In this document: piece by piece, positions 1 through 64,000 of the stretch
Layout: each line of letters starts with the position of its first letter
Position numbering within the stretch: position 1 is the first letter of the stretch
NCBI GenBank assembly: GCA_033032865.1
Contig: JAWHQI010000228.1
Coordinates: 2,704,501 to 2,768,500, forward strand
DNA: 64,000 nucleotides
Reading direction: 5' to 3'
DNA from: Dactylorhiza incarnata
Lineage: Eukaryota > Streptophyta > Magnoliopsida > Asparagales > Orchidaceae
Notes under the pieces: generated by a model
What the model was told of the DNA's origin: nothing
The model's database searches: none
The model's input: only the letters and a program-made list of their open reading frames with translations
Made by a program: the position numbers and the translations under genes

Positions 1-486
1 AGCATCAATTTGATGCCTTTTTCTTTGTTTAAGAAGCTAGGATTGGGCACTCTCAGCCCTACGTGTATGATCATCCAATTAGCTGATAGATCCATTAAGT
101 ATCCATTAGGTATCGTTGAGGACGTGTTAGTGAAGGTCGACAAATTCATCTTCCCGGTGGATTTTGTCATTCTTGATATTGAGGAAGACGTCGATGCCCC
201 CCTTATCCTTGGTCGTCCCTTCTTAGCCACCTCTCGAGTGGTTATTGATGTGAGTAACGGGAAGCTTCTTCTTCGTGTAGGGGATGATGAGGTCGCGTTT
301 TCTATTAATGATTCAATGAAAAATTCTTTAAAAAACGACGACTCATGCTTCTTTCTTGATCAGATTAATGATAATTCTTCATTTCTTCTTTCTAATGTTT
401 CTTCAAATGATTTTTCTTCCTCCTTTTTTGAAAGTTCTCCAAATATTTTTGAAGACACGGTTATGTCTGTGCAAACAAATTTTTAA
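1..486 (+). pseudogene. Athila-type pol: aspartic protease C-terminal part
   Basis: The frame is open from the window edge and enters just after the position where the catalytic Asp-containing motif of the retropepsin should lie, so the active site itself is outside the window. Visible are SINLMP, the LADRSIKYP segment and LILGRPFLATSR, the conserved flap/ILGR region of Athila-type proteases (about residues 5-75 of the visible part). A Ser/Phe/Asp-rich linker follows. A TAA stop at 484-486 interrupts a frame that continues open in the same phase into RT, so this is a nonsense mutation and not a gene end. Confidence 0.85.
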
Positions 487-1380
487 AATCCACCAACTTG
501 TAGACAAAAAATTTTTGAAAATCTTATTTTTGAAAAAGAAAAAGTTTTAAAAAATTCTTACGATGAACCACCCTCTCTTGAACTCAAACCACTCCCCGAT
601 CATCTTAAGTACGCTTTTTTAGAAAAAAATTCTAAATTGCCCGTTATAATCTCGGCTTTCCTTTCTCAATCCGAGAACGATCAACTGATCGAAGTGCTAC
701 AAAAGCATCGTCGAGCTATTGCATGGCAAATTTCCGACATTTCTGGCATAAGCCCTTCTTTTTGCACCCACAAATTTTTTGTTGAAAATTATTCAAAACC
801 TGTACTCCAACCTCAACGTCGTCTTAATCCAAACATGAAAGAGGTCGTAAAGGGAGAGGTGCTTAAGTTGTTAGATGCGGGGATAATTTATCCAATCTCA
901 GATAGTAAGTGGGTTAGTCCCATTCAGGTTGTGCCTAAAAAGGGTGGGAACACGGTAGTAGCGAACGAGAATAATGATTTAATCGCGACTAGGACGGTAA
1001 CGGGATGGAGAATGTGTATCGATTATCGTAAGCATAATGATGCCACTCGTAAGGATCATTTTCCCCTCCCTTTTATCGATCAAATTTTAGAACGTTTATC
1101 TGGGCATAGTTTTTATTGCTTTCTCGATGGTCTCTCGGGGTATTTCCAAATCCCTATCGCACCCGAGGACCAAGAGAAGACAACATTTACTTGCCCTTTC
1201 GGAACTTTCGCTTACCGTAGGATGCCTTTCGGCCTTTGCAACGCACCTGCTACCTTTCAGAGGTGTATGTTGGCCATTTTCGATAAATATATAGAAAATA
1301 TAATGGAAATATTTATGGATGACTTTTCTATTTTTGGTGATTCGTTTTCTTCATGTCTAGAAAATTTGGCTAGGTTTTAG
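487..1380 (+). pseudogene. Athila-type pol: reverse transcriptase, fingers and palm
   Basis: This continues the protease frame after the TAA at 484-486. RT blocks run in order: PVLQPQRRLNPNMKEVVKGE, SKWVSPIQVVPKKGG, GWRMCIDYRK, the DHFPLPFIDQ segment, YFQIPIAPEDQEKTTFTCPF, MPFGLCNAPATFQRCM and the catalytic FMDD box, whose Asp pair is at 1318-1323. The frame ends at 1380 with a stop created by a 1-bp loss just before it (around 1370-1378); downstream homology continues one frame over. Product when intact: RNA-dependent DNA polymerase acting in the cytoplasmic particle. Confidence 0.9.
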
Positions 1381-2300
1381 AACGCTGCGAAGAAACAAAC
1401 TTAGTTTTAAACTGGGAGAAGTGCCATTTTATGGTACGAGAAGGTCTAGTTCTAGGTCACAAAATTTCTGCTAAGGGAATCGAGATCGATCAAGTTAAGC
1501 TCGAGGTTATCGAAAAACTGCCGCCGCCTACGAACATCAAAGCAATTAGAAGTTTTTTAGGCCACGCGGGGTTTTATCGGCGCTTTATTAAGGACTTTTC
1601 AAAAATCACCAAGCCTCTAACCCAACTTTTAGAAAAAGACATTCCTTTTAATTTTGACGAATCATGTTTAGCTGCTTTTGAATTAATAAAATCTAAATTA
1701 ATTAATGCGCCGATTATGATTGCTCCGGTCTGGGATTTGCCGTTTGAAATAATGTGCGATGCGAGTAGCTATGCGGTAGTTGCGGTGCTAGGACAACGGA
1801 TTGATAAAAATTTCCCCCCAATCTATTATGCTAGCAAGACTCTTAACTCGGCGCAAGAAAACTACACAACAACTGAAAAAGAACTCTTGGCTGTTATTTT
1901 CGCTTTTGATAAATTCCGACCGTATATTACGCTTTCCAAAGTTATAGTTTTTACGGATCATTCCGCCTTGAAGTACCTCCTTTCTAAACCGGATGCCAAG
2001 CCGCGTCTTATTCGCTGCATCCTCTTACTTCAAGAATTTGACTTGGAGATTCGGGATAAGAAAGGAGCGGAAAACCTAGCGGCTGATCATCTTTCTCGAC
2101 TTGAAAATCCTGAAATAGGAAATTTAAATGAAAATTTTCTTAGTGATTCTTTTCCGGATGAGCAACTCTTAAATGTTTCCTCTTCTACCCCCTGGTTTGC
2201 CGACCTGGCCAATTATCTCGTGGCCCGTGTCCTCCCAAAAGAGTACTCATCTCAGCAAAAGAAGAAATTCTTTTCTGAGTTGAAGTATTATTTTTTGTAG
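1381..2300 (+). pseudogene. Athila-type pol: RT thumb and RNase H
   Basis: After the frameshift the RT connection reads [16 protein letters not shown], then the thumb segment [19 protein letters not shown]. RNase H follows with [16 protein letters not shown] (first catalytic Asp), [16 protein letters not shown] (catalytic Glu) and [12 protein letters not shown] (Asp), ending near [14 protein letters not shown] at 2298-2300 lies in frame with the integrase section, where related elements have Trp, so it is a TGG-to-TAG type nonsense change. It is one of three breaks in this polyprotein. Confidence 0.88.
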
Positions 2301-3473
2301 GACCCCTTTCTATTTCGCATTTGTGCAGATCAGGTGGTAAGAAGATGCGTTTCCCGGGAAGAAGGTATTAAAATCTTAAAGCATGTTCATGAAGGTCCAA
2401 CTGGCGGGCATTATCAAGCAAACCGCACCGCCCACAAAGTGTTTAGTGCTGGTTTTTATTGGCCAAGCATATTCAAAGATGCTCAAATCTTTGTGAGCGG
2501 ATGTGATCGATGCCAACGGACCAGAAACATCTCTAATAAAAATGAAATGGAACAAAACTATTTTCTTGAATGTGAGGTTTTTGATTTATGGGGCATAGAC
2601 TTTGTAGGCCCGTTTCCTTCAAGTTTAGGTAATAAATATATTTTAGTCGCGGTAGACTATGTTTCTCGTTGGGCAAAGGCCCAAGCTCTTCCAAGTAATG
2701 AAGCCCGCGTTGTGATTTCCTTTTTGAAAAAATTGTTTTCTCGTTTTGGTTTTCCTCGAGCGATCGTTAGTGATAGGGGAAGTCATTTTTGCAACGCCCA
2801 ACTCACTAAAGTTTTTACTAATTATGACGTTACGCATAAACTTTCCACCGCTTATCACCCCCAAACTAACGGTCAGGTCGAGGTAGTCAATCGGGAACTC
2901 AAAAGAATTCTAGAAAAAACCGTTTCTACTTCTCGTAAAGATTGGTCCTTAAAATTAGACGACGCTCTTTGGGCCTATCGGACGGCGTACAAGACCGCTA
3001 TCGGTTGTACTCCCTTTCGATTGGTCTATGGAAAATCGTGTCATCTCCCGGTTGAAGTAGAACACTGCGCGTATTGGGCACTGAAATTTTTTAATTTTGA
3101 TCCGCACGCAGTCGGCGAGCATAGAAAAAATCAATTAAATGAACTCGACGAGTGGCGAGCGTTTGCTTATGAAAATAATAAGCTTTATAAAGAATGTACG
3201 AAATTTTATCACGATAAGAACATGCACCACCCTAAAACATTTAAACCAGGCGATCAAGTTCTTCTCTTTAATTCACGTTTACGTCTTTTTCCCGGCAAAC
3301 TTAAGTCTCGATGGTCTGGACCAATTACGGTCAAAGAGGTTTTTCCGTACGGAACTGTGTTAATTTCGCACCCGGATAAGGGTGAATTTAAAGTGAATGG
3401 TCATCGACTGAAATTATATTTCTCTAATGATTTGGTGTTTCCTGAAAAGGAACAAATTTTATTCATTTCGTGA
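2301..3473 (+). pseudogene. Athila-type pol: integrase
   Basis: This continues in frame after the TAG at 2298-2300. The HHCC zinc-binding region is seen as HEGPTGGHY plus CDRCQRTRN. The DDE core follows: [12 protein letters not shown] (first Asp), [10 protein letters not shown] (second Asp) and [18 protein letters not shown] (catalytic Glu). The C-terminal beta-barrel part includes [20 protein letters not shown] and SRWSGP. It ends at a natural TGA after QILFIS. The domain itself is undamaged. There is no chromodomain, as expected for Athila. Confidence 0.9.
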
Positions 3474-5380
3474 TTGTTATCTCTTTGTGGAACTATGTTT
3501 TTAATTAGAACTTTTATTATGGACTTTATTATTATCAAACTTTTTATTCGAACATTATGTATTGTTTAAATAAGAACAATCTTGGGATCTTGCCCAAGTT
3601 CTTTGTCTGCATTTATTTTTGTATTATGTTCTTCCTCCCGGTGGCCCAAACGCTTCAAAGTTCGTGATTGCCGCTCCAACGTTGCTGATTTCAAGAAGGA
3701 TCAAATCATACCTGCTGATGATCAAGTCACTAAAGTGCAAGCATGGGGGAGCGACATCCGCATTCGAGCTCACAAACCCGGGGAAGTCCTGTTTTTTTAG
3801 TTATTATTTACTGCATTTCCTGTCTTCCCCTATTCTCATCCACTTTCTCGTTTTCTTTTTCATTGAGGGCAATGAAAAGCTTAAGCATGGGGGAGGGATT
3901 TGTTAATTTCTTTCCTTTTTTCCTTTCAAAAAATTGAAAACAAAACGAAAATTGGAAAAAAAAATGTATTACTATAGAAGTGCTATTTCTCTTCTTAGCT
4001 TTATGAAAAAAAAATCAATTAATCAAAACCAAAAATTATTTCCTATCTTTATTTCTATGCGTCTTTTAGTGGTGTGCATGCCCGAGCGGTACTTTAGTTC
4101 TAAGTAAAATTTCTTTGAAATGGTTTCCTAAATCTATTATTTTTACATAATTTAGTTTTACTATTTTCTAATTCTTAAATATAGGCATCCGTTTTTACGT
4201 TCTAAGTTAGCAATTTGTGATTTTTCTTTTTATTCGGCTTAGTTGCGTACAAATGGTTGCTAGATAATATTATCAATTTTCATTATGGATAATTCTTTCT
4301 TGGTGTCTAGAACTTGCCTCAAGCGACTCTCGAAACATTTGCACGGTTCTTCCCGAACTTTAGAAATGATTTAGGCCACCTTTTGACCTGTTTTGAGCTT
4401 ATTTGCCCACCCAAAAAAAATTCTACCGTTGTTTAAACAATTTTGGGCTTTCTTTTCGTTCCTTTTGTTCACCCCCACCAAATTTCACCAAGGCTAAAAT
4501 TCCCTTCCCAATCGCACTAAATTATTGAGCTAAAATTTCATTTGTGATAGGATCTTTCTTGTGTTTTGGTGACTTGTTTTTCTTGCATATTTTGGTGAAA
4601 AGGAAGAAGAAAAAAATATATTGAAAAATTTGGAAAAAAATTGAGAACATGTTACAAAGAAAAGAAAATTTCTTGTTGTCCGAGTGAAAAAAATATATAT
4701 ATTGTTGAAAAAAATTATTGTGATGGCCTATTCTAAAAGTTGAAATCATCGCATTTGCCTTTTTCTTTTGTTTGGAAGCATCAAGTTGAAAAAAAAAATA
4801 TCATATGATTATCATCTGTTTTTAGCTCATCCTTGGTTTAGTGTGATTTCAACCGCCACGTTTATCCTTGCTATTCCATATCCTAATTCTTTACCTAAGC
4901 CAAGCTAAATTACCTATAAAAGTCCTGTTGATCTTTAGAACGTGTCGACAACTTGTGTAGTGGAGAGAGTGTGAACGGGCAAGCCTATGGACACCATCAT
5001 TGATGGATTTCATTGGAGTTTATCTCGACGTGATTATGCGATAATTGTTATTTTAGCAACCTAGTAGTTTGTTCAACGCGCCGTTTATTTAGAAACTCTA
5101 CTATTCTCTCTCTTACCTTCTTAATTTTTGGATGCTTTGTTTTAAGAATTTTGAAATACGTAAACCTTCTCTATGTTCTAATAATATTTTTAGATTTCCA
5201 TTTTCAAGTTTTTATTTTTGGACTTTTCACCCTACTAATTGCTAGCATAGAAGTTAGGATAGCTTAATTTTTCATGTTTTGATTTTCTTAGTATTTGAAA
5301 CTCCAAGTTGTTGTCATCTCTCTTTCCAATTATAATTCCATTTGCTTGGGGACAAGCAAACTCTTAAGCATGGGGGAGTT
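3474..5380 (+). other. Non-coding 3' internal region of the Athila-type element
   Basis: About 1.9 kb lies between the integrase stop and the 3' LTR, the place where some Athila elements carry an env-like ORF. Only short, AT-rich, unconvincing frames are present, so no env-like gene is supported. The sequence has long A and T runs and two early copies of the polypurine motif (near 3741 and 3885). Confidence 0.7.
5364..5380 (+). promoter_or_regulatory. Polypurine tract of the Athila-type element (third copy)
   Basis: TTAAGCATGGGGGAGTT directly precedes the LTR start TGATGACTAG and is the expected plus-strand DNA primer site. The same AAGCATGGGGGAG core also occurs around 3739-3751 and 3882-3894, over 1.4 kb upstream. 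Confidence 0.75.
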
Positions 5381-5381
5381 T

Positions 5382-5402
5382 GATGACTAGCTTTTAGTCA
5401 TC
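5382..5402. repeat. Hairpin at LTR start
   Basis: GATGACTA, a 5-nt loop, then TAGTCATC: a perfect 8-bp inverted repeat one base inside the LTR terminus. Confidence 0.8.
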
Positions 5403-6174
5403 GTTTTTAGGTTAGTTTAGTTCAAATTCCCCTAGTTTTAATTATATTTTCTTTGCATTTTATGTTTGTAAAGTTTTAATGTTGTTATTTTATTTTTGTT
5501 GTCATTTTTATAAGTTTTAACGTTGTTATTTTATGTTTGTTAAGTTTTAATTTCTTTTGTTTTTGTTGGTTCTTTTTATTTTATGTTTGTTAAGTTTAAT
5601 TATGTTTGTTATTGTTATTTTATGTTGTTATTTTTTCCTTGCATCTTATATGTTTGTTATTTTTATTTCGTAACTAATTTTATTTTGTTTTATGTTGTAG
5701 GATGTTTGGTGCAGCCAGCTCCCAAACAAACCCGACCTCCACTTGGTGCTACCCGAGCAGCTCCTATGGTGCAGCCCCTCACATCCAAACCGAGCCCTCT
5801 TGCTGTCAGCTCAAACCCGTAGCTCCACATCAAACCCGCCAACTTTGCATGCCTCCCCTTTCAATACTAAGCAGCCCCCAAGCTCACCCGCCACCTTTGT
5901 ATGCTCCCATGCACATGGCCGAACCCCACTTTCTCTCTCTCCACTTTATTACTCATCCATCCCCCTCTTTTCCATTTTAACTTTATATGTTATTTTTATT
6001 TTTTATTTTAAATAAAAACAATGCATCTAGCCTCCTCTCTCTCCTACCATTTAACACCATTCATGTACCTCCTCCTCCATGCATTGAACTTTCTCCTTCT
6101 CTATCTCCCTCATCAATATGCATCTCCACCCCATGTACCCCTTCATTTCTTCCATCTAGAAAATTCCCCCTCTT

Positions 6175-6184
6175 CTATATAAGG
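6175..6184 (+). promoter_or_regulatory. LTR TATA box
   Basis: CTATATAAGG sits about 795 bp into the LTR, after a CT-rich stretch, and is a good plant TATA box for the element promoter. Confidence 0.6.
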
Positions 6185-7439
6185 ACCCCATTTCTCAAGC
6201 ATAAAGGAGGCGAATGTAGTTGGAGTGTAGAGAGTTAGAGAGCAAGCTTCTATTTCTTTCAAGTATTTCTTCTAGCCTTGTCTTTATTTCTTCATGTAAT
6301 AGTTAGTATTGTTGTATTCTTATTTCAAGTTTAATGAATATGCACTTTGTTTCTTCTCCTCTTTTTTCTCCCTATATAATGCGTAACTAATTTCTTTTTG
6401 TGTTCGATCGCGATGAACTTTGCAATGAAATAATATCTTTATTTTATATTGGCATTTGTACTTTTTATTTCGATCCGACCTTGATTTATTTCGTATCGAC
6501 TCCATATTGCTAGTATACAGTAGTAGATTCCGATCTCATATTTAAGTAGCCGAGAGGCTCGTGAATGTGAAAGATCACTCAAGGAAGGAAGGAGTTGCAC
6601 GCAACCCTAGAGATAGGATGACGTAAATCCTCTGGATTGGAGTCAAATCCAATAGTGCGGATCACTTCGATAATGCGACTTTAGGCCTTTTTGATTTGCA
6701 AAGAGATTTCAATCAAAATGTCTAGAAGTTAGGAGACTTATTGCTCTAGCGAGAATATTTGTTAGTTTCGGATCCGTCACGGTCTTTATGAATCTGCAAA
6801 TGTTAAACTAAATTTCTTCGTTATTTTATTTCAAAGTGAATCGTCGATCGAGCACTCTTTTTCAATAGTTTATTTCTCTTTTAATTAAGTTAGTTTATTT
6901 TTATTTTCCAAAAACTCAATCAATCGTTCGGTAGGATAATAGAAACGTTGTGAGTAATAGTAGTTGCCTGCCCCGAGTTTTTATACGACCTTGATATATT
7001 TTATATCCTATGCTATATTTCGATAGGTACACTTGCCTTAATCGAGTATAGATTGGAGAACACAAATTTCTCTATCACGGACGTATCTTCTGGAACACCC
7101 AGTCTCCACCCTGGGACTCTACTTGATGATATCACGCGTCGTAATACCTGACCTGGCAGCTCTGGTCCCCAACATCCTAACTCAAATCAGTCGCACCTGG
7201 GTATCTATGTCCTCCATTAATTCCGAGCCGAGTGCCTTGGGATCCTCATCCTGGATCCAAGATAGTGGAGTCCTGCGCCTCCATCCCTCTGAGGGTAGAA
7301 AGTTGTGCTGACGTCATCCAAGAGCCCAGATAAGCCTGGACTGATCTTCACTTTTTGGACATACACCATCCATCCTGATTCGACATGATCGTCCTGGTCA
7401 CACTACGATAACGGACAAACTACTCAACAAATCCCACCA

Positions 7440-7690
7440 AACACCAACAGGAGCGTCCTTCCAGCCTGGGGTGACCCTAGCTACCTTGGTCAGTTAATCC
7501 TCGATGTTCCAAACGAAATTGTGCTCAGAGTGGGGATGTGGTAGCCTCTGTATGAAATCCATAATTATGTCCTCGAACTCAACTCTAACACGGGCAGTGA
7601 CTGTGGTAGTTCTCCAAAGACTCTTGCACTTGGTTTTCACCAGTCTACAGACTTGACCGTGCATCACAAACCTACGACGTCTTTCCTTAT
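7440..7690 (-). pseudogene. Degenerate Ty3/gypsy integrase fragment
   Basis: On the - strand, around 7575-7470, the translation contains EDIIMDFIQRLP, then HNFVWNIED, a stop and LTKVAR. This matches the start of the integrase catalytic core of chromovirus-type elements (WEDISMDFI...LP, then VW.IVDRLTK, given from general knowledge). Upstream, CRLVKTKCKSL resembles the end of the zinc-binding domain. It lies only about 1 kb from the PBS, so gag, protease and RT have been deleted or scrambled. Sequence further left (7078-7440) is probably decayed integrase but cannot be aligned by eye. Confidence 0.6.
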
Positions 7691-8620
7691 TCTAGGGAAA
7701 CACACGCTCCAGAATACTACGGATCATTATTCCGAACATACTGTTACACCATCTCATCTTTGCCCGAGTAACGTCGAATATGATCAACTTCAAAATCATT
7801 ATGTTCACGACGCATCACTTTCTAAATTAAATCTTAAGGGAAACCCAAGTCAGTCATTAATTTGCCCAATAAACAAAAGGACGGCCCCAATAAACAAATG
7901 ATAAGCCTCAATAAACAAAAGATAAGCAACTATCTATTTTGGGCTAAGTATCTTGATATCACCGTGTTATATTCATCCTAAGTATGCAAACAATCCTTAG
8001 GGCACACAACCTTAGACTTGGGGTCCTATCTTGAGACTTGTTGGTGTATTCCATACATTAGACTCTTCAAGGTACCCTCTACGATAACCTTATCAGGGTC
8101 AACATGTGACCCAATCCCAAATGGGTATCTTCTGAACTTCAATTCCTATCTGATCCTCAGTGTTTGTCGTGGTGGTTGTCTCAATATAATCATGTCACTG
8201 ATACGATGGTTAAGTCTACGAGTCGCCTACCATTCTTCTTATTTGTCAATCTCTCTTTCTCTGGCCTCTTTGGGGTATTCTCGTACCTTCACCAAAATTA
8301 TACCTATGGTCTATTTCAGACTAGGGCATGGTATAAATTATCATGGTAAGTCATGAGTCCTAGTGGAGTTTAAATCTAACTCGTTGACTAAAGGACTATC
8401 TACAGAGATCTTTGCAGCCGGAGTTATTTCCTGCTGGGGGCAGGGTTCGCCGCAGGCTGTAAATGAAAACTTGTCAAAAGGTTCAGTTAAAAGTGGACTT
8501 TTTCATGTGATTTCCCCAAATGGGCACACCATTGCTTCCGCTGCTTAGTTTGTCCTCAAACTAAACTTGCGCGGGGTGGCCCAGGGTTTGTGGACTTCTT
8601 TTCTTCAGATCGAGGTTTGC
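7691..8620 (-). other. Leader and decayed internal region of the Tekay-like element
   Basis: This lies between the PBS and the integrase fragment. No open frame of convincing length on the - strand and no gag motifs are recognised. It includes a 21-bp tandem repeat (7867-7921). Confidence 0.5.
7867..7921. repeat. Three-copy 21-bp tandem repeat
   Basis: CAATAAACAAA(A/T)G recurs at 7867, 7888 and 7909 with a 21-bp period. Confidence 0.7.
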
Positions 8621-8632
8621 TCTGATACCACG
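8621..8632 (-). promoter_or_regulatory. Primer-binding site (initiator-Met tRNA type)
   Basis: The + strand GCTCTGATACCA is the reverse complement of TGGTATCAGAGC, the standard PBS of many plant LTR elements. It lies one base from the LTR terminus at 8634 and fixes the orientation of this 5 kb LTR as minus. Confidence 0.85.
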
Positions 8633-8633
8633 T

Positions 8634-10895
8634 TGTAAGACCCCATTTTTTTCTTTTGAAAACCCGGGTCTTATGCCCAGAACTGCCGCTTTGCGGTGAC
8701 ACCATCACTCGGGAAGGTATCCACTACAAAATGCCGATCCTGCTGTCCATATCGATCACAGAAGAAGAAAAGTATAAGCGAACAAATAGAAGTTCAAGTC
8801 CACAAATCACATGCTATATATAATAAATGTCCACATGGTATAACTGAAATAACAATGTTCCAATAATAAAGGGCACATGCCCTGAACATCATGTCCTCAC
8901 TACAAGATCACTCGCGGAAGCTAACCACTAATCACTTACCGATCCTGAAACTTGTGCTCCTGTAATAGACTGGACCGCCTCCATCTACACCGGCCTCTAG
9001 TGCTGCTGCGTCTCTTCGATCCCCTAAAATGATATGGTCCACCGACCGTTAGTCAAAAAGACTAAGCCTTATGTTCACCACCCTAATCCCAATGGCTCTT
9101 AGGCACCGTGTGGGAGGATGAAGCAGAGGACAGCAAGGGGTATAACAAAGTGCAGATGACGATGAATCTAACTACGGAAAGTTCTACCACTACACATGTG
9201 TATACAGATAATTGAAGCAGTAATAGAGCATGGTAAAGAGCAAGTAAAGAATAGTAATTAAAGTATGTACATAGTAGAAAAGTAACAATTGATTTATAGG
9301 AATGCCCATACAAACCTATAGAACAAGGGGTCGTTTAGCAAGGCCAATCATATAAAGAGTCCTATAACCAATTTATACGATAGGGGTAGGGGTTGAAATT
9401 CAATGTTTATGCCATGACATGCAGAGTTATGCAGTTTATGCTATGTTCACATATGTGCAACTCACACACTTTGACTCTATGCGCACAGACCTTTAGTTTC
9501 CCCTTTTTGGAGCTAACAAAACTCTCAGGATACTCCTGTAGGGGCAAACGGAAGCGGTGGGTTGGGCCTCGCCCACCTCTATGTTGGTATTCACACTACC
9601 TAACCTAGACCTATCGTACGCCTCAATGCAAAACCGCGGAGCATCTGCGTACTCTTACTGGCTGGGCCACCAGACTTTTATGGCTAAGTGCAAATTCCAC
9701 ACTTGCCGAGTCAACGTATTGACGTCGGTGTGAACGACCGTCCAATACCGAAAACCCACCACCTTCATGCACATGTAAACATATGTTCTACTATATCCCG
9801 AGCCATAAACTCCCCGGGCTAACCTTCACGTCATCATAACTTTCCGAGCCAACAGCTCACCGGACCAACCCATCCGAACCATCAAGCATTAATGAGTCAC
9901 AAGCTCACCGGACTAACTAGTCTGCTGCTTCAACCACCGAGCCTACCGCTCGTACAACCAAACCAACTAACCTCCCGTAACTACGGGGTGTGTGTGTGTG
10001 CATATTATTAAGTTAATTTTGTACATCAACTTATCCCTACAATTTATGGTTTATCCTGGACTTCCAGAGGATTACCATGTAAGGGGCTCGCTTCGGTACT
10101 AGGAACTATAATGGGATGACACCCCAAAGTTCCATTTCTCAAGACACTTAGTGTTGTTGGTATCTACCCATAAGAACACCTTCCTTGTTATTACACTTGG
10201 ATTACCCTAAGTATTTTATGACCCGCTAGGGGAAAGACGATCCTTCATCAATCCCGAGCACAACTTTACCCTTAACTCACCAAGCAAACTCTCATCACCT
10301 AAACTCCTTTTGGTGACCTTCAATCTCTTCAACCTGACCATGTACACCAACTACATGCCACTTCCACTTGGTAGGTCCCTAAATATCCAAATCTCACATT
10401 TTTACTATACGTAGACCAAACTAACTATATGGAGCTTATAAGTAGAGGTACTCCAAATATTCATCCAACTGACTCAAGATATTTACTGGAGGTCTATCAT
10501 AATGTTTCAAAACTAAATCCAGAGAATCATATTTTTCCTTAATTATTTGCATTTATTATCATTTCTCCAATATTTGCCAAGTATGAATATGAGCATGAAG
10601 TGTAAGGTATTCTTATGATACGACTCCCATAAAATTAAGATAAATCTATCATGCTAAAATAACAGTAAATCCAGAGTGTCACAATTTTACAATCAGGAAT
10701 TTTCCTCAAATTATAATATTGAATATTTAACCAAAATTGGAAATTAAAGAAGCAACCACCAACAATACTTGTCCAAAAATTATGGGAATATTACCAGACA
10801 TTTATATTTATCAGAAAAGTTCTCAGGTCAAACTTTAGAATTTATAAAGGCATATTAGTCACTTAAATAAATATTCCAAGGAAATCCTAATATGA
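8634..10895 (-). repeat. Tekay-like 5-kb-family LTR, 3' half
   Basis: It starts (on +) TGTAAGACCCC and matches the left half of the solo LTR at 48039-53071 along its length, for example the blocks with ATGATATGGTCCACC, TTTATACGAT and AGCTCACCGGACTAAC. Homology stops near 10895, where a pol scrap in the other orientation begins. The rest of the same LTR resumes at 22475, with roughly 700 bp missing relative to the solo LTR. Confidence 0.8.
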
Positions 10896-11113
10896 TCAAG
10901 GTCCCTCTGATCAAGGTCCTACGGAGAAATCATGGATTGGAGAAGCTTATCAGGGAGCCTCTAGAATTGATGTAGCAGATATAGTCGGTGCTCTTCGAGT
11001 CAGGAACAACTTCCAATCTTAGGGGATGTTACGTTGAAGCACTTGCGGTAGAAGCCCTGCAGACCTAACCTGAATTTCGGGGATGAAATTATTATTTTTT
11101 GTTTATTGGGATT
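10896..11113 (+). pseudogene. Scrap of Tekay/Del-like pol 3' end (chromodomain region)
   Basis: The + translation begins KVPLIKVLRRNHGLE, similar to the chromodomain tail of Tekay/Del integrases (IPLVKVLWRNH...EEATWE in my memory of the family). Further on, AATTTCGGGGATGAAATT near 11070 is the hallmark sequence found just before the 3' LTR in this lineage. The LTR follows at 11114. Frames are broken, and everything upstream in this element is missing. Confidence 0.65.
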
Positions 11114-11149
11114 TGTAACATCCCCCAAACAACTAGATCTCTTGAGTGG

Positions 11150-11176
11150 TTTTGTCATGACTAGGTCATGACAAAA
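11150..11176. repeat. Conserved hairpin in the 5-kb-family LTR
   Basis: TTTTGTCATGAC, TAG, GTCATGACAAAA: perfect 12-bp arms with a 3-nt loop, about 36 bp from the LTR start. The other two copies in the window (24695-24722 and 53009-53035) keep it with minor changes. Confidence 0.8.
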
Positions 11177-11958
11177 CCCAAGGAAGCTTGAAGAGACCAC
11201 TTGGCCTTAGCCAAGAAGAAGGAAACCACATTGGTCTGCAAATAGCAATTTCTAGTTAACAAGCATAGGGTTGGACTTAAGGGCCTCACCTTGACCCTTT
11301 GGCCCAACCATATCATACCTAACCCTTTAGGGGTCCCCTTAATGCACCAAGGACCCATTGGGGTCAACCAAAGAGGCCAAATTGACCAAAGTCAACCCTA
11401 ACCCCAAAATGGTCAAAGTAGCCTAATTAGGGTCAATTGACCTCCACCTTGCCAAATTGACCCTACCTAGACCTTCCTAACCCTTAAGAGAGACAAATAG
11501 GTCACTACCCACCAATTGGGGTCAACCCAAATGGTCAAATTGACAAAAGTCATCTCTAGCCCTGTTTTGGTCAAACCAACACCTTTTGGATTAATTGACC
11601 CAATTGGGTCACCACCATGACTCAACCAACTTTGGGTGGTGTAAAGGGACTCAAGACACACCACTTGGACTAGTCAACCCATCAGTTGACCAAGTCAACA
11701 CCTCAAGTCAACACTTGGTCAACCTTGCCCAAAAAGAGGGGAAAAGGCTAATTCAAGCCCAATCCACTTGGGCTAGGCCTAATTGGAGTAGCCCATTAGC
11801 TTAGGAGGCTGATAATTACCAGCAGTTATCACTAAAGTTTTGGAAATGATGAGTAGGAGAGAGAAAGTGCAATTTCCCCAATTTTGAAGAGAGATAAAGA
11901 AGAGAGAGAAGGCCATTAATGGCCATGGGAGGCCAAGGGCCTCCCCTCTTCATATCCA

Positions 11959-13111
11959 TGTTGAAATTGTTGAAGTGAAGTGGAAGGGAGTCAGGCCGGT
12001 CTGAAGGCTGGAGACCGCAGAGACCGTGCGGTCTGCGCTGGTGCTCTGGCAGTTTGGTTCTGGCGATCTGGTGAGATCGGCAAGCTCGCTTCTTGGGTTT
12101 GGTCGTTGGCGACCTGTTGCAGGTTGTTTCCGATCTTATTATGGGCGGTTTGTTCTTGGTAGATGCGGGTTATTCCCGAGTAGATCTACTGGTTTGCTTT
12201 GCCCCCTTATTGGAAGACCGGGCGGGTTGTTCCTATATGGCCGTCTACCCGGGCGGTCTATCTTGGCGATCTGGCGACTTGGTTGAAGTCAGCCAGATGG
12301 TTCTAGCTTGCTCCTGGTGATCTAAGGAAGGAGCATTGTTGAGACCGCACGGCTTGTGCACGGTCTCGTGTTCGCGCGGCCTGTGCGCGATCTTGTCTAC
12401 TGATCTGCGTCTTTGTCGAGTGATCGTCCAAGAGGTCTGTTCGCGCGGTCTGTCTTTTGAGACTGTTCGCGATCTGATGGGTGGTGACTGTATCCCGGTT
12501 TGTGCGGTGACGACATCCGTCCACCCGCCTATAAATAGGGGGTGCATGGCCCGTCATTCCTAACGAGAACTGTTTGCGGTCAGCAGGGTGCGGTCTCCTT
12601 CCTTGGTGATATCCGGTGGCTCGAATAAACAGTTCGTCTGCGGTCTGTCAGCGAACTGGGTTATTGTGTTCTTGTGTTGTTCCCAGCGGACTCAGGGATC
12701 AGGCGACCTTCAGCGGTTAGGCGGTCTGAGTTGCAGTCTGGCGACAGCTTCAGTTCCTTGTTCCAATAAGCTTCAGTTCGTGCGGTCTGAGGTGCGGTCT
12801 TACAGTGCTGGCAGTCTGTCCAGTTTCTGTTCGTGCGGTCTCAGGGCAAGCCGGGTTGAGTTCTAGAGTGGTGCGGCTTGTGCGGTCTGAGCTTGTCTAG
12901 CCGCCAGCTCTGTCCTTTTTGTGTGTTTTGTTCTTCTCATCTCCGTGATTCTGATGAATCATGTCTCGCCATGTATACCTCGCATTGTAAAGCAGTTCTG
13001 TTTCAGTAAAGATTTCTTATGTTGTTGTTTTGGCATTGTGGTTGTTTGGCTATAACTCTTGTTGATACAACTCCTGCTTACTCCTAAACGGTCCAATCAA
13101 AAATTTTAACA
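11959..13111 (+). repeat. 5' LTR of the copia element
   Basis: It runs from TGTTGAAATTG to TTTTAACA (1,153 bp). It is rich in the words GCGGTCT and GCGATCT and their complements, including the palindrome AGACCG-TG-CGGTCT at 12021-12034. A candidate TATA box CTATAAATAG is near 12530. The short frames on both strands within the LTR are not genes. Confidence 0.95.
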
Positions 13112-13122
13112 TGGTATCAGAG
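13112..13122 (+). promoter_or_regulatory. Primer-binding site of the copia element
   Basis: TGGTATCAGAG directly abuts the LTR end and is complementary to the 3' end of initiator-Met tRNA. Confidence 0.92.
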
Positions 13123-13200
13123 AGAGGTTTCTAGAGTGGATAAGCAGTGATCAACTAGAGTTGCCATCGTCTTTGTGAAGAAGAGACCACATAGATTGCC

Positions 13201-14958
13201 ATGGAAGGTGGATACGCAAGAGGTCTTGGTATTGAACTCCTCACATCGACTAACTTCAAAAAGTGGAAGTCGTGTATGGAGAGTTACTTGCTTGGCGAGG
13301 ATCTATGGGAGGTAGTTGGAGGAGAAGACACACAGGAAGTTCAGCTAGCAAGAGATAACATGGCAGAGGTGAGACTTTGGAGGAGAACGAATGCTAAGGT
13401 AGAGTTCACTCTCAAGAGGGCTATCTCACCGGAGCTGTTTGATCACATCATCGGATGTAAATCTGCTGCTGAGATTTGGACATCCTTGGATGGGTTGTTC
13501 AATAAGAAGAATGTAGCGAGGCTACAGTTTCTTGAAAATGAGTTGGCGAAGGCCTCTCAAGGTGATCTTTCTGTTTCTACCTTCTTCCTCAAGATGAAGA
13601 ACCTCACGGCAGAGATTTCTGCATTGGACCCTGATGAGCCTATCTCTGACGCAAAACTGAAGAGGCATATCATTCGTGGGTTGCGGAAGGAGTATCTTGC
13701 CTTTGTGACTTCAGTTCAGGGTTGGGCAAATCAACCGTCATTGTTAGAGCTGGAGAACCTTCTTGCTTTGCCAGAAAGTTTAGCAAGACAGATGGCGGGA
13801 GTCTCTATCTCCGGGGGAGAAAGTGATGTGATGTTCTCTGAGAAGAAGAAGAAGAAATGGGAGAAGAAGAAGTCGGGTCATGATGGACCCTCCACTTCAG
13901 GTCAGCAAGATAGGGGCTATGCTCCTAAGTCTGATGGGAAGAAGAAAGGAGAGGGACCGAGGTGCTTTAGATGCAATAAGACCGGGCACTTCAAGAAAGA
14001 TTGTCGGGTGAATCTTCAGCCGGGACATGCAGTGGAGAAGGTGATGCCAAAGTCTGGTGAAGTTGGATGGGGAGGAGCCTTTGCGTCTAATATAACGGCT
14101 ATGCCCGTTAAGGCCTTGGCTTCCATCAACTATGATGAGGACTGGATTGTTCATTCAGGGTGTGGTCATCACCTCACCGGGGATGGATCAAAGTTCTCTT
14201 CTTTGGCGCCTTACTCAGGTAACAATGCTATCATTACCGCTGATAATTCTATTCATCCAGTAGAACACGAAGGTGTTGTCTCTCTGAGCAGTGATAAGGG
14301 TCCACTCACGTTAAGGAGTGTTTATCACGTGCCTGGTATGAAGAAAAATCTCTTCTCTGTGACCAATGCGGTCGATGCCGGTTATCACGTTCTGTTTGGC
14401 CCAACAGAAGTGAAGTTTCTCAAAACTCAACCGGAGATTAAGGGAGATGTTATTCATGTCGGCAAGCGGGTGAAGGACTTGTTCGTTTTACCGACAAGTA
14501 CCTATGTTGATAAGATGAGGAACAATGATGGCGCTGCCATCTGGCATGAAAGGTTGGGGCATGTAGGTAAGGACAAATTGAAGGCTATGGCGGTAAGGGG
14601 CCTTGTCAATGGCTTGCCTAGCTTGTCCTCCTATGGGGACGGTCATCTCTGCGAAGGATGTCAGTTTGGTAAGTCTCATCGACTTCCATTTGACAAATCG
14701 CAAACAAGGTGCAAAGTGCCGTTGGAGTGCATTCACAGTGATTTGATAGGACCGACTGCCACCCCAAGCCTTGGAGGCAACAGATACATGTTGGTGTTGA
14801 TTGACGATTACACCAGATATGTCTGGGTGTATTTCTTGAAAGAGAAGTCAGAAGCCTTTGCAAAATTTGTGGAGTTCAAGGAGCTGGTTGAAGGCCGGCT
14901 TAGCCTGCGGGTTAAAAAACTTAGAACTGACAATGGCGGGGAGTTCACCTCTGGTTAG
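13201..14958 (+). pseudogene. Copia gag-protease-integrase N-terminal part
   Basis: The start ATG at 13201 is the first after the PBS and leader. Gag occupies about residues 1-250, with WKSCMESYLLGEDLWEVV near the start. A CCHC zinc knuckle, CFRCNKTGHFKKDC, is at residues 255-268. The protease motif reads VHSGCGHHLTG, with His318 (CAT at 14152-14154) where copia proteases have the catalytic Asp, so the protease should be inactive. The integrase zinc region (HERLGH, CEGCQFGKSH) and the first two catalytic Asp (IHSDLIGP, LRTDNGGEF) follow. A TAG at 14956-14958 interrupts the integrase; the frame continues beyond it. Confidence 0.9.
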
Positions 14959-15776
14959 TTCTCAAGTTTTTGCAGGAAGCATGGCATCAGGAGAGAGCTC
15001 ACTTGTGCCCATACTCCACAGCAGAATGACATTGCGGAAAGGAAGATCCATCATCTGACGCAAACCTGCAAATGCTGGCTTCATGCCAAGAGTATCCCAA
15101 AGTCCTTCTGGGCGGAGGGAATGACTTGTGCTATGTCATCAACAGATTGCCTCTGAGTCCTATCAACATGAAGACCCCTCACGAACTAATGTTCAAGGAG
15201 AAGCCGAGCGTTGCACACCTTCGGGTCTTTGGATCAACCTGCTATGTGCACATTCCTGATGCTCTTCGGACAAAGCTAGATGCGAAAGCAAGGAAGCTAG
15301 TATTTGTTGGGTATGATGAGCGGAAGAAGGGATGGAGATGCATGGATCCTGAGACACGGAGGTCAATTGTTTCTCGGGATGTGGTGTTCGATGAAGTAAC
15401 TTCTTACAAAGGGAGTTCAGGAGTTGAGCTACCAGAGAGCAGGGTTGATGAAGGAGGAAAAGCTGCGGGAAGTCTTCAAGTGGAGTTGCCTATTTCACCA
15501 GGAGCTCCAGTTGTGTCAAGCTCTGAGATGGAGGCTTCAGGTTCTGGAAGTAGGGGGAGCAATGCTCCTAGTTCATCTGGAAGAGAAGCTTGCACAGAAG
15601 AAGCGGCTAAGGAGGTGGTTAGTCAAGAGCTACCTCTTAGGAGGTCGAAGAGGACTATTCAACCACCAGATCGATACACAGGAGGAAACATGGTGAACTT
15701 TGTTTCATATTTCTTTGCTGGTCCCTTGGATGAAAGGGAGTCGTCGAGCTTTGAGAAAGCCAGAGGCGTGAAGTAA
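14959..15776 (+). pseudogene. Copia integrase C-terminal part and linker
   Basis: Integrase continues in the gag frame after the TAG (RKHGIRRELTC, HTPQQNDIAERK with the catalytic Glu), then shifts frame near 15130. From there the downstream frame carries CYVINRLPLSP, HLRVFGSTCYVHIP and KLVFVGYDERKKGWRC, the usual integrase tail. A Ser/Glu-rich linker leads to RSKRTIQPPDRYTGG. A TAA at 15774-15776 is in frame with the RT section, so it is a second nonsense mutation. Confidence 0.88.
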
Positions 15777-17285
15777 TGGGACATTGCTATGCAAGAAGAG
15801 ATGGCAGCTCTCGAGAAGAATGAGACCTGGTCTATTTTGCCCAAGCCCAAGGGCACCACTCCTATCACTTGCAAATGGGTTTTCAAGCAGAAGAAGAAAG
15901 CTGACGGCAGTATCGAGCGGTACAAGGCTCGCCTTGTAGCTCGCGGGTTCTCACAGCAGTACAAAGAAGATTATGATGAGACCTTTAGTCCAGTGGCAAA
16001 GATGACTTCAGTTCGATTTGTTATTGCCTTGGCGGCTTCGTGTGGTTGGGAGATTTTGCAACTCGACGTGAAGAATGCTTTCTTATACGGTGAGATTGAC
16101 AAGGATATCTTCATGATCCAACCGCAAGGCTTCATCTCGAAGGAGTATCCAGACTACGTTTGTAAATTGAAGAAGGCCTTGTATGGGTTGAAGCAAGCGC
16201 CTCGGGCGTGGTATGGGAAGATAGCAGAGTATCTCTTATTATGCGGATTCGTTGCTTCAGACTCTGACTATAGCTTGTTCATCAAGAAGGAGGGGGTGCT
16301 TCGGGTGATTGTGCTGCTGTATGTGGATGACATGATTGTCACAGGGAATTCGAAGGAGGCGGTAGCAAGGCTGAGAGCTAAGCTTGCTAACAGATTCGAG
16401 ATGAAGGATCTGGGGGAGCTTCACCATTTTCTTGGACTCGAGGTGCAGAGGCGGGAGAGCGGAGTGCTCATTTCTCAGGCTAGCTATGCGGAGCGGATTG
16501 TTCAGCGATTCGGCATGGAGGAAGGGAAGAGCAGCTCTATACCTCTGGAGCAACATCATAAACTTCGGAAGGATGAGGGAAGAGTTCTATCTGATCCGTT
16601 GGTGTTCCGAGCTCTGGTTGGGAGCTTGATCTACTTGACGATCACAAGGCCAGATATTGCTTATGCAGTTGGCAAGGTGAGTCGGTACAAGGCGGAGCCA
16701 CGGAAGGCTCATCTTCTAGCGGCGAAAGGTATATTGAAGTATGTGAAGTCGACCTCTGATTTGGGTCTCCTATATAGAAGAGAGTCAAGCTTGGAGTTGC
16801 ATGGATATATGGATGCTGGTTATGGGAGAGACGTGGATGATCGGAGATCAACGTCTGGTTATGTCTTTATGACGGGCCCCACAGCTATCTCTTGGTGCAG
16901 CAAGAAGCAAGACTCGGTGTCTGTATCTACCACGGAAGCGGAGTACAAGGCTTCGGCCTTGGCAGCTCAGGAAGCCGTTTGGCTTAGGAGGTTGGTAGAG
17001 GACGTTCATCAGGAGGTTCGAGGTCCCACTATGCTATGCGGGGACAATGAGAGTGCTCTCAAGCTGGTTAATAATCCAGTCTGTCACGCGAGGACCAAGC
17101 ATATAGAGATTGAGCACCATTTCATTCGTGAAAAGCTGTTGGGAGGATCTCTTATGGTCGAGCATGTTCGGAGTGCGGACAATGTCGTTGACATCTTCAC
17201 AAAGCCGCTGGCGAAGGGACCGTTTACTCGGTTAAGGGGGTTGCTCGGGCTAGTTTCCACTTCCCACTTCAAGGGGGAGTGTTGA
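15777..17285 (+). CDS. Copia reverse transcriptase and RNase H section
   Basis: The section is open from after the TAA to a TGA at 17283-17285, which lies 3 bp inside the 3' LTR. RT begins ALEKNETWSILPKPKG and CKWVFKQKKKADGSIERYKA, then LDVKNAFLYGEI, YGLKQAPRAWY and the catalytic YVDDMIVTG box near 16320. RNase H shows YGRDVDDRRSTSGYVF, STTEAEYKASALAAQEAVWL and the HIEIEHHFIREKL tail. All key RT residues are intact, so this is the best preserved enzyme in the window. Normally it is part of a single gag-pol polyprotein, so translation on its own is unlikely. Confidence 0.92.
   Translation, partial: WDIAMQEEMAALEKNETWSILPKPKGTTPITCKWVFKQKKKADGSIERYKARLVARGFSQQYKEDYDETFSPVAKMTSVRFVIALAASCGWEILQLDVKNAFLYGEIDKDIFMIQPQGFISKEYPDYVCKLKKALYGLKQAPRAWYGKIAEYLLLCGFVASDSDYSLFIKKEGVLRVIVLLYVDDMIVTGNSKEAVARLRAKLANRFEMKDLGELHHFLGLEVQRRESGVLISQASYAERIVQRFGMEEGKSSSIPLEQHHKLRKDEGRVLSDPLVFRALVGSLIYLTITRPDIAYAVGKVSRYKAEPRKAHLLAAKGILKYVKSTSDLGLLYRRESSLELHGYMDAGYGRDVDDRRSTSGYVFMTGPTAISWCSKKQDSVSVSTTEAEYKASALAAQEAVWLRRLVEDVHQEVRGPTMLCGDNESALKLVNNPVCHARTKHIEIEHHFIREKLLGGSLMVEHVRSADNVVDIFTKPLAKGPFTRLRGLLGLVSTSHFKGEC
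17268..17279 (+). promoter_or_regulatory. Polypurine tract of the copia element
   Basis: TTCAAGGGGGAG immediately precedes the 3' LTR. Confidence 0.9.
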
Positions 17286-18430
17286 AATTGTTGAAGTGAA
17301 GTGGAAGGGAGTCCGACCGATCTGAAGGCTGGAGACCGCAGAGACCGCGCGGTCTGCGCTGGTGCTCTGGCGGTTTGGTTCTGGCGATCTGGTGAGATCG
17401 GCAAGCTCGCTTCTTGGGTTTGGTCGTTGGCGACCTGTTGCGGGTTGTTTCCGATCTTATTATGGGCGGTTTGTTCTCGGTAGATGCGGGTTATTCCTGA
17501 GTAGATCTACTGGTTTGCTTGGCCCCCTTATTGGAAGACCGGGCGGGTTGTTCCTATATGGCCGTCTACCCGGGCAGTCTATCTTGGCGATCTGGCGACT
17601 TGGTTGAAGTCGGCCAGATGGTACTAGCTTGCTCCTGGTGATCTAAGGAAGGAGCGTTGTTGAGACCGCACGGCTTGTGCGCGGTCTCGTGTTCGCGCGG
17701 CCTATGCGCGATCTTGTCTACTGATTTGCGTCTTGGTCGGGTGATCGTCCAAGAGGTCTGTTCGCGCGGTCTGTCTTTTGAGACCGTTCACGATCTGAAG
17801 GGTGGTGACTGTATCCCCGTTTGTGCGGTGATGACATCCGTCCACCCGCCTATAAATAGGGGTGCATGGCCTGTCATTCCTAACGAGAATTGTTTGCGGT
17901 CAGCAGGGTGCGGTCTCCTTCCTTGGTGATATCCAGTGGCTCGAATAAACAGTTCGTCTGCGGTCTGTCAGCGAATTGGGTTATTGTGTTCTTGTGCTGT
18001 TCGCAGCGGACTCAGGGATCAGGCGACCTTCAATGGTTAGGCGGTCTGAGTTGCGGTCTGGCGATAGCTTCAGTTCCTTGTTCCAATAAGCTTCAGTTCG
18101 TGCGGTCTGAGGTGCGGTCTTGCAGTGCTGGCAGTCTGTCCGGTTTCTGTTCGTGCGGTCTCAGGGCAAGCTGGGCGAGTTCTGGAGTGGTGCGGCTTGT
18201 GCGGTCTGAGCTTGTCTAGCCGCCAGCTCTGTCCTTTTTGTGTGTTTTGTTCTTCTCGTCTCCGTGATTCTGATGAATCATGTCTCGCCATGTATACCTC
18301 GCATTGTAAAGCAGTTCTGTTTCAGTAAAGATTTCTTGTGTTGCTTTTTTGGCATTGTGGTTGTTTGGCTATAACTCTTGTTGATACAACTCCTGCTTAC
18401 TCCTAAACGGTCCAATCAAAAATTTTAACA
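17280..18430 (+). repeat. 3' LTR of the copia element
   Basis: It is 1,151 bp and collinear with the 5' LTR. The palindrome here is AGACCG-CG-CGGTCT at 17342-17355; its spacer differs from the 5' LTR copy while both arms are unchanged. The flanking TSD ATCCA is at 18431-18435. Confidence 0.95.
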
Positions 18431-21400
18431 ATCCAATGGCTTTGTAACTCCGCCCTCATCGGTTTTGAGGAGTTTATTAGCCATGGCCGACCACCCAAGT
18501 GTTGAATTGGGGGGATTTCAAAAATCACCTTAATGGCCATTAATGGTTTTCAAGGTTGTAACCTCCCCCTCTCCCAATTGATGCCTTTAACACCTTCAGA
18601 AGACTGAGAGGAGTGAAACCCCCAACCTTCGAGAGGAAATCGTGCAGTGGAGGCTCAGATTGGCAAGAAGCACAACTTGAAGGGGCGGCCATGGCAAATC
18701 CGGGAAGCAACCACCATCAATCCCGATTGAAGGCCTGGTTCTCCTCTCCCTCTATGGATATATCTTAGATCAAAATAGGTGAGAAATTGGGCTCAATTGA
18801 GCCCGATCCAAGTGAGAAAAATCTGAAATTTCTATGGATTTTCTTCCCATTGGGTTCGCCGGAATCGGCCCCTCCGGCGGCCGTGCCGCCGCCCGGCGAT
18901 AACCACTACCTCAACGTAGGTGGTGGTGGGGTGGCCGGCCACGGAGGTGGCCGGATGGCCGGGAAATTGAGAGAGGAGGTGCTACAGGTCGGTGCAATCC
19001 TGACCCTTCGCTGGAGGAGGAATATGACCAGCTGCCACCCGATTTACTTCAAGATTCGTGCTGAATCATTTAATATAAATCCTTATGAAATTATATTTTC
19101 TGTCACACTTTTTGCTGTACATAGATTAATTTATTAAAAATAGATAGGCCACTCTACAGAAAAAGTAGTCAAAACCAAAGTTGTAGCCCTTGGAATCTAA
19201 TTTATTTTAAAATTGATTTCACCCCAAAAGGAGGTCTGTAGCTTCCTGTAGGTATATTTTGGTGGGACTTGTCCATAGTGTAGGACAACCACCATTTCAT
19301 GAATAACTTTTGATTGGGTCATGGGATTGACTTGAAAATTGAAACCTAGGCTACTAATGTCAACCCCCTTATCATATCAAAAGATGAGAATTTTAGGAGA
19401 AACTTTTTCTAAGGTCCTTCTAATAATTTCATAAATCAAATATTAATTAACCATTGGGTCAAATGACCTCCAATGCCCTCCAAATTTTGGTGGGTACTTC
19501 TTAGGGTAATCACATGACCTTGGTAACAATCTCAGCCCAATTGGGACTGATTTAGTTTGGAAATTGGTTAACCTTAGTTGTGTCTAATTAGGTCAAAATT
19601 AGGGCATGGTGTTTATCTTGGGGTATTATGGTCAAATCTCTTCACCATGAGTTGAAACCTTGGAAACTGGTTTAGGATCCCCTAAAACACCTTCATGAGT
19701 AAGATGGGGTGCTGTAGAGGTGGATATGCCTTAGAACCCTAGTTTTACCCCTTGGGGTGCATATAGAGCTTTGTGAAGGATATGTGGTCAAAAGCTATAG
19801 AATGGCCATGGAACCTAGGATGTGTTCATGGGATGTAATTATGCCCTAGGAAATTTTGAGAGAATTTTAGGAGAATTTATTCCCCCTAAATTAGGTCACA
19901 ACCCCTTTAGAGAAATTTCTTATAAGAGACATTTACATGTTCAAATGGTCTTGGATGGTTATGAAACCTTGGTAGTACCTTTATATTTATGTGATGGACC
20001 TCTTGTAATTTTGGTGAAATTAATTAGGTGATTTAACCAACACTTCATTTACAAGGCACTTATTTTACCTTAATCTTAAGAAATATAATTGAGGGTCCAA
20101 TACTCTCTGGAAAAATGTGCAACATGCTGATAGGACATTTCAGAGCACTCGAAAGCTCTGTGAATTTTTATGGAATTTTTGGAAGTTTTTATCAGTAGGC
20201 TACTTCACTACATGTGCAAATTAGGAATTATATGGATTATTTATTTCAGTGAGGAAATGATTCCCATAAATTGTGTAACTCTGTAATTAAACTTTTCTGG
20301 ACATATTAGAGGACTGGTAATTTTTCTATAATTTTGGCATAAGTATTCTTGGTAGTTCCTTCATAAATCTTCAAGGTTGGATAGATGTTAAATATTAAAA
20401 ATAGAGGACATTTCCTTACTGTAAAATTGTGATATTCATTATTTACTGTTATTTGGGCACGATAGATTTATCATAATTTTATGAGAGTCATATCATAAGA
20501 ATCCCTTATACTTCATGCTCATATTCATACTTGGCAAATGTTGGAGAAATTTAAATAAATGCTAAAATGTCAAGAAAAATTATGAATCTCTGGAGTTAGT
20601 CTTATAATGCCTTGATAGCCCTCCATTAATAATCTTGTGTCATGAGGATGAATATTTGGAGTACTTCTACTTATTAGCTTCATATAGTTAGTTGGTCTGC
20701 GTATAGTAAAAGTGTGAAACTTGGGTATTTAGGGGCCTACCACGTGGAAGTGGCATGTAGTTGGTGTACATGGTCAGTTTGAAGAGATTGAAGGTCACCA
20801 AAAGGAGTTTAGGTGATGAGGGCGTGCTTGGTGAGTTAAGGGTAAAGTTGTGCTCGGGGTTGACGAAGGATCGTCTTTCCCCTAGCGGGTCATAAAATAC
20901 TTAGGGTAATCCATGTGTAATAATAAGGAGGGTGTAATCTTATGGGTAGATACCAACAACACTAAGTGTCTTGAGAAAGGGAACTTTGGGGTGTCATCCC
21001 ATTACAGTTCCTAGTACCGTAGTGAGCCCCTTATAGGGTAATCCTCTCGAAGTCCAATATTAACCATAAACGGTAGGAGTAAGATGTTGTATAATATTAA
21101 ATTAACAATTCACACACCCACACCCCGTAGTTATGGGAGGTTAGTTGGTTTGGTTTTACGAGTGGTAGGCTCGGTGGTTGAAGCAGCGGACTAGTTAGTC
21201 CGGTGAGCTTGTGACTTAGTAGTGTTTGTTGGTACGGACGGGTTGGTCCGACGAGCTGGTGGCTCGGAAGGTTATTGATGACGGGCAAATTAGCCCGGGG
21301 AGTTTATGGCTCGGGATATAGTAGAACATGTTTGCATGTGCATAAAGGTGGAGGGTCTCAGGTATTGGACGGTCGTTCACACTGACGTCAATACGTTGAC

Positions 21401-22474
21401 TCGACAAGTGTGGAATTTGCACTTAGCCATGAAAGTCTGGTGGTCCAGCCAATAAGAGTACACAGATGCTCCGCGGTTTTGCGTTGAGGCGTACGATAGG
21501 TCTAGGTTAGGTAGTGTGAATACCAACCTAGAGGTGGCGAGTCCCAACCCACCGCTTTCGTTTACTACTACGGGAGTATCATGGGAGTCTTGCTAGCTCC
21601 AAAAAGGGGGAACTAAAGGTCTGTGCGCATAGAGTCGAGGTGTGTGAGGTGCACTTGTATGAACATAGCATAAACTGCATAACTCTGCATGTCATGGCAT
21701 AAGCATTACATTTCAACCCCTACCCCTATCGTATAAATTGGTTATGGGACTTTTTATACGATATGCCTTGCTAAACGACCCCTTGGTCAATAGGTTTGTA
21801 TGGGCATTCCTATAAACCAATGGTTACTTTTCTATTATGTACCTGCTTTACTTACCGTTCTTTACCATGCTTTATATTAGTGCTTCAATTATTTATATAC
21901 ACATGTGTTGTTGTAGACATTTCCTGTAGACAAGATCCGCCGTCATCTGCTTTGTTTTATACCCCTTGCTGTCCTTCGCTTCGTCCTCCTGCACGGTGCC
22001 TAGGAGCCATTAGGGGTGGGGTGGGGAACATAAGGCTTAGTCTTTTTGACTAACGGTCGGTGGACCATATCATTTTAGGGGTTCGAGGAGACACAACAAC
22101 ACCAGAGGCTGGTGCAGACAGAGGCGGGCCAGTCTAATATAGGAGCACCAGATTCAGGATCAGTGAGTGATTGGTAGTTAGCTTCGGCTAGTGACCTTGT
22201 AGTGAGGATATGATGTACAGGGCATAAGCCCTTTATTATTGTAACCCTTGTTATTTCAGTTATACCATGTGGACATTTATTATATATAGCATGTGATTGT
22301 GGACTTGAACTTCATTTTGTTCGTTTGTTCGTTTATGCTTTTCTTCTTCTGTGATCGATATGGCCAGTAGGATCGGCGTTTTGTAGTGGCGACCTTCCCA
22401 AGTGAAGGTGTCACTGCAAAGCAGCGGTTATGGGCATAAGACCCGGGTTTTTGAAGGAAAAAAAGGGTCTTACA

Positions 22475-24757
22475 GGTGATAACCCTAAGAAGTACCCACC
22501 AAAATTTGGAGGGCATTGGAGGTCATTTGACCTACTAAATAATTAATATTTGATTTATGAAATTATTACAAAAACCTTAGAAAAAGGTTCTCCTAAAATT
22601 CCCATCTTTGGGTATGATGTGTGGGTATGTGTAAATAGCCTAGGTTTCAATTTTAAGTCAATCCCATAATCCAATCAAAAGTTATTCAAGAAATGATGGA
22701 TGTCCTATACTAGGGACCAGCCCTAGCAAAATGACTCCACAGGGAGCTATAGTGCCCATATTGACCTAAACAAATTTTCACTTAATCTAGACACCAAGGG
22801 ATACAAAATTCATGTTGGGCACTTTTTCATTTGAGGGGTCCTAGTATTTTTAATAATTAAAATGAAATACTGTAGGAAGTATGACAAAATGTGTTGGAAC
22901 AAATCTCTGCGTTCGACGAAATTCCAAGATGCGTTCGACGAACTTTGAATCTGCGTTCGACAAAATCTGTTCTGCGTTCGACGAACGCCGTGCCTCATTT
23001 TGACGAAATCCGATCTGCCTGCGTTCGACGAAATCTGTTCTGCGTTCGACGACGTGCTTCAGTTCGACGAAATCAGTACTCTAGCTAGTCCAGCAGATCA
23101 TCTCTCAGTTCGACGAATTAATTCAGTTCGACGAATTAATTCAGTTCGGCGAATTAATTGCGTTCAACGAACTCCGGGTTAAGTTCGACGAACTCAACTA
23201 TCAGTTCGGTGAATTAATTCCGTTTGACGAACTCTGGGTTCAGTTCATCGAACTCAAATATCAGTTCGACAAATTCCAGAGTGTTTTCGACGAATGAATT
23301 CCGTTCGACGAACTTAACTGTCAGTTCCAGAAACTTCTTCTACTCTGATCGACGGATCCGACGGCTCAAGTATTTTTAACAAACTAATCTATGTACAGTA
23401 AAATATGTGACAGAAATACTTATATCATAACATTTAATATGAAGATCTTGCACAGATCTTGAAGCAGAACGGACAACATCTGTTTGTCTTCTTCCTCTGG
23501 CGAACGGCGGGATTACACTTGGAGCTCCTTCATCCTTGTTTTCCTGGCCACCTAAGCGCCGCCCCGGCCGGCCAATGCCACCACCACCTTCGTTGAAGTG
23601 GTGGCCGGCGATTTGCGTTGGTTGGCCAGTCGGAGGTGGCCGGAACAGGGGTATGGAGGCGGAATTAAAGCTCCAAAACGGAGAACATGGCCTACCCGAT
23701 TGGGGACCAATTGGCACAAATCCTTGCAGGCAACCTGATGGGATCTATCCACAGAGAGAGAGGAGAAGAACCAGGCCTTTAATCGGGCTCGAGGGTGGTT
23801 GTTTCCTGGATTTGACAGGGCTGCCCCCTTAAAGTTGTGCTCCTTGCCGATCTCTTGATTCTCCACCAAATGCAATGATCTAGGACTCGATTTCAACTGA
23901 TATCCCCTTTCTGAAGGTGATGGAAGGGTCAATTTGAGGAGGGAAAGGCTTAATGGTGGAATGCCATTAATGGCCATTTCGGTTTCACTTGAAACCTCTT
24001 GAATCCTCCACCGGATGGAATGGCAAAGGTTGTAAAACATCTTAGAATTCAATGGGGAGATGAATGGAGGGTGTGGGGAGATGAATGGGGGTCAATTTGC
24101 CTCGAATGCCATGAATTCACCTTGAATGGCCACTTTCTCTCTCTTCAAATTGGGGGAACTCTCAATTTCTCTCTCCTAGTCACCCCCTCCAGAAATTGGA
24201 TGGCATATCATGTAATTTAAGTGGTGACTAATCATTTGGGCCATTGAAATTAGGCTTAGCCCAAAGGGATTGAGCTTTGGGCTTAATTAACCCAAATTGG
24301 GCAATATTGACAAAGTGTTGACTTTGGTCAAATTGGTGAAAATAATTAGGCCCAATGGGTCAATGTTGACCCATTGGCCTCCTTTAGTGACCAATGGAAC
24401 TTGGGGAAAGTCAATTGGTCCAATTGAACCCTAATTGACCCTAAATATGGTGGTTTGGCTTATTTGAGGCTTGGGTTGACTTTGGTCAATTTGGCATCTT
24501 TGGTTGACCCCAATGGGTCCTAAATGCTCTAAGGGACCCTCCAAAGGGTTAAGTGTGCCATGGTGGTGTCAAAGGGTCAAGGTGAGGCCCTAAAGTCCAA
24601 CCTTAAGCTTGGTAACTGGAAATTGCTATTTGCAGACCATTGGGGTTTCCATCTTCCTGGCTAAGTCCAAGTGGTCTCTTCAAGCTTCCTAGGGTTTTTT
24701 CATGACCTAGTCATGACAAAACCACTCTAGGGGTCTAGTTTTTTGGGGGATATTACA
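22475..24757 (-). repeat. Tekay-like 5-kb-family LTR, 5' half
   Basis: This continues the - oriented LTR begun at 8634-10895. It matches the solo LTR from about 51165 to 53071, including the conserved hairpin at 24695-24722, and ends (on +) GATATTACA at 24757. Relative to the two other copies it carries an extra stretch of about 0.5 kb with a TTCGACGAA array. Confidence 0.8.
22905..23340. repeat. TTCGACGAA array inside one LTR copy
   Basis: About 19 matches or near matches to (C/A)GTTCGACGAA lie in some 430 bp, spaced about 20-25 bp, often followed by ATTAATT or CTC. The other two LTR copies lack this stretch. Its borders share AGTATTTTTAA-like sequence (22842 and 23368), suggesting an insertion or duplication. 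Confidence 0.85.
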
Positions 24758-25586
24758 TTATCAGCTCATAAGGAGTCTTATTATGGTTTTTATTGATGAG
24801 TGCTCTATTTTGCACATGACATGCATTGTTGGCTGCCTCAGCCCACAGGTATCCTGGGAGTGAGGAGTCACTTAACATGGTCATACCAGCTTCAATAAGT
24901 GTTCTATTTTTCCTCTCAGCCACGCCATTTTGTTGGGGAGTTCTAGGAGAAGAACACTGTTGTAGGATACCTTCTTCTTCACAGAATTTGGTCATTGACC
25001 CAGACTAAAATTTAGATCCATGATCACTTCTAATTTTGACCACAAAACTGTTTACTTCATTCTGAATTTGTTTGACAAAATTCTTGAAGGTACTTAGGGT
25101 ATCAGACTTGTGTTTCAAAAAGACCACTCAGGCAAATCAAGAGTGATCATCAACAATATCTTATGTATATGACATTACTCATAAGTTGTGCACTGCCATG
25201 GGACCAAATAAGTTTATATGTAGTAGGTATAAGCACCTAGTGGATTCTTTGTCATGTATACTTTTGAATGAAGTTCTTGTTTGCTTGCCCATTTGGCATG
25301 CATGACAAGGACTCATCTCTAAGCAATCCTGCTTAGGAGCATCCCATACCAAGTTCTTTGTCATCAATTTCTTTAGAGACTTGTAGTTAATGAGGGCTAG
25401 TCTCTTATGCCACTTTACACAAGCAGACACTTCATCATTTGCGACAAGACATACATGCTCATTTGTCCTAATGAAATTGAAATTTAAACAATAATTATTG
25501 CCACTCCTAGTGCCTGTTAGGATGGATTCATTCTCAGAATCCTTGATCAGGCACTTATCCTTATGGAAGGAAACATCATATCCCAA
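24758..25586 (-). pseudogene. SIRE-like integrase (zinc region and partial core)
   Basis: The - strand translation shows KWHKRLALINYKSL and CHACQMGKQTRTSF (HHCC zinc region), LLHINLFGPM, then the core KIRSDHGSKF after stops. The frame resumes with MTKFCEEEGILQQCSSPRTP and QQNGVAERKNRTLIEAG, holding the catalytic Glu. It ends at TPYELI, where the Tekay-like LTR begins. Stops occur near 25182 and 25000. Confidence 0.85.
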
Positions 25587-25880
25587 TTAACATAGTTGAC
25601 ATATGCTTATAAGGTTATGTTGTAACCCTTCCATATAAGCTACTCTTGTGATAGTGATACTACCATTTGTGATCTTACCATAGCCCTTGACTACATTTCT
25701 GTTAGATCCCCCAAATTTAACTTTGGGTCCATCTTCTACATGTGTAAACTCCTTCAATATGCTTCTTGTTCCAATCATATGCCAGGAACATCCACTATGC
25801 AAGTTACTTTCTCAAGTTGTTCAACTCTCTTGTTACTCAAGGAGATGATCTCTGCAGCTTGTGCCTTACAGAGAGCTTTT
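25587..25880 (-). pseudogene. SIRE-like protease
   Basis: The translation reads LHSGCSWHMIGTRS, then KVKFGGSNRNVVKGYGKI and GLQHNLISICQLC, the copia protease layout. The catalytic Asp position is His (CAT, + strand 25797-25799), the same substitution as in the unrelated copia element at 14152. The frame stops at 25587, in the protease-integrase linker. Confidence 0.8.
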
Positions 25881-27240
25881 ACTTTCTTAAGGGCATCAAG
25901 CAAGGCACCAATTTTCTCAATATCAAAGTGTCAACTTCTCTTACTGTTGAAGAGGAGCTGGCATCGTAATCTATGTCAAAGATGGTAATAGAAGCTATAG
26001 AAATTACCTGTTTATCATTATTTTCATCACAACATTCTTCATCTGAGATGGCCATGGCTGCTATGTGGCTATCTGATTCTGATGAAGAGCATTCAGTGTC
26101 GCTGTCAATGAGTGTCTTCACTTTATTTGCCACAAAGCTTTTCTCTAACTTCCTGTTCTTTGAGTGCTTTCTTTCTTCACTCTTCTCTTGTCTTTTGAAT
26201 GAACATTCAACAATGACATGTCCAGGCTTTTTGCAGCTGTAACAAACAATGTTAGAAGAAATATGTTTTCTAGATTTGGAGACATACCTATCCGATCTGT
26301 GTTTCCTCCCAGACATCTCTTCTCTCCTGGAGCTAGAGGGTGAAGCTTCATATATTTTGTTCCCTATTCTTCTGTTTCTCAGCAGTTTCTTAAACTGCTT
26401 GGCGAACAGTGAGAAATCTTCATCAGAAAGTTCTGAGTTGGTGTTGCTTGAGGTCTCTTCCTCTGAGACATAAACAGGCTCCACTGTCTTGTGCTTTCTG
26501 GAAGCTTCAGCTTTAAAGGCCACTGCATTTTCTCTATTATAAGCCTTGGAGTTTGCCACCTCAGCCTTTCTAGTATTTAGCTGCAGTTCAAATGATAGTA
26601 GCTTGCCATATAGCTGTCTAGGCTTCATTGCTCCCAGATTGCCAACTTCCCTTATTGCACATAACTTCATGTCCCATTCTTTGTTCAGGGATCTCAGGAA
26701 TTTGTCATTTACCTCATATTTGGTGAACTCTCTTTCATAAGTTCTGAGCCCATTGACAATCCTGAAGAACTTGTCATAGCAGGTAGCTATGTCATCCATC
26801 TTATCTTGCCTGAAGGATTCATACTCCTAATTCAGAAGGGATTTTCTATCATCCATGACTTCTTCAATTCCTTCCATGCAAACAACCAACGAATCCGACA
26901 TTTCCTTGGTTGTTTTGCAATGAATTATATTTTGAAAGGTTGAATCATCAATTCCATTCACAATGATGTTCTTAGCCCTTTTTCCCATAGACCATGGTAA
27001 CTTCATCCTTGGTGAACTGAGATAAGGTATTAAGTGAAGGAGTTGTTGTTGGATCCACAGGAAATGTTCATGGGAACATAGGGTCCATATTCCACTGCCA
27101 AATAGACTATAGTGTCTGAGGCTTCCATGTACAACTAGATTCTCAATTTCCAGATAGGGAAGTTCTCCCTGGTGCAGATGGGAAGCTTTATTGAGCTCAT
27201 TTCCATATGATGCTGACTAGCCAGTGACTTAGCACAACCC
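25879..27240 (-). pseudogene. SIRE-like gag
   Basis: The C-terminal two thirds are open (26799 to 25879). They contain DKFFRIVNGLRTYEREFTK, KEWDMKLCAIREVGNL and QLYGKLLSFELQLNTRK, an acidic Ser-rich linker and the zinc knuckle CYSCKKPGHVIVEC. The N-terminal third (26800-27240) is recognisable by homology to the gag at 29820-30300 (KEMSDSLVVCMEGIEEV) but carries a TAG near 26828 and other breaks. Confidence 0.85.
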
Positions 27241-27291
27241 ACTAAATTTGTAGATCTTGTTCTAAGCTGTTAAGCCTTTGAACTCAACCTA

Positions 27292-27303
27292 CCTCTGATA
27301 CCA
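27292..27303 (-). promoter_or_regulatory. Primer-binding site of the - strand SIRE-like element
   Basis: CCTCTGATACCA on + is the complement of TGGTATCAGAGG. Two bases separate it from the LTR, as in the sister element. Confidence 0.9.
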
Positions 27304-27305
27304 AT

Positions 27306-29062
27306 AGAAAGATATGGGTTGTCTATAAACAACACCTATAGGGGGGGGGGGGGAGGGGGTGATTAGGTGTTTGCAGTATTATTTGCTACTTTAAAGTTTG
27401 ACTATCACAACACAAAAGCAATCACAGAAAACACACAAGATTTATAGTGGTTCTCTATAAGACAATATGTCTAGAGGTAGTCCACTGTCCCTTCCACCTA
27501 TCTAGCAATGAGATAAACTAGGCAACTTCTCCAACTAAGTTCTTTTCTCAATAAACACATCTGAAAACTCAGGTTCACATAGAACCCTACCAAGCTCAGA
27601 CTTTACAAGTCTTACAATAACTCAGATTATCAACAAGATCCTACCAAACTCAGGCTCACTAAGAGCCCTACCAACTCAGATCTATCACAAGATCCTACCA
27701 GCCCAGGCTCACAAAGAACCCTACAAGTAAAAAAGAAAGGTTATTGTAGAAGAAAAAACTTCAGGATGAAAGCTTTGAACAACTGGTCTTCAACTTCTTC
27801 TTGTAACAATAAGCCCAGAGATCTTGTGGATCAATGAACGTTTCTTTAGAATCTTTTGCAGACCTTTACAACACAATATCAGTGAGGTCTTCTTCTTATT
27901 GATTCTTTTCTTTCTCTTCTGGAAGTATGTATGAGAATAAACTTGAGAGAGAAATACTGAGCAAGCGTGTCCTGTTGATAGAAAATGTCTCCTTTTATAT
28001 TGCTCAGCAATTTTGCATAAAACCACTTATTTATTATTCCATAATTAGTTTTCCCATTTTAAACGTCTTGCGGAATTGGCAATATTTCATCATAATGACT
28101 GGTCATTCTTGGAACTTGTAGAATATAGTAATAATAAATTTCTTCATTAAATACTGTGCAACGACTATATTATGTATGAAATATCATTTATTACTCCTTG
28201 ATTGGTGCGCAAAATAGGCGGCGTGCATATTCCCTAAATATTAATTTCTATGAGAACCGACACATTAAATGATGCTCTGCAACTGTCAAGACGATAATAT
28301 TCCTTCAAGACGATATCATCTTGATCAATGTAAATGACAGATATTCTTCTCGACGATATCACCGACATACTTTCTTCTTCAAGATTTTACTTGATATCTC
28401 AACGATATAACTTTTTCTAGACGATATCGTCGAGATGTTTCTTTTAATAAGAATTAGACTTATTCATCAGACTGACAGTTTTTCTTCAAGACGATATTGT
28501 CTTGATCTTTCTAGGCGATATAAGGTCTTCAAACCGATGTTTGTCTTCATGGAACTTTCTTCTTGACTTAATGAGTCAAGTAATTAATCTTCAAGGCTAT
28601 ACCTCTTATTCAAGACAATATCGTCGAGTCATCTGAACTTAGTTGTATCAACGATAAGCTTTCATCAACCTTCAAGACTATACGTATTCTTCAAGACGAT
28701 ATCGTCGAGATATCAGAACATAGCTTTATCAACGATATGCTTTCTTCAAGACTATACATTTCCTTAAGACAATATCGTCAAGATATCTGAACTTAGTTTT
28801 ATCAACGATAAGCTTTCTTCAAGACAATATCGTCGGAACTATCTTGACGATATGTTTCCTTTTTCAACGATTCTTCTACTAAGTTTTGAGACGATATTGT
28901 ACTTAGTTAATTCTCATTACTATTATCGTCTAGATACTAGTAATGTAGATTTGATGCATCTTTCACAACATGAACTTAAACATGACATCAAAAACAACTT
29001 AGTTTATCTATACTTGTGTTCCTTCTTCAAATCTAAAGACATTGAAGACATAATACCCAACA
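27306..29062 (-). repeat. 5' LTR of the - strand SIRE-like element
   Basis: It reads on - from TGTTGGGTATT (29062) to CTTTCT (27306), 1,757 bp. The expected terminal CA is mutated to CT. A poly-G/C run at 27341-27360 is the U5 C-run common in this lineage. U3 carries an array of the palindrome GACGATATCGTC and its variants. Confidence 0.85.
28285..28930. repeat. GACGATATCGTC word array in LTR U3
   Basis: At least 14 full or partial copies of the 12-bp palindrome GACGATATCGTC occur, usually after CAA and before GAG. Exact copies are near 28419 and 28696; other copies differ by one or two bases. Confidence 0.85.
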
Positions 29063-29741
29063 ACTATCTTCTCTCTCGCAAATCAACATTCTTGCTGCTG
29101 AAAAAGCTTCTTGCACGATCCTTCTCAAAGACAAGATTCAACAAGATCTCTGATTCAAGATTCTTTCAAGTTCTTTTCAGATCTTGTTGTCTCCCAAGTT
29201 TTCAAATACAAATTTCTCAAGAGAAGATTTCTTCTTCCCCTTTAAGTTCAAGGTTTTCATTTCAGTCAAGGAAGAAGAAGATCCATTATTTCATATCTGA
29301 AGAAGTTAAATCTCATAGAGATTTTAGAAGATTGTCTTTCAATCTAAAGAGTTGTAAAAACCCCATTACAATTATTTTGTAGGAAGTTTCTTTTCTGAGT
29401 TTTTGTAGATCCTAGTTTAGAGGATCGAGTGTAGGAGAGGTTGTTCTCCGAGTTTTTGTAAGAGAGTTTATTCTCCGAGTTCGTTGGAGTTGCTAACTCC
29501 GAGTTGTAAGATTGTTTAAATATGAGATTAATAAAGTAGCCTTGTCTAGCCGAGAGTGCTAGATAGGTGAGGCAGGAAAGTAGATGTACCCATTCCGAGG
29601 AACCACTATAAATCCTTGTGTTTGTGTGCGTGCTCTTTTTTCTGTATGCTTTTCTTTCAAGTTTTTAATTTAGCATAAAAGCCATATAATTCACCTATTC
29701 ACCCCCCTCTAGGTGATTTAGGTAGCAGCTAGATACATTCA
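29063..29741 (+). repeat. 5' LTR, truncated (R-U5 part)
   Basis: It aligns with 38971-39655 of the 3' LTR over its whole length, beginning at CTATCTTCTCTCTCGC, and ends ACATTCA. The left edge is the insertion point of the - strand SIRE-like element. Confidence 0.88.
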
Positions 29742-29743
29742 AT

Positions 29744-29755
29744 TGGTATCAGAGG
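29744..29755 (+). promoter_or_regulatory. Primer-binding site of the + strand SIRE-like element
   Basis: TGGTATCAGAGG follows the LTR end after a 2-bp spacer. Confidence 0.92.
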
Positions 29756-29819
29756 TAGGTTGTTCCTTAATAGGATAACACCTTAAACAAAGTCCTCTAT
29801 CTAGTTGTTCAAAGACAGC

Positions 29820-31550
29820 ATGTCTGGAATGGACAGAAACAAGGATTCTTCCTTGAAGTTGTCGGTGTCCACTAAAGTGAACTTTCCTATGTGGAAGGAA
29901 AGAATAAGGTTCTACATGGAAGCGCCGACCCAAGAATCTTTCATATTGTTAAAGAAGGTCCTCACATTCCAATGACAGTAACTACAATCAACCAAAATTT
30001 ACAAGTTCCTAAAAAGATGCTGGATTTAACAAAGGACGAGATTGTCATTGTCGCCTTGGACAAGAAGGCAAATAACATTATTGACAGTGCAGTAGATGAC
30101 TCCAAGTTACAGAATCTTTTTCACTACATGTCTGCCAAAGAGATGTGTGATTCTCTTGTTGTCTTGATGGAAGGTACAAAAGAAGTCAGAGATGATCGTA
30201 GATCTATGCTGAATCAAGATTATGAGGCCTTCAAGCAAGACCCAAGAGATAACATATCAGATTCCTATGAGAAATTCTTCAAAATTTTCAACGGTCTATG
30301 AAATTATGACCAATAATTCACCATTGGAGAACTAAACGACAAGTTCTTTAGATCCCTGATGAAGGAATGGGATACCAAGGCAATTGCTATAAGGGAGTTT
30401 GGAAAGCTAGCTATAATGGAGCTTCAGATCTTGTTTGGGAAGCTTCTTTCCCATGAACTAAAGCTCAGCATCATGAAAGCTGAGGAAGATGGCAGCATGA
30501 CTTTTGGAAGGGAGAATTCCATAACACTGAAGGCCGAAGGGACAAGGATTGGTAAAATTGTTTCACCAATAAGGACACAATCGTCAGATGAAGATGATGA
30601 GTCAGTGGCTTGTTCCTCAAGCTCAGAGATGTTTGATCGATAGTTCTCCTTACTCTCCAGCATTTCAAGAGATTGCTAAACAAAAGGAAGCACAAGAAAA
30701 TTCAATCCTCCTCATCCGATCATAGAAGATCAAGACGTGATGGTGATCATAAAAGAAAGGATACAACAACGACACGTATAAATCCAAACATAATAAACAC
30801 ATTTTGACTGATATTATTTGTTATTTCTGCAATAAGCCATGGCACATGTTCGTGGAATGCCCGTACAAGAAGAAAGAAGGATCAAGAAAGGAGGACAAGA
30901 AATCCTTCAAAAATAAGAAGGAGGAAAAGATCTTCTTGGATAAGAAGTCTAGAACTTTGAGCGACAACGACTCAGACGAGTTTAGCTCAGACGAAGAAGC
31001 CTACTTCAGGCTCATGGCTTGGGCCGACAAGAAAAACTATGACACCCCTTATAAGGGGAAGGAAAACTCTCACACTCCTTTATCTGAGTCTGAAGTTGAG
31101 TCCAATGCGGATGAAGGCTACACTTCTGAGGAGGAATCAGAATTAATGGTTAAACACCAAGCTTTGTTAAAGTTATTTAACAAATTCTGCAAGGCGATTA
31201 AATATCAAGCCAAAGAGATTGCGTCTCTCAAGATCGTGAAATAAGATCTGAGGGAAGAAATCGAAAAATTAATTCCTTTCAAAGATGAAGTCCAACTCCT
31301 GAAAGACGAACTGAAAAACTCTACTGAACTAATAAAGCTGAAGGGGAAATCCATAAATGAGTTGGAAGAGAAGTTAGTGGTTGAGAGGAAGCTAGTAGAA
31401 AGCTTCTCCAAACCAAAGTCCTTCCTTCCTCTTATTGATGGTTATTCAGCTCCTACGAAGGGTAGCGGTATTGGACACGAGACCAAGAAAAGTAAGGCTG
31501 CTAAGAGAAGGGTCGTTAAGGGTATGGGTAAGGCAAATCAAAGTTAACCT
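29820..31550 (+). pseudogene. SIRE-like gag
   Basis: The ATG at 29820 begins MSGMDRNKDSS. FPMWKERIRFYME follows, then a 1-bp loss near 29920 shifts the frame into ADPRIFHIVKEGPHIP. The core includes AKEMCDSLVVLMEG and YEKFFKIFNG, with stops at 30299-30301 and shortly after. Homology resumes with NDKFFRSLMKEWDTKAIAIREF (30330 on). The zinc knuckle CYFCNKPWHMFVEC is near 30822. The acidic, Lys-rich C-terminal part runs to about 31550 with another stop at 31242-31244. Confidence 0.85.
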
Positions 31551-33122
31551 ACCTTCACGAAGGTAGTTTTTCCAACAAACACCTATGACTTTAAAACAAC
31601 TTATGGTCACTTCACAAGAACAACTCACGTTGAGTCAAATATGAGTAACCAAGGATGGAGTCGTCCCGGAAACTTTGGAATGACTTCTATCAAAGCTCCT
31701 TACAAAGAGACAATCCTCAATGACTATGGTTCATTTGTTCATGGACCGTCAGCTAAGAGATCATCGAAAGTAAAACTTGTTGCTACGAAACCACTTGAGA
31801 TGTAGCCATGTGTTTGTTGCAAACACGAGACTTATATCTCCAAGTCGGTAGATCCTGCTAGACCCCCCGTTCAAAGAGTATGGCAGGAGAGGAAAAGAAG
31901 GTACAGTAGATTCGTTTGTTGGTAATGTGGCAAAGATGGTGAACTCACCATAGATTGTTGGTTTAATCCAATGAATTTCAGGACTCCACTAGTTAATAAT
32001 GCAAGGAAGACCACTCAAAATATTAACACTCGAAGTGGAATTCGTCTAACAAGAAGCCAAAGACCCAAATCCTTTTGAGTTCCTAAGGGAAATTGATTAT
32101 TTATTGCATGTATGTCCAAAGGCCAACAACACGCCTATCTGGTATTTCTTTGTTTATATTCTTCTACAAAGACATAAGATAGTGCATCTCTTTGTGATCG
32201 ATGACACAAGAGACTAGCGCATATTAATTTCAAAACAATAAGTATGATATTATCTCACAAGTAAGTGCGTGAGGCACCTGATGTTAACTGCATTAAAGAG
32301 AGACTTTGTCATGCATGCCAATTGGGAAAGCAGACTCGGGCTATCTTTAAAAGCATCATTGGCAAAGATTCTACCAGATGTTTATATCTGCTCCATATAA
32401 ATCTATTTGGCCCCATGCCAGTTAGGAGTTTAGGAGGTAAATCTTACACCCTGGTTATTGTTTATGACTACTCAAATTTTTCTTGGATATTCTTTCTGAA
32501 ACACAAGTCAGATACTTTTGACTCTTTCACTAACTTTGTTAGACAAATCCACAATGAACTAAACTACTCCGTAGTCAAAATCAGAAGTGACCACAAAACA
32601 AAATTCAAGTATGGGGCTATGATAGAGTTTTGTGAAAGCTTAGGTATCATTCATGAGTTTTCCTCTCCTCATACTCCACACAAAATGGAGTTGCCGAGAG
32701 AAAGAATAAAACACTCATAGAGGCATGCAGAACAATGTTGAATGATTCTTCTCTTCCGGAATATTTTTGGGCAGAAGCCATCAACACTGCTTGTCACGTG
32801 CAAAACAGAGCACTAATCAACAAGAACTATCGTAAGACACCTTATGAACTTCTACAAGGGCAGGAAACCAACTGTAACTTATTTTAGAATTTTTGGCAGT
32901 AAGTGCTTCGTACTTAACAATGGGACGTATTACAAAACTAAGTTAAGTGAACAATGTTTTGAAGGTACTTGTGTAGGCTATAACAGTCATTATAATACAT
33001 ATAGGATTTTCATCAAGAAAACTATGGTTGTTGAGGAATCCATAAATGTTGTATTTGATAAGATGAGTATGCTTCACATCAGCTCTTCTAGTGTTTTATT
33101 GAAGATACAGGTGCATGTTTGA
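31551..33122 (+). pseudogene. SIRE-like protease/integrase, heavily decayed
   Basis: 31551-32260 should hold the protease and integrase start, but no clear active-site motif survives. From 32265 the integrase is readable: CHACQLGKQTRAIFKS, LLHINLFGPM, YSNFSWIFFLKHK, KIRSDHKTKF (second Asp) and SSPHTPH, then a frameshift before the catalytic Glu. The tail YFRIFGSKCFVLNN and FEGTCVGYNSHYNTYRI is at 32880-33010. Confidence 0.75.
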
Positions 33123-33359
33123 AACTGAAAGTACTAAACTTGGAAGAAGTCATTAAAGAATATGCTCCAAGGATAGTTTCAGTGAATATTCCAATTACAC
33201 CTTAAGAAGAAGAACCTCAAGAAATAGAAGATGTACCAGAATTAGAAGAACCCGGTATTATATAAGATGCAAGGAACCTGGTGATCAGACATCAGAGAGA
33301 ACACTCATCAAATCAAACTATCAGAGATATCAAAGTCGGAATAAGGACAAGAAGATGTA

Positions 33360-34919
33360 TACCTAATGAAGTTTTGCATTTAAGTTTTCTTTCGTAGATT
33401 GAGCCAAAGAAATTTGATGAGGAAAAATAGGAAGACTTATGGATTATTGCAAGCTCAACCAATTCAAAAGATGCAAAGTTTGGAAGCTGGTGCCAAGGCC
33501 TAAAGGTCAGAATGTTATCGGGACAAAATGGGTTTTCAGAAACAAGCTGGATGAAAATGCTGTGATCTTCAAGAACAAGTCCAGACTGTTTACCCAAGGT
33601 TACCGACAAGAAGAAGGGATCTACTTCGATCAAACATTTGCTCAGGTGGCAAGACTCAAAGCGATCAGGTTGTTTCTACCGTATGACACTCACAAGGGAT
33701 TTAAGGTCTATCAAATAGACGTGAAGTCAGCCTTCCTTAATGGTAATCTAAAGGAAAAAGTATTTGTAGAACAATCTCCAGGTTTTGTTGATACCTCCCT
33801 CCTGATAATGTTTATTTCTTACGAAAAGCTTTATATGGTCTAAAATATGCACCCCGAGCTTTGTATTAGACCCTCTCTAACTTTCTTCTTGAGATCAAAT
33901 TCACAAGAGGTAAGATAGATAAGACATTATTTCTTAGGGAAGTAAAAGGCATGATTTTTCTAGTGCAAATCGATGTCGATGATAAGATCTTTGGATATAC
34001 GGATGATCACCTTTGCAAAATATTTTCTAACTTTATGTAAGGGAAATTTGAAATGAGTAGTATGGGTGAGCTAAAGTATTTCTTAGGACTTCAGGTGAAA
34101 CAATCTGAAGATGGAATTTTCATCTCTCAGACGAAGCTTACAAAAGAGTTACTTAAGAAATTCAGAATGGAGAATGCAACCTCATTGAAGACTCCAAGGT
34201 GTACAACTATGACTCTGGACAAGGATGAGAAAGGGAAACCTTTTGATGAAACCAAGTACAGAATAGTAGTTGGATCCTTGCTCTACCTTACTGCCAGTAG
34301 ACCGAACATAATGTTTTCAACATGTGTTTGTGTTAGATTTCAGGTGAACTCTAAGGAATCTCATTATGGCGCTATAAAGAGGATTTTGAGATACCTCAAA
34401 GGCACACCGAATCTTAGCTTATGGTACCCAAGAAGTAATGACTTTGAGCTAACCGGCTTTTCAGATGCTGATTTTGCAGGTAGCAGGGATGAATGAAAAA
34501 GCACCTCCGGGACATGCCAATTCCCTGTAAGGAGGCTTATTTCTTGGAGTAGCAAGAAGCAGAATTGTATAGCAATTTCTACTCCTAAATCAGAGTATAT
34601 CTCTGCAGGCAGTTGTGGTGCACACCTTCTATGGATTAGGAATCAGCTAGAAGAATACAACCTGAAGTTGAAGGAAATTCCCATGTTCTGTGACTCATCA
34701 AGTTCCATAGCACTTGCTAACAATCCAGTCTCTCATAGCCGAACAAAGTATATAGAGATACGTTACCACTTCATTCGGGATCATGTTGAGAAGAAGGACA
34801 TCAACCTCAGTTATGTCCCGACGGATAAGCATATTGCAGACATTTTCACGAAGCCGCTAGATGAGGCCAAGTTCAACTATTTTAAGATAGAACTTGGTAT
34901 GTTGAACAATAATTCTTGA
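33360..34919 (+). pseudogene. SIRE-like reverse transcriptase and RNase H
   Basis: RT is visible as VWKLVPRPKGQNVIGTKWVF, IDVKSAFLNGNL and EKVFVEQSPGF (33470-33790), then broken frames. The catalytic box reads QIDVDDKIFG near 33970, so Tyr of YVDD is replaced by Asp. Next come MGELKYFLGLQVKQ, YRIVVGSLLYLTASRPNIMF and RYLKGTPNLSLWY. RNase H is broken around 34494. Its end (CDSSSSIALANNPVSHSRTK, DIFTKPLDEAKF) reaches a TGA at 34917-34919. Confidence 0.85.
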
Positions 34920-34984
34920 AGAAAAGTCAAAGAAATCAGACTAAATCAAAAAATCTGTTCTTTCAAAGATGTCAAGGAGAGTTC

Positions 34985-35120
34985 ACAAGTAAATTCGACG
35001 AATTCGTCGAGTCCTCACGAATGGTTTCTACTAAATTTTTTTTTGTTGAGTCCTTTCGATGAATTGGGGAAACTACTCGAGTCATTTCGATGAATTCGGA
35101 TGTACTTTCGATGAATGTCT
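34985..35120. repeat. GACGAATTCGTC words after pol
   Basis: TCGACGAATTCGTCGAG at about 34998 and several TTTCGATGAATT variants follow the RNase H stop. They are the same word type as in the LTR of this element. Confidence 0.7.
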
Positions 35121-35389
35121 CTCTCCCAGGAATTTAAACCTAATTTCTCTAACTATTGGTTCTGAAGAGTCATTTTATTCTAAAAGGTATGCGCCAATTT
35201 TCTTTAGTCAAAATATTAATTATATATAAATATTATAAGGGTACAAAAGTTTACACACGCATTCATCAAAACCTTTCCGACCCTAGTGATGATTTATCTC
35301 ATTACTCTCTCGACGACTCTTCTTCTCTGGCTATTCGTCAATTCATAATCCAATCTCCATGGATCACAAAATTTTAGGGAACTTGCAGA

Positions 35390-37923
35390 CAAGGGGAGAG
35401 CAGGTCAGAACTGGGTTCAGTAATGCTTCTAACGACTTCAGGAATGTCATCTTAATGCTGGAGGTCGTGTGATTGTCGTTCGTTTTAGAGCACCCTTGCC
35501 GAGTCTTCGATAGGGAAGTGCTGGAATTCTTCCACAATGCACATCTTCGACATCAAGGGAAGTCAATTAAAAGTAAAATATGATATACCACGATCAGATT
35601 GAAGCCCTCTTTACTCAGCAAATACTTACAGTTGCAGACAGTTACAGAACCAGATCAGTTGGATGATAAGGATTTCAAAATAACTTTATCTTTCTGTGGC
35701 CTACCAAAGAATTCAACCTCTATTCGTTGAAAGCTCATGAATGGAGAAGGGAAATAGCTCTCAGATATAATTGGAAAAGTGTAATTATGCAAGGTTGGAT
35801 CACATGATTATCTCTCCAATGACATGTTTAAACTTCTGACAGTTGTAGAATGCAGAAAGAGAGTGGAGTGGGGCTAAATATTGTTTGAGAAGATTATGGC
35901 CACAATGTCTTCATCAAACTTTGGAAGAATTATCACCCTGTACTTGAATCAGATAGATGGAAATCAGTTGAATATGTCCTCAGGAATAGTTGTTCATCAT
36001 TTAAAGAAGATAGATTCTTTTATCTTCAGCAGATGGGAATGTAAGATCTCAAGGCAAGGTGCAGAGAAGTTAGAGTTGTATGTTGAAGAAGAAATGGAAG
36101 ATGAGCCTACAATACCTACCTCACCTCTACGTACTTCTGCAAAATCTCCAGTGATAACATTCCTGGGGGAGAGCTCTCAAGCTCCAGAATCATTTGTTCA
36201 GTGAGAGCCCTCTCCAGCTCAGTCCCCTTTGCAAACTCCAGTTCATATTGAAGATCAAAATCTACCTGCTGACTTGGACAGTCATAAGGAAGAACAGGTA
36301 GACCCATCCAGTATGCAGAGAAAGCTAGATCAGATCATCTTGAATCTAAAAAAGAGAATAAGTCTTATCCCTGACCACTCTCTAGAAAAGAGAGCTGATC
36401 CTACTGAGGGGGAGCCAGAACAGCTGTATGATGATGAGAATGATGATGGTGATGATGATGATAATGGTGATGATGATGATAATGGTGATGATGATTATGA
36501 TGATGGCGATGATGTTCTTGAAAATGAAGCAGTTCAAGTATGTGGTGTTGCTGAGAAGGAAGTTCAAAGTTCTCACGAGTCTGGTGATGAAGAAGGAGAA
36601 GTTGTGAAAGAAAAAGAATCCACACCTGGTGGAGTTCTTATTGTTATTGTTGTTTCTCCAGTTGATGAGATTTCTCCTGCAATGTCTGAGCGGGAGAATC
36701 TTAATGAAGATCAAGCCAAAGCAACAGAGGTTTTGGTTGATGATGAAGAAGTAAAGGATGTGCAGTCTGCACCTCTTATTCCAGAGAATGTTTCAAAATG
36801 TGTCTTCTGCAAGGGGAGTAAAGTCTGATAAGATTCAATTCCATGATGAAAGTTTTGGAGTTCCTACTCCACAACATGCTCCTACCTCTCAGTCTGACTC
36901 ATCTCTTCTCAAATTTATTGAAGCATTATTGATGACTCAAAAAAACATTTTGAATTCTCTTTGAAGCAAGTATTTGAAAAAGTGAAAGAAGTTGAATCTG
37001 ATCTGAAAAATGGCCTTGCGTAGGTAAAACACAATCTATCTAACATGAAAGATGAGCTAGATAATTATTTCACCAATGGTGTTAAAGCTGCGAGCTGTAC
37101 AAATGAAGGGCTGAAGTATGTTTATGATAATTCAAAGACTCTTCTAGAAGGTCAAGGCAGGATATATCATCAAGGAGAAAGCATCAGAAATAATGTTATT
37201 GATGAGTTGACAAGCTTCAAAGAAGATATTTTTCAAACCCTTAATAAAGAAGTCAGAAAGGAGGAGAAGAATGTTTTAACTCAACTGCGTGATCTAAGTA
37301 GTTAAGTTGAAAGAAGACTTCATGAAGCCAATGTTTTCAATCATCAAAGCTTTCAGTGGCTTCATGTTGAGCTTTTAGGGAAAGTAGCAGAGCTGAATCG
37401 TAATCAGAATATTCCAGAAGTCCCTCCAGAAGCACCTCAGTATGATCTTCCTCTGATGTATGAACCTCCCAATCAGTATTATTGGTCTGATCAAGAGTAT
37501 ATTGAAGAACCTTTTAGGCCTCCTCCAAGAAAGAGAAGATTTGGTGAGGGTCCTTCTGCTAGAAGATCTAAACCTAGTGAAATAGGAGAAGCCTCTAAAG
37601 ATGGAAGGGAGGTTGCTGAAGAAAGGAGAGATCCTGTCAGGAGAGCATATGTAGAAGTGTAGAGCCCATTGTCAAAGGCCATCATTTCGGATACCTTTAA
37701 GCTGATAGATATTTCAAATGATTTACCTCAAAATTATTATAGCCTGGAAGAGATCAACAAGTTCAAGGCTGCCAAGCTAAGAAGAAAAATCCATTTCAGA
37801 ACATATGACCATAATAACCCTCAAACTCTTGCTCCACCTCCAAGATATTATCTCAAGCCACCAAAGGCTTATTTTGACAAGCAGTTTGAGAAGACCCAAA
37901 AGGGAAAAGGAAAGAAAGAATGA
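35390..37923 (+). pseudogene. Extra 3' ORF of the SIRE-like element, acidic coiled-coil type
   Basis: This occupies the position of the env-like ORF of SIRE elements. The best frame runs 35881-36828 with one TGA (36202-36204). It includes a central Asp-rich run with DDDDNGDDDDNGDDD near 36450. A frameshift follows near 36830. From about 37027 a single frame runs to 37923 with stops only at 37303-37305 and 37660-37662. The C-terminal part includes YSLEEINKFKAAKLRRKIHF and ends KGKGKKE. I see no signal peptide or membrane segment, so env function is not supported. The N-terminal part (VEWG..LFEKI, 35850 on) vaguely resembles plant transposon-associated domains such as Pfam PF20167; this is a weak impression. 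Confidence 0.6.
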
Positions 37924-38104
37924 TCTACGATGAATGATGTGTGATCATTGTCCCATCCATATAAACATATATATATATATATATATATTAATGTTTTGTT
38001 GGTGCATCTCATGCTGATATTTCCTTTAAGTTCTTCTTTATGTCTATGATTTTAGTTATTATCTGTGCAATTAACCTTAGTAGATAGGGTTCTGATTTCT
38101 TCAA

Positions 38105-38116
38105 ATAGGGGGAGAT
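38105..38116 (+). promoter_or_regulatory. Polypurine tract of the SIRE-like element
   Basis: An AATAGGGGGAGAT-type purine run lies directly before the LTR start TGTTGGGTACTG. Confidence 0.8.
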
Positions 38117-39655
38117 TGTTGGGTACTGTAGCCACAATAGCTTTGATTTGAAGAAGTACCCCTTGAACTAAGATGAATTGATATAGTATTTTATTTGGTA
38201 TTTTAGTTATGTGTTTGTAGGACATTAAATGCTAAGCACAAACCAGTGTCAAGTTTCAATGAGTCATAAACACAGGCCTATTTAATGTAATCCCTCAATG
38301 TGTAGACCAAGGTGTTGACTCATATGAAATATATCTATTGGGGTGTACTTCATATTCAAACACTTTGGAGGAGTCAAGATGAAGTAGTTGTTGTGTTCAG
38401 TACTGGAAGAAAATTTATTGAAGTCAATTCGTCGAGTACACTCGAGAAGACTCGACGAATTCGTCGAGGCATCTTGTGTGAACTAGACGAATTCATCGAG
38501 AACACTTGATAGGTCTCAACGTCGAGTAATAAAGTGTTCACACGATAACACTCGACGAATTCGTCGAGTGGTCTGTTGGTTTCTCGTGGACACTCAACGA
38601 ATTGATCGTGTGCTCTCGAGAAATTTTCTAGTGATCTCCGTTATAGTTTCTTCCCGTCTCTGCTTTCTGCTAAGTTATTTTCGTCGAGTCTTCATGTAGT
38701 TTTCGTCGAGTCACAAAGTGAATTCGTCGAGTAGTCAACGACTTCACGAGTTCACTCGACGAATGAAGATAGAGTGCTTTCTTTTCAAATGTGCAGATGG
38801 ATTTCCATTTAGGTCTTCACCATGTAAAGTACACGTGGAGATCTTTCCTTAGTTTTGTTTTTAGCCGTTAGAGAGGATGTGCTATATATATATATGTATA
38901 TATATATACTTAAGGGTTATTTCTTTAACCCTAAGCGTACCTTAGTTTAAATAATCGCAAATCGTCTGTCGGCTATCTTCTCTCTCGCAAATCAACATTC
39001 TTGCTGCCGACAAAGATTCTTGGACGATCCTTCTCAAAGACAAGATTCAACAAGATCTATGATTCCATATTCTTTCAAGTTCTTTTCAGATCTTGTTGTC
39101 TCCCATGTTTTCAGATCCAAATTTCTCAAGAGAAGATTTCTTCTTCCCCTTTCGGATCTAGGTTTTCATTTCAGTCAAGGAAGAAGAAGATCCATTATTT
39201 CAGATCTGAAAAAGTTAAATCTCATAGAGATTTTAGAAGATTGTCATTCAATCTAAAGAGTTGTAAAAACCCCTTTACAATATTTTTGTAGGAAGTTTCT
39301 CTTCCAAGTTTTTGTAGATCCTAGTTTAGAGGATCGAGTGTAGGAGAAGTTGTTCTCCGAGTTTTTGTAGGAGAGTTTGTTCTCCGAGTTTGTAGGAGTT
39401 GCTAACTCCGAGTTGAAAGATTGTTTAAATCTGAGATTAGTGAAGTAGCCTAGTCTAGCCGGGAGTGCTAGATAGGTGAGGGGGGAAAGTGGACGTACCC
39501 ATTCCGGGGACCACTATAAATCATTGTGTTTGTGCTCTTTATTTCTATGTGTTTTTCTTTCAAATTTTTAATTCCGCATAAAAGCAATATAATTCACCTA
39601 TTCCCCCCCCCCCCCCCACACTCTAGGTTATTAAGGTAGCAACTAGTTACTTTCA
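38117..39655 (+). repeat. 3' LTR of the SIRE-like element
   Basis: It runs from TGTTGGGTACTG to ACTTTCA, 1,539 bp. U3 holds the GACGAATTCGTC word array. An AT microsatellite with a TATATATATA core at 38884-38908 may include the TATA box. A C-run (39603-39617) precedes the conserved CTCTAGGTTATT end. Confidence 0.88.
38425..38765. repeat. GACGAATTCGTC word array in LTR U3
   Basis: Two perfect CTCGACGAATTCGTCGAG copies (near 38452 and 38548) and about eight partial ones (TTCGTCGAGT, ACTCGACGAAT, GACGAATTCATC) fall within 340 bp of U3. Confidence 0.88.
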
Positions 39656-39837
39656 GAGTTAATAATATATAGAATCTATTTCATAAAAGAACCTCAATGA
39701 AATTCTATTTTTATTAATAGTAAAAAAGGTGGGAGATAGCCCAACCCCTTCAATACAAATCAATGGAGCTCTTATCTCTATTACACTTAATACATGAAAG
39801 AAAAAATCTATAATAATCAATCTGCTCATGAAAATTA
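39656..39837. other. Between SIRE-like LTR and Argonaute fragment
   Basis: AT-rich sequence; possibly the 3' flank of the Argonaute fragment. Nothing else is recognised. Confidence 0.4.
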
Positions 39838-40059
39838 ATCTCTTTCTTCTTCTCGGGCTCATCCTTCTTGCCTTCTTACTTCTTCGGTGCCTCTTTTGGT
39901 GCCTCATTCTTTGGCTATTCCTTTTTCCTGCCACTTGGAGACCAGAGCCGGTAGAGTCTCCTTCAATATAATATCTTGCACGAAATGCCTCCAGATGCGC
40001 ATAGTATGTCGGAGGAACTACAATACCCCAATATAATAATGATATCGAGCACCTAGTAT
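39838..40059 (-). pseudogene. Argonaute C-terminal fragment (AGO1/5/10-like)
   Basis: On -, from about 40059, the translation reads YTRC, a short diverged stretch, then PPTYYAHLEAFRARYYIE and GDSTGSG. This closely follows the conserved end of the PIWI domain of plant AGO1/AGO5/AGO10-type Argonautes (YARCTRSVS..PPAYYAHLAAFRARFY, from memory). Only about 30 diagnostic residues remain. The rest of PIWI would lie upstream on -, where the LTR at 40057 begins. After the match the frame turns Lys/Arg-rich and is probably non-coding. It could be a relic of a host gene split by insertions or a fragment captured by an element. Confidence 0.75.
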
Positions 40060-40960
40060 AAGACACCTTTTTTTGCTTTTGTTTTCTGGGTCTTATGCCC
40101 AGAACCGCCGCCTTACTGTGACACCGACACATAGGATGGTCTCCACTACAAGACGTGAATCCAGCTGATAATTCAAAAATCCAAGCCAACCATGAATCAC
40201 AAAGTAATAGAAAGTGAATAAGATTAAGTCAAAAAATCACATCACAAATACATATATGATCATGAGTAAAGTCCACAGACGAGATATTAGAGTATGAATA
40301 TTAAGAGGGCTTAAGCCGAGTACATCATATCCTCACTACAATGCTCACGTAAGAAAAGCTAAAATCTCTACACACTCATTATTATGGCTGCTGCGGTAGG
40401 TGCTAGCTAGGGGTAAATCACCTTGTCAAGCTCATCCCTCCTGATGTGTTGGTTCTGCTGCTTCTTGTGCTCATGTTTGTTATGACACATCCGACCATTA
40501 GTCAAAAAGACTAAGCGATTTCCCCACCCCCTCCCCCGGTGACTCATAGGAACATGGCGGCAGGATGGATAAAGGAAGGACATCAAATGGAAAGTAATCA
40601 CGTAGGTGATGGTGGACCTAGCTAGCAGGTAATATAAACAACTAGGCAAATAAAAGTACGGGAGCCTACTTTATCAATTCCACTATTGTCTACAAGTAAG
40701 AAAATGAAGCATCAGTAAGTAAAAAGACAAAGTATAAACGACTAGCATAAAAGTAACATAACTTATATAATCCCACGGAAATATATATGTTAAGAGTCAT
40801 TTTAACATATTAAACCCATCATATAAAAGAGCTCATACTAGTTTATACGATGGGGGTCTTGGGGTATGCAATGGTGTGTATGTTATGCGATGCAATGATT
40901 ATGCTATGACTTCGCACACATGCAACTCACCCACTCGACTCTATACGTACAGACCTTTTA
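40057..40960 (-). repeat. 5-kb-family LTR fragment
   Basis: It starts (on +) TATAAGACACC, a degraded TGTAAGACCCC, and follows the solo LTR at 48039 onward through TTATGCCCAGAACCGCCGC and ATTAGTCAAAAAGACTAAGC to ACAGACCTTTTA. There the Tat-like LTR begins at 40961. It is more diverged than the other three copies. No PBS is adjacent; the Argonaute fragment abuts its end. Confidence 0.75.
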
Positions 40961-41983
40961 TGTACCACCCGTATTCGGCGAGTAGAGCCGAAGGTACCTG
41001 GCGAGTAGGTCGGTGCCTCTCTCGGCAAATAGAGCCGAAGTTACCTGGCGAGTAGGCCGGTGCCTCTCTTGGCGAGTAGAGCCGAAGGTACCTGGCGAGT
41101 AAGTCGGTGCCTCTCTCAGCGAGTAGAGCCAGGAGGCCTGGCGAATAGGCTGGTGCCTCCATCGGCGAGTAGAGCCAGGAGGCCTGGCGAATAGGCCGGT
41201 GTCTCCCTCGGCGAGTAGAGCCAGGAGGCCTGGCGAATAGGCGGTGCCTCCCTCGGCGAGTAGAGCCAGGAGGCCTGGCGAATAGGTCGGTGCCTCCCTC
41301 AGCGAGTAGAGCCAGGAGGCCTGGCGAATAGGTCGGTGCCTCCCTCGGCGAGTAGAGCCAGGAGGCCTGGCGAATAGGCCGGTGCCTCCCTCGGCGAGTA
41401 GAGCCAGGAGGCCTGGCGAATAGGCCGGTGCCTCCCTCGGCGAGTAGAGTCAGGAGGCCTGCCGAATAGGCCGGTGCCTCCCTCGGCGAGTAGAGTCAGA
41501 TTTTGGGGAACAGAATCGTCCGGGCACCCATGGTGGTCTGCCTATAACCCTTCGGGACAGCAGAGTCTGGCTACCTGCAGACCAATTTGGGGTGCATTTA
41601 GCAAAATAGTAGGGCGGGGTTACGCTATCCGCAGGTCATCTGGACCATTCTACCCCTGGGAAGTCTTCCCCTATAAATAGGACCCGTTATGTCTCAGAAT
41701 AGCACAAATCCACCCCCCCCCCTGTGAGAGCCTGTGCTTTCTTCCTTGTGCTGTCTGAGACAGGCTCAGCTTCTGCTTTTTGGGAGGGAAATCAAGTGAG
41801 ATTTCCGGGTTAGTGGCGGGACCTCCTCGCTGCAGCCAGTGGGTCATTCATAGGGAGCTACCTACCAACCGATGAGGGTCAGTTCTTAGCTTGGAATACT
41901 TAGATCTAGGGGTCCGACGAAGAGAGAAGTAACTCAAGATACTCCCCAAGTCTCGAACAGGTTGGACCGGTATCCGGGTTCCA
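40961..41983 (+). repeat. LTR of the Tat-like element
   Basis: It starts TGTACCACCC exactly where homology to the interrupted LTR stops, and ends GGGTTCCA before the PBS region, about 1,023 bp. A TATA box CTATAAATAG is at 41671-41680. Its first half is a minisatellite. Confidence 0.7.
40975..41510. repeat. 46-bp minisatellite within the LTR
   Basis: About 12 copies of a 46-47 bp unit occur, with GGCGAGTAGAGCC, AGGAGGCCTGGCGAATAGG and CCGGTGCCTCCC in order. The first three copies carry the variant GAGCCGAAGGTACC. Frames through it are repeat artefacts. Confidence 0.95.
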
Positions 41984-41990
41984 ATATTTT

Positions 41991-42003
41991 TGGTGCGGTG
42001 AGC
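41991..42003 (+). promoter_or_regulatory. Candidate primer-binding site, Tat-like element
   Basis: TGGTGCGGTGAGC after TTTT, in the position and style (TTTTTGG(C/T)G...) of Tat-lineage PBS. The matching tRNA was not identified. Confidence 0.5.
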
Positions 42004-42044
42004 GTGGACTGTAGCAAGAGAAGAAAATCTCATCTGACGATCCC

Positions 42045-42560
42045 ATGACTGAACGTGACGAGCTGGGAACCGGCCAGGGGAACTCGCCGCCTTTGGGCGA
42101 GTTCGTGACCAAGAGTGTCTTCGAGCTGGGGATGAAGGCGATGGAGGATACCATCCGAAGGTTACTCACACCTCGCACCGAGGTGGGAGTATCCCCCCTT
42201 GTCGCAGTCGCCTCGCCCACGGAGGTGGGTCCAAGTCAGCGCCTCGGCAAGGAAGCGCTCCTAGGGGAGGAAGACTAGCCGCTCCGCGCGCGAGTGCTCT
42301 TTGCCATCCCGATGGAGACTCGCCAGTCAGAGGGCGAGTACGACCAAGTTCGCCCCATTCGCCAGCTCGCCCCGGGCAGTCCGTTCTACGAGTTGGTGCT
42401 GTCCGCCCCCATTCCTGCAGGATTCACGGAGCCCGCCATGAGTTTCTACTCCAGAAAAGAAGATCCAATCAAGCATCTGCAATGGTTTGAAGATATGGTC
42501 TCCATCAAGCTGATGACGGATCCCTTCAAATGTCAGTTGTTCGCCATAACCTTCAAGGAG
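42045..42560 (+). pseudogene. Tat-like gag, N-terminal part
   Basis: The ATG at 42045 begins MTERDELG. The frame has a TAG at 42276-42278 and continues in phase. Conserved gag wording follows: LVLSAPIPAGFTEPAMSFYS, DPIKHLQWFEDMVS and CQLFAITFKE, the start of the Retrotrans_gag domain as in Tat elements. Homology ends abruptly at about 42560. Confidence 0.75.
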
Positions 42561-45052
42561 TTATGGATACTTAAGTTTTTAGAGAATCATGTAAATCTGC
42601 ATTAGGATCCAACTCTCATGAGTAGAAGCTTTATGAAAAATAATGATGTGTGCATAAAGTGTTTTGATAAGTGTATACAAGTGAAATAATCAAAACACAT
42701 GACATATGTAATGAAATAGTAAAATAAAATTAAGATTGTAATCTTATAATTACTTTCACACATCAATTATAGAATAAAATTTCAAAGCACAATTTAATAG
42801 TACAACTACCAAGGTTCTTCGCCCACCCAATGCTCATTAAGACTTATCAGGGAGCGAAGTATTGCTTGGGGGATCACATAAGCAATTTTTATTATTTTTA
42901 TTTTGAGTGATCCAGTGTACAAAATAGAAGTGATAAAGAAAATGTGTTTGCACAAGATACTTTACAATTCTTTCCAAGGTGCTCAACCTCACAATGCTCA
43001 ATAAGACATATAAGGAAGGTGAGTAGTGCTTGGTGTAGTTATCTTTGTCATTTTATTTCATATTTTTAATTTTTGGATAAAGGTCTTCGAATTCACTTAT
43101 TTTTGCAAACCTTAACATTATTGAAATAACACTTATATATGTGCTTGAAATATTTTGTTTGAAAGATGGTGTAGGTAATATAGGCACACAACTTAATAAG
43201 TTAAAGCTATTACACCACACAATCATGCAAGACAATGATTATGAGCACATGTAGATTGCCAAAATATTGAGTGAATGAATCATTGATTAACATAAAACAT
43301 TACTCATACTTAGAGGCATGTTAGGCAATGTTACACAATTTTCTATAGACCATTTCATTGCACATAATAAGATTAAGATCAAGATATGTCAAGATAAAAC
43401 AATGTTTAGGAAACTTGAAACGAAAATTAAACATTGATGAAAATCATTATGTGTATGCCTTATCAATTTTGACCATTTATAATGAAAAAACTAAGATGTT
43501 TTGCTCAAGTGAAGTTTTTTTTATATTCAAAACATATTTTTGTAAATATTTAAATCAAACAAATGACAAACACATATTTTTCCACATTTTGAATTATAAT
43601 TTTTTTTTGTATTTTGGAATAAAACAAAAAAAACCAAATCTGAGAAAACAAATAGAGAAAAATACCATAAGCATTTTAAAAAGAGATAGAATGAAAATTT
43701 GGCCAAAGAAACTAACGCCTGGCGTTAACTTCTTAACGCCGGAATAGAATAATGTTTTCTTAGGTTTTTGAAAAAAACTATTTGGATTAGGGTTTATGTA
43801 TATAGACCTTCCCAGTGTAGAAATTTAAGAGAATTTGAAGATGATTAGATGGCTATTTATGCATGTTTTTAGTAGTATAAAAATGGTTTATATATTTTAT
43901 TAGTTTTTCAAATACTTGTGTTTTATAAGATCATTAAAGCTCAAATTGATAAAATATGCAAAACACAAGATAATTATGTTTGATCAAAACAAGAATGCAT
44001 GAATAATATAATCATACAGAGTGCATGCAAAAACATATGATATGGGTATGTCCTAGATTAAAACAACCTAACTAGATGCCTACAGTCTAGCTCTGTACTA
44101 AGTGATGGATGGGCATGAGGAGCTGCATACATGTCATAGGTTGGGGTGTTAATCCCATATGCATACACTAGAGAACACTCAACCTAGAACTCTTACCCCC
44201 CAATGCCTCAAAAGGCCCCACTAGAACCCTCCCCGGTTAAGGACAATAAATGAATTGGAGGTTAGGTCATCTAATGCATACAGTCCTACGCCCTCGCTAT
44301 TGTGAGACAAAAAATGTTTGTGAATGATTATGGACATCCTAAGTATTTTGTCCTATGGAATCAATTTATAAGCAATGACATTTATAAGAGATTGATTTCT
44401 AATTATTTTTGATTTCAAAGTCACATCGTTATTTTGAATTTTATCTTTCAATTTTTTTTACCCTAAAATTAATTCATTATGGCAATGTGAGATAACTAGC
44501 ATGAATAATAATATTTTTTAGTTGATAATGCTAGAGTGATGAATTAGAATGCAATGATATGCCATAAGATTAATTGAGATAATGTTGCATGTATTCAAAA
44601 ATAGTGATTCAATTTTTTAGACATAAAATGAAGTGATGATTCTATTCGATTTATTCTTTTTGATATAAAATTGATTCTATGGTCTATATATAAATGAGAT
44701 ACATGTAAGTCATACAACATTCATATAATGATAATGATCATAACCCTATGTTGGAAGCAATATGATCTTTTGTAGTTATGTATACTATTTGAATTTATAA
44801 GATCTATTGATTTTGCATAATTATTATAACTGATTATTAATTTTATCACACAGAAATTTAGGCATTAATTATTCATCATGATGTAAGTGATTTATATTCA
44901 ACAATTCATATTCATCCTTTTAAAAATTTTAAAGAGAAAGATTTTAAGGTGAATAATGAATACAATGAAAAAATATTTTTAGTTATCTTTGAAAGGTTTA
45001 ATAAATTTTCTCTTTCAATTTTGAATATTAACAAAACATGTATATATATATA
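42561..45052. other. AT-rich unassigned region
   Basis: About 2.5 kb, strongly AT-rich, with no convincing coding frame (the 129-residue + frame at 43358-43747 is low complexity). It contains a related pair of segments, 42813-42881 and 42978-43040, sharing AATGCTCA(A/T)TAAGAC and TTGCTTGG-like ends. AACGCC/GGCGTT inverted words lie at 43711-43739. A short TA microsatellite lies at 45041-45052. It may be the target DNA around the flanking elements or a decayed element interior. Confidence 0.5.
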
Positions 45053-46490
45053 TGTTGATACCAAAAATGTACCAACTCCACACTTGCTCAAGCTGAAGAA
45101 CGGGCAGATTTGAAAGGTAACGGGCTGCCAGGATCTGCTGAGATCGTCAGGGATGGAAATCACCAGAAAAGAGATTACATAAAAAAGGAGACAGCTCAGG
45201 GACAAATCCTGCCTCTGAGGTTGCCCAGGAGGGGCGATCGCCCCTTGCGAGGTCGCCCAGGAGGGGCGACCTCCCCTTGCGAGGTTGCCCAGGAGGGGCG
45301 ACCTCCCCCTGCGCGAGGTCGCCAAGGAGGGGCGACCTCCCCCTGCGTGAGGTCGCCCGGAAGGGGTGATCTCCTCCTGCGCGAGGTCGCCCGGAAGGGG
45401 CGACCTCCTCCTACGTGCGGTCTCCCGGAAGGGGCGACCTCCTCCTGCGCGAGGTCGCCCGAAAGGGGAGACCTCCTCCTGCGTGAGGTCGCCCGGAAGG
45501 GGCGACCTCCTCCTGAGCAAGGTCACCCGAAAGGGGCGACCTCCTACTGCGCGAGGTCGCTCGGAAGGGGCTACCTCCTCCCGCTCGAGGTCTCCTGGAA
45601 GGGGCGACATCCTACTGCGCGAGGTCTCCCGGAAGGGGCGACCTTCCTTTGCATGAGGTCTCCCAGAAGGGGCGACATTCCTTTGCGTGAGGTCTCTCGG
45701 AAGGGGTGACCTCCCTTTATGAGGTCGCCCGGGAGGGGCGACCTCCTCTTTGTGAGATCATCGAGGAGGGGCGACCTCCTCTTCGTGAGATCGTCCAAGA
45801 GGGGTGACTTCCTCTTTGTGAGGTTGCCCAGGAGGAGAGACCTCCTTTGTGCGAGACCGCCCGGGCTCGACGAAACTGCCCCGGAGAAGCGAGATCACCC
45901 GGGATCTCCAAAAATACCATAATACCTTAAAATGTTAGCTCGTAGAGGATCGCCGATTTCTGGGTAAAACATAATCCCTGCATTTTTTTATGTTTTGAAA
46001 AAACATCAAAAAAATATAACTTTCCCATGAGAATCGTGATCTACCTTTCCTGTCATAGTAGAGCATGTGTAATGAAAAAGTGCAATCACCTATGCGAACA
46101 TCCTACCGCCAGGCGTGCTTGCGAATATTTTCTCTCTTCTTAAGAAGACTTGCGAACACTTGGTTTTAAGCGAGTGCCTGAAGAGAAAATGCAAGCACCT
46201 GCCTATCTCCGTGAAAGAAGGTCAGAGCAGGTATAGGAAAAACATATATTACATTAGTACCTGAACAGAACCAGTGAGCACCTGCTTCCATATGCGAAAA
46301 GGTATGTTGAACAGGTATATGAAAAACTAAAGATATGTCAGGTACCTGAGACAACTTGTTGTCGATCAATCGAACTGAAACTGATGAGATACTTATTTTG
46401 TTCATATTTGAATTACAATCGATAATTAAGAATGGCGATCTTGTGGTTGTCAAAAAGCCTTTTAAGTAGATATTAACTTTGACTATTTGA
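45053..46490 (-). repeat. LTR-like sequence with a PBS-like end
   Basis: The left edge is TGTTGATACCAAAAATG. On - this reads ...GGTACA, TTTT, TGGTATCAACA, i.e. a CA terminus, a spacer and a PBS-like TGG sequence, matching in style the edge at 58076-58092. I infer the end of a - oriented Tat-like LTR. The right limit is not defined. The middle is a 34-bp array. 46080-46460 has scattered GCGAACA, GCACCTG and CAGGTA words. Confidence 0.45.
45221..45890. repeat. 34-bp hairpin tandem array
   Basis: About 19-20 units contain GAGGTCGCC, a 7-nt spacer and GGCGACCTC (perfect 9-bp arms in the consensus), followed by a CCTCCTGCGC-type linker. Open frames on both strands through the array are by-products of the repeat. 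Confidence 0.95.
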
Positions 46491-46980
46491 AATTGCTTTG
46501 TTATGAAATAATTCTGATGTCAACTATTTTTAGATGCCGATCTTCAGTACTCAGGGTCTTCTAGGGAGAAACCAAATTATGATAATCCATAAATGATGAT
46601 CATGAACTCTGTAGTCCAGTTTGAATGATCTTTAATGGACAAATTCCGGTCTCAAATAATCCAGACCGCCCCTTCTCGTGGAATAAAAATGATAAATATT
46701 TGATGGATTCATGTTAGAAGATTGATTATCAACGATTTCAACAATCCCGGACTATCTTCAAACAGAAAAATAGAAAGAGATTTCAAGAAATCCCTGGTAT
46801 ACTTCAGATCGCTTGATGAGAAGATAAATGTTCACGTTGTGGTCTTAATTTATCCAGACCGCCTGAAATAAATATGAGAGGTTTTCAACTGATGATCATA
46901 AATGTCCTAAATCACTTGTCGCTCAGAAAAGCTTTTCGGAGGAGACCCAGTTAATTGTCTCCAATACTTCATATTACCAA
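46491..46980. other. Spacer before the 100-bp array
   Basis: No coding sequence. GGTCTCAAATAATCCAGACCGCCC and related CGGTCT/AGACCGCC words (46650-46870) mark it as the same sequence family as the spacers at 53831-54000 and 63103-64000. Confidence 0.5.
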
Positions 46981-48038
46981 AATCAATTCTTAAACTGAAA
47001 AACTTAGAGATCCAACCAGCGATCTCTAACATCCAAGTCCTGGAGGAGATCCAGCCGGCGATCGCGAATATTTCAGATTGCGAAAATCTCTTCTAAAACT
47101 GAAAACTTTCTAAAGATCCCACCAGCAATCTCTAACATCCAAGTCCTGGAGGATATCCAGCCGGCGGTCTCAAATATTTCAGATCGCTGAAAACCACATT
47201 TTGAACAAAACTGGAGATCCCACTAGCAATCTCTAACTTCCAAATTCTGGAGGAGATCCAGCCGACGGTCTCAAATATTTTAGATCGCTGAAAACCACAT
47301 TCTGAACAAAATTAGAGATCCCACCAGCAATCTCTAACATCAAAGTCTTGGAGGAGATCCAGCCGGCGGTCTCAAATATTTCAGATCACTGAAAACTACA
47401 TTATGAATAAAACTCTGGAGATCCTACCAGCAATCCCTACCATCCAAGTCCTGGAGGAGATCAAGCCAGCGGTCTAACCATATCCAAGATCGCTGAAAAC
47501 CACATGAAATGAAATGGAGAACTCAACCAGCAATCTCTAACATCCAAGTCCTGGAGGATATCAAGTCGACGGTCTCAACATATCCATGATCACTGAAAAC
47601 CAATTGAAATGAAAGGGAGAACTCAACCAGCAATCTCTAACATCCAAGTCCTGGAGTGGATTAAGCCGGCAGTCTCAACATATCCAAGATCATTGAAAAC
47701 CACTTGAAATGAAATGGATAACTCAACCAGCAATCTCTAACATCCAAGTCCTGGAGGAGATCAAGCCGGCGGTCTCAACATATCCAAGATTGCTGAAAAC
47801 AAGTTGAAATGAAATGGAGAACTAAACCAGCAATCTCTAACATCCAAGTCCTGGAGGGGATCAAGCTGGCGGTCTCAACATATCCAAGATCGCTAAAAAA
47901 CACTTGAAATGAAATGGAGAACTCAACCATCAATCTCTAACATCCAAGTCCTGGAGGAGATCAAGCCGGTGGTCTCAACATATCCATGTTCGCTAAAAAC
48001 CACTTGAAATGAAATGGAGATGTCAACCAGCAATCTCT
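46981..48038. repeat. 100-bp tandem array, left block
   Basis: About 10 units of roughly 100 bp contain AACATCCAAGTCCTGGAGG, AAGCCGGCGGTCTCAACATA, AGATCGCTGAAAACC and AACTCAACCAGCAATCTC. Each unit carries GCGGTCTC and an inverted GATCGC. The array is cut by the solo LTR at 48039 within CAATCTCT. Confidence 0.95.
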
Positions 48039-51000
48039 TGTAAGACCCTATTTTTTCCCTTTCAAAACTGGGACTTATGCCCAGAACCGCCGCATTGCGG
48101 TGGAACCAACACACGGGAAGGTCGCCACTATAAAGCGTCGATCCTGCTGGACCTATCGATCACAGAAGAAGAAAAGTATAAACGAACAATAGAAGTTCAA
48201 GTCCACAAATCACATGCAATATTTATATTTGTCCACATCATTTAACTGAAATAAAAAGGGGTTACATTAATAAAAGGGCTCATGCCCTGTACATCATGTC
48301 ATCACTACAAGATCACTCGCGGAAGCTAACTACTAATCACTCACTGATCCTGAAACTTGTGCTTCTGTACTAGACTGGCCCGCTTCTATCTTCACCGGCC
48401 TCTGTTGCCGCTGCGTCTCCTCGATCCCCTAAAATGATATGGTCCACCAACCGTTAGTCAAAAAGGCTAAGCCTTATGTTCCCCACCCCACCCCCAATGG
48501 ATCCTAGGCACCATGTGGGAGGATGAAGCGGAGGACAACAAGGGGTATAAAAAAAGCAGATGACGGCAGATCTTGTATACAGGAAATGGCTACAACTACA
48601 CATGTGTATATAGATAATTGAAGCAGTAATATAAAGCATGGTAAAGAGCAAGTTAAGAACAGTAAGTAAAGCAGGTACATAATAGAAGAGTAACCATTGG
48701 TTTATAGGAATGCCCATACAAACCTATAGACCAAGTGGTCGTTTAGCAAGGCCTATCGTATAAAAAGTCCCATAACCAATTTATACGATGGGGGTAGGGA
48801 TTGAAATGCAATGCTTATGCCATGACATGCAGAGTTATGCAGTTTATGCTATGTTCACACAAGTGCAACTCACACACTTCGACTTTATGCAGACAGACCT
48901 TTAGTTCCCCCTTTTTGGAGCTTGCAAGACTCCCAGGATACTCCCGTAATGGCAAACGGAAGCGTTGGGTTGGGCCTCGCCCACCTCTAGGTTGGTATTC
49001 ACACTACCTAACCTAGACCTATCGTACGCCTCAATGCAAAACCACGGAACATCTGCATACTTTTACTAGCTGGACCACCAGACTTTCATGGCTAAGTGCA
49101 AATTCCACACTTGTCGAGTCAACGTATTGACGTCGGTGTGAACGACCGTCCAATACTGAAGACCCAACACCTTTATGCACATGCAAACATGTTTACCCTG
49201 TATCTCCGAGCCATAAGCTCCCCGGGCTAACCCGCCCGTCACAATAACCTTTCGAGCCACCGGCTCGCCGGACCAACCCGTCCGCACTAACAAACATTAC
49301 TGAGTCACAAGCTCACCAGACTAATTAGTCTGCTGCTACAACCACCAAGCCTACCGATCATAAGACCAAACCGACTAATATACCCATAACAACGGGGTGT
49401 GGGTGATTGTATTATTTAGCTAATCTTGTACATCAAATTATCCCTACAATTTAGGGTTAATCTTGGACTTCTCGATGTTTACCCTATAAGGAGCTCGCAG
49501 CGGTACTAGGAGCTATGATGGGATGACACCCCAAAGCTCCCTTTCCAAGGCACTTAGCATTATTGGTAACTACCCATAAGAACACCCTTATTGTTATTCC
49601 ACTTGGATTACCCTACGTATTTTATGACCTTCTAAGGGGAAAGACGATCTTTCATCGGTCCCGTACACCATCTTACCCTTAACTCTCCAAGCACACTCTC
49701 ATCTCATAAACTCCTTTTGGTGACCTCACATCTTCTCAACCAGTCTAGTTACAACCTCTACCTTACATTCCCACCAAATGATCCATAAAGTACTCAGGTT
49801 TTATAGTTTCACTATACGCAGACCAACGATGTTATATGAGTTGCATACGAGGAGGTACTCCAAATATTCATCCTCATAACACAAGATTATTACTAGAGGT
49901 CTATCACGACATCCTAAGACTACATCCAGAGATTCATATTTTTCCTTAACATTTTAGCATTTATTTTAATTTCTCCAATATTTGCCAAGTATGAATATGA
50001 TCATGAAGTGTAAGGTATTCTTATGATATGACTCCCATAAAATTAAGATAAATCTATCATGCCAAAATAACAATAAGTACGGAATGTCATAATTTTACAA
50101 TCAGAAATTGTCCTCTAATTATAATATTTAGTATCTCTCCAAAGTTGGATGTTATTGAAGGAACCATCAAAAATACTTATCCAAAAATTATGGAAAAATT
50201 ACTAGACCTTCATATCAGTCAGAAAAGTCTTCTGGCCAAATTTTAGAATTTATAAAGGCAATTTAGTCACATAAACGAATATTTCAAAGAAACCTTTTCT
50301 ATGGAAAATTGTGGAGGAACCTACTGTTAAATAATTCCAAAAATTATGAAAGAAATACCAGATCTCTAATATGATCATAAAGGCTGACTGACTGAGTTTC
50401 ACAATCTTTGGAAATCATTTTCTCACCTAAATAAATATGCCAAATAAATCCTAATATGAACATGTTGTGAAGTAGCCTACTGAAAACAATCTCCAAAAAT
50501 TCCACAAATATTCACTGAGCTTCCCAATGCCATGAAAAGTCTTATCACCAAGTTGCAAATTTTTCCAGAGAGTATTGGACCCTCAATTATATTTCTTAAG
50601 TCTAAGAAAAAAAATGTGCCTTATGAATGAAGTACTGGTTAAATCATTTAATTAATTACAAAAAAATTACCAGAGGTCTATCATATGATTATAAAGGCTC
50701 CACCAAAGTTTCATCGTCATCCAAGACCATTTGAGCATGTAAATTTCTTTTATAATGAAATTCCCTAAAGGGGTTATAACCTAATTTAGGGGGAATCAGG
50801 GTTCCTAAAATCCTCCTAAAATTTACTAGGGCATTATTACACCCTTTGAACTTTTACACCAAATTTAGATTACCATTCAATAACATTTGACCTCATGTCC
50901 TTCCCAAAACTCCAAGTGCAACCCAAAGGGTAAAGCTAGGGCTATAAGGAATATCCAACCCACTTCATCCTAAATTACTCCCAGGGGTGTCTTAGGTGCT

Positions 51001-53071
51001 CCTAAACCAGTGGTCAAAGTTTCACACTACTTGGATGAGATTTGACCACCTAATTCCATCATGTGCACTTTTGATCTAGTTTGACCTAGATTGACCAAAC
51101 TTGGGTTAACTAATTGCCCAAACAAATCAGTCCCAATTGTGCTGAAATTTTTACCAGGTTCATACAATAACCCTAAAGAGCACCCACCAAAATTTGGAGG
51201 GAATTGGAGGTCATAGGCCTTATAATTAAATAATATATGAATTATGAAATTATTACAAAAACCTTAAAAAATGTTCTCTTATAATTCCCTTCTTTGGGTA
51301 TGTTAAGGGGGTTGATACAAATAGTCTAGGTTTCAATTTTCATGCCCATATCATTTCCCAATCAAATGTTATTCAAGAAATGGTGGATGTCCTACACTAG
51401 GGACCAGTCCCACCAAAATGGACCTACAGGGAGCTACAATACTCATTTTGGGCTGAAACAAATTTTAACATAAAGTAGACTCTAAGGGATACAACTTTAG
51501 TGTTGACCACTTTTTCTGTAGAGGGCTCTAGATATTTACTATAATAATTTCTATCTACTGCCAGTAATAATACAAAAAATGAGATAATAATAATAATTGT
51601 TATTAACGTTTCCTGTACAGGAAATGGACGCTTCTGATTATGTCTTCTACGGTGAGCCAACAGCCCTGATCTCTTGTTGCTGCAGATTTTCCAAGAGCTT
51701 CCACCGGACACCTCCCTAGCCGGCCACCGCCACCACCACCTCCGTTGAGGTGGTGGCTAACGTCTGGCGGCGGCACGGCCGTCGGAGGGGCGGTTTCTGG
51801 CAAACCCGACCGAGATATTTTCATGGAATTTCAAATTTTTGCAAACTTGTATCGACCTCAATTGAGCCCGATTTATCACCTATTTTTATCTAAGATATAT
51901 CCACAGAGAGAGAGAGAGGAGAAAAACCAGACCTCGAATCGGGCTCGAGGGTGGTTGTTTCTCAGATTTGTCATGGTCGCCCCCTTCAAGTTGTGCTCCT
52001 TGCCGATCTCTTGATTCTCCACCAAATACAATGATCTAAGACTCAATTTCAACTGATATCCCCATTTGAAGGCGATGGGCGGGTCAATTTGAGGAGGGGA
52101 GGCTTAATGGTGGAGTGCCATTAATGGCCATTTCGGTTTCATGTAAAATTCTTGAATCCTCCACCTGATGGCATGGGAAAGGCTGGAAAATGTCTTAGAA
52201 TTCAATGGGGAGATGAATGGAGGATGTGGGGAGATGAATGGGGGTTGAATTTGCCTTGAATGTCATGAATTCACCTTGAATGGCCAATTTTTCTCTCTTT
52301 TCAAATTGGGGGAACTCCCAATTTCTCTCTCCTAGCCACCCCCTCCAGAAATTGGATGGCATTTCATGTAATTTCAATGGTGACTAATCATTTGGGCCAT
52401 TGAAATTGGGCTTAGCCCAAAGGGATTGAGCTTTGGGCTTAATTAACCCAATTTAGGCAATATTGACCAAATGTTGACTTTTGTCAAATTGGTGAAATTA
52501 ATTAGGCCCAATGGGTCAATGTTGACCCATTGGCCTCTCTTAGTGACTAATGGAACTTGGGGAAAGTCAATTGGTCCAATTGAACCCTAATTGACCCTAA
52601 ATATGGTGGTTTGACTTATTTGGGGCTAGGGTTGACTTAGGTCAAATTGGCCAAATTGGTGGCCACATTATGAGGATTGTTAGTCCATTGGGTCCCTAAT
52701 ATCCTTATAAGGTTAGGGGCAAGGTCAATTTGGCATGGTGGAGGCCAATTGACCATAATTAGGCTACCTTGGGCAATTTAAGGTTAGGGTTGACTTTGGT
52801 CAATTTGGCATCTTTGGTTGACCCCAATGGGTCCTAGATGCTCTAAGGGACCCTCCAAAGGGTTAGGTGTGCCATGGTGGGGTCAAAGGGTCAAGATGAG
52901 GCCCTAAAGTCCAACCCTAAGCTTTGTAACTAGAAATTGCTATTTGCAAACCAATGTGCTCTTCTCCATCAAGCTTAAGGCCAAGTGATCTCTTCAAGCT
53001 TCCTAGGGTTTTTTCATGACCTAGTCATGACAAAACAAATCTATGGGTCTAGTTGTTTGGGGTATGTTACA
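48039..53071 (-). mobile_element. Complete 5,033-bp solo LTR of the Tekay-like family
   Basis: Ends are TGTAAGACCC and ATGTTACA (TG...CA). The 5-bp TSD TCTCT is present at 48034-48038 and 53072-53076, and the host tandem array continues across, so the boundaries are exact. There is no internal region, PBS or coding frame, so it is a solo LTR left by LTR-LTR recombination. On - it starts TGTAACATACCCC, the typical Tekay/Del LTR opening. It is the reference copy for the family in this window. Confidence 0.93.
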
Positions 53072-53830
53072 TCTCTAACATCCAATTCCTGGAGGGGATC
53101 AAGCCGACGGTCTCAACATATCCAAGATCGATGAAAACCACTTAAAATGAAATGGAGAACTCAACCAGCAATCTCTAGCATCCAAGTCCTGGAGGGGATT
53201 AAGCCGGCGGTCTCAATATATCTAAGATCGCTGAAAACCACTTGAAATGAACTAGAGAACTCAACCAGCAATCTCTATCATCCAAGTCCTAGAGGAGATC
53301 AAGTCGGCGGTCTCAACATATCCAAGATCGCTGAAAACCACTTGAAATGAAATGGAGAACTCAACCAGCAATCCCTAACGTCCAAGTCCTAGAGGGGATC
53401 AATCCGGCGGTCTCAACATATCCAAGATCACTGAAAACCACTTGAAATGAAATGGAGAACTCAACTAGCAATCTATAACATCCAAATCCTGGAGGAGATC
53501 AAGTCGGCGGTCTCAACATATCCAGGATCGCTAAATCCCACTTGAAATGAAATGGAGAATTCAACCTGCAATCTCTAACATCCAAGTCCTGGAGGAGATC
53601 AAGCCGGCGGTCTCAACATATCACAGATCGCTGAAAATCACTTGAAATGAAATGGAGAACTCAACCAGCAATCTCTAACATCCAAGTCCTGGATGAGATC
53701 AAGCCGGCGGTCTCAACATATCTAAGATCGCTGAAAACCACTTGAAATGAAATGGAGAACTCAACCAGCAATCTCTAACATCCAAGTCATGTAGGAGATC
53801 AAGCCGGTGGTCTCAACATATCCAGATCGC
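53072..53830. repeat. 100-bp tandem array, right block
   Basis: About 8 further units of the same 100-bp repeat continue the left block after the solo LTR. Confidence 0.95.
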
Positions 53831-54825
53831 AAAAAACCAGAAAAAGTGAAACTGGCGGTCTCTCAAAATTCAAACCGCCCCATCATGATTTAGGCGGCGG
53901 TCATAGATGTTTTCGACCGACCCTTGGCTATCCACAATCCAATGATTATTCAAGATTTATAGAACAAAGATTATCTACAGGGAAGGTGTGGTCATGTCAC
54001 GGAGGCTGTTCCGACATTGCTTTCCCTAGAAGATCATTAAGACTGTAACAATGTTCTCTCACAATGCATGACAGAGCTGAACATTCAACTCGACCTCCCT
54101 TGGTTCTGAGGTGTGTCAGTTGTCAACAACGACCCGACATTCTAAACATCCATACTTTGAGCTTGGCGTGCTACTGCTACACAAATGCGAATTCTCCCCG
54201 CAACCTGTGGTCCTAGCCGATTTACACCTCAAGCTTCAAGTCAAGGAGGATGAAATAGAATCCATTGATTTCTCCCCTGGCCGGATTCCAGCCTTCTGAA
54301 TCAATTCTTCTTTGGTGCTTCCTTAAGAGAATACAACCTTATCATCTTAATACTTGAAAGAAGAAAAACAAAAGAAGAAATGAAATAAAAATACATGTTT
54401 TCAAGAAAAGGGAATCTTGAGATCATCTCCGCTCCATGTATGAGATAGCTCTTCCCTTTCATAAATTTGGAGGTGATATGCACCATTGTTAAGAACTTCT
54501 TTGATGATAAACGACCCTGCCCAATTATAATGTGCCTTTTCACTGAGTCAACTCTTACTGCTGCATCTATTTTCTTGAAGATTAAATTGGCAACAGCAAA
54601 TTCTTTGACTTTGATGCTTTATCGAGGTTTTTGTCCATTCTTCTTTGCTTATTACAAGTAAAGGTGGAAAAGAGAAGATGCAAAAGAGTCAAAACAAAAA
54701 GGGAGGTATCCAAAATAAGAAACAAAATGACATTCTATCTCATCCGTAGTCTATACACCTATTTTATTGAGAGAAGTTCTTTGCTTTGTGACATTGTCTC
54801 TAATGGAGGAGTGGTCATCATCCGT
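53831..54825. other. Spacer between array and gag
   Basis: It includes GGCGGTCTC and AACCGCCCCATC words. A segment at 53985-54032 (GTGTGGTCATG, CGGAGGCT, CCGACATTGC) recurs at 63942-63982, linking the two regions. 54300-54825 is AT-rich, with no convincing frame. Confidence 0.55.
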
Positions 54826-55527
54826 TTACTGAGCAAAATAGTCTTGTAATTTTCCTGCCTTCAGTAATTGGTTTACTAATTTTGCCAATTTTTTGAGGGC
54901 ATGACAGTCCTCTGTATCATGGACAATTTTTGAATGATATGTGCAGAAGAGTTCTTGATCGTGATTTCTGACCTTAGACTTTATAGGATGAGGTCCTCTA
55001 GACTCTGGCTCATTTTGAATATTTGGAAAAACTTTCATGGAAGTATTAAACTGAGTATACTTTTCTGGATAACTTTTGAATTCAAGTGTTCTCGGATTGT
55101 CAGACGGAATAGGACAAGCTCTTAGAAATTCAGGTGATATATCTTGTTGTGGAGGTTGAGTGGATGTATTTTCTGGAAAAGTGTAAGATCTGCAGTATTT
55201 ATCTTGCAGAATGTTTTGTGACGAAGACGGATGTTGATAAAAAGATTTCCTTTGCCGCTTTTGGGTTGTCTGAGAAAAAACAAAACCAGGATCTGTTGCC
55301 TCTATTTCAACAACTTGATTTGCTATCCTGATAAGATGTTCATAAGACTCGGGCTTATTTTGGCTGACTGTAGATTTGAGAAGGCCTTCTTTCAACCCAT
55401 TGATTAAGGCAATTTTATACAAGTTCTGATCAACATCAAAAATTTCAAGTATTTCTCTTTGAAATTTGGCAATGAAGTGAGCAAGTGTCTCATCATCTCC
55501 TTGCTCGATCTGAAAGAGAGCTGATGA
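54826..55527 (-). pseudogene. Tat-like gag, C-terminal part
   Basis: The - strand translation contains SSALFQIEQGDDETLAHFIA and INGLKEGLLKSTVSQ, the second half of the Retrotrans_gag fold. Near the end FCTYHSKIVHDTEDCHALKK, a His/Cys-containing segment typical of Tat-lineage gag, leads to a tail QLLKAGKLQDYF. The frame stops at 54826. The N-terminal half is missing: at 55528 the sequence changes to an LTR-like insert, so the longer frame running into it is chimeric. Protein role when intact: particle formation and RNA packaging. Confidence 0.82.
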
Positions 55528-56888
55528 TGTAGGCCACCGGAAATGAGGCGGTCGCACGCGACTACGAACTAAAACTATTATCGCTCCGCTCTTCCCAAAC
55601 CAACTTAAACGCATCCCTCGACTATATTTATTATAAATTTTTGTACGCGTACGGTTAGCAACTCCGAGACAAGATCGAATCGTCGGCGATAAGCCGGGAT
55701 CCGTCAAGCTAAAGGGACGAATGTTTGCGTCTGGACAAGCGAATGTGCTGTACCAAAGAATATCCTCCGAAAACAAGACTTCGGAAAATAGGAAGGTCTT
55801 CCCCAGCAAGAGCAAAAGAGGATCGCCACTCCTCGTCGAATAAACGATAAATCCTAGAGCGTCCACTATCCCAAATGAAAATAAACGCGAGCAAGATAGC
55901 GCCGAGAAAAATCCATCACAGATCTATACCACCACAAATAACCTTTAAGAGAAATCTCACAATAAGTAGGAGGCGTTACCCTTCCCGGAATCGTAGATCC
56001 AGGTTGTAGAAATCTTAGATCGTTCACGGTGGTGGTCGCCGGAGGGGAATCCTTGAAGTAGAGCACCATCGCCTTCGAATCCGGCTGCCACGGGCAAGTC
56101 CAAAACGTCTTGAGAGAGGGCCAAAAACTGGAAGGAGGAGGGGCTGTTTTTGTGGAGCTCGGCCTTTGAGTGGTGGAGCAAGGAATAGCTGGCTGTTGGA
56201 ATGAGAGGGTTGACCAAGATGCAAGGAGGGGGTGGAGAGGAGGTGGTCGGCCAAGAAAGAGTGGAGCACGAGAGAGAGAGGGCGGACAAGAACAAGGAAG
56301 GGGGATAGGAGATGGTCGGCCTAGGTGCTTGCCGAAAAACCTAGAGGGAGGGGAGGAAGAGAAGAGGGCCGGCGGCCAAGGGAGGAGGAGGAGGGGATCG
56401 GCCTGGTGCTGGTCGAAACTTTACCTGGAGGGAAAGTAGGAGAGGGCGGCTAGGGTAGAGAGAAAACGAGAGAGAGAGAGGAGTCGGCCTCCTTGGTCGA
56501 TCGAGAGAAAGAAAGGGAGAGGGAGAGTCGGCCTCCTTGCCGATCGAGAGAAAGAGCGAGAGAGGGGGGTGCGGCCTCCTTGCCGATCGAGAGAAAGAGG
56601 GGGAGAGGGGGGAGTTCGGCCTCCTAGCCGATCGAGAGAAAGAGGGGGAGAGGGGGACTGAGCACAAAGAGAGATTAGTTTAGGGTTTTTTTTTTATTTT
56701 CATCAAATCTAATTTCTAATACAACATGAGGCCTTATATAGGCAAGCCAAACAAGGTGGCTATATGCAGCCCCAAAATTAAAAATAAAGCTTGGGCATGG
56801 AAATTAAAGAATGTCCCAATTAAAATTACAAAACACAATTAAAAATAATTAATAATTATAATGAAGTTATTATAATTATTAATTGCAG
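55528..56888 (-). mobile_element. Probable LTR or short element inserted in the Tat-like gag
   Basis: It begins (on +) TGTAGGCCACCGG exactly where gag homology stops. On - it has a TATA box TATATAAGG (56733-56741), a CT-rich leader with a 50-bp tandem repeat and a CTACA end, i.e. promoter, R and U5 order. The right end is uncertain. TG...CA termini would fit 56888, but no TSD matches GATGA, so the boundary or the event is unresolved. Confidence 0.45.
56470..56660. repeat. 50-bp tandem repeat
   Basis: Four copies of a GGCCTCCT(T/A)GCCGATCGAG unit followed by AGAAAGAG purine runs. They create Ser/Arg/Pro-rich frames on -, which I do not regard as coding. Confidence 0.85.
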
Positions 56889-58073
56889 GTCTTGCGTCGC
56901 GAGCGGAAGTGGTAGCGGCGATGGCGGCCGTCGCGGTTGGAGTGGCGCCGTCATCCGCCATCGTCATGGACCAAATGTGCTCCAACATGAACCGTGCCGA
57001 CTCGAACATAGACCATCAAGCCGGCTCTAATAATCTCGCTGCATCTTCCAACGTAGTCTTCAAATTTGCCGCCGCGATCAAAGTAATGCGTCGACGTGGA
57101 ATCACAAACACGATCACAACCATCTGGCGGGTCCTTGCCTCCATCAATCCTCCCCCACTCAAAAACACTCATCACCGATGAGTGGGAGTGAAGGAACCGG
57201 TGTAGCAGAGCAGCAACCTGTAGAAGTACGTCCGAGGGAGCGGGCCGTGAGGGTGGCCCATCCGGCCAGGGTGGCAAGAAGCAGCAATGGGCCCAGCTTG
57301 GCCCCAAAGAAGTGTCGACATGTGTCAACCTGTCATGCAAAAAGTAGTGCCCAAGGGCCTCGATCATAGCATAGGAAAAAGAAGAGGAAAGTGCTAAAAC
57401 ATCAATAGACATCATACCTCCAGAGATCACCATGAGCGTGAACGACATGCTACCCAGCTCACCTCTCAACCCAACAGAATTTTTAGTGGAGGGAAACGAG
57501 AAGAAAGCTAAATGTAGTGGCTCTAGAAAAAGTGAAAGACATCTCGAAACACTAAAAATGGGGTTGGGGCCCCGCTCAGCAAAATTTTTCGATGGTAAAG
57601 TGAAAGTTTCTAGCATTCCAAATATTCGACGCAAAGTACCGAAACTACTAACATCGCTCTCTAAATTGCCAAGAGGCAACAGTCTAGGGGAAAGATCCAC
57701 TAAAACCGAATCGAGCATAAAGCGGGATGCTCCATAGGGTGCGGTGAAAATAGAGTAATTGGACCCAAGTGGGTCGGCTAGCAATGTAACATCAAGTCCA
57801 GGTGAGTGAAGACATCGTGGAACATATGATAAGTCATAATATAAACTTAAATCTATGATCGTCCTAAGGAGTGGTGGGTCAGTGGGTGGATAAGGACTCC
57901 AACAATTCGTGACGTCGTCACCTAAATTTATTTCAGATATGCTAGATCTCCTAACGTGAGTGGTGTCATGATCACAAAGCCTAGGGTGATCATGCATAAT
58001 AGAGTCAGCTAACATAGGAAGGATAACCAAACAAAACCACTCAACACGCCCAGCAGGGGTAACAGGCTCCATG
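56889..58073 (-). other. Leader-like region of the Tat-like element
   Basis: This lies between the PBS-like site and the insert in gag. A long - strand frame (58102 to 56951) crosses it. Its translation has no motif I recognise and begins inside the LTR/PBS junction, so coding status is doubtful. From ATG at 58069 it would be about 370 residues. Confidence 0.4.
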
Positions 58074-58092
58074 CCTGTTGGTGCCAAAAATG
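58074..58092 (-). promoter_or_regulatory. Candidate PBS and LTR terminus
   Basis: On - the order is GGTACCA (LTR end, CA at 58092-58091), TTTT, then TGGCACCAACAGG. This is the LTR-spacer-PBS layout of Tat/Athila elements and is shared in form with 45053-45069. Confidence 0.5.
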
Positions 58093-58657
58093 GTACCTCC
58101 AAAATTCACACTAAAAGGGATGGGAGAAAACTGCGAAGTGCAGGTTACTAAGACAGAAGATGCTGGAAACAAAAGGAAAAACAATCACGAAATGGCGATC
58201 ACGAAGAAATGAGACCGCTTACACAGGTTGTAAGCTGGAGCCTCGGAGCCAAAAGTGCTTTTCTGGTACCCCTACCCCTCTATTTATAGACGAGGGGGCT
58301 GCCCAAACGGGCAGAACTAAAAAACTACGGGCTGCCCGGGGTACAGGAGAGCCAGGGAAGGGAAATGGGGTACAAATAACAAAAATAACAAAAATAAGAA
58401 AAGCGACCAGACCGCTTGAGCCGGCGATCTCGCACCATCTTGATCGCTGGGTACTTGGAAAATCAGACCAGGCTGAAGGCTGGCGATCTCGACGATCACC
58501 TAACTTGAGACCGCTGAGACCGGGAAAAACGAACGATGAGAGGAGGTCGCGGGCTTTCTGGGCGAACATAATCCCCGCACATTTTTAAGTTGCATCTGGA
58601 ACTTTGAAAATGTAAGCTTTGACAGCTGAGACCGCGACCACCATTAATGCGGCTTGG
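58091..58657 (-). repeat. Candidate Tat-like LTR, right limit unknown
   Basis: Oriented - by the PBS-like site and by a - strand TATA box (TCTATAAATAGAG, about 58280-58292). About 190 bp would form R-U5. The right edge toward the + strand gene is not defined. It is dense in GCGATCTC and GAGACCGC words. Confidence 0.4.
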
Positions 58658-58668
58658 TCTATAAATAC
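58280..58668. promoter_or_regulatory. Divergent promoter with two outward TATA boxes
   Basis: The - strand TATA box TCTATAAATA is at 58281-58290 and the + strand TATA box TCTATAAATACC is at 58659-58670. The roughly 370 bp between them hold at least eight GCGATCTC, GATCGC, GAGACCGC or AGACCGC words, for example near 58404, 58422, 58483 and 58506. The + side drives the gene starting at 58755. Confidence 0.6.
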
Positions 58669-58754
58669 CGGCTGAAAACTTCATTTTGCAAGACATTGAG
58701 GAACTCCACTATTCGAGCGGTCTTTGATAATTGGGCAGGTGCGACCTAGCAAAG

Positions 58755-60988
58755 ATGACTATGCTCGATCTCTTAAAAGCTCTCCCATCGAAAGCGAACT
58801 CTCCTGGAAAAAAGGAAAGTGTCAGCTCAAAGAAAGGAAAGAAGGCACCGAAGATCTTAACAAAAGTGAGCACTTCAAAGGAGATCGCCCGATCTCCGTT
58901 AAAGAAAACTGAGCTTCCTGAGGGCTCGATTGTGCCGGTCTCTGTTGCTTCTGATCCGTCTAACACTTCTTCAGATCCTGTATGGAAATTGCCTGACTTT
59001 TCCATTTCTTTTAATTGTCAGAAATCCCTGGAGGCACTGAATCAAACGTCTTCCAAGCTTCCTGAGACCGCCTCCACCGAGGTCATTCTGGCTGGGCTGC
59101 GTCAGAAGGGAGCTGAGGCCGAATCCTTGAGGCAGAAGATCGCTGACCAGGAGATCGTTGCAAAGGGCAAGAAGAGAAAAAATACAAGTCCATCTAGTTT
59201 GACTTATAAGAGGAGCAGAAGAAATGAGGAAGGAAAAGACGTGACCGCCATGGAGGCGACCAGATTTTCTGAATCCATTGACCTGGAAGACTCTGCTGAG
59301 TTTCAGAAGGTGAATGCTAAGGGCGATCTCCCCTTCCTTCCCGCGGTCTCAACCTTACCAAGAGAGGATGATTCTGGATTAATCGCCTACCTTGATGAGG
59401 TTTCTTCTAACAATTCATCTTTTTCATCATTGCAGGTGTTGGATCCCTTAGAGGCTTCAGCTCTCAGAAATGCCGCCGTTGATGAGGAGATCGCGGACAG
59501 GGAGAAGGAGATCGCCGACGCAGCGATCAAGGCAAAGGAAGAGGAAAGGAAAAAGATGGAAATGGAAGAGATGGTGAAGAGGAGGAAAGAAAAAGAGGTA
59601 GAGGAACAGAGGGAAAAAGAAGAGAAAGAAAAGGAGAAGGAAGAAAAAGATAAGAAAGAAAAGAGGGAGAAGAAGGAGAAGAAAAAGAAGGAGGATGAGG
59701 AGAAGAAGAAAGACAAGGAGAAGAAAGAGAAAAAGGAAAGAGAGGAAGAGGAGAAGAGGAGAGAGGCGGCTAAGGCCGTCGAGGAAGAGAAGAAGAAGGA
59801 GGCGGTCAGAGTTGCTGAGGAGAAAGCGGCTCTGATCGCTGAGGAGAGGAAGAAAGAGGCGGTCAGGGTCGCTGAGGAAAAGGCGGCCCTGATCGCTGAA
59901 GAGAGGAAAAAGGCTGAGGTCTTGCAGACTTCGGACAAAAATGGTGAGGAGATCGCGGAGAAGCTGCAGATCGCTAAGGAGAAAGCTGTACTTTCTAGCG
60001 GTCTCCCGGATGATTCTCTTCAGGGAGATCGCTCGAACAAGGCTGCAGCAGATCGTGCGGCGGCGGTCTCGATTTCACGAACTGGTAAGAATAAAATGAT
60101 TCTCCAGTCAGCTGAGTTCCTTCCATTACCTACAGTTCGTTTTGCTTCTCCTAAAAGAAAACACGAGATCGTTTTTATTGAGACCGACAATATCCTCTTA
60201 AGTAACGAAGAATTAAAAAGGAGAAGAAAAGAAGGAGAAAAAACGCAGAAAAGAGGTTTGGAAAGAATGGATCTGGAGCGCTTAAGGGGATCAGATCATC
60301 TTTCTCTGACCGCAGATCCCGCGGTCACTAAAGATATCAGAAGAGCTTTACGTGACTGCGGTCTCGACTTCTTTCCAAGTACTCTTTCTGTTTATTTAAA
60401 AAGCTTATCTGATCATATGCTCATGATTGACATAACCCATCTCCTATGACCGCAGATAACAAAAATGATGAGATCGAGGAGGGAGAACTTCCTCAGCCCA
60501 TCGAGATCTCCCCTCAGTTAACCAACATCCTTAACCCCATATTTGAGGATGTTCGTTCTATGCTGATGAGGGAGCGGACTCAGAACGATCAGATCCGTGA
60601 TCTCGAAGAAAGATTGCGTTCCAATGAGAAGAGGATTCGTGAGGAATGCGATCTGAGGGTTGCCGAGATCGCGCGAGCTCTGAAGAAGGCTGAAAAAGAG
60701 GCTGAATACTATAGGGGAAAAGCTACGGCGCTATCCGCGGAGAATGAGAGGCTGAGGAGCAGTCACAGAAAGATGCTGATGCGACCGGGTACCTCCAGCG
60801 ATCATCCAGCGGAGAGACCGCAACCTGAAATCGTACTGATCCCCATGGAGCAGGTGGACAAGGAAATGTCGAAAATCCACCGGTCTGCAATGCTGGCTAA
60901 TCACAGCCTGGTGTCGGTTATGGCCGCAGTGAACGATATGCAAGATGTCGCAGCTCATTTAGGGAGAAACAGGCCTCCTAGGAGATGA
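58755..60988 (+). CDS. Cassette gene 1: Lys/Glu-rich coiled-coil protein, intron-containing
   Basis: The first ATG after the TATA box (58755) opens a frame to 60449. A second frame, 60446-60988, overlaps its stop as ATGA. A predicted intron 60379-60455 (GTACTC...CCGCAG, 77 bp, phase 1; alternative donor 60361) removes the stop and joins both frames into about 718 residues. Seen in order: a basic N-terminal part, a Ser/Pro stretch, KGKKRKN and KRSRR nuclear-signal-like clusters, a long Lys/Glu coiled-coil segment (about residues 250-400) with a tandem EAVRVAEEKAALIAEERK repeat, and a C-terminal coiled coil (RDLEERLRSNEKRIREE). No enzyme motif is seen. A further possible in-frame intron is 59310-59435. 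I do not recognise the family; Tat elements often carry unrelated extra ORFs. Confidence 0.65.
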
Positions 60989-60999
60989 ACATTTAACTT

Positions 61000-61015
61000 G
61001 AGACCGAGCGGTCTC
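61000..61015. promoter_or_regulatory. 16-bp palindrome downstream of gene 1 stop
   Basis: GAGACCG-AG-CGGTCTC, 11 bp after the TGA of gene 1. The identical 16-mer follows gene 2. Confidence 0.8.
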
Positions 61016-61284
61016 TAGATTTGAACAATATGTTTTGTAAAATTTTACTGTTATTTTTCTATATATTTGTGGCTGTTTTGATTTTAATGTTTTGTGCGGT
61101 CTTGATTTGTTAAGTTCTGATCTCTTTATGCCTGGGTTGCTTGTATTGCTGCTGTGTTTTTTATTGATTGAGATCGCCAACTATAGTATGCTGTCATATA
61201 ACTTTGCATAGGTCGAGCGGTCTGAACATGTTTTGGCTGGGAGGTCTTCAAGATGTAATGATTACGAAATGACCCTTCGTCTTC
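61016..61284 (+). promoter_or_regulatory. Intergenic region, 3' end of gene 1 and promoter of gene 2
   Basis: T-rich probable 3' UTR, then GCGGTCTTG (61096), GAGATCGCC (61170) and GAGCGGTCTG (61215) words upstream of the TATA box of gene 2. Confidence 0.5.
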
Positions 61285-61293
61285 TATAAATAG
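61285..61293 (+). promoter_or_regulatory. TATA box of gene 2
   Basis: TATAAATAG, 35 bp before the ATG at 61328, after TCGTCTTC. The leader would be very short. Confidence 0.65.
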
Positions 61294-61327
61294 CCGTCTT
61301 CATGACCTTTATTTTACGCTTTCTTGA

Positions 61328-63056
61328 ATGCGCTCTAAACATCGATCTCATCGATCGCTAAAAATGGTGTGCGCTCGTGCTTCTTCTGCCACCATCTTTC
61401 TGAATGCCGATCACAAACAAGGTCGTCTATCAAAGGATGAATATATCGAGTTTATAAAGAAATATATGATCCAAACTCAGGTAGTTGTGAGACCGCCAAC
61501 TGAACAAGAAAGGATGAACTTTGCGGAGGAGAAAAAGTTTATTATTCCCATCGATCACTTTGAAAATGGGTTAGGATTCCCCTCCCATGGGAATGGCTTG
61601 AGATCCTGAATTATTACGGCTTCGTGCTTGCCCAGCTGGCCCCGAACTCCATCGGCCTAGTTAATGTCTTCATCAATTACTTGAGATCGGAAAGAGTGAA
61701 GTTTACAATGAATCTGTTCCGCGCAACCTTCACCGTGAAGATCTTGAAGGAAGGCAGGAAGAAAGAAGAGTTCAAAGGGTTGATGTACTTTTCAGCAGAC
61801 GGAATAAAAATCCTGAATCTTCCAAATAAAATCTCTTTTTGGACAGAGAGGTTTCTTGTCTTTGAAGGTGACCTTGGCGGTCTCAAAAACTCGCCTTCTC
61901 CGCGACCTGACAGTATTTTTAAGAATATAAAAGCGGTCTCAGAACAGGAGCTGAAAATCATGGCTTTCTTGGCGGGCAAGAGGATCGATCTTGTTCATTA
62001 TCTAGCGATCTGGCCCGAGATCGCCGAAATTGTTCCGGCTGAAAGTAAGCTTTTCTTGCGGTCTCGAAATAATTTCTTTTCATACCTTTTGTATGCCTTC
62101 CTAACTTTTTCCCGCTTTTTAGCGACCTTTGCGGTCCCTGTTCAAGATCCTATCTCTCCAGCTGCAGAAGTTCTCACTCAGAGGGAGAGGAGGCTGAAGC
62201 GTGAGGCCGACGTGTTCGGCACTACCTCTGAGACCGTTGAACGAGATTTCCCTTTGATCGGTTTCAAAAGAAGAATGAAGGATATCAAAGGAAAACCCCT
62301 CCTCAAATGGGCGGCCAAAGAAAAGTCTGTGAAGGTGTCCACTGATCTGCCCCTGTGGAGCGGAAAGGTGACCCGTCACGCATATGCGGTCACTTCGGCT
62401 TTGTATGGGAAAAAGAATACAAATGAAATACTGAATATAGAGACCGATGCGCTCCCAGACCTCTGTGCCCAAGTGATCGCTAGAAGTACAATCTTAAATC
62501 ACCATATGGGGCGGTCTCTTCGCAGCGCTCTGGATGAAATAACTGTCTTGCAAGAAGAAAGAAAAGTGAGAATTTTATTTATATCTTACGAACGCGTTAC
62601 CTATGATCGCGCGGTCTAACATATATCTCTTTTTTATAGCAATTTGAAAAAGCAGCTTATGACCCTGAAAATCCAGCTTTTCAGAGGGCTATGATGCATC
62701 ACATTAAAGAGACCGCCGACCAGGTGCTGAACGAGGTTCGAGGCCGAGGTGGATTCACCGAAGAATATAAGGTTGTTACGTTTGCCGATCTCTTCCCTGA
62801 CGCGGCACAGAGGATTGAAGAGCAATCTGCAACTGCTGAAGAGACCGCGGATGTTGCTGATGAGACCGCTGGTCAAGACGAAGATGTTGTGATCGAAGAT
62901 GAAGAAAGCGGAAGCCGCTATACCCTGGGTCTGGATTCCAGTTCGAGCTCAAGCTCTGGATCTAGAATTCCAGGGAAAAGCTTAGAAGAATCTTCCGCAG
63001 AAACTGATTCTTCTTCTTCAAGCGAGCGGTCTTCTAAGAGATCAAAGAGAGAGTGA
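61328..63056 (+). pseudogene. Cassette gene 2: gypsy-type transposon-domain-like protein, three exons, one frameshift
   Basis: ATG 61328 opens MRSKHRSHRS. Two introns are predicted: 62045-62122 (GTAAGC...TTTTTAG, 78 bp, phase 1) and 62566-62639 (GTGAGA...TTATAG, 74 bp, phase 0), both with CTAAC 15-25 nt before the AG. Splicing joins LQEERK to QFEKAAYDPENPAFQRAM and gives about 525 residues. A 1-bp loss in a C-run near 61580 breaks exon 1 between GLGFP and the ILNYYGFVLAQLAPNS segment. That segment, with YFSADGIKIL and WTERFLVFEGDL, resembles the plant 'putative gypsy type transposon' domain (Pfam PF04195, from memory). The C-terminus is acidic, then Ser-rich, ending KRSKRE. Function is unknown. 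Confidence 0.65.
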
Positions 63057-63086
63057 ATTGTACAAACTTTCCTTTTTCCCCTTTTG

Positions 63087-63102
63087 GAGACCGAGCGGTC
63101 TC
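63087..63102. promoter_or_regulatory. 16-bp palindrome downstream of gene 2 stop
   Basis: GAGACCG-AG-CGGTCTC, 30 bp after the TGA of gene 2; identical to 61000-61015. Confidence 0.8.
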
Positions 63103-64000
63103 GTTGTAATTGAAAATTCAGAATATATACAAAAATTAGATTCTGTTATGTTGTCTGTGGATGAGTTTATTTTTGATGCATATATTTGTTCCTCTGAGTT
63201 TGAACTCGGCATTCGATCTCAATGCCTTAGGCTTGTTACAATTTTATATCATCATTAAAGGATTTCAGGTGGCGATCTCTTGGAAAAAACAAAAAGGATC
63301 TTGAAAGAAAGACTAATACTTTGTATAAATAAAAATACTCTGCGATCTCGAGATAATCAGATCATTGAAAGACATTCAGTAACTCGACTGTGATCAGAAA
63401 ACCAACTTATTTGCAATAGTCATGCGGTCTCACATTATACAAATCGCAACATAAGGAATTAAACTTTTGGGTGTTCGGTGCCCAAATGACTGGAAATCCG
63501 TCTGACGACCCCTTTGATAACCAAAACTATTACTTGAAAAGAAAAACAATAACTCTTCATGAATCTCCAGTTTAGCGATCACATTATATTCAGACCGCCC
63601 TTTTTTGAAGAAAAATCCCAACTCACTTGATGGGAGACAGAGCATCAAGATTATTCCATGTAACTTTGAATAACGGGGAATACCAGAATCTCGATCTTAC
63701 TGAGACCGGGTCGAGCTCTGTCAAGTCGGCATAAGAGCTTTCTAAATAGCGACCTCAATTGTCCTGAAAAAGTCATGTCCGGCGATCGTAAATGACTCAT
63801 CACTCTTTGGAGAAAGTTGGAAAGAAAAACATGCGGTCTCACAAATTTCTGACCGCCCGATCCCAGTACAAAGGGATGAATAAGATTTTTCTTTTTGAAG
63901 TAAGAAGATATGAAAATGGGATCTCTAAGAATGATCCAAAAGGAATGTGTGGTTATGCCGCGGAGGCTATACCGACATTGCCTCTCTTTTTAAACAAAGG
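63103..64000. other. 3' UTR and spacer right of the cassette
   Basis: ATAAATAAAAATA near 63327 could serve polyadenylation of gene 2. Further right are isolated GCGGTCTC, GCGATCTC and GACCGCCC words, and the conserved block GTGTGGTTATG, CGGAGGCT, CCGACATTGC (63942-63982) shared with 53985. No convincing gene. Confidence 0.5.

Follow-up and report, generated by a model that had tools for sequence, protein, structure and literature searches.

The 64,000-nucleotide window analysed here contains part of a Ty3/gypsy retrotransposon in which the short word GCGRTCT is scattered through the LTRs, the leader and an antisense two-gene module. This scatter, the absence of the word from pol and its retention between subfamilies represent a new observation of this study. 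Comparison of genomic copies shows that the word is preserved by selection acting on DNA. Based on the analogy with VANC anti-silencing, we suggest that GCGRTCT may be the target code of a DNA-binding regulator encoded by the element itself.

The carrier element and its antisense genes

The module belongs to an LTR retrotransposon whose paired TG..CA LTRs (98.99% identity over 494 bp) are bordered by the 5-bp TSD ATGCC. While the 3' LTR lies inside the window (Table 1), the 5' LTR is located outside it, ~14 kb rightward at about L009:8123-8614, and is directly followed by the right TSD copy at L009:8615-8619. Both LTRs contain TATTTATA, a TATA-like word for LTR transcription. To the right of the module, Retrotrans_gag, RVT_1, RNase H and integrase domains were found on the - strand (L009), with the integrase after RT/RNase H, the gypsy order. 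The LTR pair, the TSD, the TATTTATA word in each LTR and these domains together orient the element on the - strand. This copy has disrupted gag-pol frames and an internal 1,764-bp duplication, and by eye no TGG-type PBS start was seen beside the 5' LTR.

Both + strand genes are thus antisense and sit between pol and the 3' LTR, the place of the antisense TRP28 gene in Retand elements. The pol-3' LTR region (about 6.0 kb) and the LTR (493 bp) fall inside the Retand ranges of 2.9-6.6 kb and 315-1,194 bp given in PMC11963269. For the internal region, where the same source gives 7.4-12.9 kb, the internally duplicated window copy measures 13.6 kb and the C166 copy about 11.7 kb. Based on TRP28 position and the lengths of the LTR and the pol-3' LTR region, the carrier is a Retand-type Ty3/gypsy element on the - strand.

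An earlier note on this DNA had proposed an antisense, intron-retaining accessory two-gene module in a Tat-like retrotransposon. This core reading holds for a Tat/Retand-type element: LTR pair, TSD and - strand domains bear it out, as does the linkage of the module to LTR and interior in all three other copies with compared flanks. It had also assigned the gag, leader and PBS on the left to the element. Since the left LTR begins at 58076 beside the TSD, these are parts of other nested elements, which rules out the module as part of the left-hand gag element. The insertion host is an outer element with TSD GCTGA, whose LTRs lie at 55525-57146 and 73931-75556 and which is itself nested in a third element.

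Table 1. Positions of the features discussed, in window coordinates
Feature	Position	Strand	Basis or remark
5' LTR of Ty1/copia element, 16 GCGRTCT sites (14 +, 2 -)	11959..13111	+	LTR pair, word count
3' LTR of the same Ty1/copia element, 17 GCGRTCT sites (14 +, 3 -)	17280..18430	+	LTR pair, word count
100-bp tandem array, 10 GCGRTCT sites	47007..48038		repeat and word count
Second stretch of the same 100-bp array, 11 sites	53071..53839		adjoins pol-end-like stretch 53889-54607
LTR of outer element (insertion host, outside module)	55525..57146	-	LTR pair; strand by eye from neighbouring purine-rich tract
TSD ATGCC, left copy	58071..58075		printed edges
3' LTR of the module's element, TG..CA	58076..58568	-	LTR pair and printed edges
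45 scattered GCGRTCT sites (LTR, exons, gene 2 introns 1 and 2, spacers)	58212..63839	24 +, 21 -	word count
TATTTATA, TATA-like word	58281..58288	-	motif position read
Gene 1 TATA box TATAAATA	58660..58667	+	motif; ATG at 58755
Gene 1 exon 1, rich in K and E, by eye resembling a coiled coil	58755..60378	+	open frame in window copy
Gene 1 putative intron, 77 nt GT-AG	60379..60455	+	borders, copy alignment
Gene 1 exon 2	60456..60988	+	weak coiled-coil matches; dN/dS 0.15-0.32
Gene 2 TATA box TATAAATA	61285..61292	+	motif; ATG at 61364
Gene 2 exon 1, TRP28 domain (PF04195)	61364..62044	+	profile match
Gene 2 intron 1, phase 1, holds one GCGGTCT	62045..62122	+	copy, protein and locus comparison
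Gene 2 exon 2	62123..62565	+	dN/dS 0.16-0.34; aligned with P0001 and P0007
Gene 2 intron 2, 74 nt GT-AG	62566..62639	+	copy alignment
Gene 2 exon 3, acidic/serine-rich tail	62640..63056	+	dN/dS 0.21-0.40

As described in the earlier note, each gene has a TATA box near its ATG (TATAAATA at 58660 and 61285), which is undamaged in 11/11 aligned copies for gene 1 and in 10/11 for gene 2. The three GT-AG introns and the ATGA frame overlap are likewise present in the sequence, and comparison of copies and proteins upheld the introns of gene 2, leaving that of gene 1 plausible. The profile searches proposed there recovered PF04195 in the gene 2 product and, for gene 1, coiled-coil matches below threshold.

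The exon 1 frame of gene 1 spans at least 564 codons in six of 11 copies, with dN/dS of 0.17-0.70 (six comparisons). Across the aligned copies, its 77-nt putative intron shows a single substitution and is free of indels, which makes this comparison uninformative. For exon 2, the weak coiled-coil matches included Taxilin (E 0.0019, under its cut-off), and no gene 1 homologue reached E <= 0.001 among 7,979 scored candidates.

In gene 2, PF04195 was matched with E 3.6e-06 in the window frame and 2e-09 in copy L003. The window copy has a broken exon 1 frame, on which the earlier note was silent; this break is absent from six other near-identical copies, and L004 and L008 are cut at other places. 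With exon 1 dN/dS of 0.07-0.08 (dS 0.88-0.97), codon comparison shows that gene 2 (TRP28) is under purifying selection. When L003 is compared with three copies of the other subfamily, 24-26 of 77 bases of intron 1 differ with 2-3 indels, and exon 1 has no indel over 681 columns. A 73-86-nt GT..YAG intron occurs at the matching place (447-478 nt past the TRP28 domain start) in 25 of 30 other TRP28 loci, two of the remaining loci having an intron-like word elsewhere and three none; the position recurs in two other TRP28 groups. Moreover, the 26 read-through residues of intron 1 are exactly missing from two orchid proteins, and intron 2 shows single-base indels across copies with the AG retained. 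These comparisons support the gene 2 introns as genuine and ancient. Being antisense to the genomic RNA, they would be kept in it.

The orchid homologues of gene 2 are Platanthera TRP28 proteins (P0001-P0017), annotated as hypothetical or transposon proteins and free of the intron 1 read-through. P0001 shows 36% identity over 96%, and P0007 continues into a stretch resembling exon 3 by eye. AlphaFold models of two of these homologues (mean pLDDT 53 and 61) gave no significant PDB match, and no DNA-binding protein fold was recovered from them.

Density, layout and preservation of GCGRTCT

Within the 5.4-kb module (58569-64000), GCGRTCT occurs 40 times, compared to 1.54 expected and a maximum of 6 in 300 dinucleotide shuffles. 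Each LTR holds five sites, and six more lie in the 621-bp stretch formed by the leader and the 5' gag frame, while pol and 3' gag have none over 7.5 kb (1.3 expected). The tested exon stretches contain 25 sites, against 6.6 expected and at most 14 in 2000 synonymous-codon shuffles. Both strands are used, the flanks are unconstrained and tandem duplication is absent; gaps of 15-22 bp show a weak excess (6 vs 2.3 expected, P about 0.02). Besides the LTRs of an unrelated Ty1/copia element, GCGRTCT also fills the tandem repeats of a third element (Table 1). The earlier note missed this scatter, the more notable feature of the region.

Between subfamilies, 138/5055 motif bases differ compared to 5089/84135 at other positions, based on pairs of six of the eight near copies (without the window copy L001 and L005) with all three copies of the other subfamily. 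Within the subfamily the corresponding counts are 107/5767 and 1725/98833 (seven of eight copies, L001 left out). Over gene 2 exon 1 and intron 1, L003 and L053 have all six sites in common, with 0/42 motif bases changed vs 140/717 of the others. In gene 2 exon 1 the motif shows no synonymous change at 8.3 sites, compared to 57-58% elsewhere (P about 0.0009). Beyond this exon block, motif bases changed just slightly less often than the others (129/4278 vs 2582/71250).

A different word marks a second family. Family A loci (nine of 11, without L001 and L005) contain 330 GCGRTCT sites vs 12.8 expected and no GCGAGTA, and family B loci contain 163 GCGAGTA sites vs 3.9 expected and 37 GCGRTCT vs 22.5 expected. 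In the B element, GCGAGTA lies in the LTRs, the module and the gag start, a layout similar to that of GCGRTCT in A; the 3.1 kb in between hold none, which at 0.22 expected is alone not significant. A third TRP28 group, represented by 16 loci, yielded neither a strong nor a convincing word: with simple runs excluded, 3/16 loci exceed 60 shuffles, and enrichment was just 3-5-fold for words picked after the fact.

Candidate readers of the word

We tentatively favour, at slightly below even chances, that the antisense TRP28 protein, alone or with the gene 1 product, reads GCGRTCT in its own element and keeps the promoters there open, with the copia element riding free. The antisense genes would be transcribed from their own promoters, independent of the LTR, and the TRP28 protein, perhaps complexed with the coiled-coil gene 1 product, would enter the nucleus. 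As putative binder, it would occupy the clustered sites of its own element, in LTRs, leader and module alike, and this occupancy would hold the element promoters open by anti-silencing and/or activation. Other TRP28 families would use a separate word, GCGAGTA; the copia element, with LTRs full of GCGRTCT, exemplifies the non-coding elements that would ride free on the TRP28 protein. Against an element-encoded binder stand the protein models without a DNA-binding fold, the third TRP28 group without a strong word, the small conservation margin beyond gene 2 exon 1, the sharing of GCGRTCT with the copia element and the many exonic sites, VANC targets being mainly non-coding.

A broader version is possible but rather doubtful: LTR retrotransposons would possess a VANC-like system of their own, in which antisense Retand TRP28/coiled-coil proteins read family-specific words of GCG plus a variable half (GCGRTCT, GCGAGTA), tandem repeats serve as binding arrays, and unrelated elements such as copia have converged on these words, so that groups of elements share a single anti-silencing protein encoded by one of them. 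Were the word bound by the element's own protein, element-encoded sequence-specific anti-silencing would reach beyond Mutator-like DNA transposons, to which the VANDALs belong, and extend to one of the most abundant plant retrotransposon lineages, with the copia element as a case in which one element makes use of another's regulator. A selected, family-specific word makes the function of the antisense genes directly testable by biochemistry; their role in Retand elements, and that of the tandem repeats, is treated as an open question in PMC11963269 and PMC7264820.

A serious rival, although we consider it somewhat unlikely, is a host transcription factor or chromatin protein that reads GCGRTCT, many elements, including Retand and copia, having evolved clusters independently as a means to gain transcription and the antisense genes acting otherwise. 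The copia element, with copia gag and RVT_2 in its interior, lacks a TRP28 gene and yet holds 16-17 sites per LTR, so that a host factor explains the sharing equally well. The motif bases in these LTRs are also preserved, diverging less than the remainder in 14/14 between-element comparisons, which are non-independent. Genome-wide, three-site clusters are extremely frequent (56,599 matches vs 88-3,971 for seven control words), in favour of the same rival. That any GCG word would cluster was rejected, as GCGAAAG gave 137 clusters vs 3,971 for its reversed control, a spread showing that control words vary widely. However, an activator would not need 25 exon sites, and a host factor leaves the different word and similar layout of the second TRP28 family unexplained. 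Furthermore, most copia sites share one orientation (14/16), whereas those of the module are balanced between the strands (24 and 21), which may reflect two different uses.

We regard it as improbable that the antisense proteins aid another step, such as import of the cDNA complex into the nucleus or its integration, with the word a separate cis-element, e.g. a chromatin boundary or replication feature. Such roles are proposed in PMC7264820, where the antisense product of Grande gene23 in maize is cited as nuclear, and the modelling without a DNA-binding fold agrees with them. However, the word covers module, LTRs and leader and shifts with the TRP28 family. Very little weight falls on a purely RNA-based role, named as a possibility in PMC7264820, in which antisense transcripts form dsRNA with the genomic RNA and the proteins are incidental: the protein is under purifying selection, with dN/dS of 0.07-0.08 for exon 1 of gene 2 and mostly < 0.4 elsewhere, and it can be aligned with orchid proteins at 36%. 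That the word merely reflects base or codon composition or local tandem duplication, to which a repeat-rich genome and the one control word at 3,971 clusters could point, is largely refuted by both shuffles, the unique flanks and the synonymous-site preservation, and has next to no credence left.

Comparison with known systems

Antisense TRP28 (PF04195) and coiled-coil genes in Retand elements are already known. Antisense TRP28 was reported in 97% of Retand clusters together with 11 antisense Smc domains (Vicient 2025, PMC11963269), a precedent for the pairing of coiled-coil and PF04195 proteins that the earlier note had not recognised, and DNA binding of TRP28 is predicted in the same paper. 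Its ORF survey agrees with our element in the antisense TRP28 but reports neither introns nor a scattered word, and the word "intron" is absent from its main text. What PMC7264820 says of Grande gene23 likewise does not describe a scattered word as in the present element, and the open-licence literature searched holds no description of such a word or of introns in Retand antisense genes.

The present system is not a member of the VANC family. VANC domains are DUF1985 and DUF287, neither of which Pfam scans showed in the frames of gene 1 or gene 2, whereas gene 2 carries PF04195. The words of VANC21, as described, are mainly non-coding and in one orientation, in contrast to the both-strand and often exonic GCGRTCT. 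What the two have in common is an element-linked accessory gene and a dense short word confined to certain elements, as well as words in tandem repeats and words specific to a family; VANC21 itself binds dense short words, often within tandem repeats (PMC5735166).

Boundaries and orientation of the element

At its right end the window contains the left-hand portion of a Retand-type LTR retrotransposon (Ty3/gypsy), whose two LTRs were found by self-comparison of the window extended into locus L009. The LTR edges read TG..CA, and the TSD ATGCC flanks the element at either side. To the right of the two-gene module, the minus strand encodes reverse transcriptase, RNase H, integrase and Retrotrans_gag domains, and both LTRs contain TATTTATA, a TATA word on the same strand. 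The left LTR is therefore the 3' LTR, and gene 1 and gene 2 are antisense, placed between pol and this LTR. The window copy has broken pol frames and carries a 1,764-bp block twice; the block is single in C166 and C33, the two element copies whose flanks are complete. Among the best 40 of 3,588 candidates, a DNA search placed the element, window included, at 32 places with 96-100% and at 8 with 91-92% identity.

The element is inserted within an outer element, which in turn interrupts a third one. The gag-like frame of the third element gave no gag match in a Pfam scan, and its continuation matches the gag side of the studied element at 67% over 303 bp. The earlier note had placed the genes antisense to a retrotransposon and tied them to the gag and PBS on their left; the placement holds, and the tie is wrong because those left-hand parts belong to the other, nested elements.

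Features of the window, of its continuation into L009 (coordinates above 64,000) and of a group B element on C2751
Feature	Coordinates	Strand	Remarks
LTRs of studied element	58075-58568, 72122-72614		98.99% identity
Gene 1	TATA 58660, ATG 58755, exon 1 to 60378, exon 2 to 60988	+	putative 77-nt intron
Gene 2 (TRP28)	TATA 61285, ATG 61364, exons 61364-62044, 62123-62565, 62640-63056	+	
Doubled block	64551-68357 (L009:551-4357)		RNase H-integrase end of pol
Outer element LTRs	55525-57146, 73931-75556		97.4% identical, TSD GCTGA
Gag-like frame	54826-55923		part of third element
Ty1/copia element	11959-18430		copia gag, RVT_2
Group B element LTRs	C2751:9083642-9084333, 9092521-9093223		97.2% identical

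Gene 2, its introns and a mosaic exon

PF04195, the TRP28 domain, was detected in exon 1 of gene 2 with E 3.6e-06 in the broken frame of the window copy and 2e-09 in the genomic copy L003. This exon is open from its ATG in 8 of 11 aligned copies, and gene 1 is open for at least 564 codons in 6/11. When three main-subfamily copies were compared with two of the other subfamily, gene 2 exon 1 had a dN/dS of 0.07-0.08; values were 0.15-0.40 in the remaining short exons and 0.17-0.70 in exon 1 of gene 1. Orchid homologues of gene 2 (2 matches in one search, 16 in another) were all from Platanthera; for gene 1, no relatives were detected among 7,979 scored candidates (E <= 0.001).

Between copies, 24-26 of the 77 bases of gene 2 intron 1 differ, with 2-3 additional indels, and exon 1 is free of indels. 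Two orchid proteins align to gene 2 with a gap of exactly the 26 codons of this intron. From a PF04195 search (best 150 of 28,242 candidates scored) we took 30 loci of other TRP28 groups; 25 have a 73-86-nt intron at the matching position, 18 of these in phase 1, as counted by hand with a donor pattern of our own setting and with many loci being near-copies of one another. Intron 2 retains its AG despite single-base indels, and the putative gene 1 intron varies little among copies.

Exon 1 and intron 1 (61364-62122) have a dS of 0.88-0.97 between subfamilies versus 0.02-0.11 in neighbouring exons, roughly tenfold. The simplest reading is an exchange of this mosaic block between long-separated lineages through recombination.

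Density and conservation of the word GCGRTCT

GCGRTCT occurs 40 times in 58569-64000, compared to a mean of 1.54 and a maximum of 6 in 300 dinucleotide shuffles. Each LTR has five sites and the 621 bp with the leader and start of the gag frame six, followed by none in the next 7.5 kb (pol and 3' gag; 1.3 expected). Module and LTR together hold 45 sites, 24 on the plus and 21 on the minus strand, with flanks that are apparently free except that the word tends to be followed by C. Exon stretches alone hold 25 (6.6 expected, maximum 14 in 2000 synonymous shuffles).

Counting every base of sites found in either copy of a pair, with pairs not independent, motif bases differ at 138/5055 between subfamilies (18 pairs) versus 5089/84135 elsewhere, and at 107/5767 versus 1725/98833 within the main subfamily (21 pairs). 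The mosaic block holds most of the conservation signal (9/777 versus 2507/12885); outside it the margin is small (129/4278 versus 2582/71250), although the non-coding DNA there shows 28/1379 versus 830/16132. Within the block, copies L003 and L053 share 6/6 sites, with 0/42 motif bases changed versus 140/717. At synonymous positions of exon 1, no change was seen at 8.3 motif sites, versus 57-58% elsewhere (P ~0.0008-0.0009 in each of three comparisons). Selection thus operates on the DNA word itself.

Family-specific words and their possible reader

The 30 PF04195 loci form two groups and one singleton, with the studied family (family A) apart. GCGAGTA ranks first among the words exceeding shuffles in 11/13 group B loci; with the loci pooled, it occurs 163 times (3.9 expected) and GCGRTCT 37 times (22.5 expected), versus 0 and 330 (12.8 expected for GCGRTCT) in family A. 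The group B element on C2751 has its TRP28 gene and gag on opposite strands and GCGAGTA in both LTRs, module and gag start, with none in the 3.1 kb between (0.22 expected, alone not significant); the frames scanned yielded no pol domain. The third TRP28 group showed no clear word (3/16 loci above shuffles, simple runs excluded). A tandem array at 40975-41499 in the window contains 14 GCGAGTA.

Across the window and twelve 10-kb loci, GCGRTCT is concentrated in copies of the element, the studied one included, in LTRs of copia elements and in the arrays at 46-48 and 53 kb; it is rare elsewhere, with small groups (at most 9 per kb) in flanks, some being other LTRs. The two copia LTRs hold 16 and 17 sites, mostly in one orientation, and 13000-16999 none; copia sites are less divergent than the rest in 14/14 comparisons between different copia elements. 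A related gypsy element contains a single 100-bp tandem array that ~5 kb of inserted DNA splits into two stretches with 10 and 11 sites (47007-48038, 53071-53839); the consensus unit of the array contains GCGGTCTC and AGATCGC 18 bp apart. Genome-wide, three-word clusters with short gaps number 56,599 for GCGRTCT and 18,802 for GCGAGTA, both inflated by overlapping matches in arrays, versus 286, 414, 161, 421, 185, 88 and 137 for seven control words and 3,971 for an eighth, GAAAGCG. Among the matches listed, such clusters of both words were plentiful in arrays and in LTR-like pairs ~5 kb apart, which suggests that each word is common to several element families.

The best explanation for a symmetric, dense, family-specific word that selection maintains in coding as well as non-coding sequence is a binding site on double-stranded DNA. 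We favour the element's own TRP28 protein as its candidate reader on two grounds: different TRP28 families go with different words, and VANC, the anti-silencing proteins of VANDAL elements, set a precedent (PMC5735166). The TRP28 protein would bind the word, possibly with the gene 1 product as a partner, and may act as an anti-silencing or activating factor; its expression and effect are ones we infer. The copia LTRs could be free riders on this system; a host factor recognising GCGRTCT is an equal candidate for them, as word-filled LTRs fit it just as well. The module itself is a Retand antisense accessory unit, and such units are already described in PMC11963269 and PMC7264820; the new part is the scattered word rather than the antisense module.
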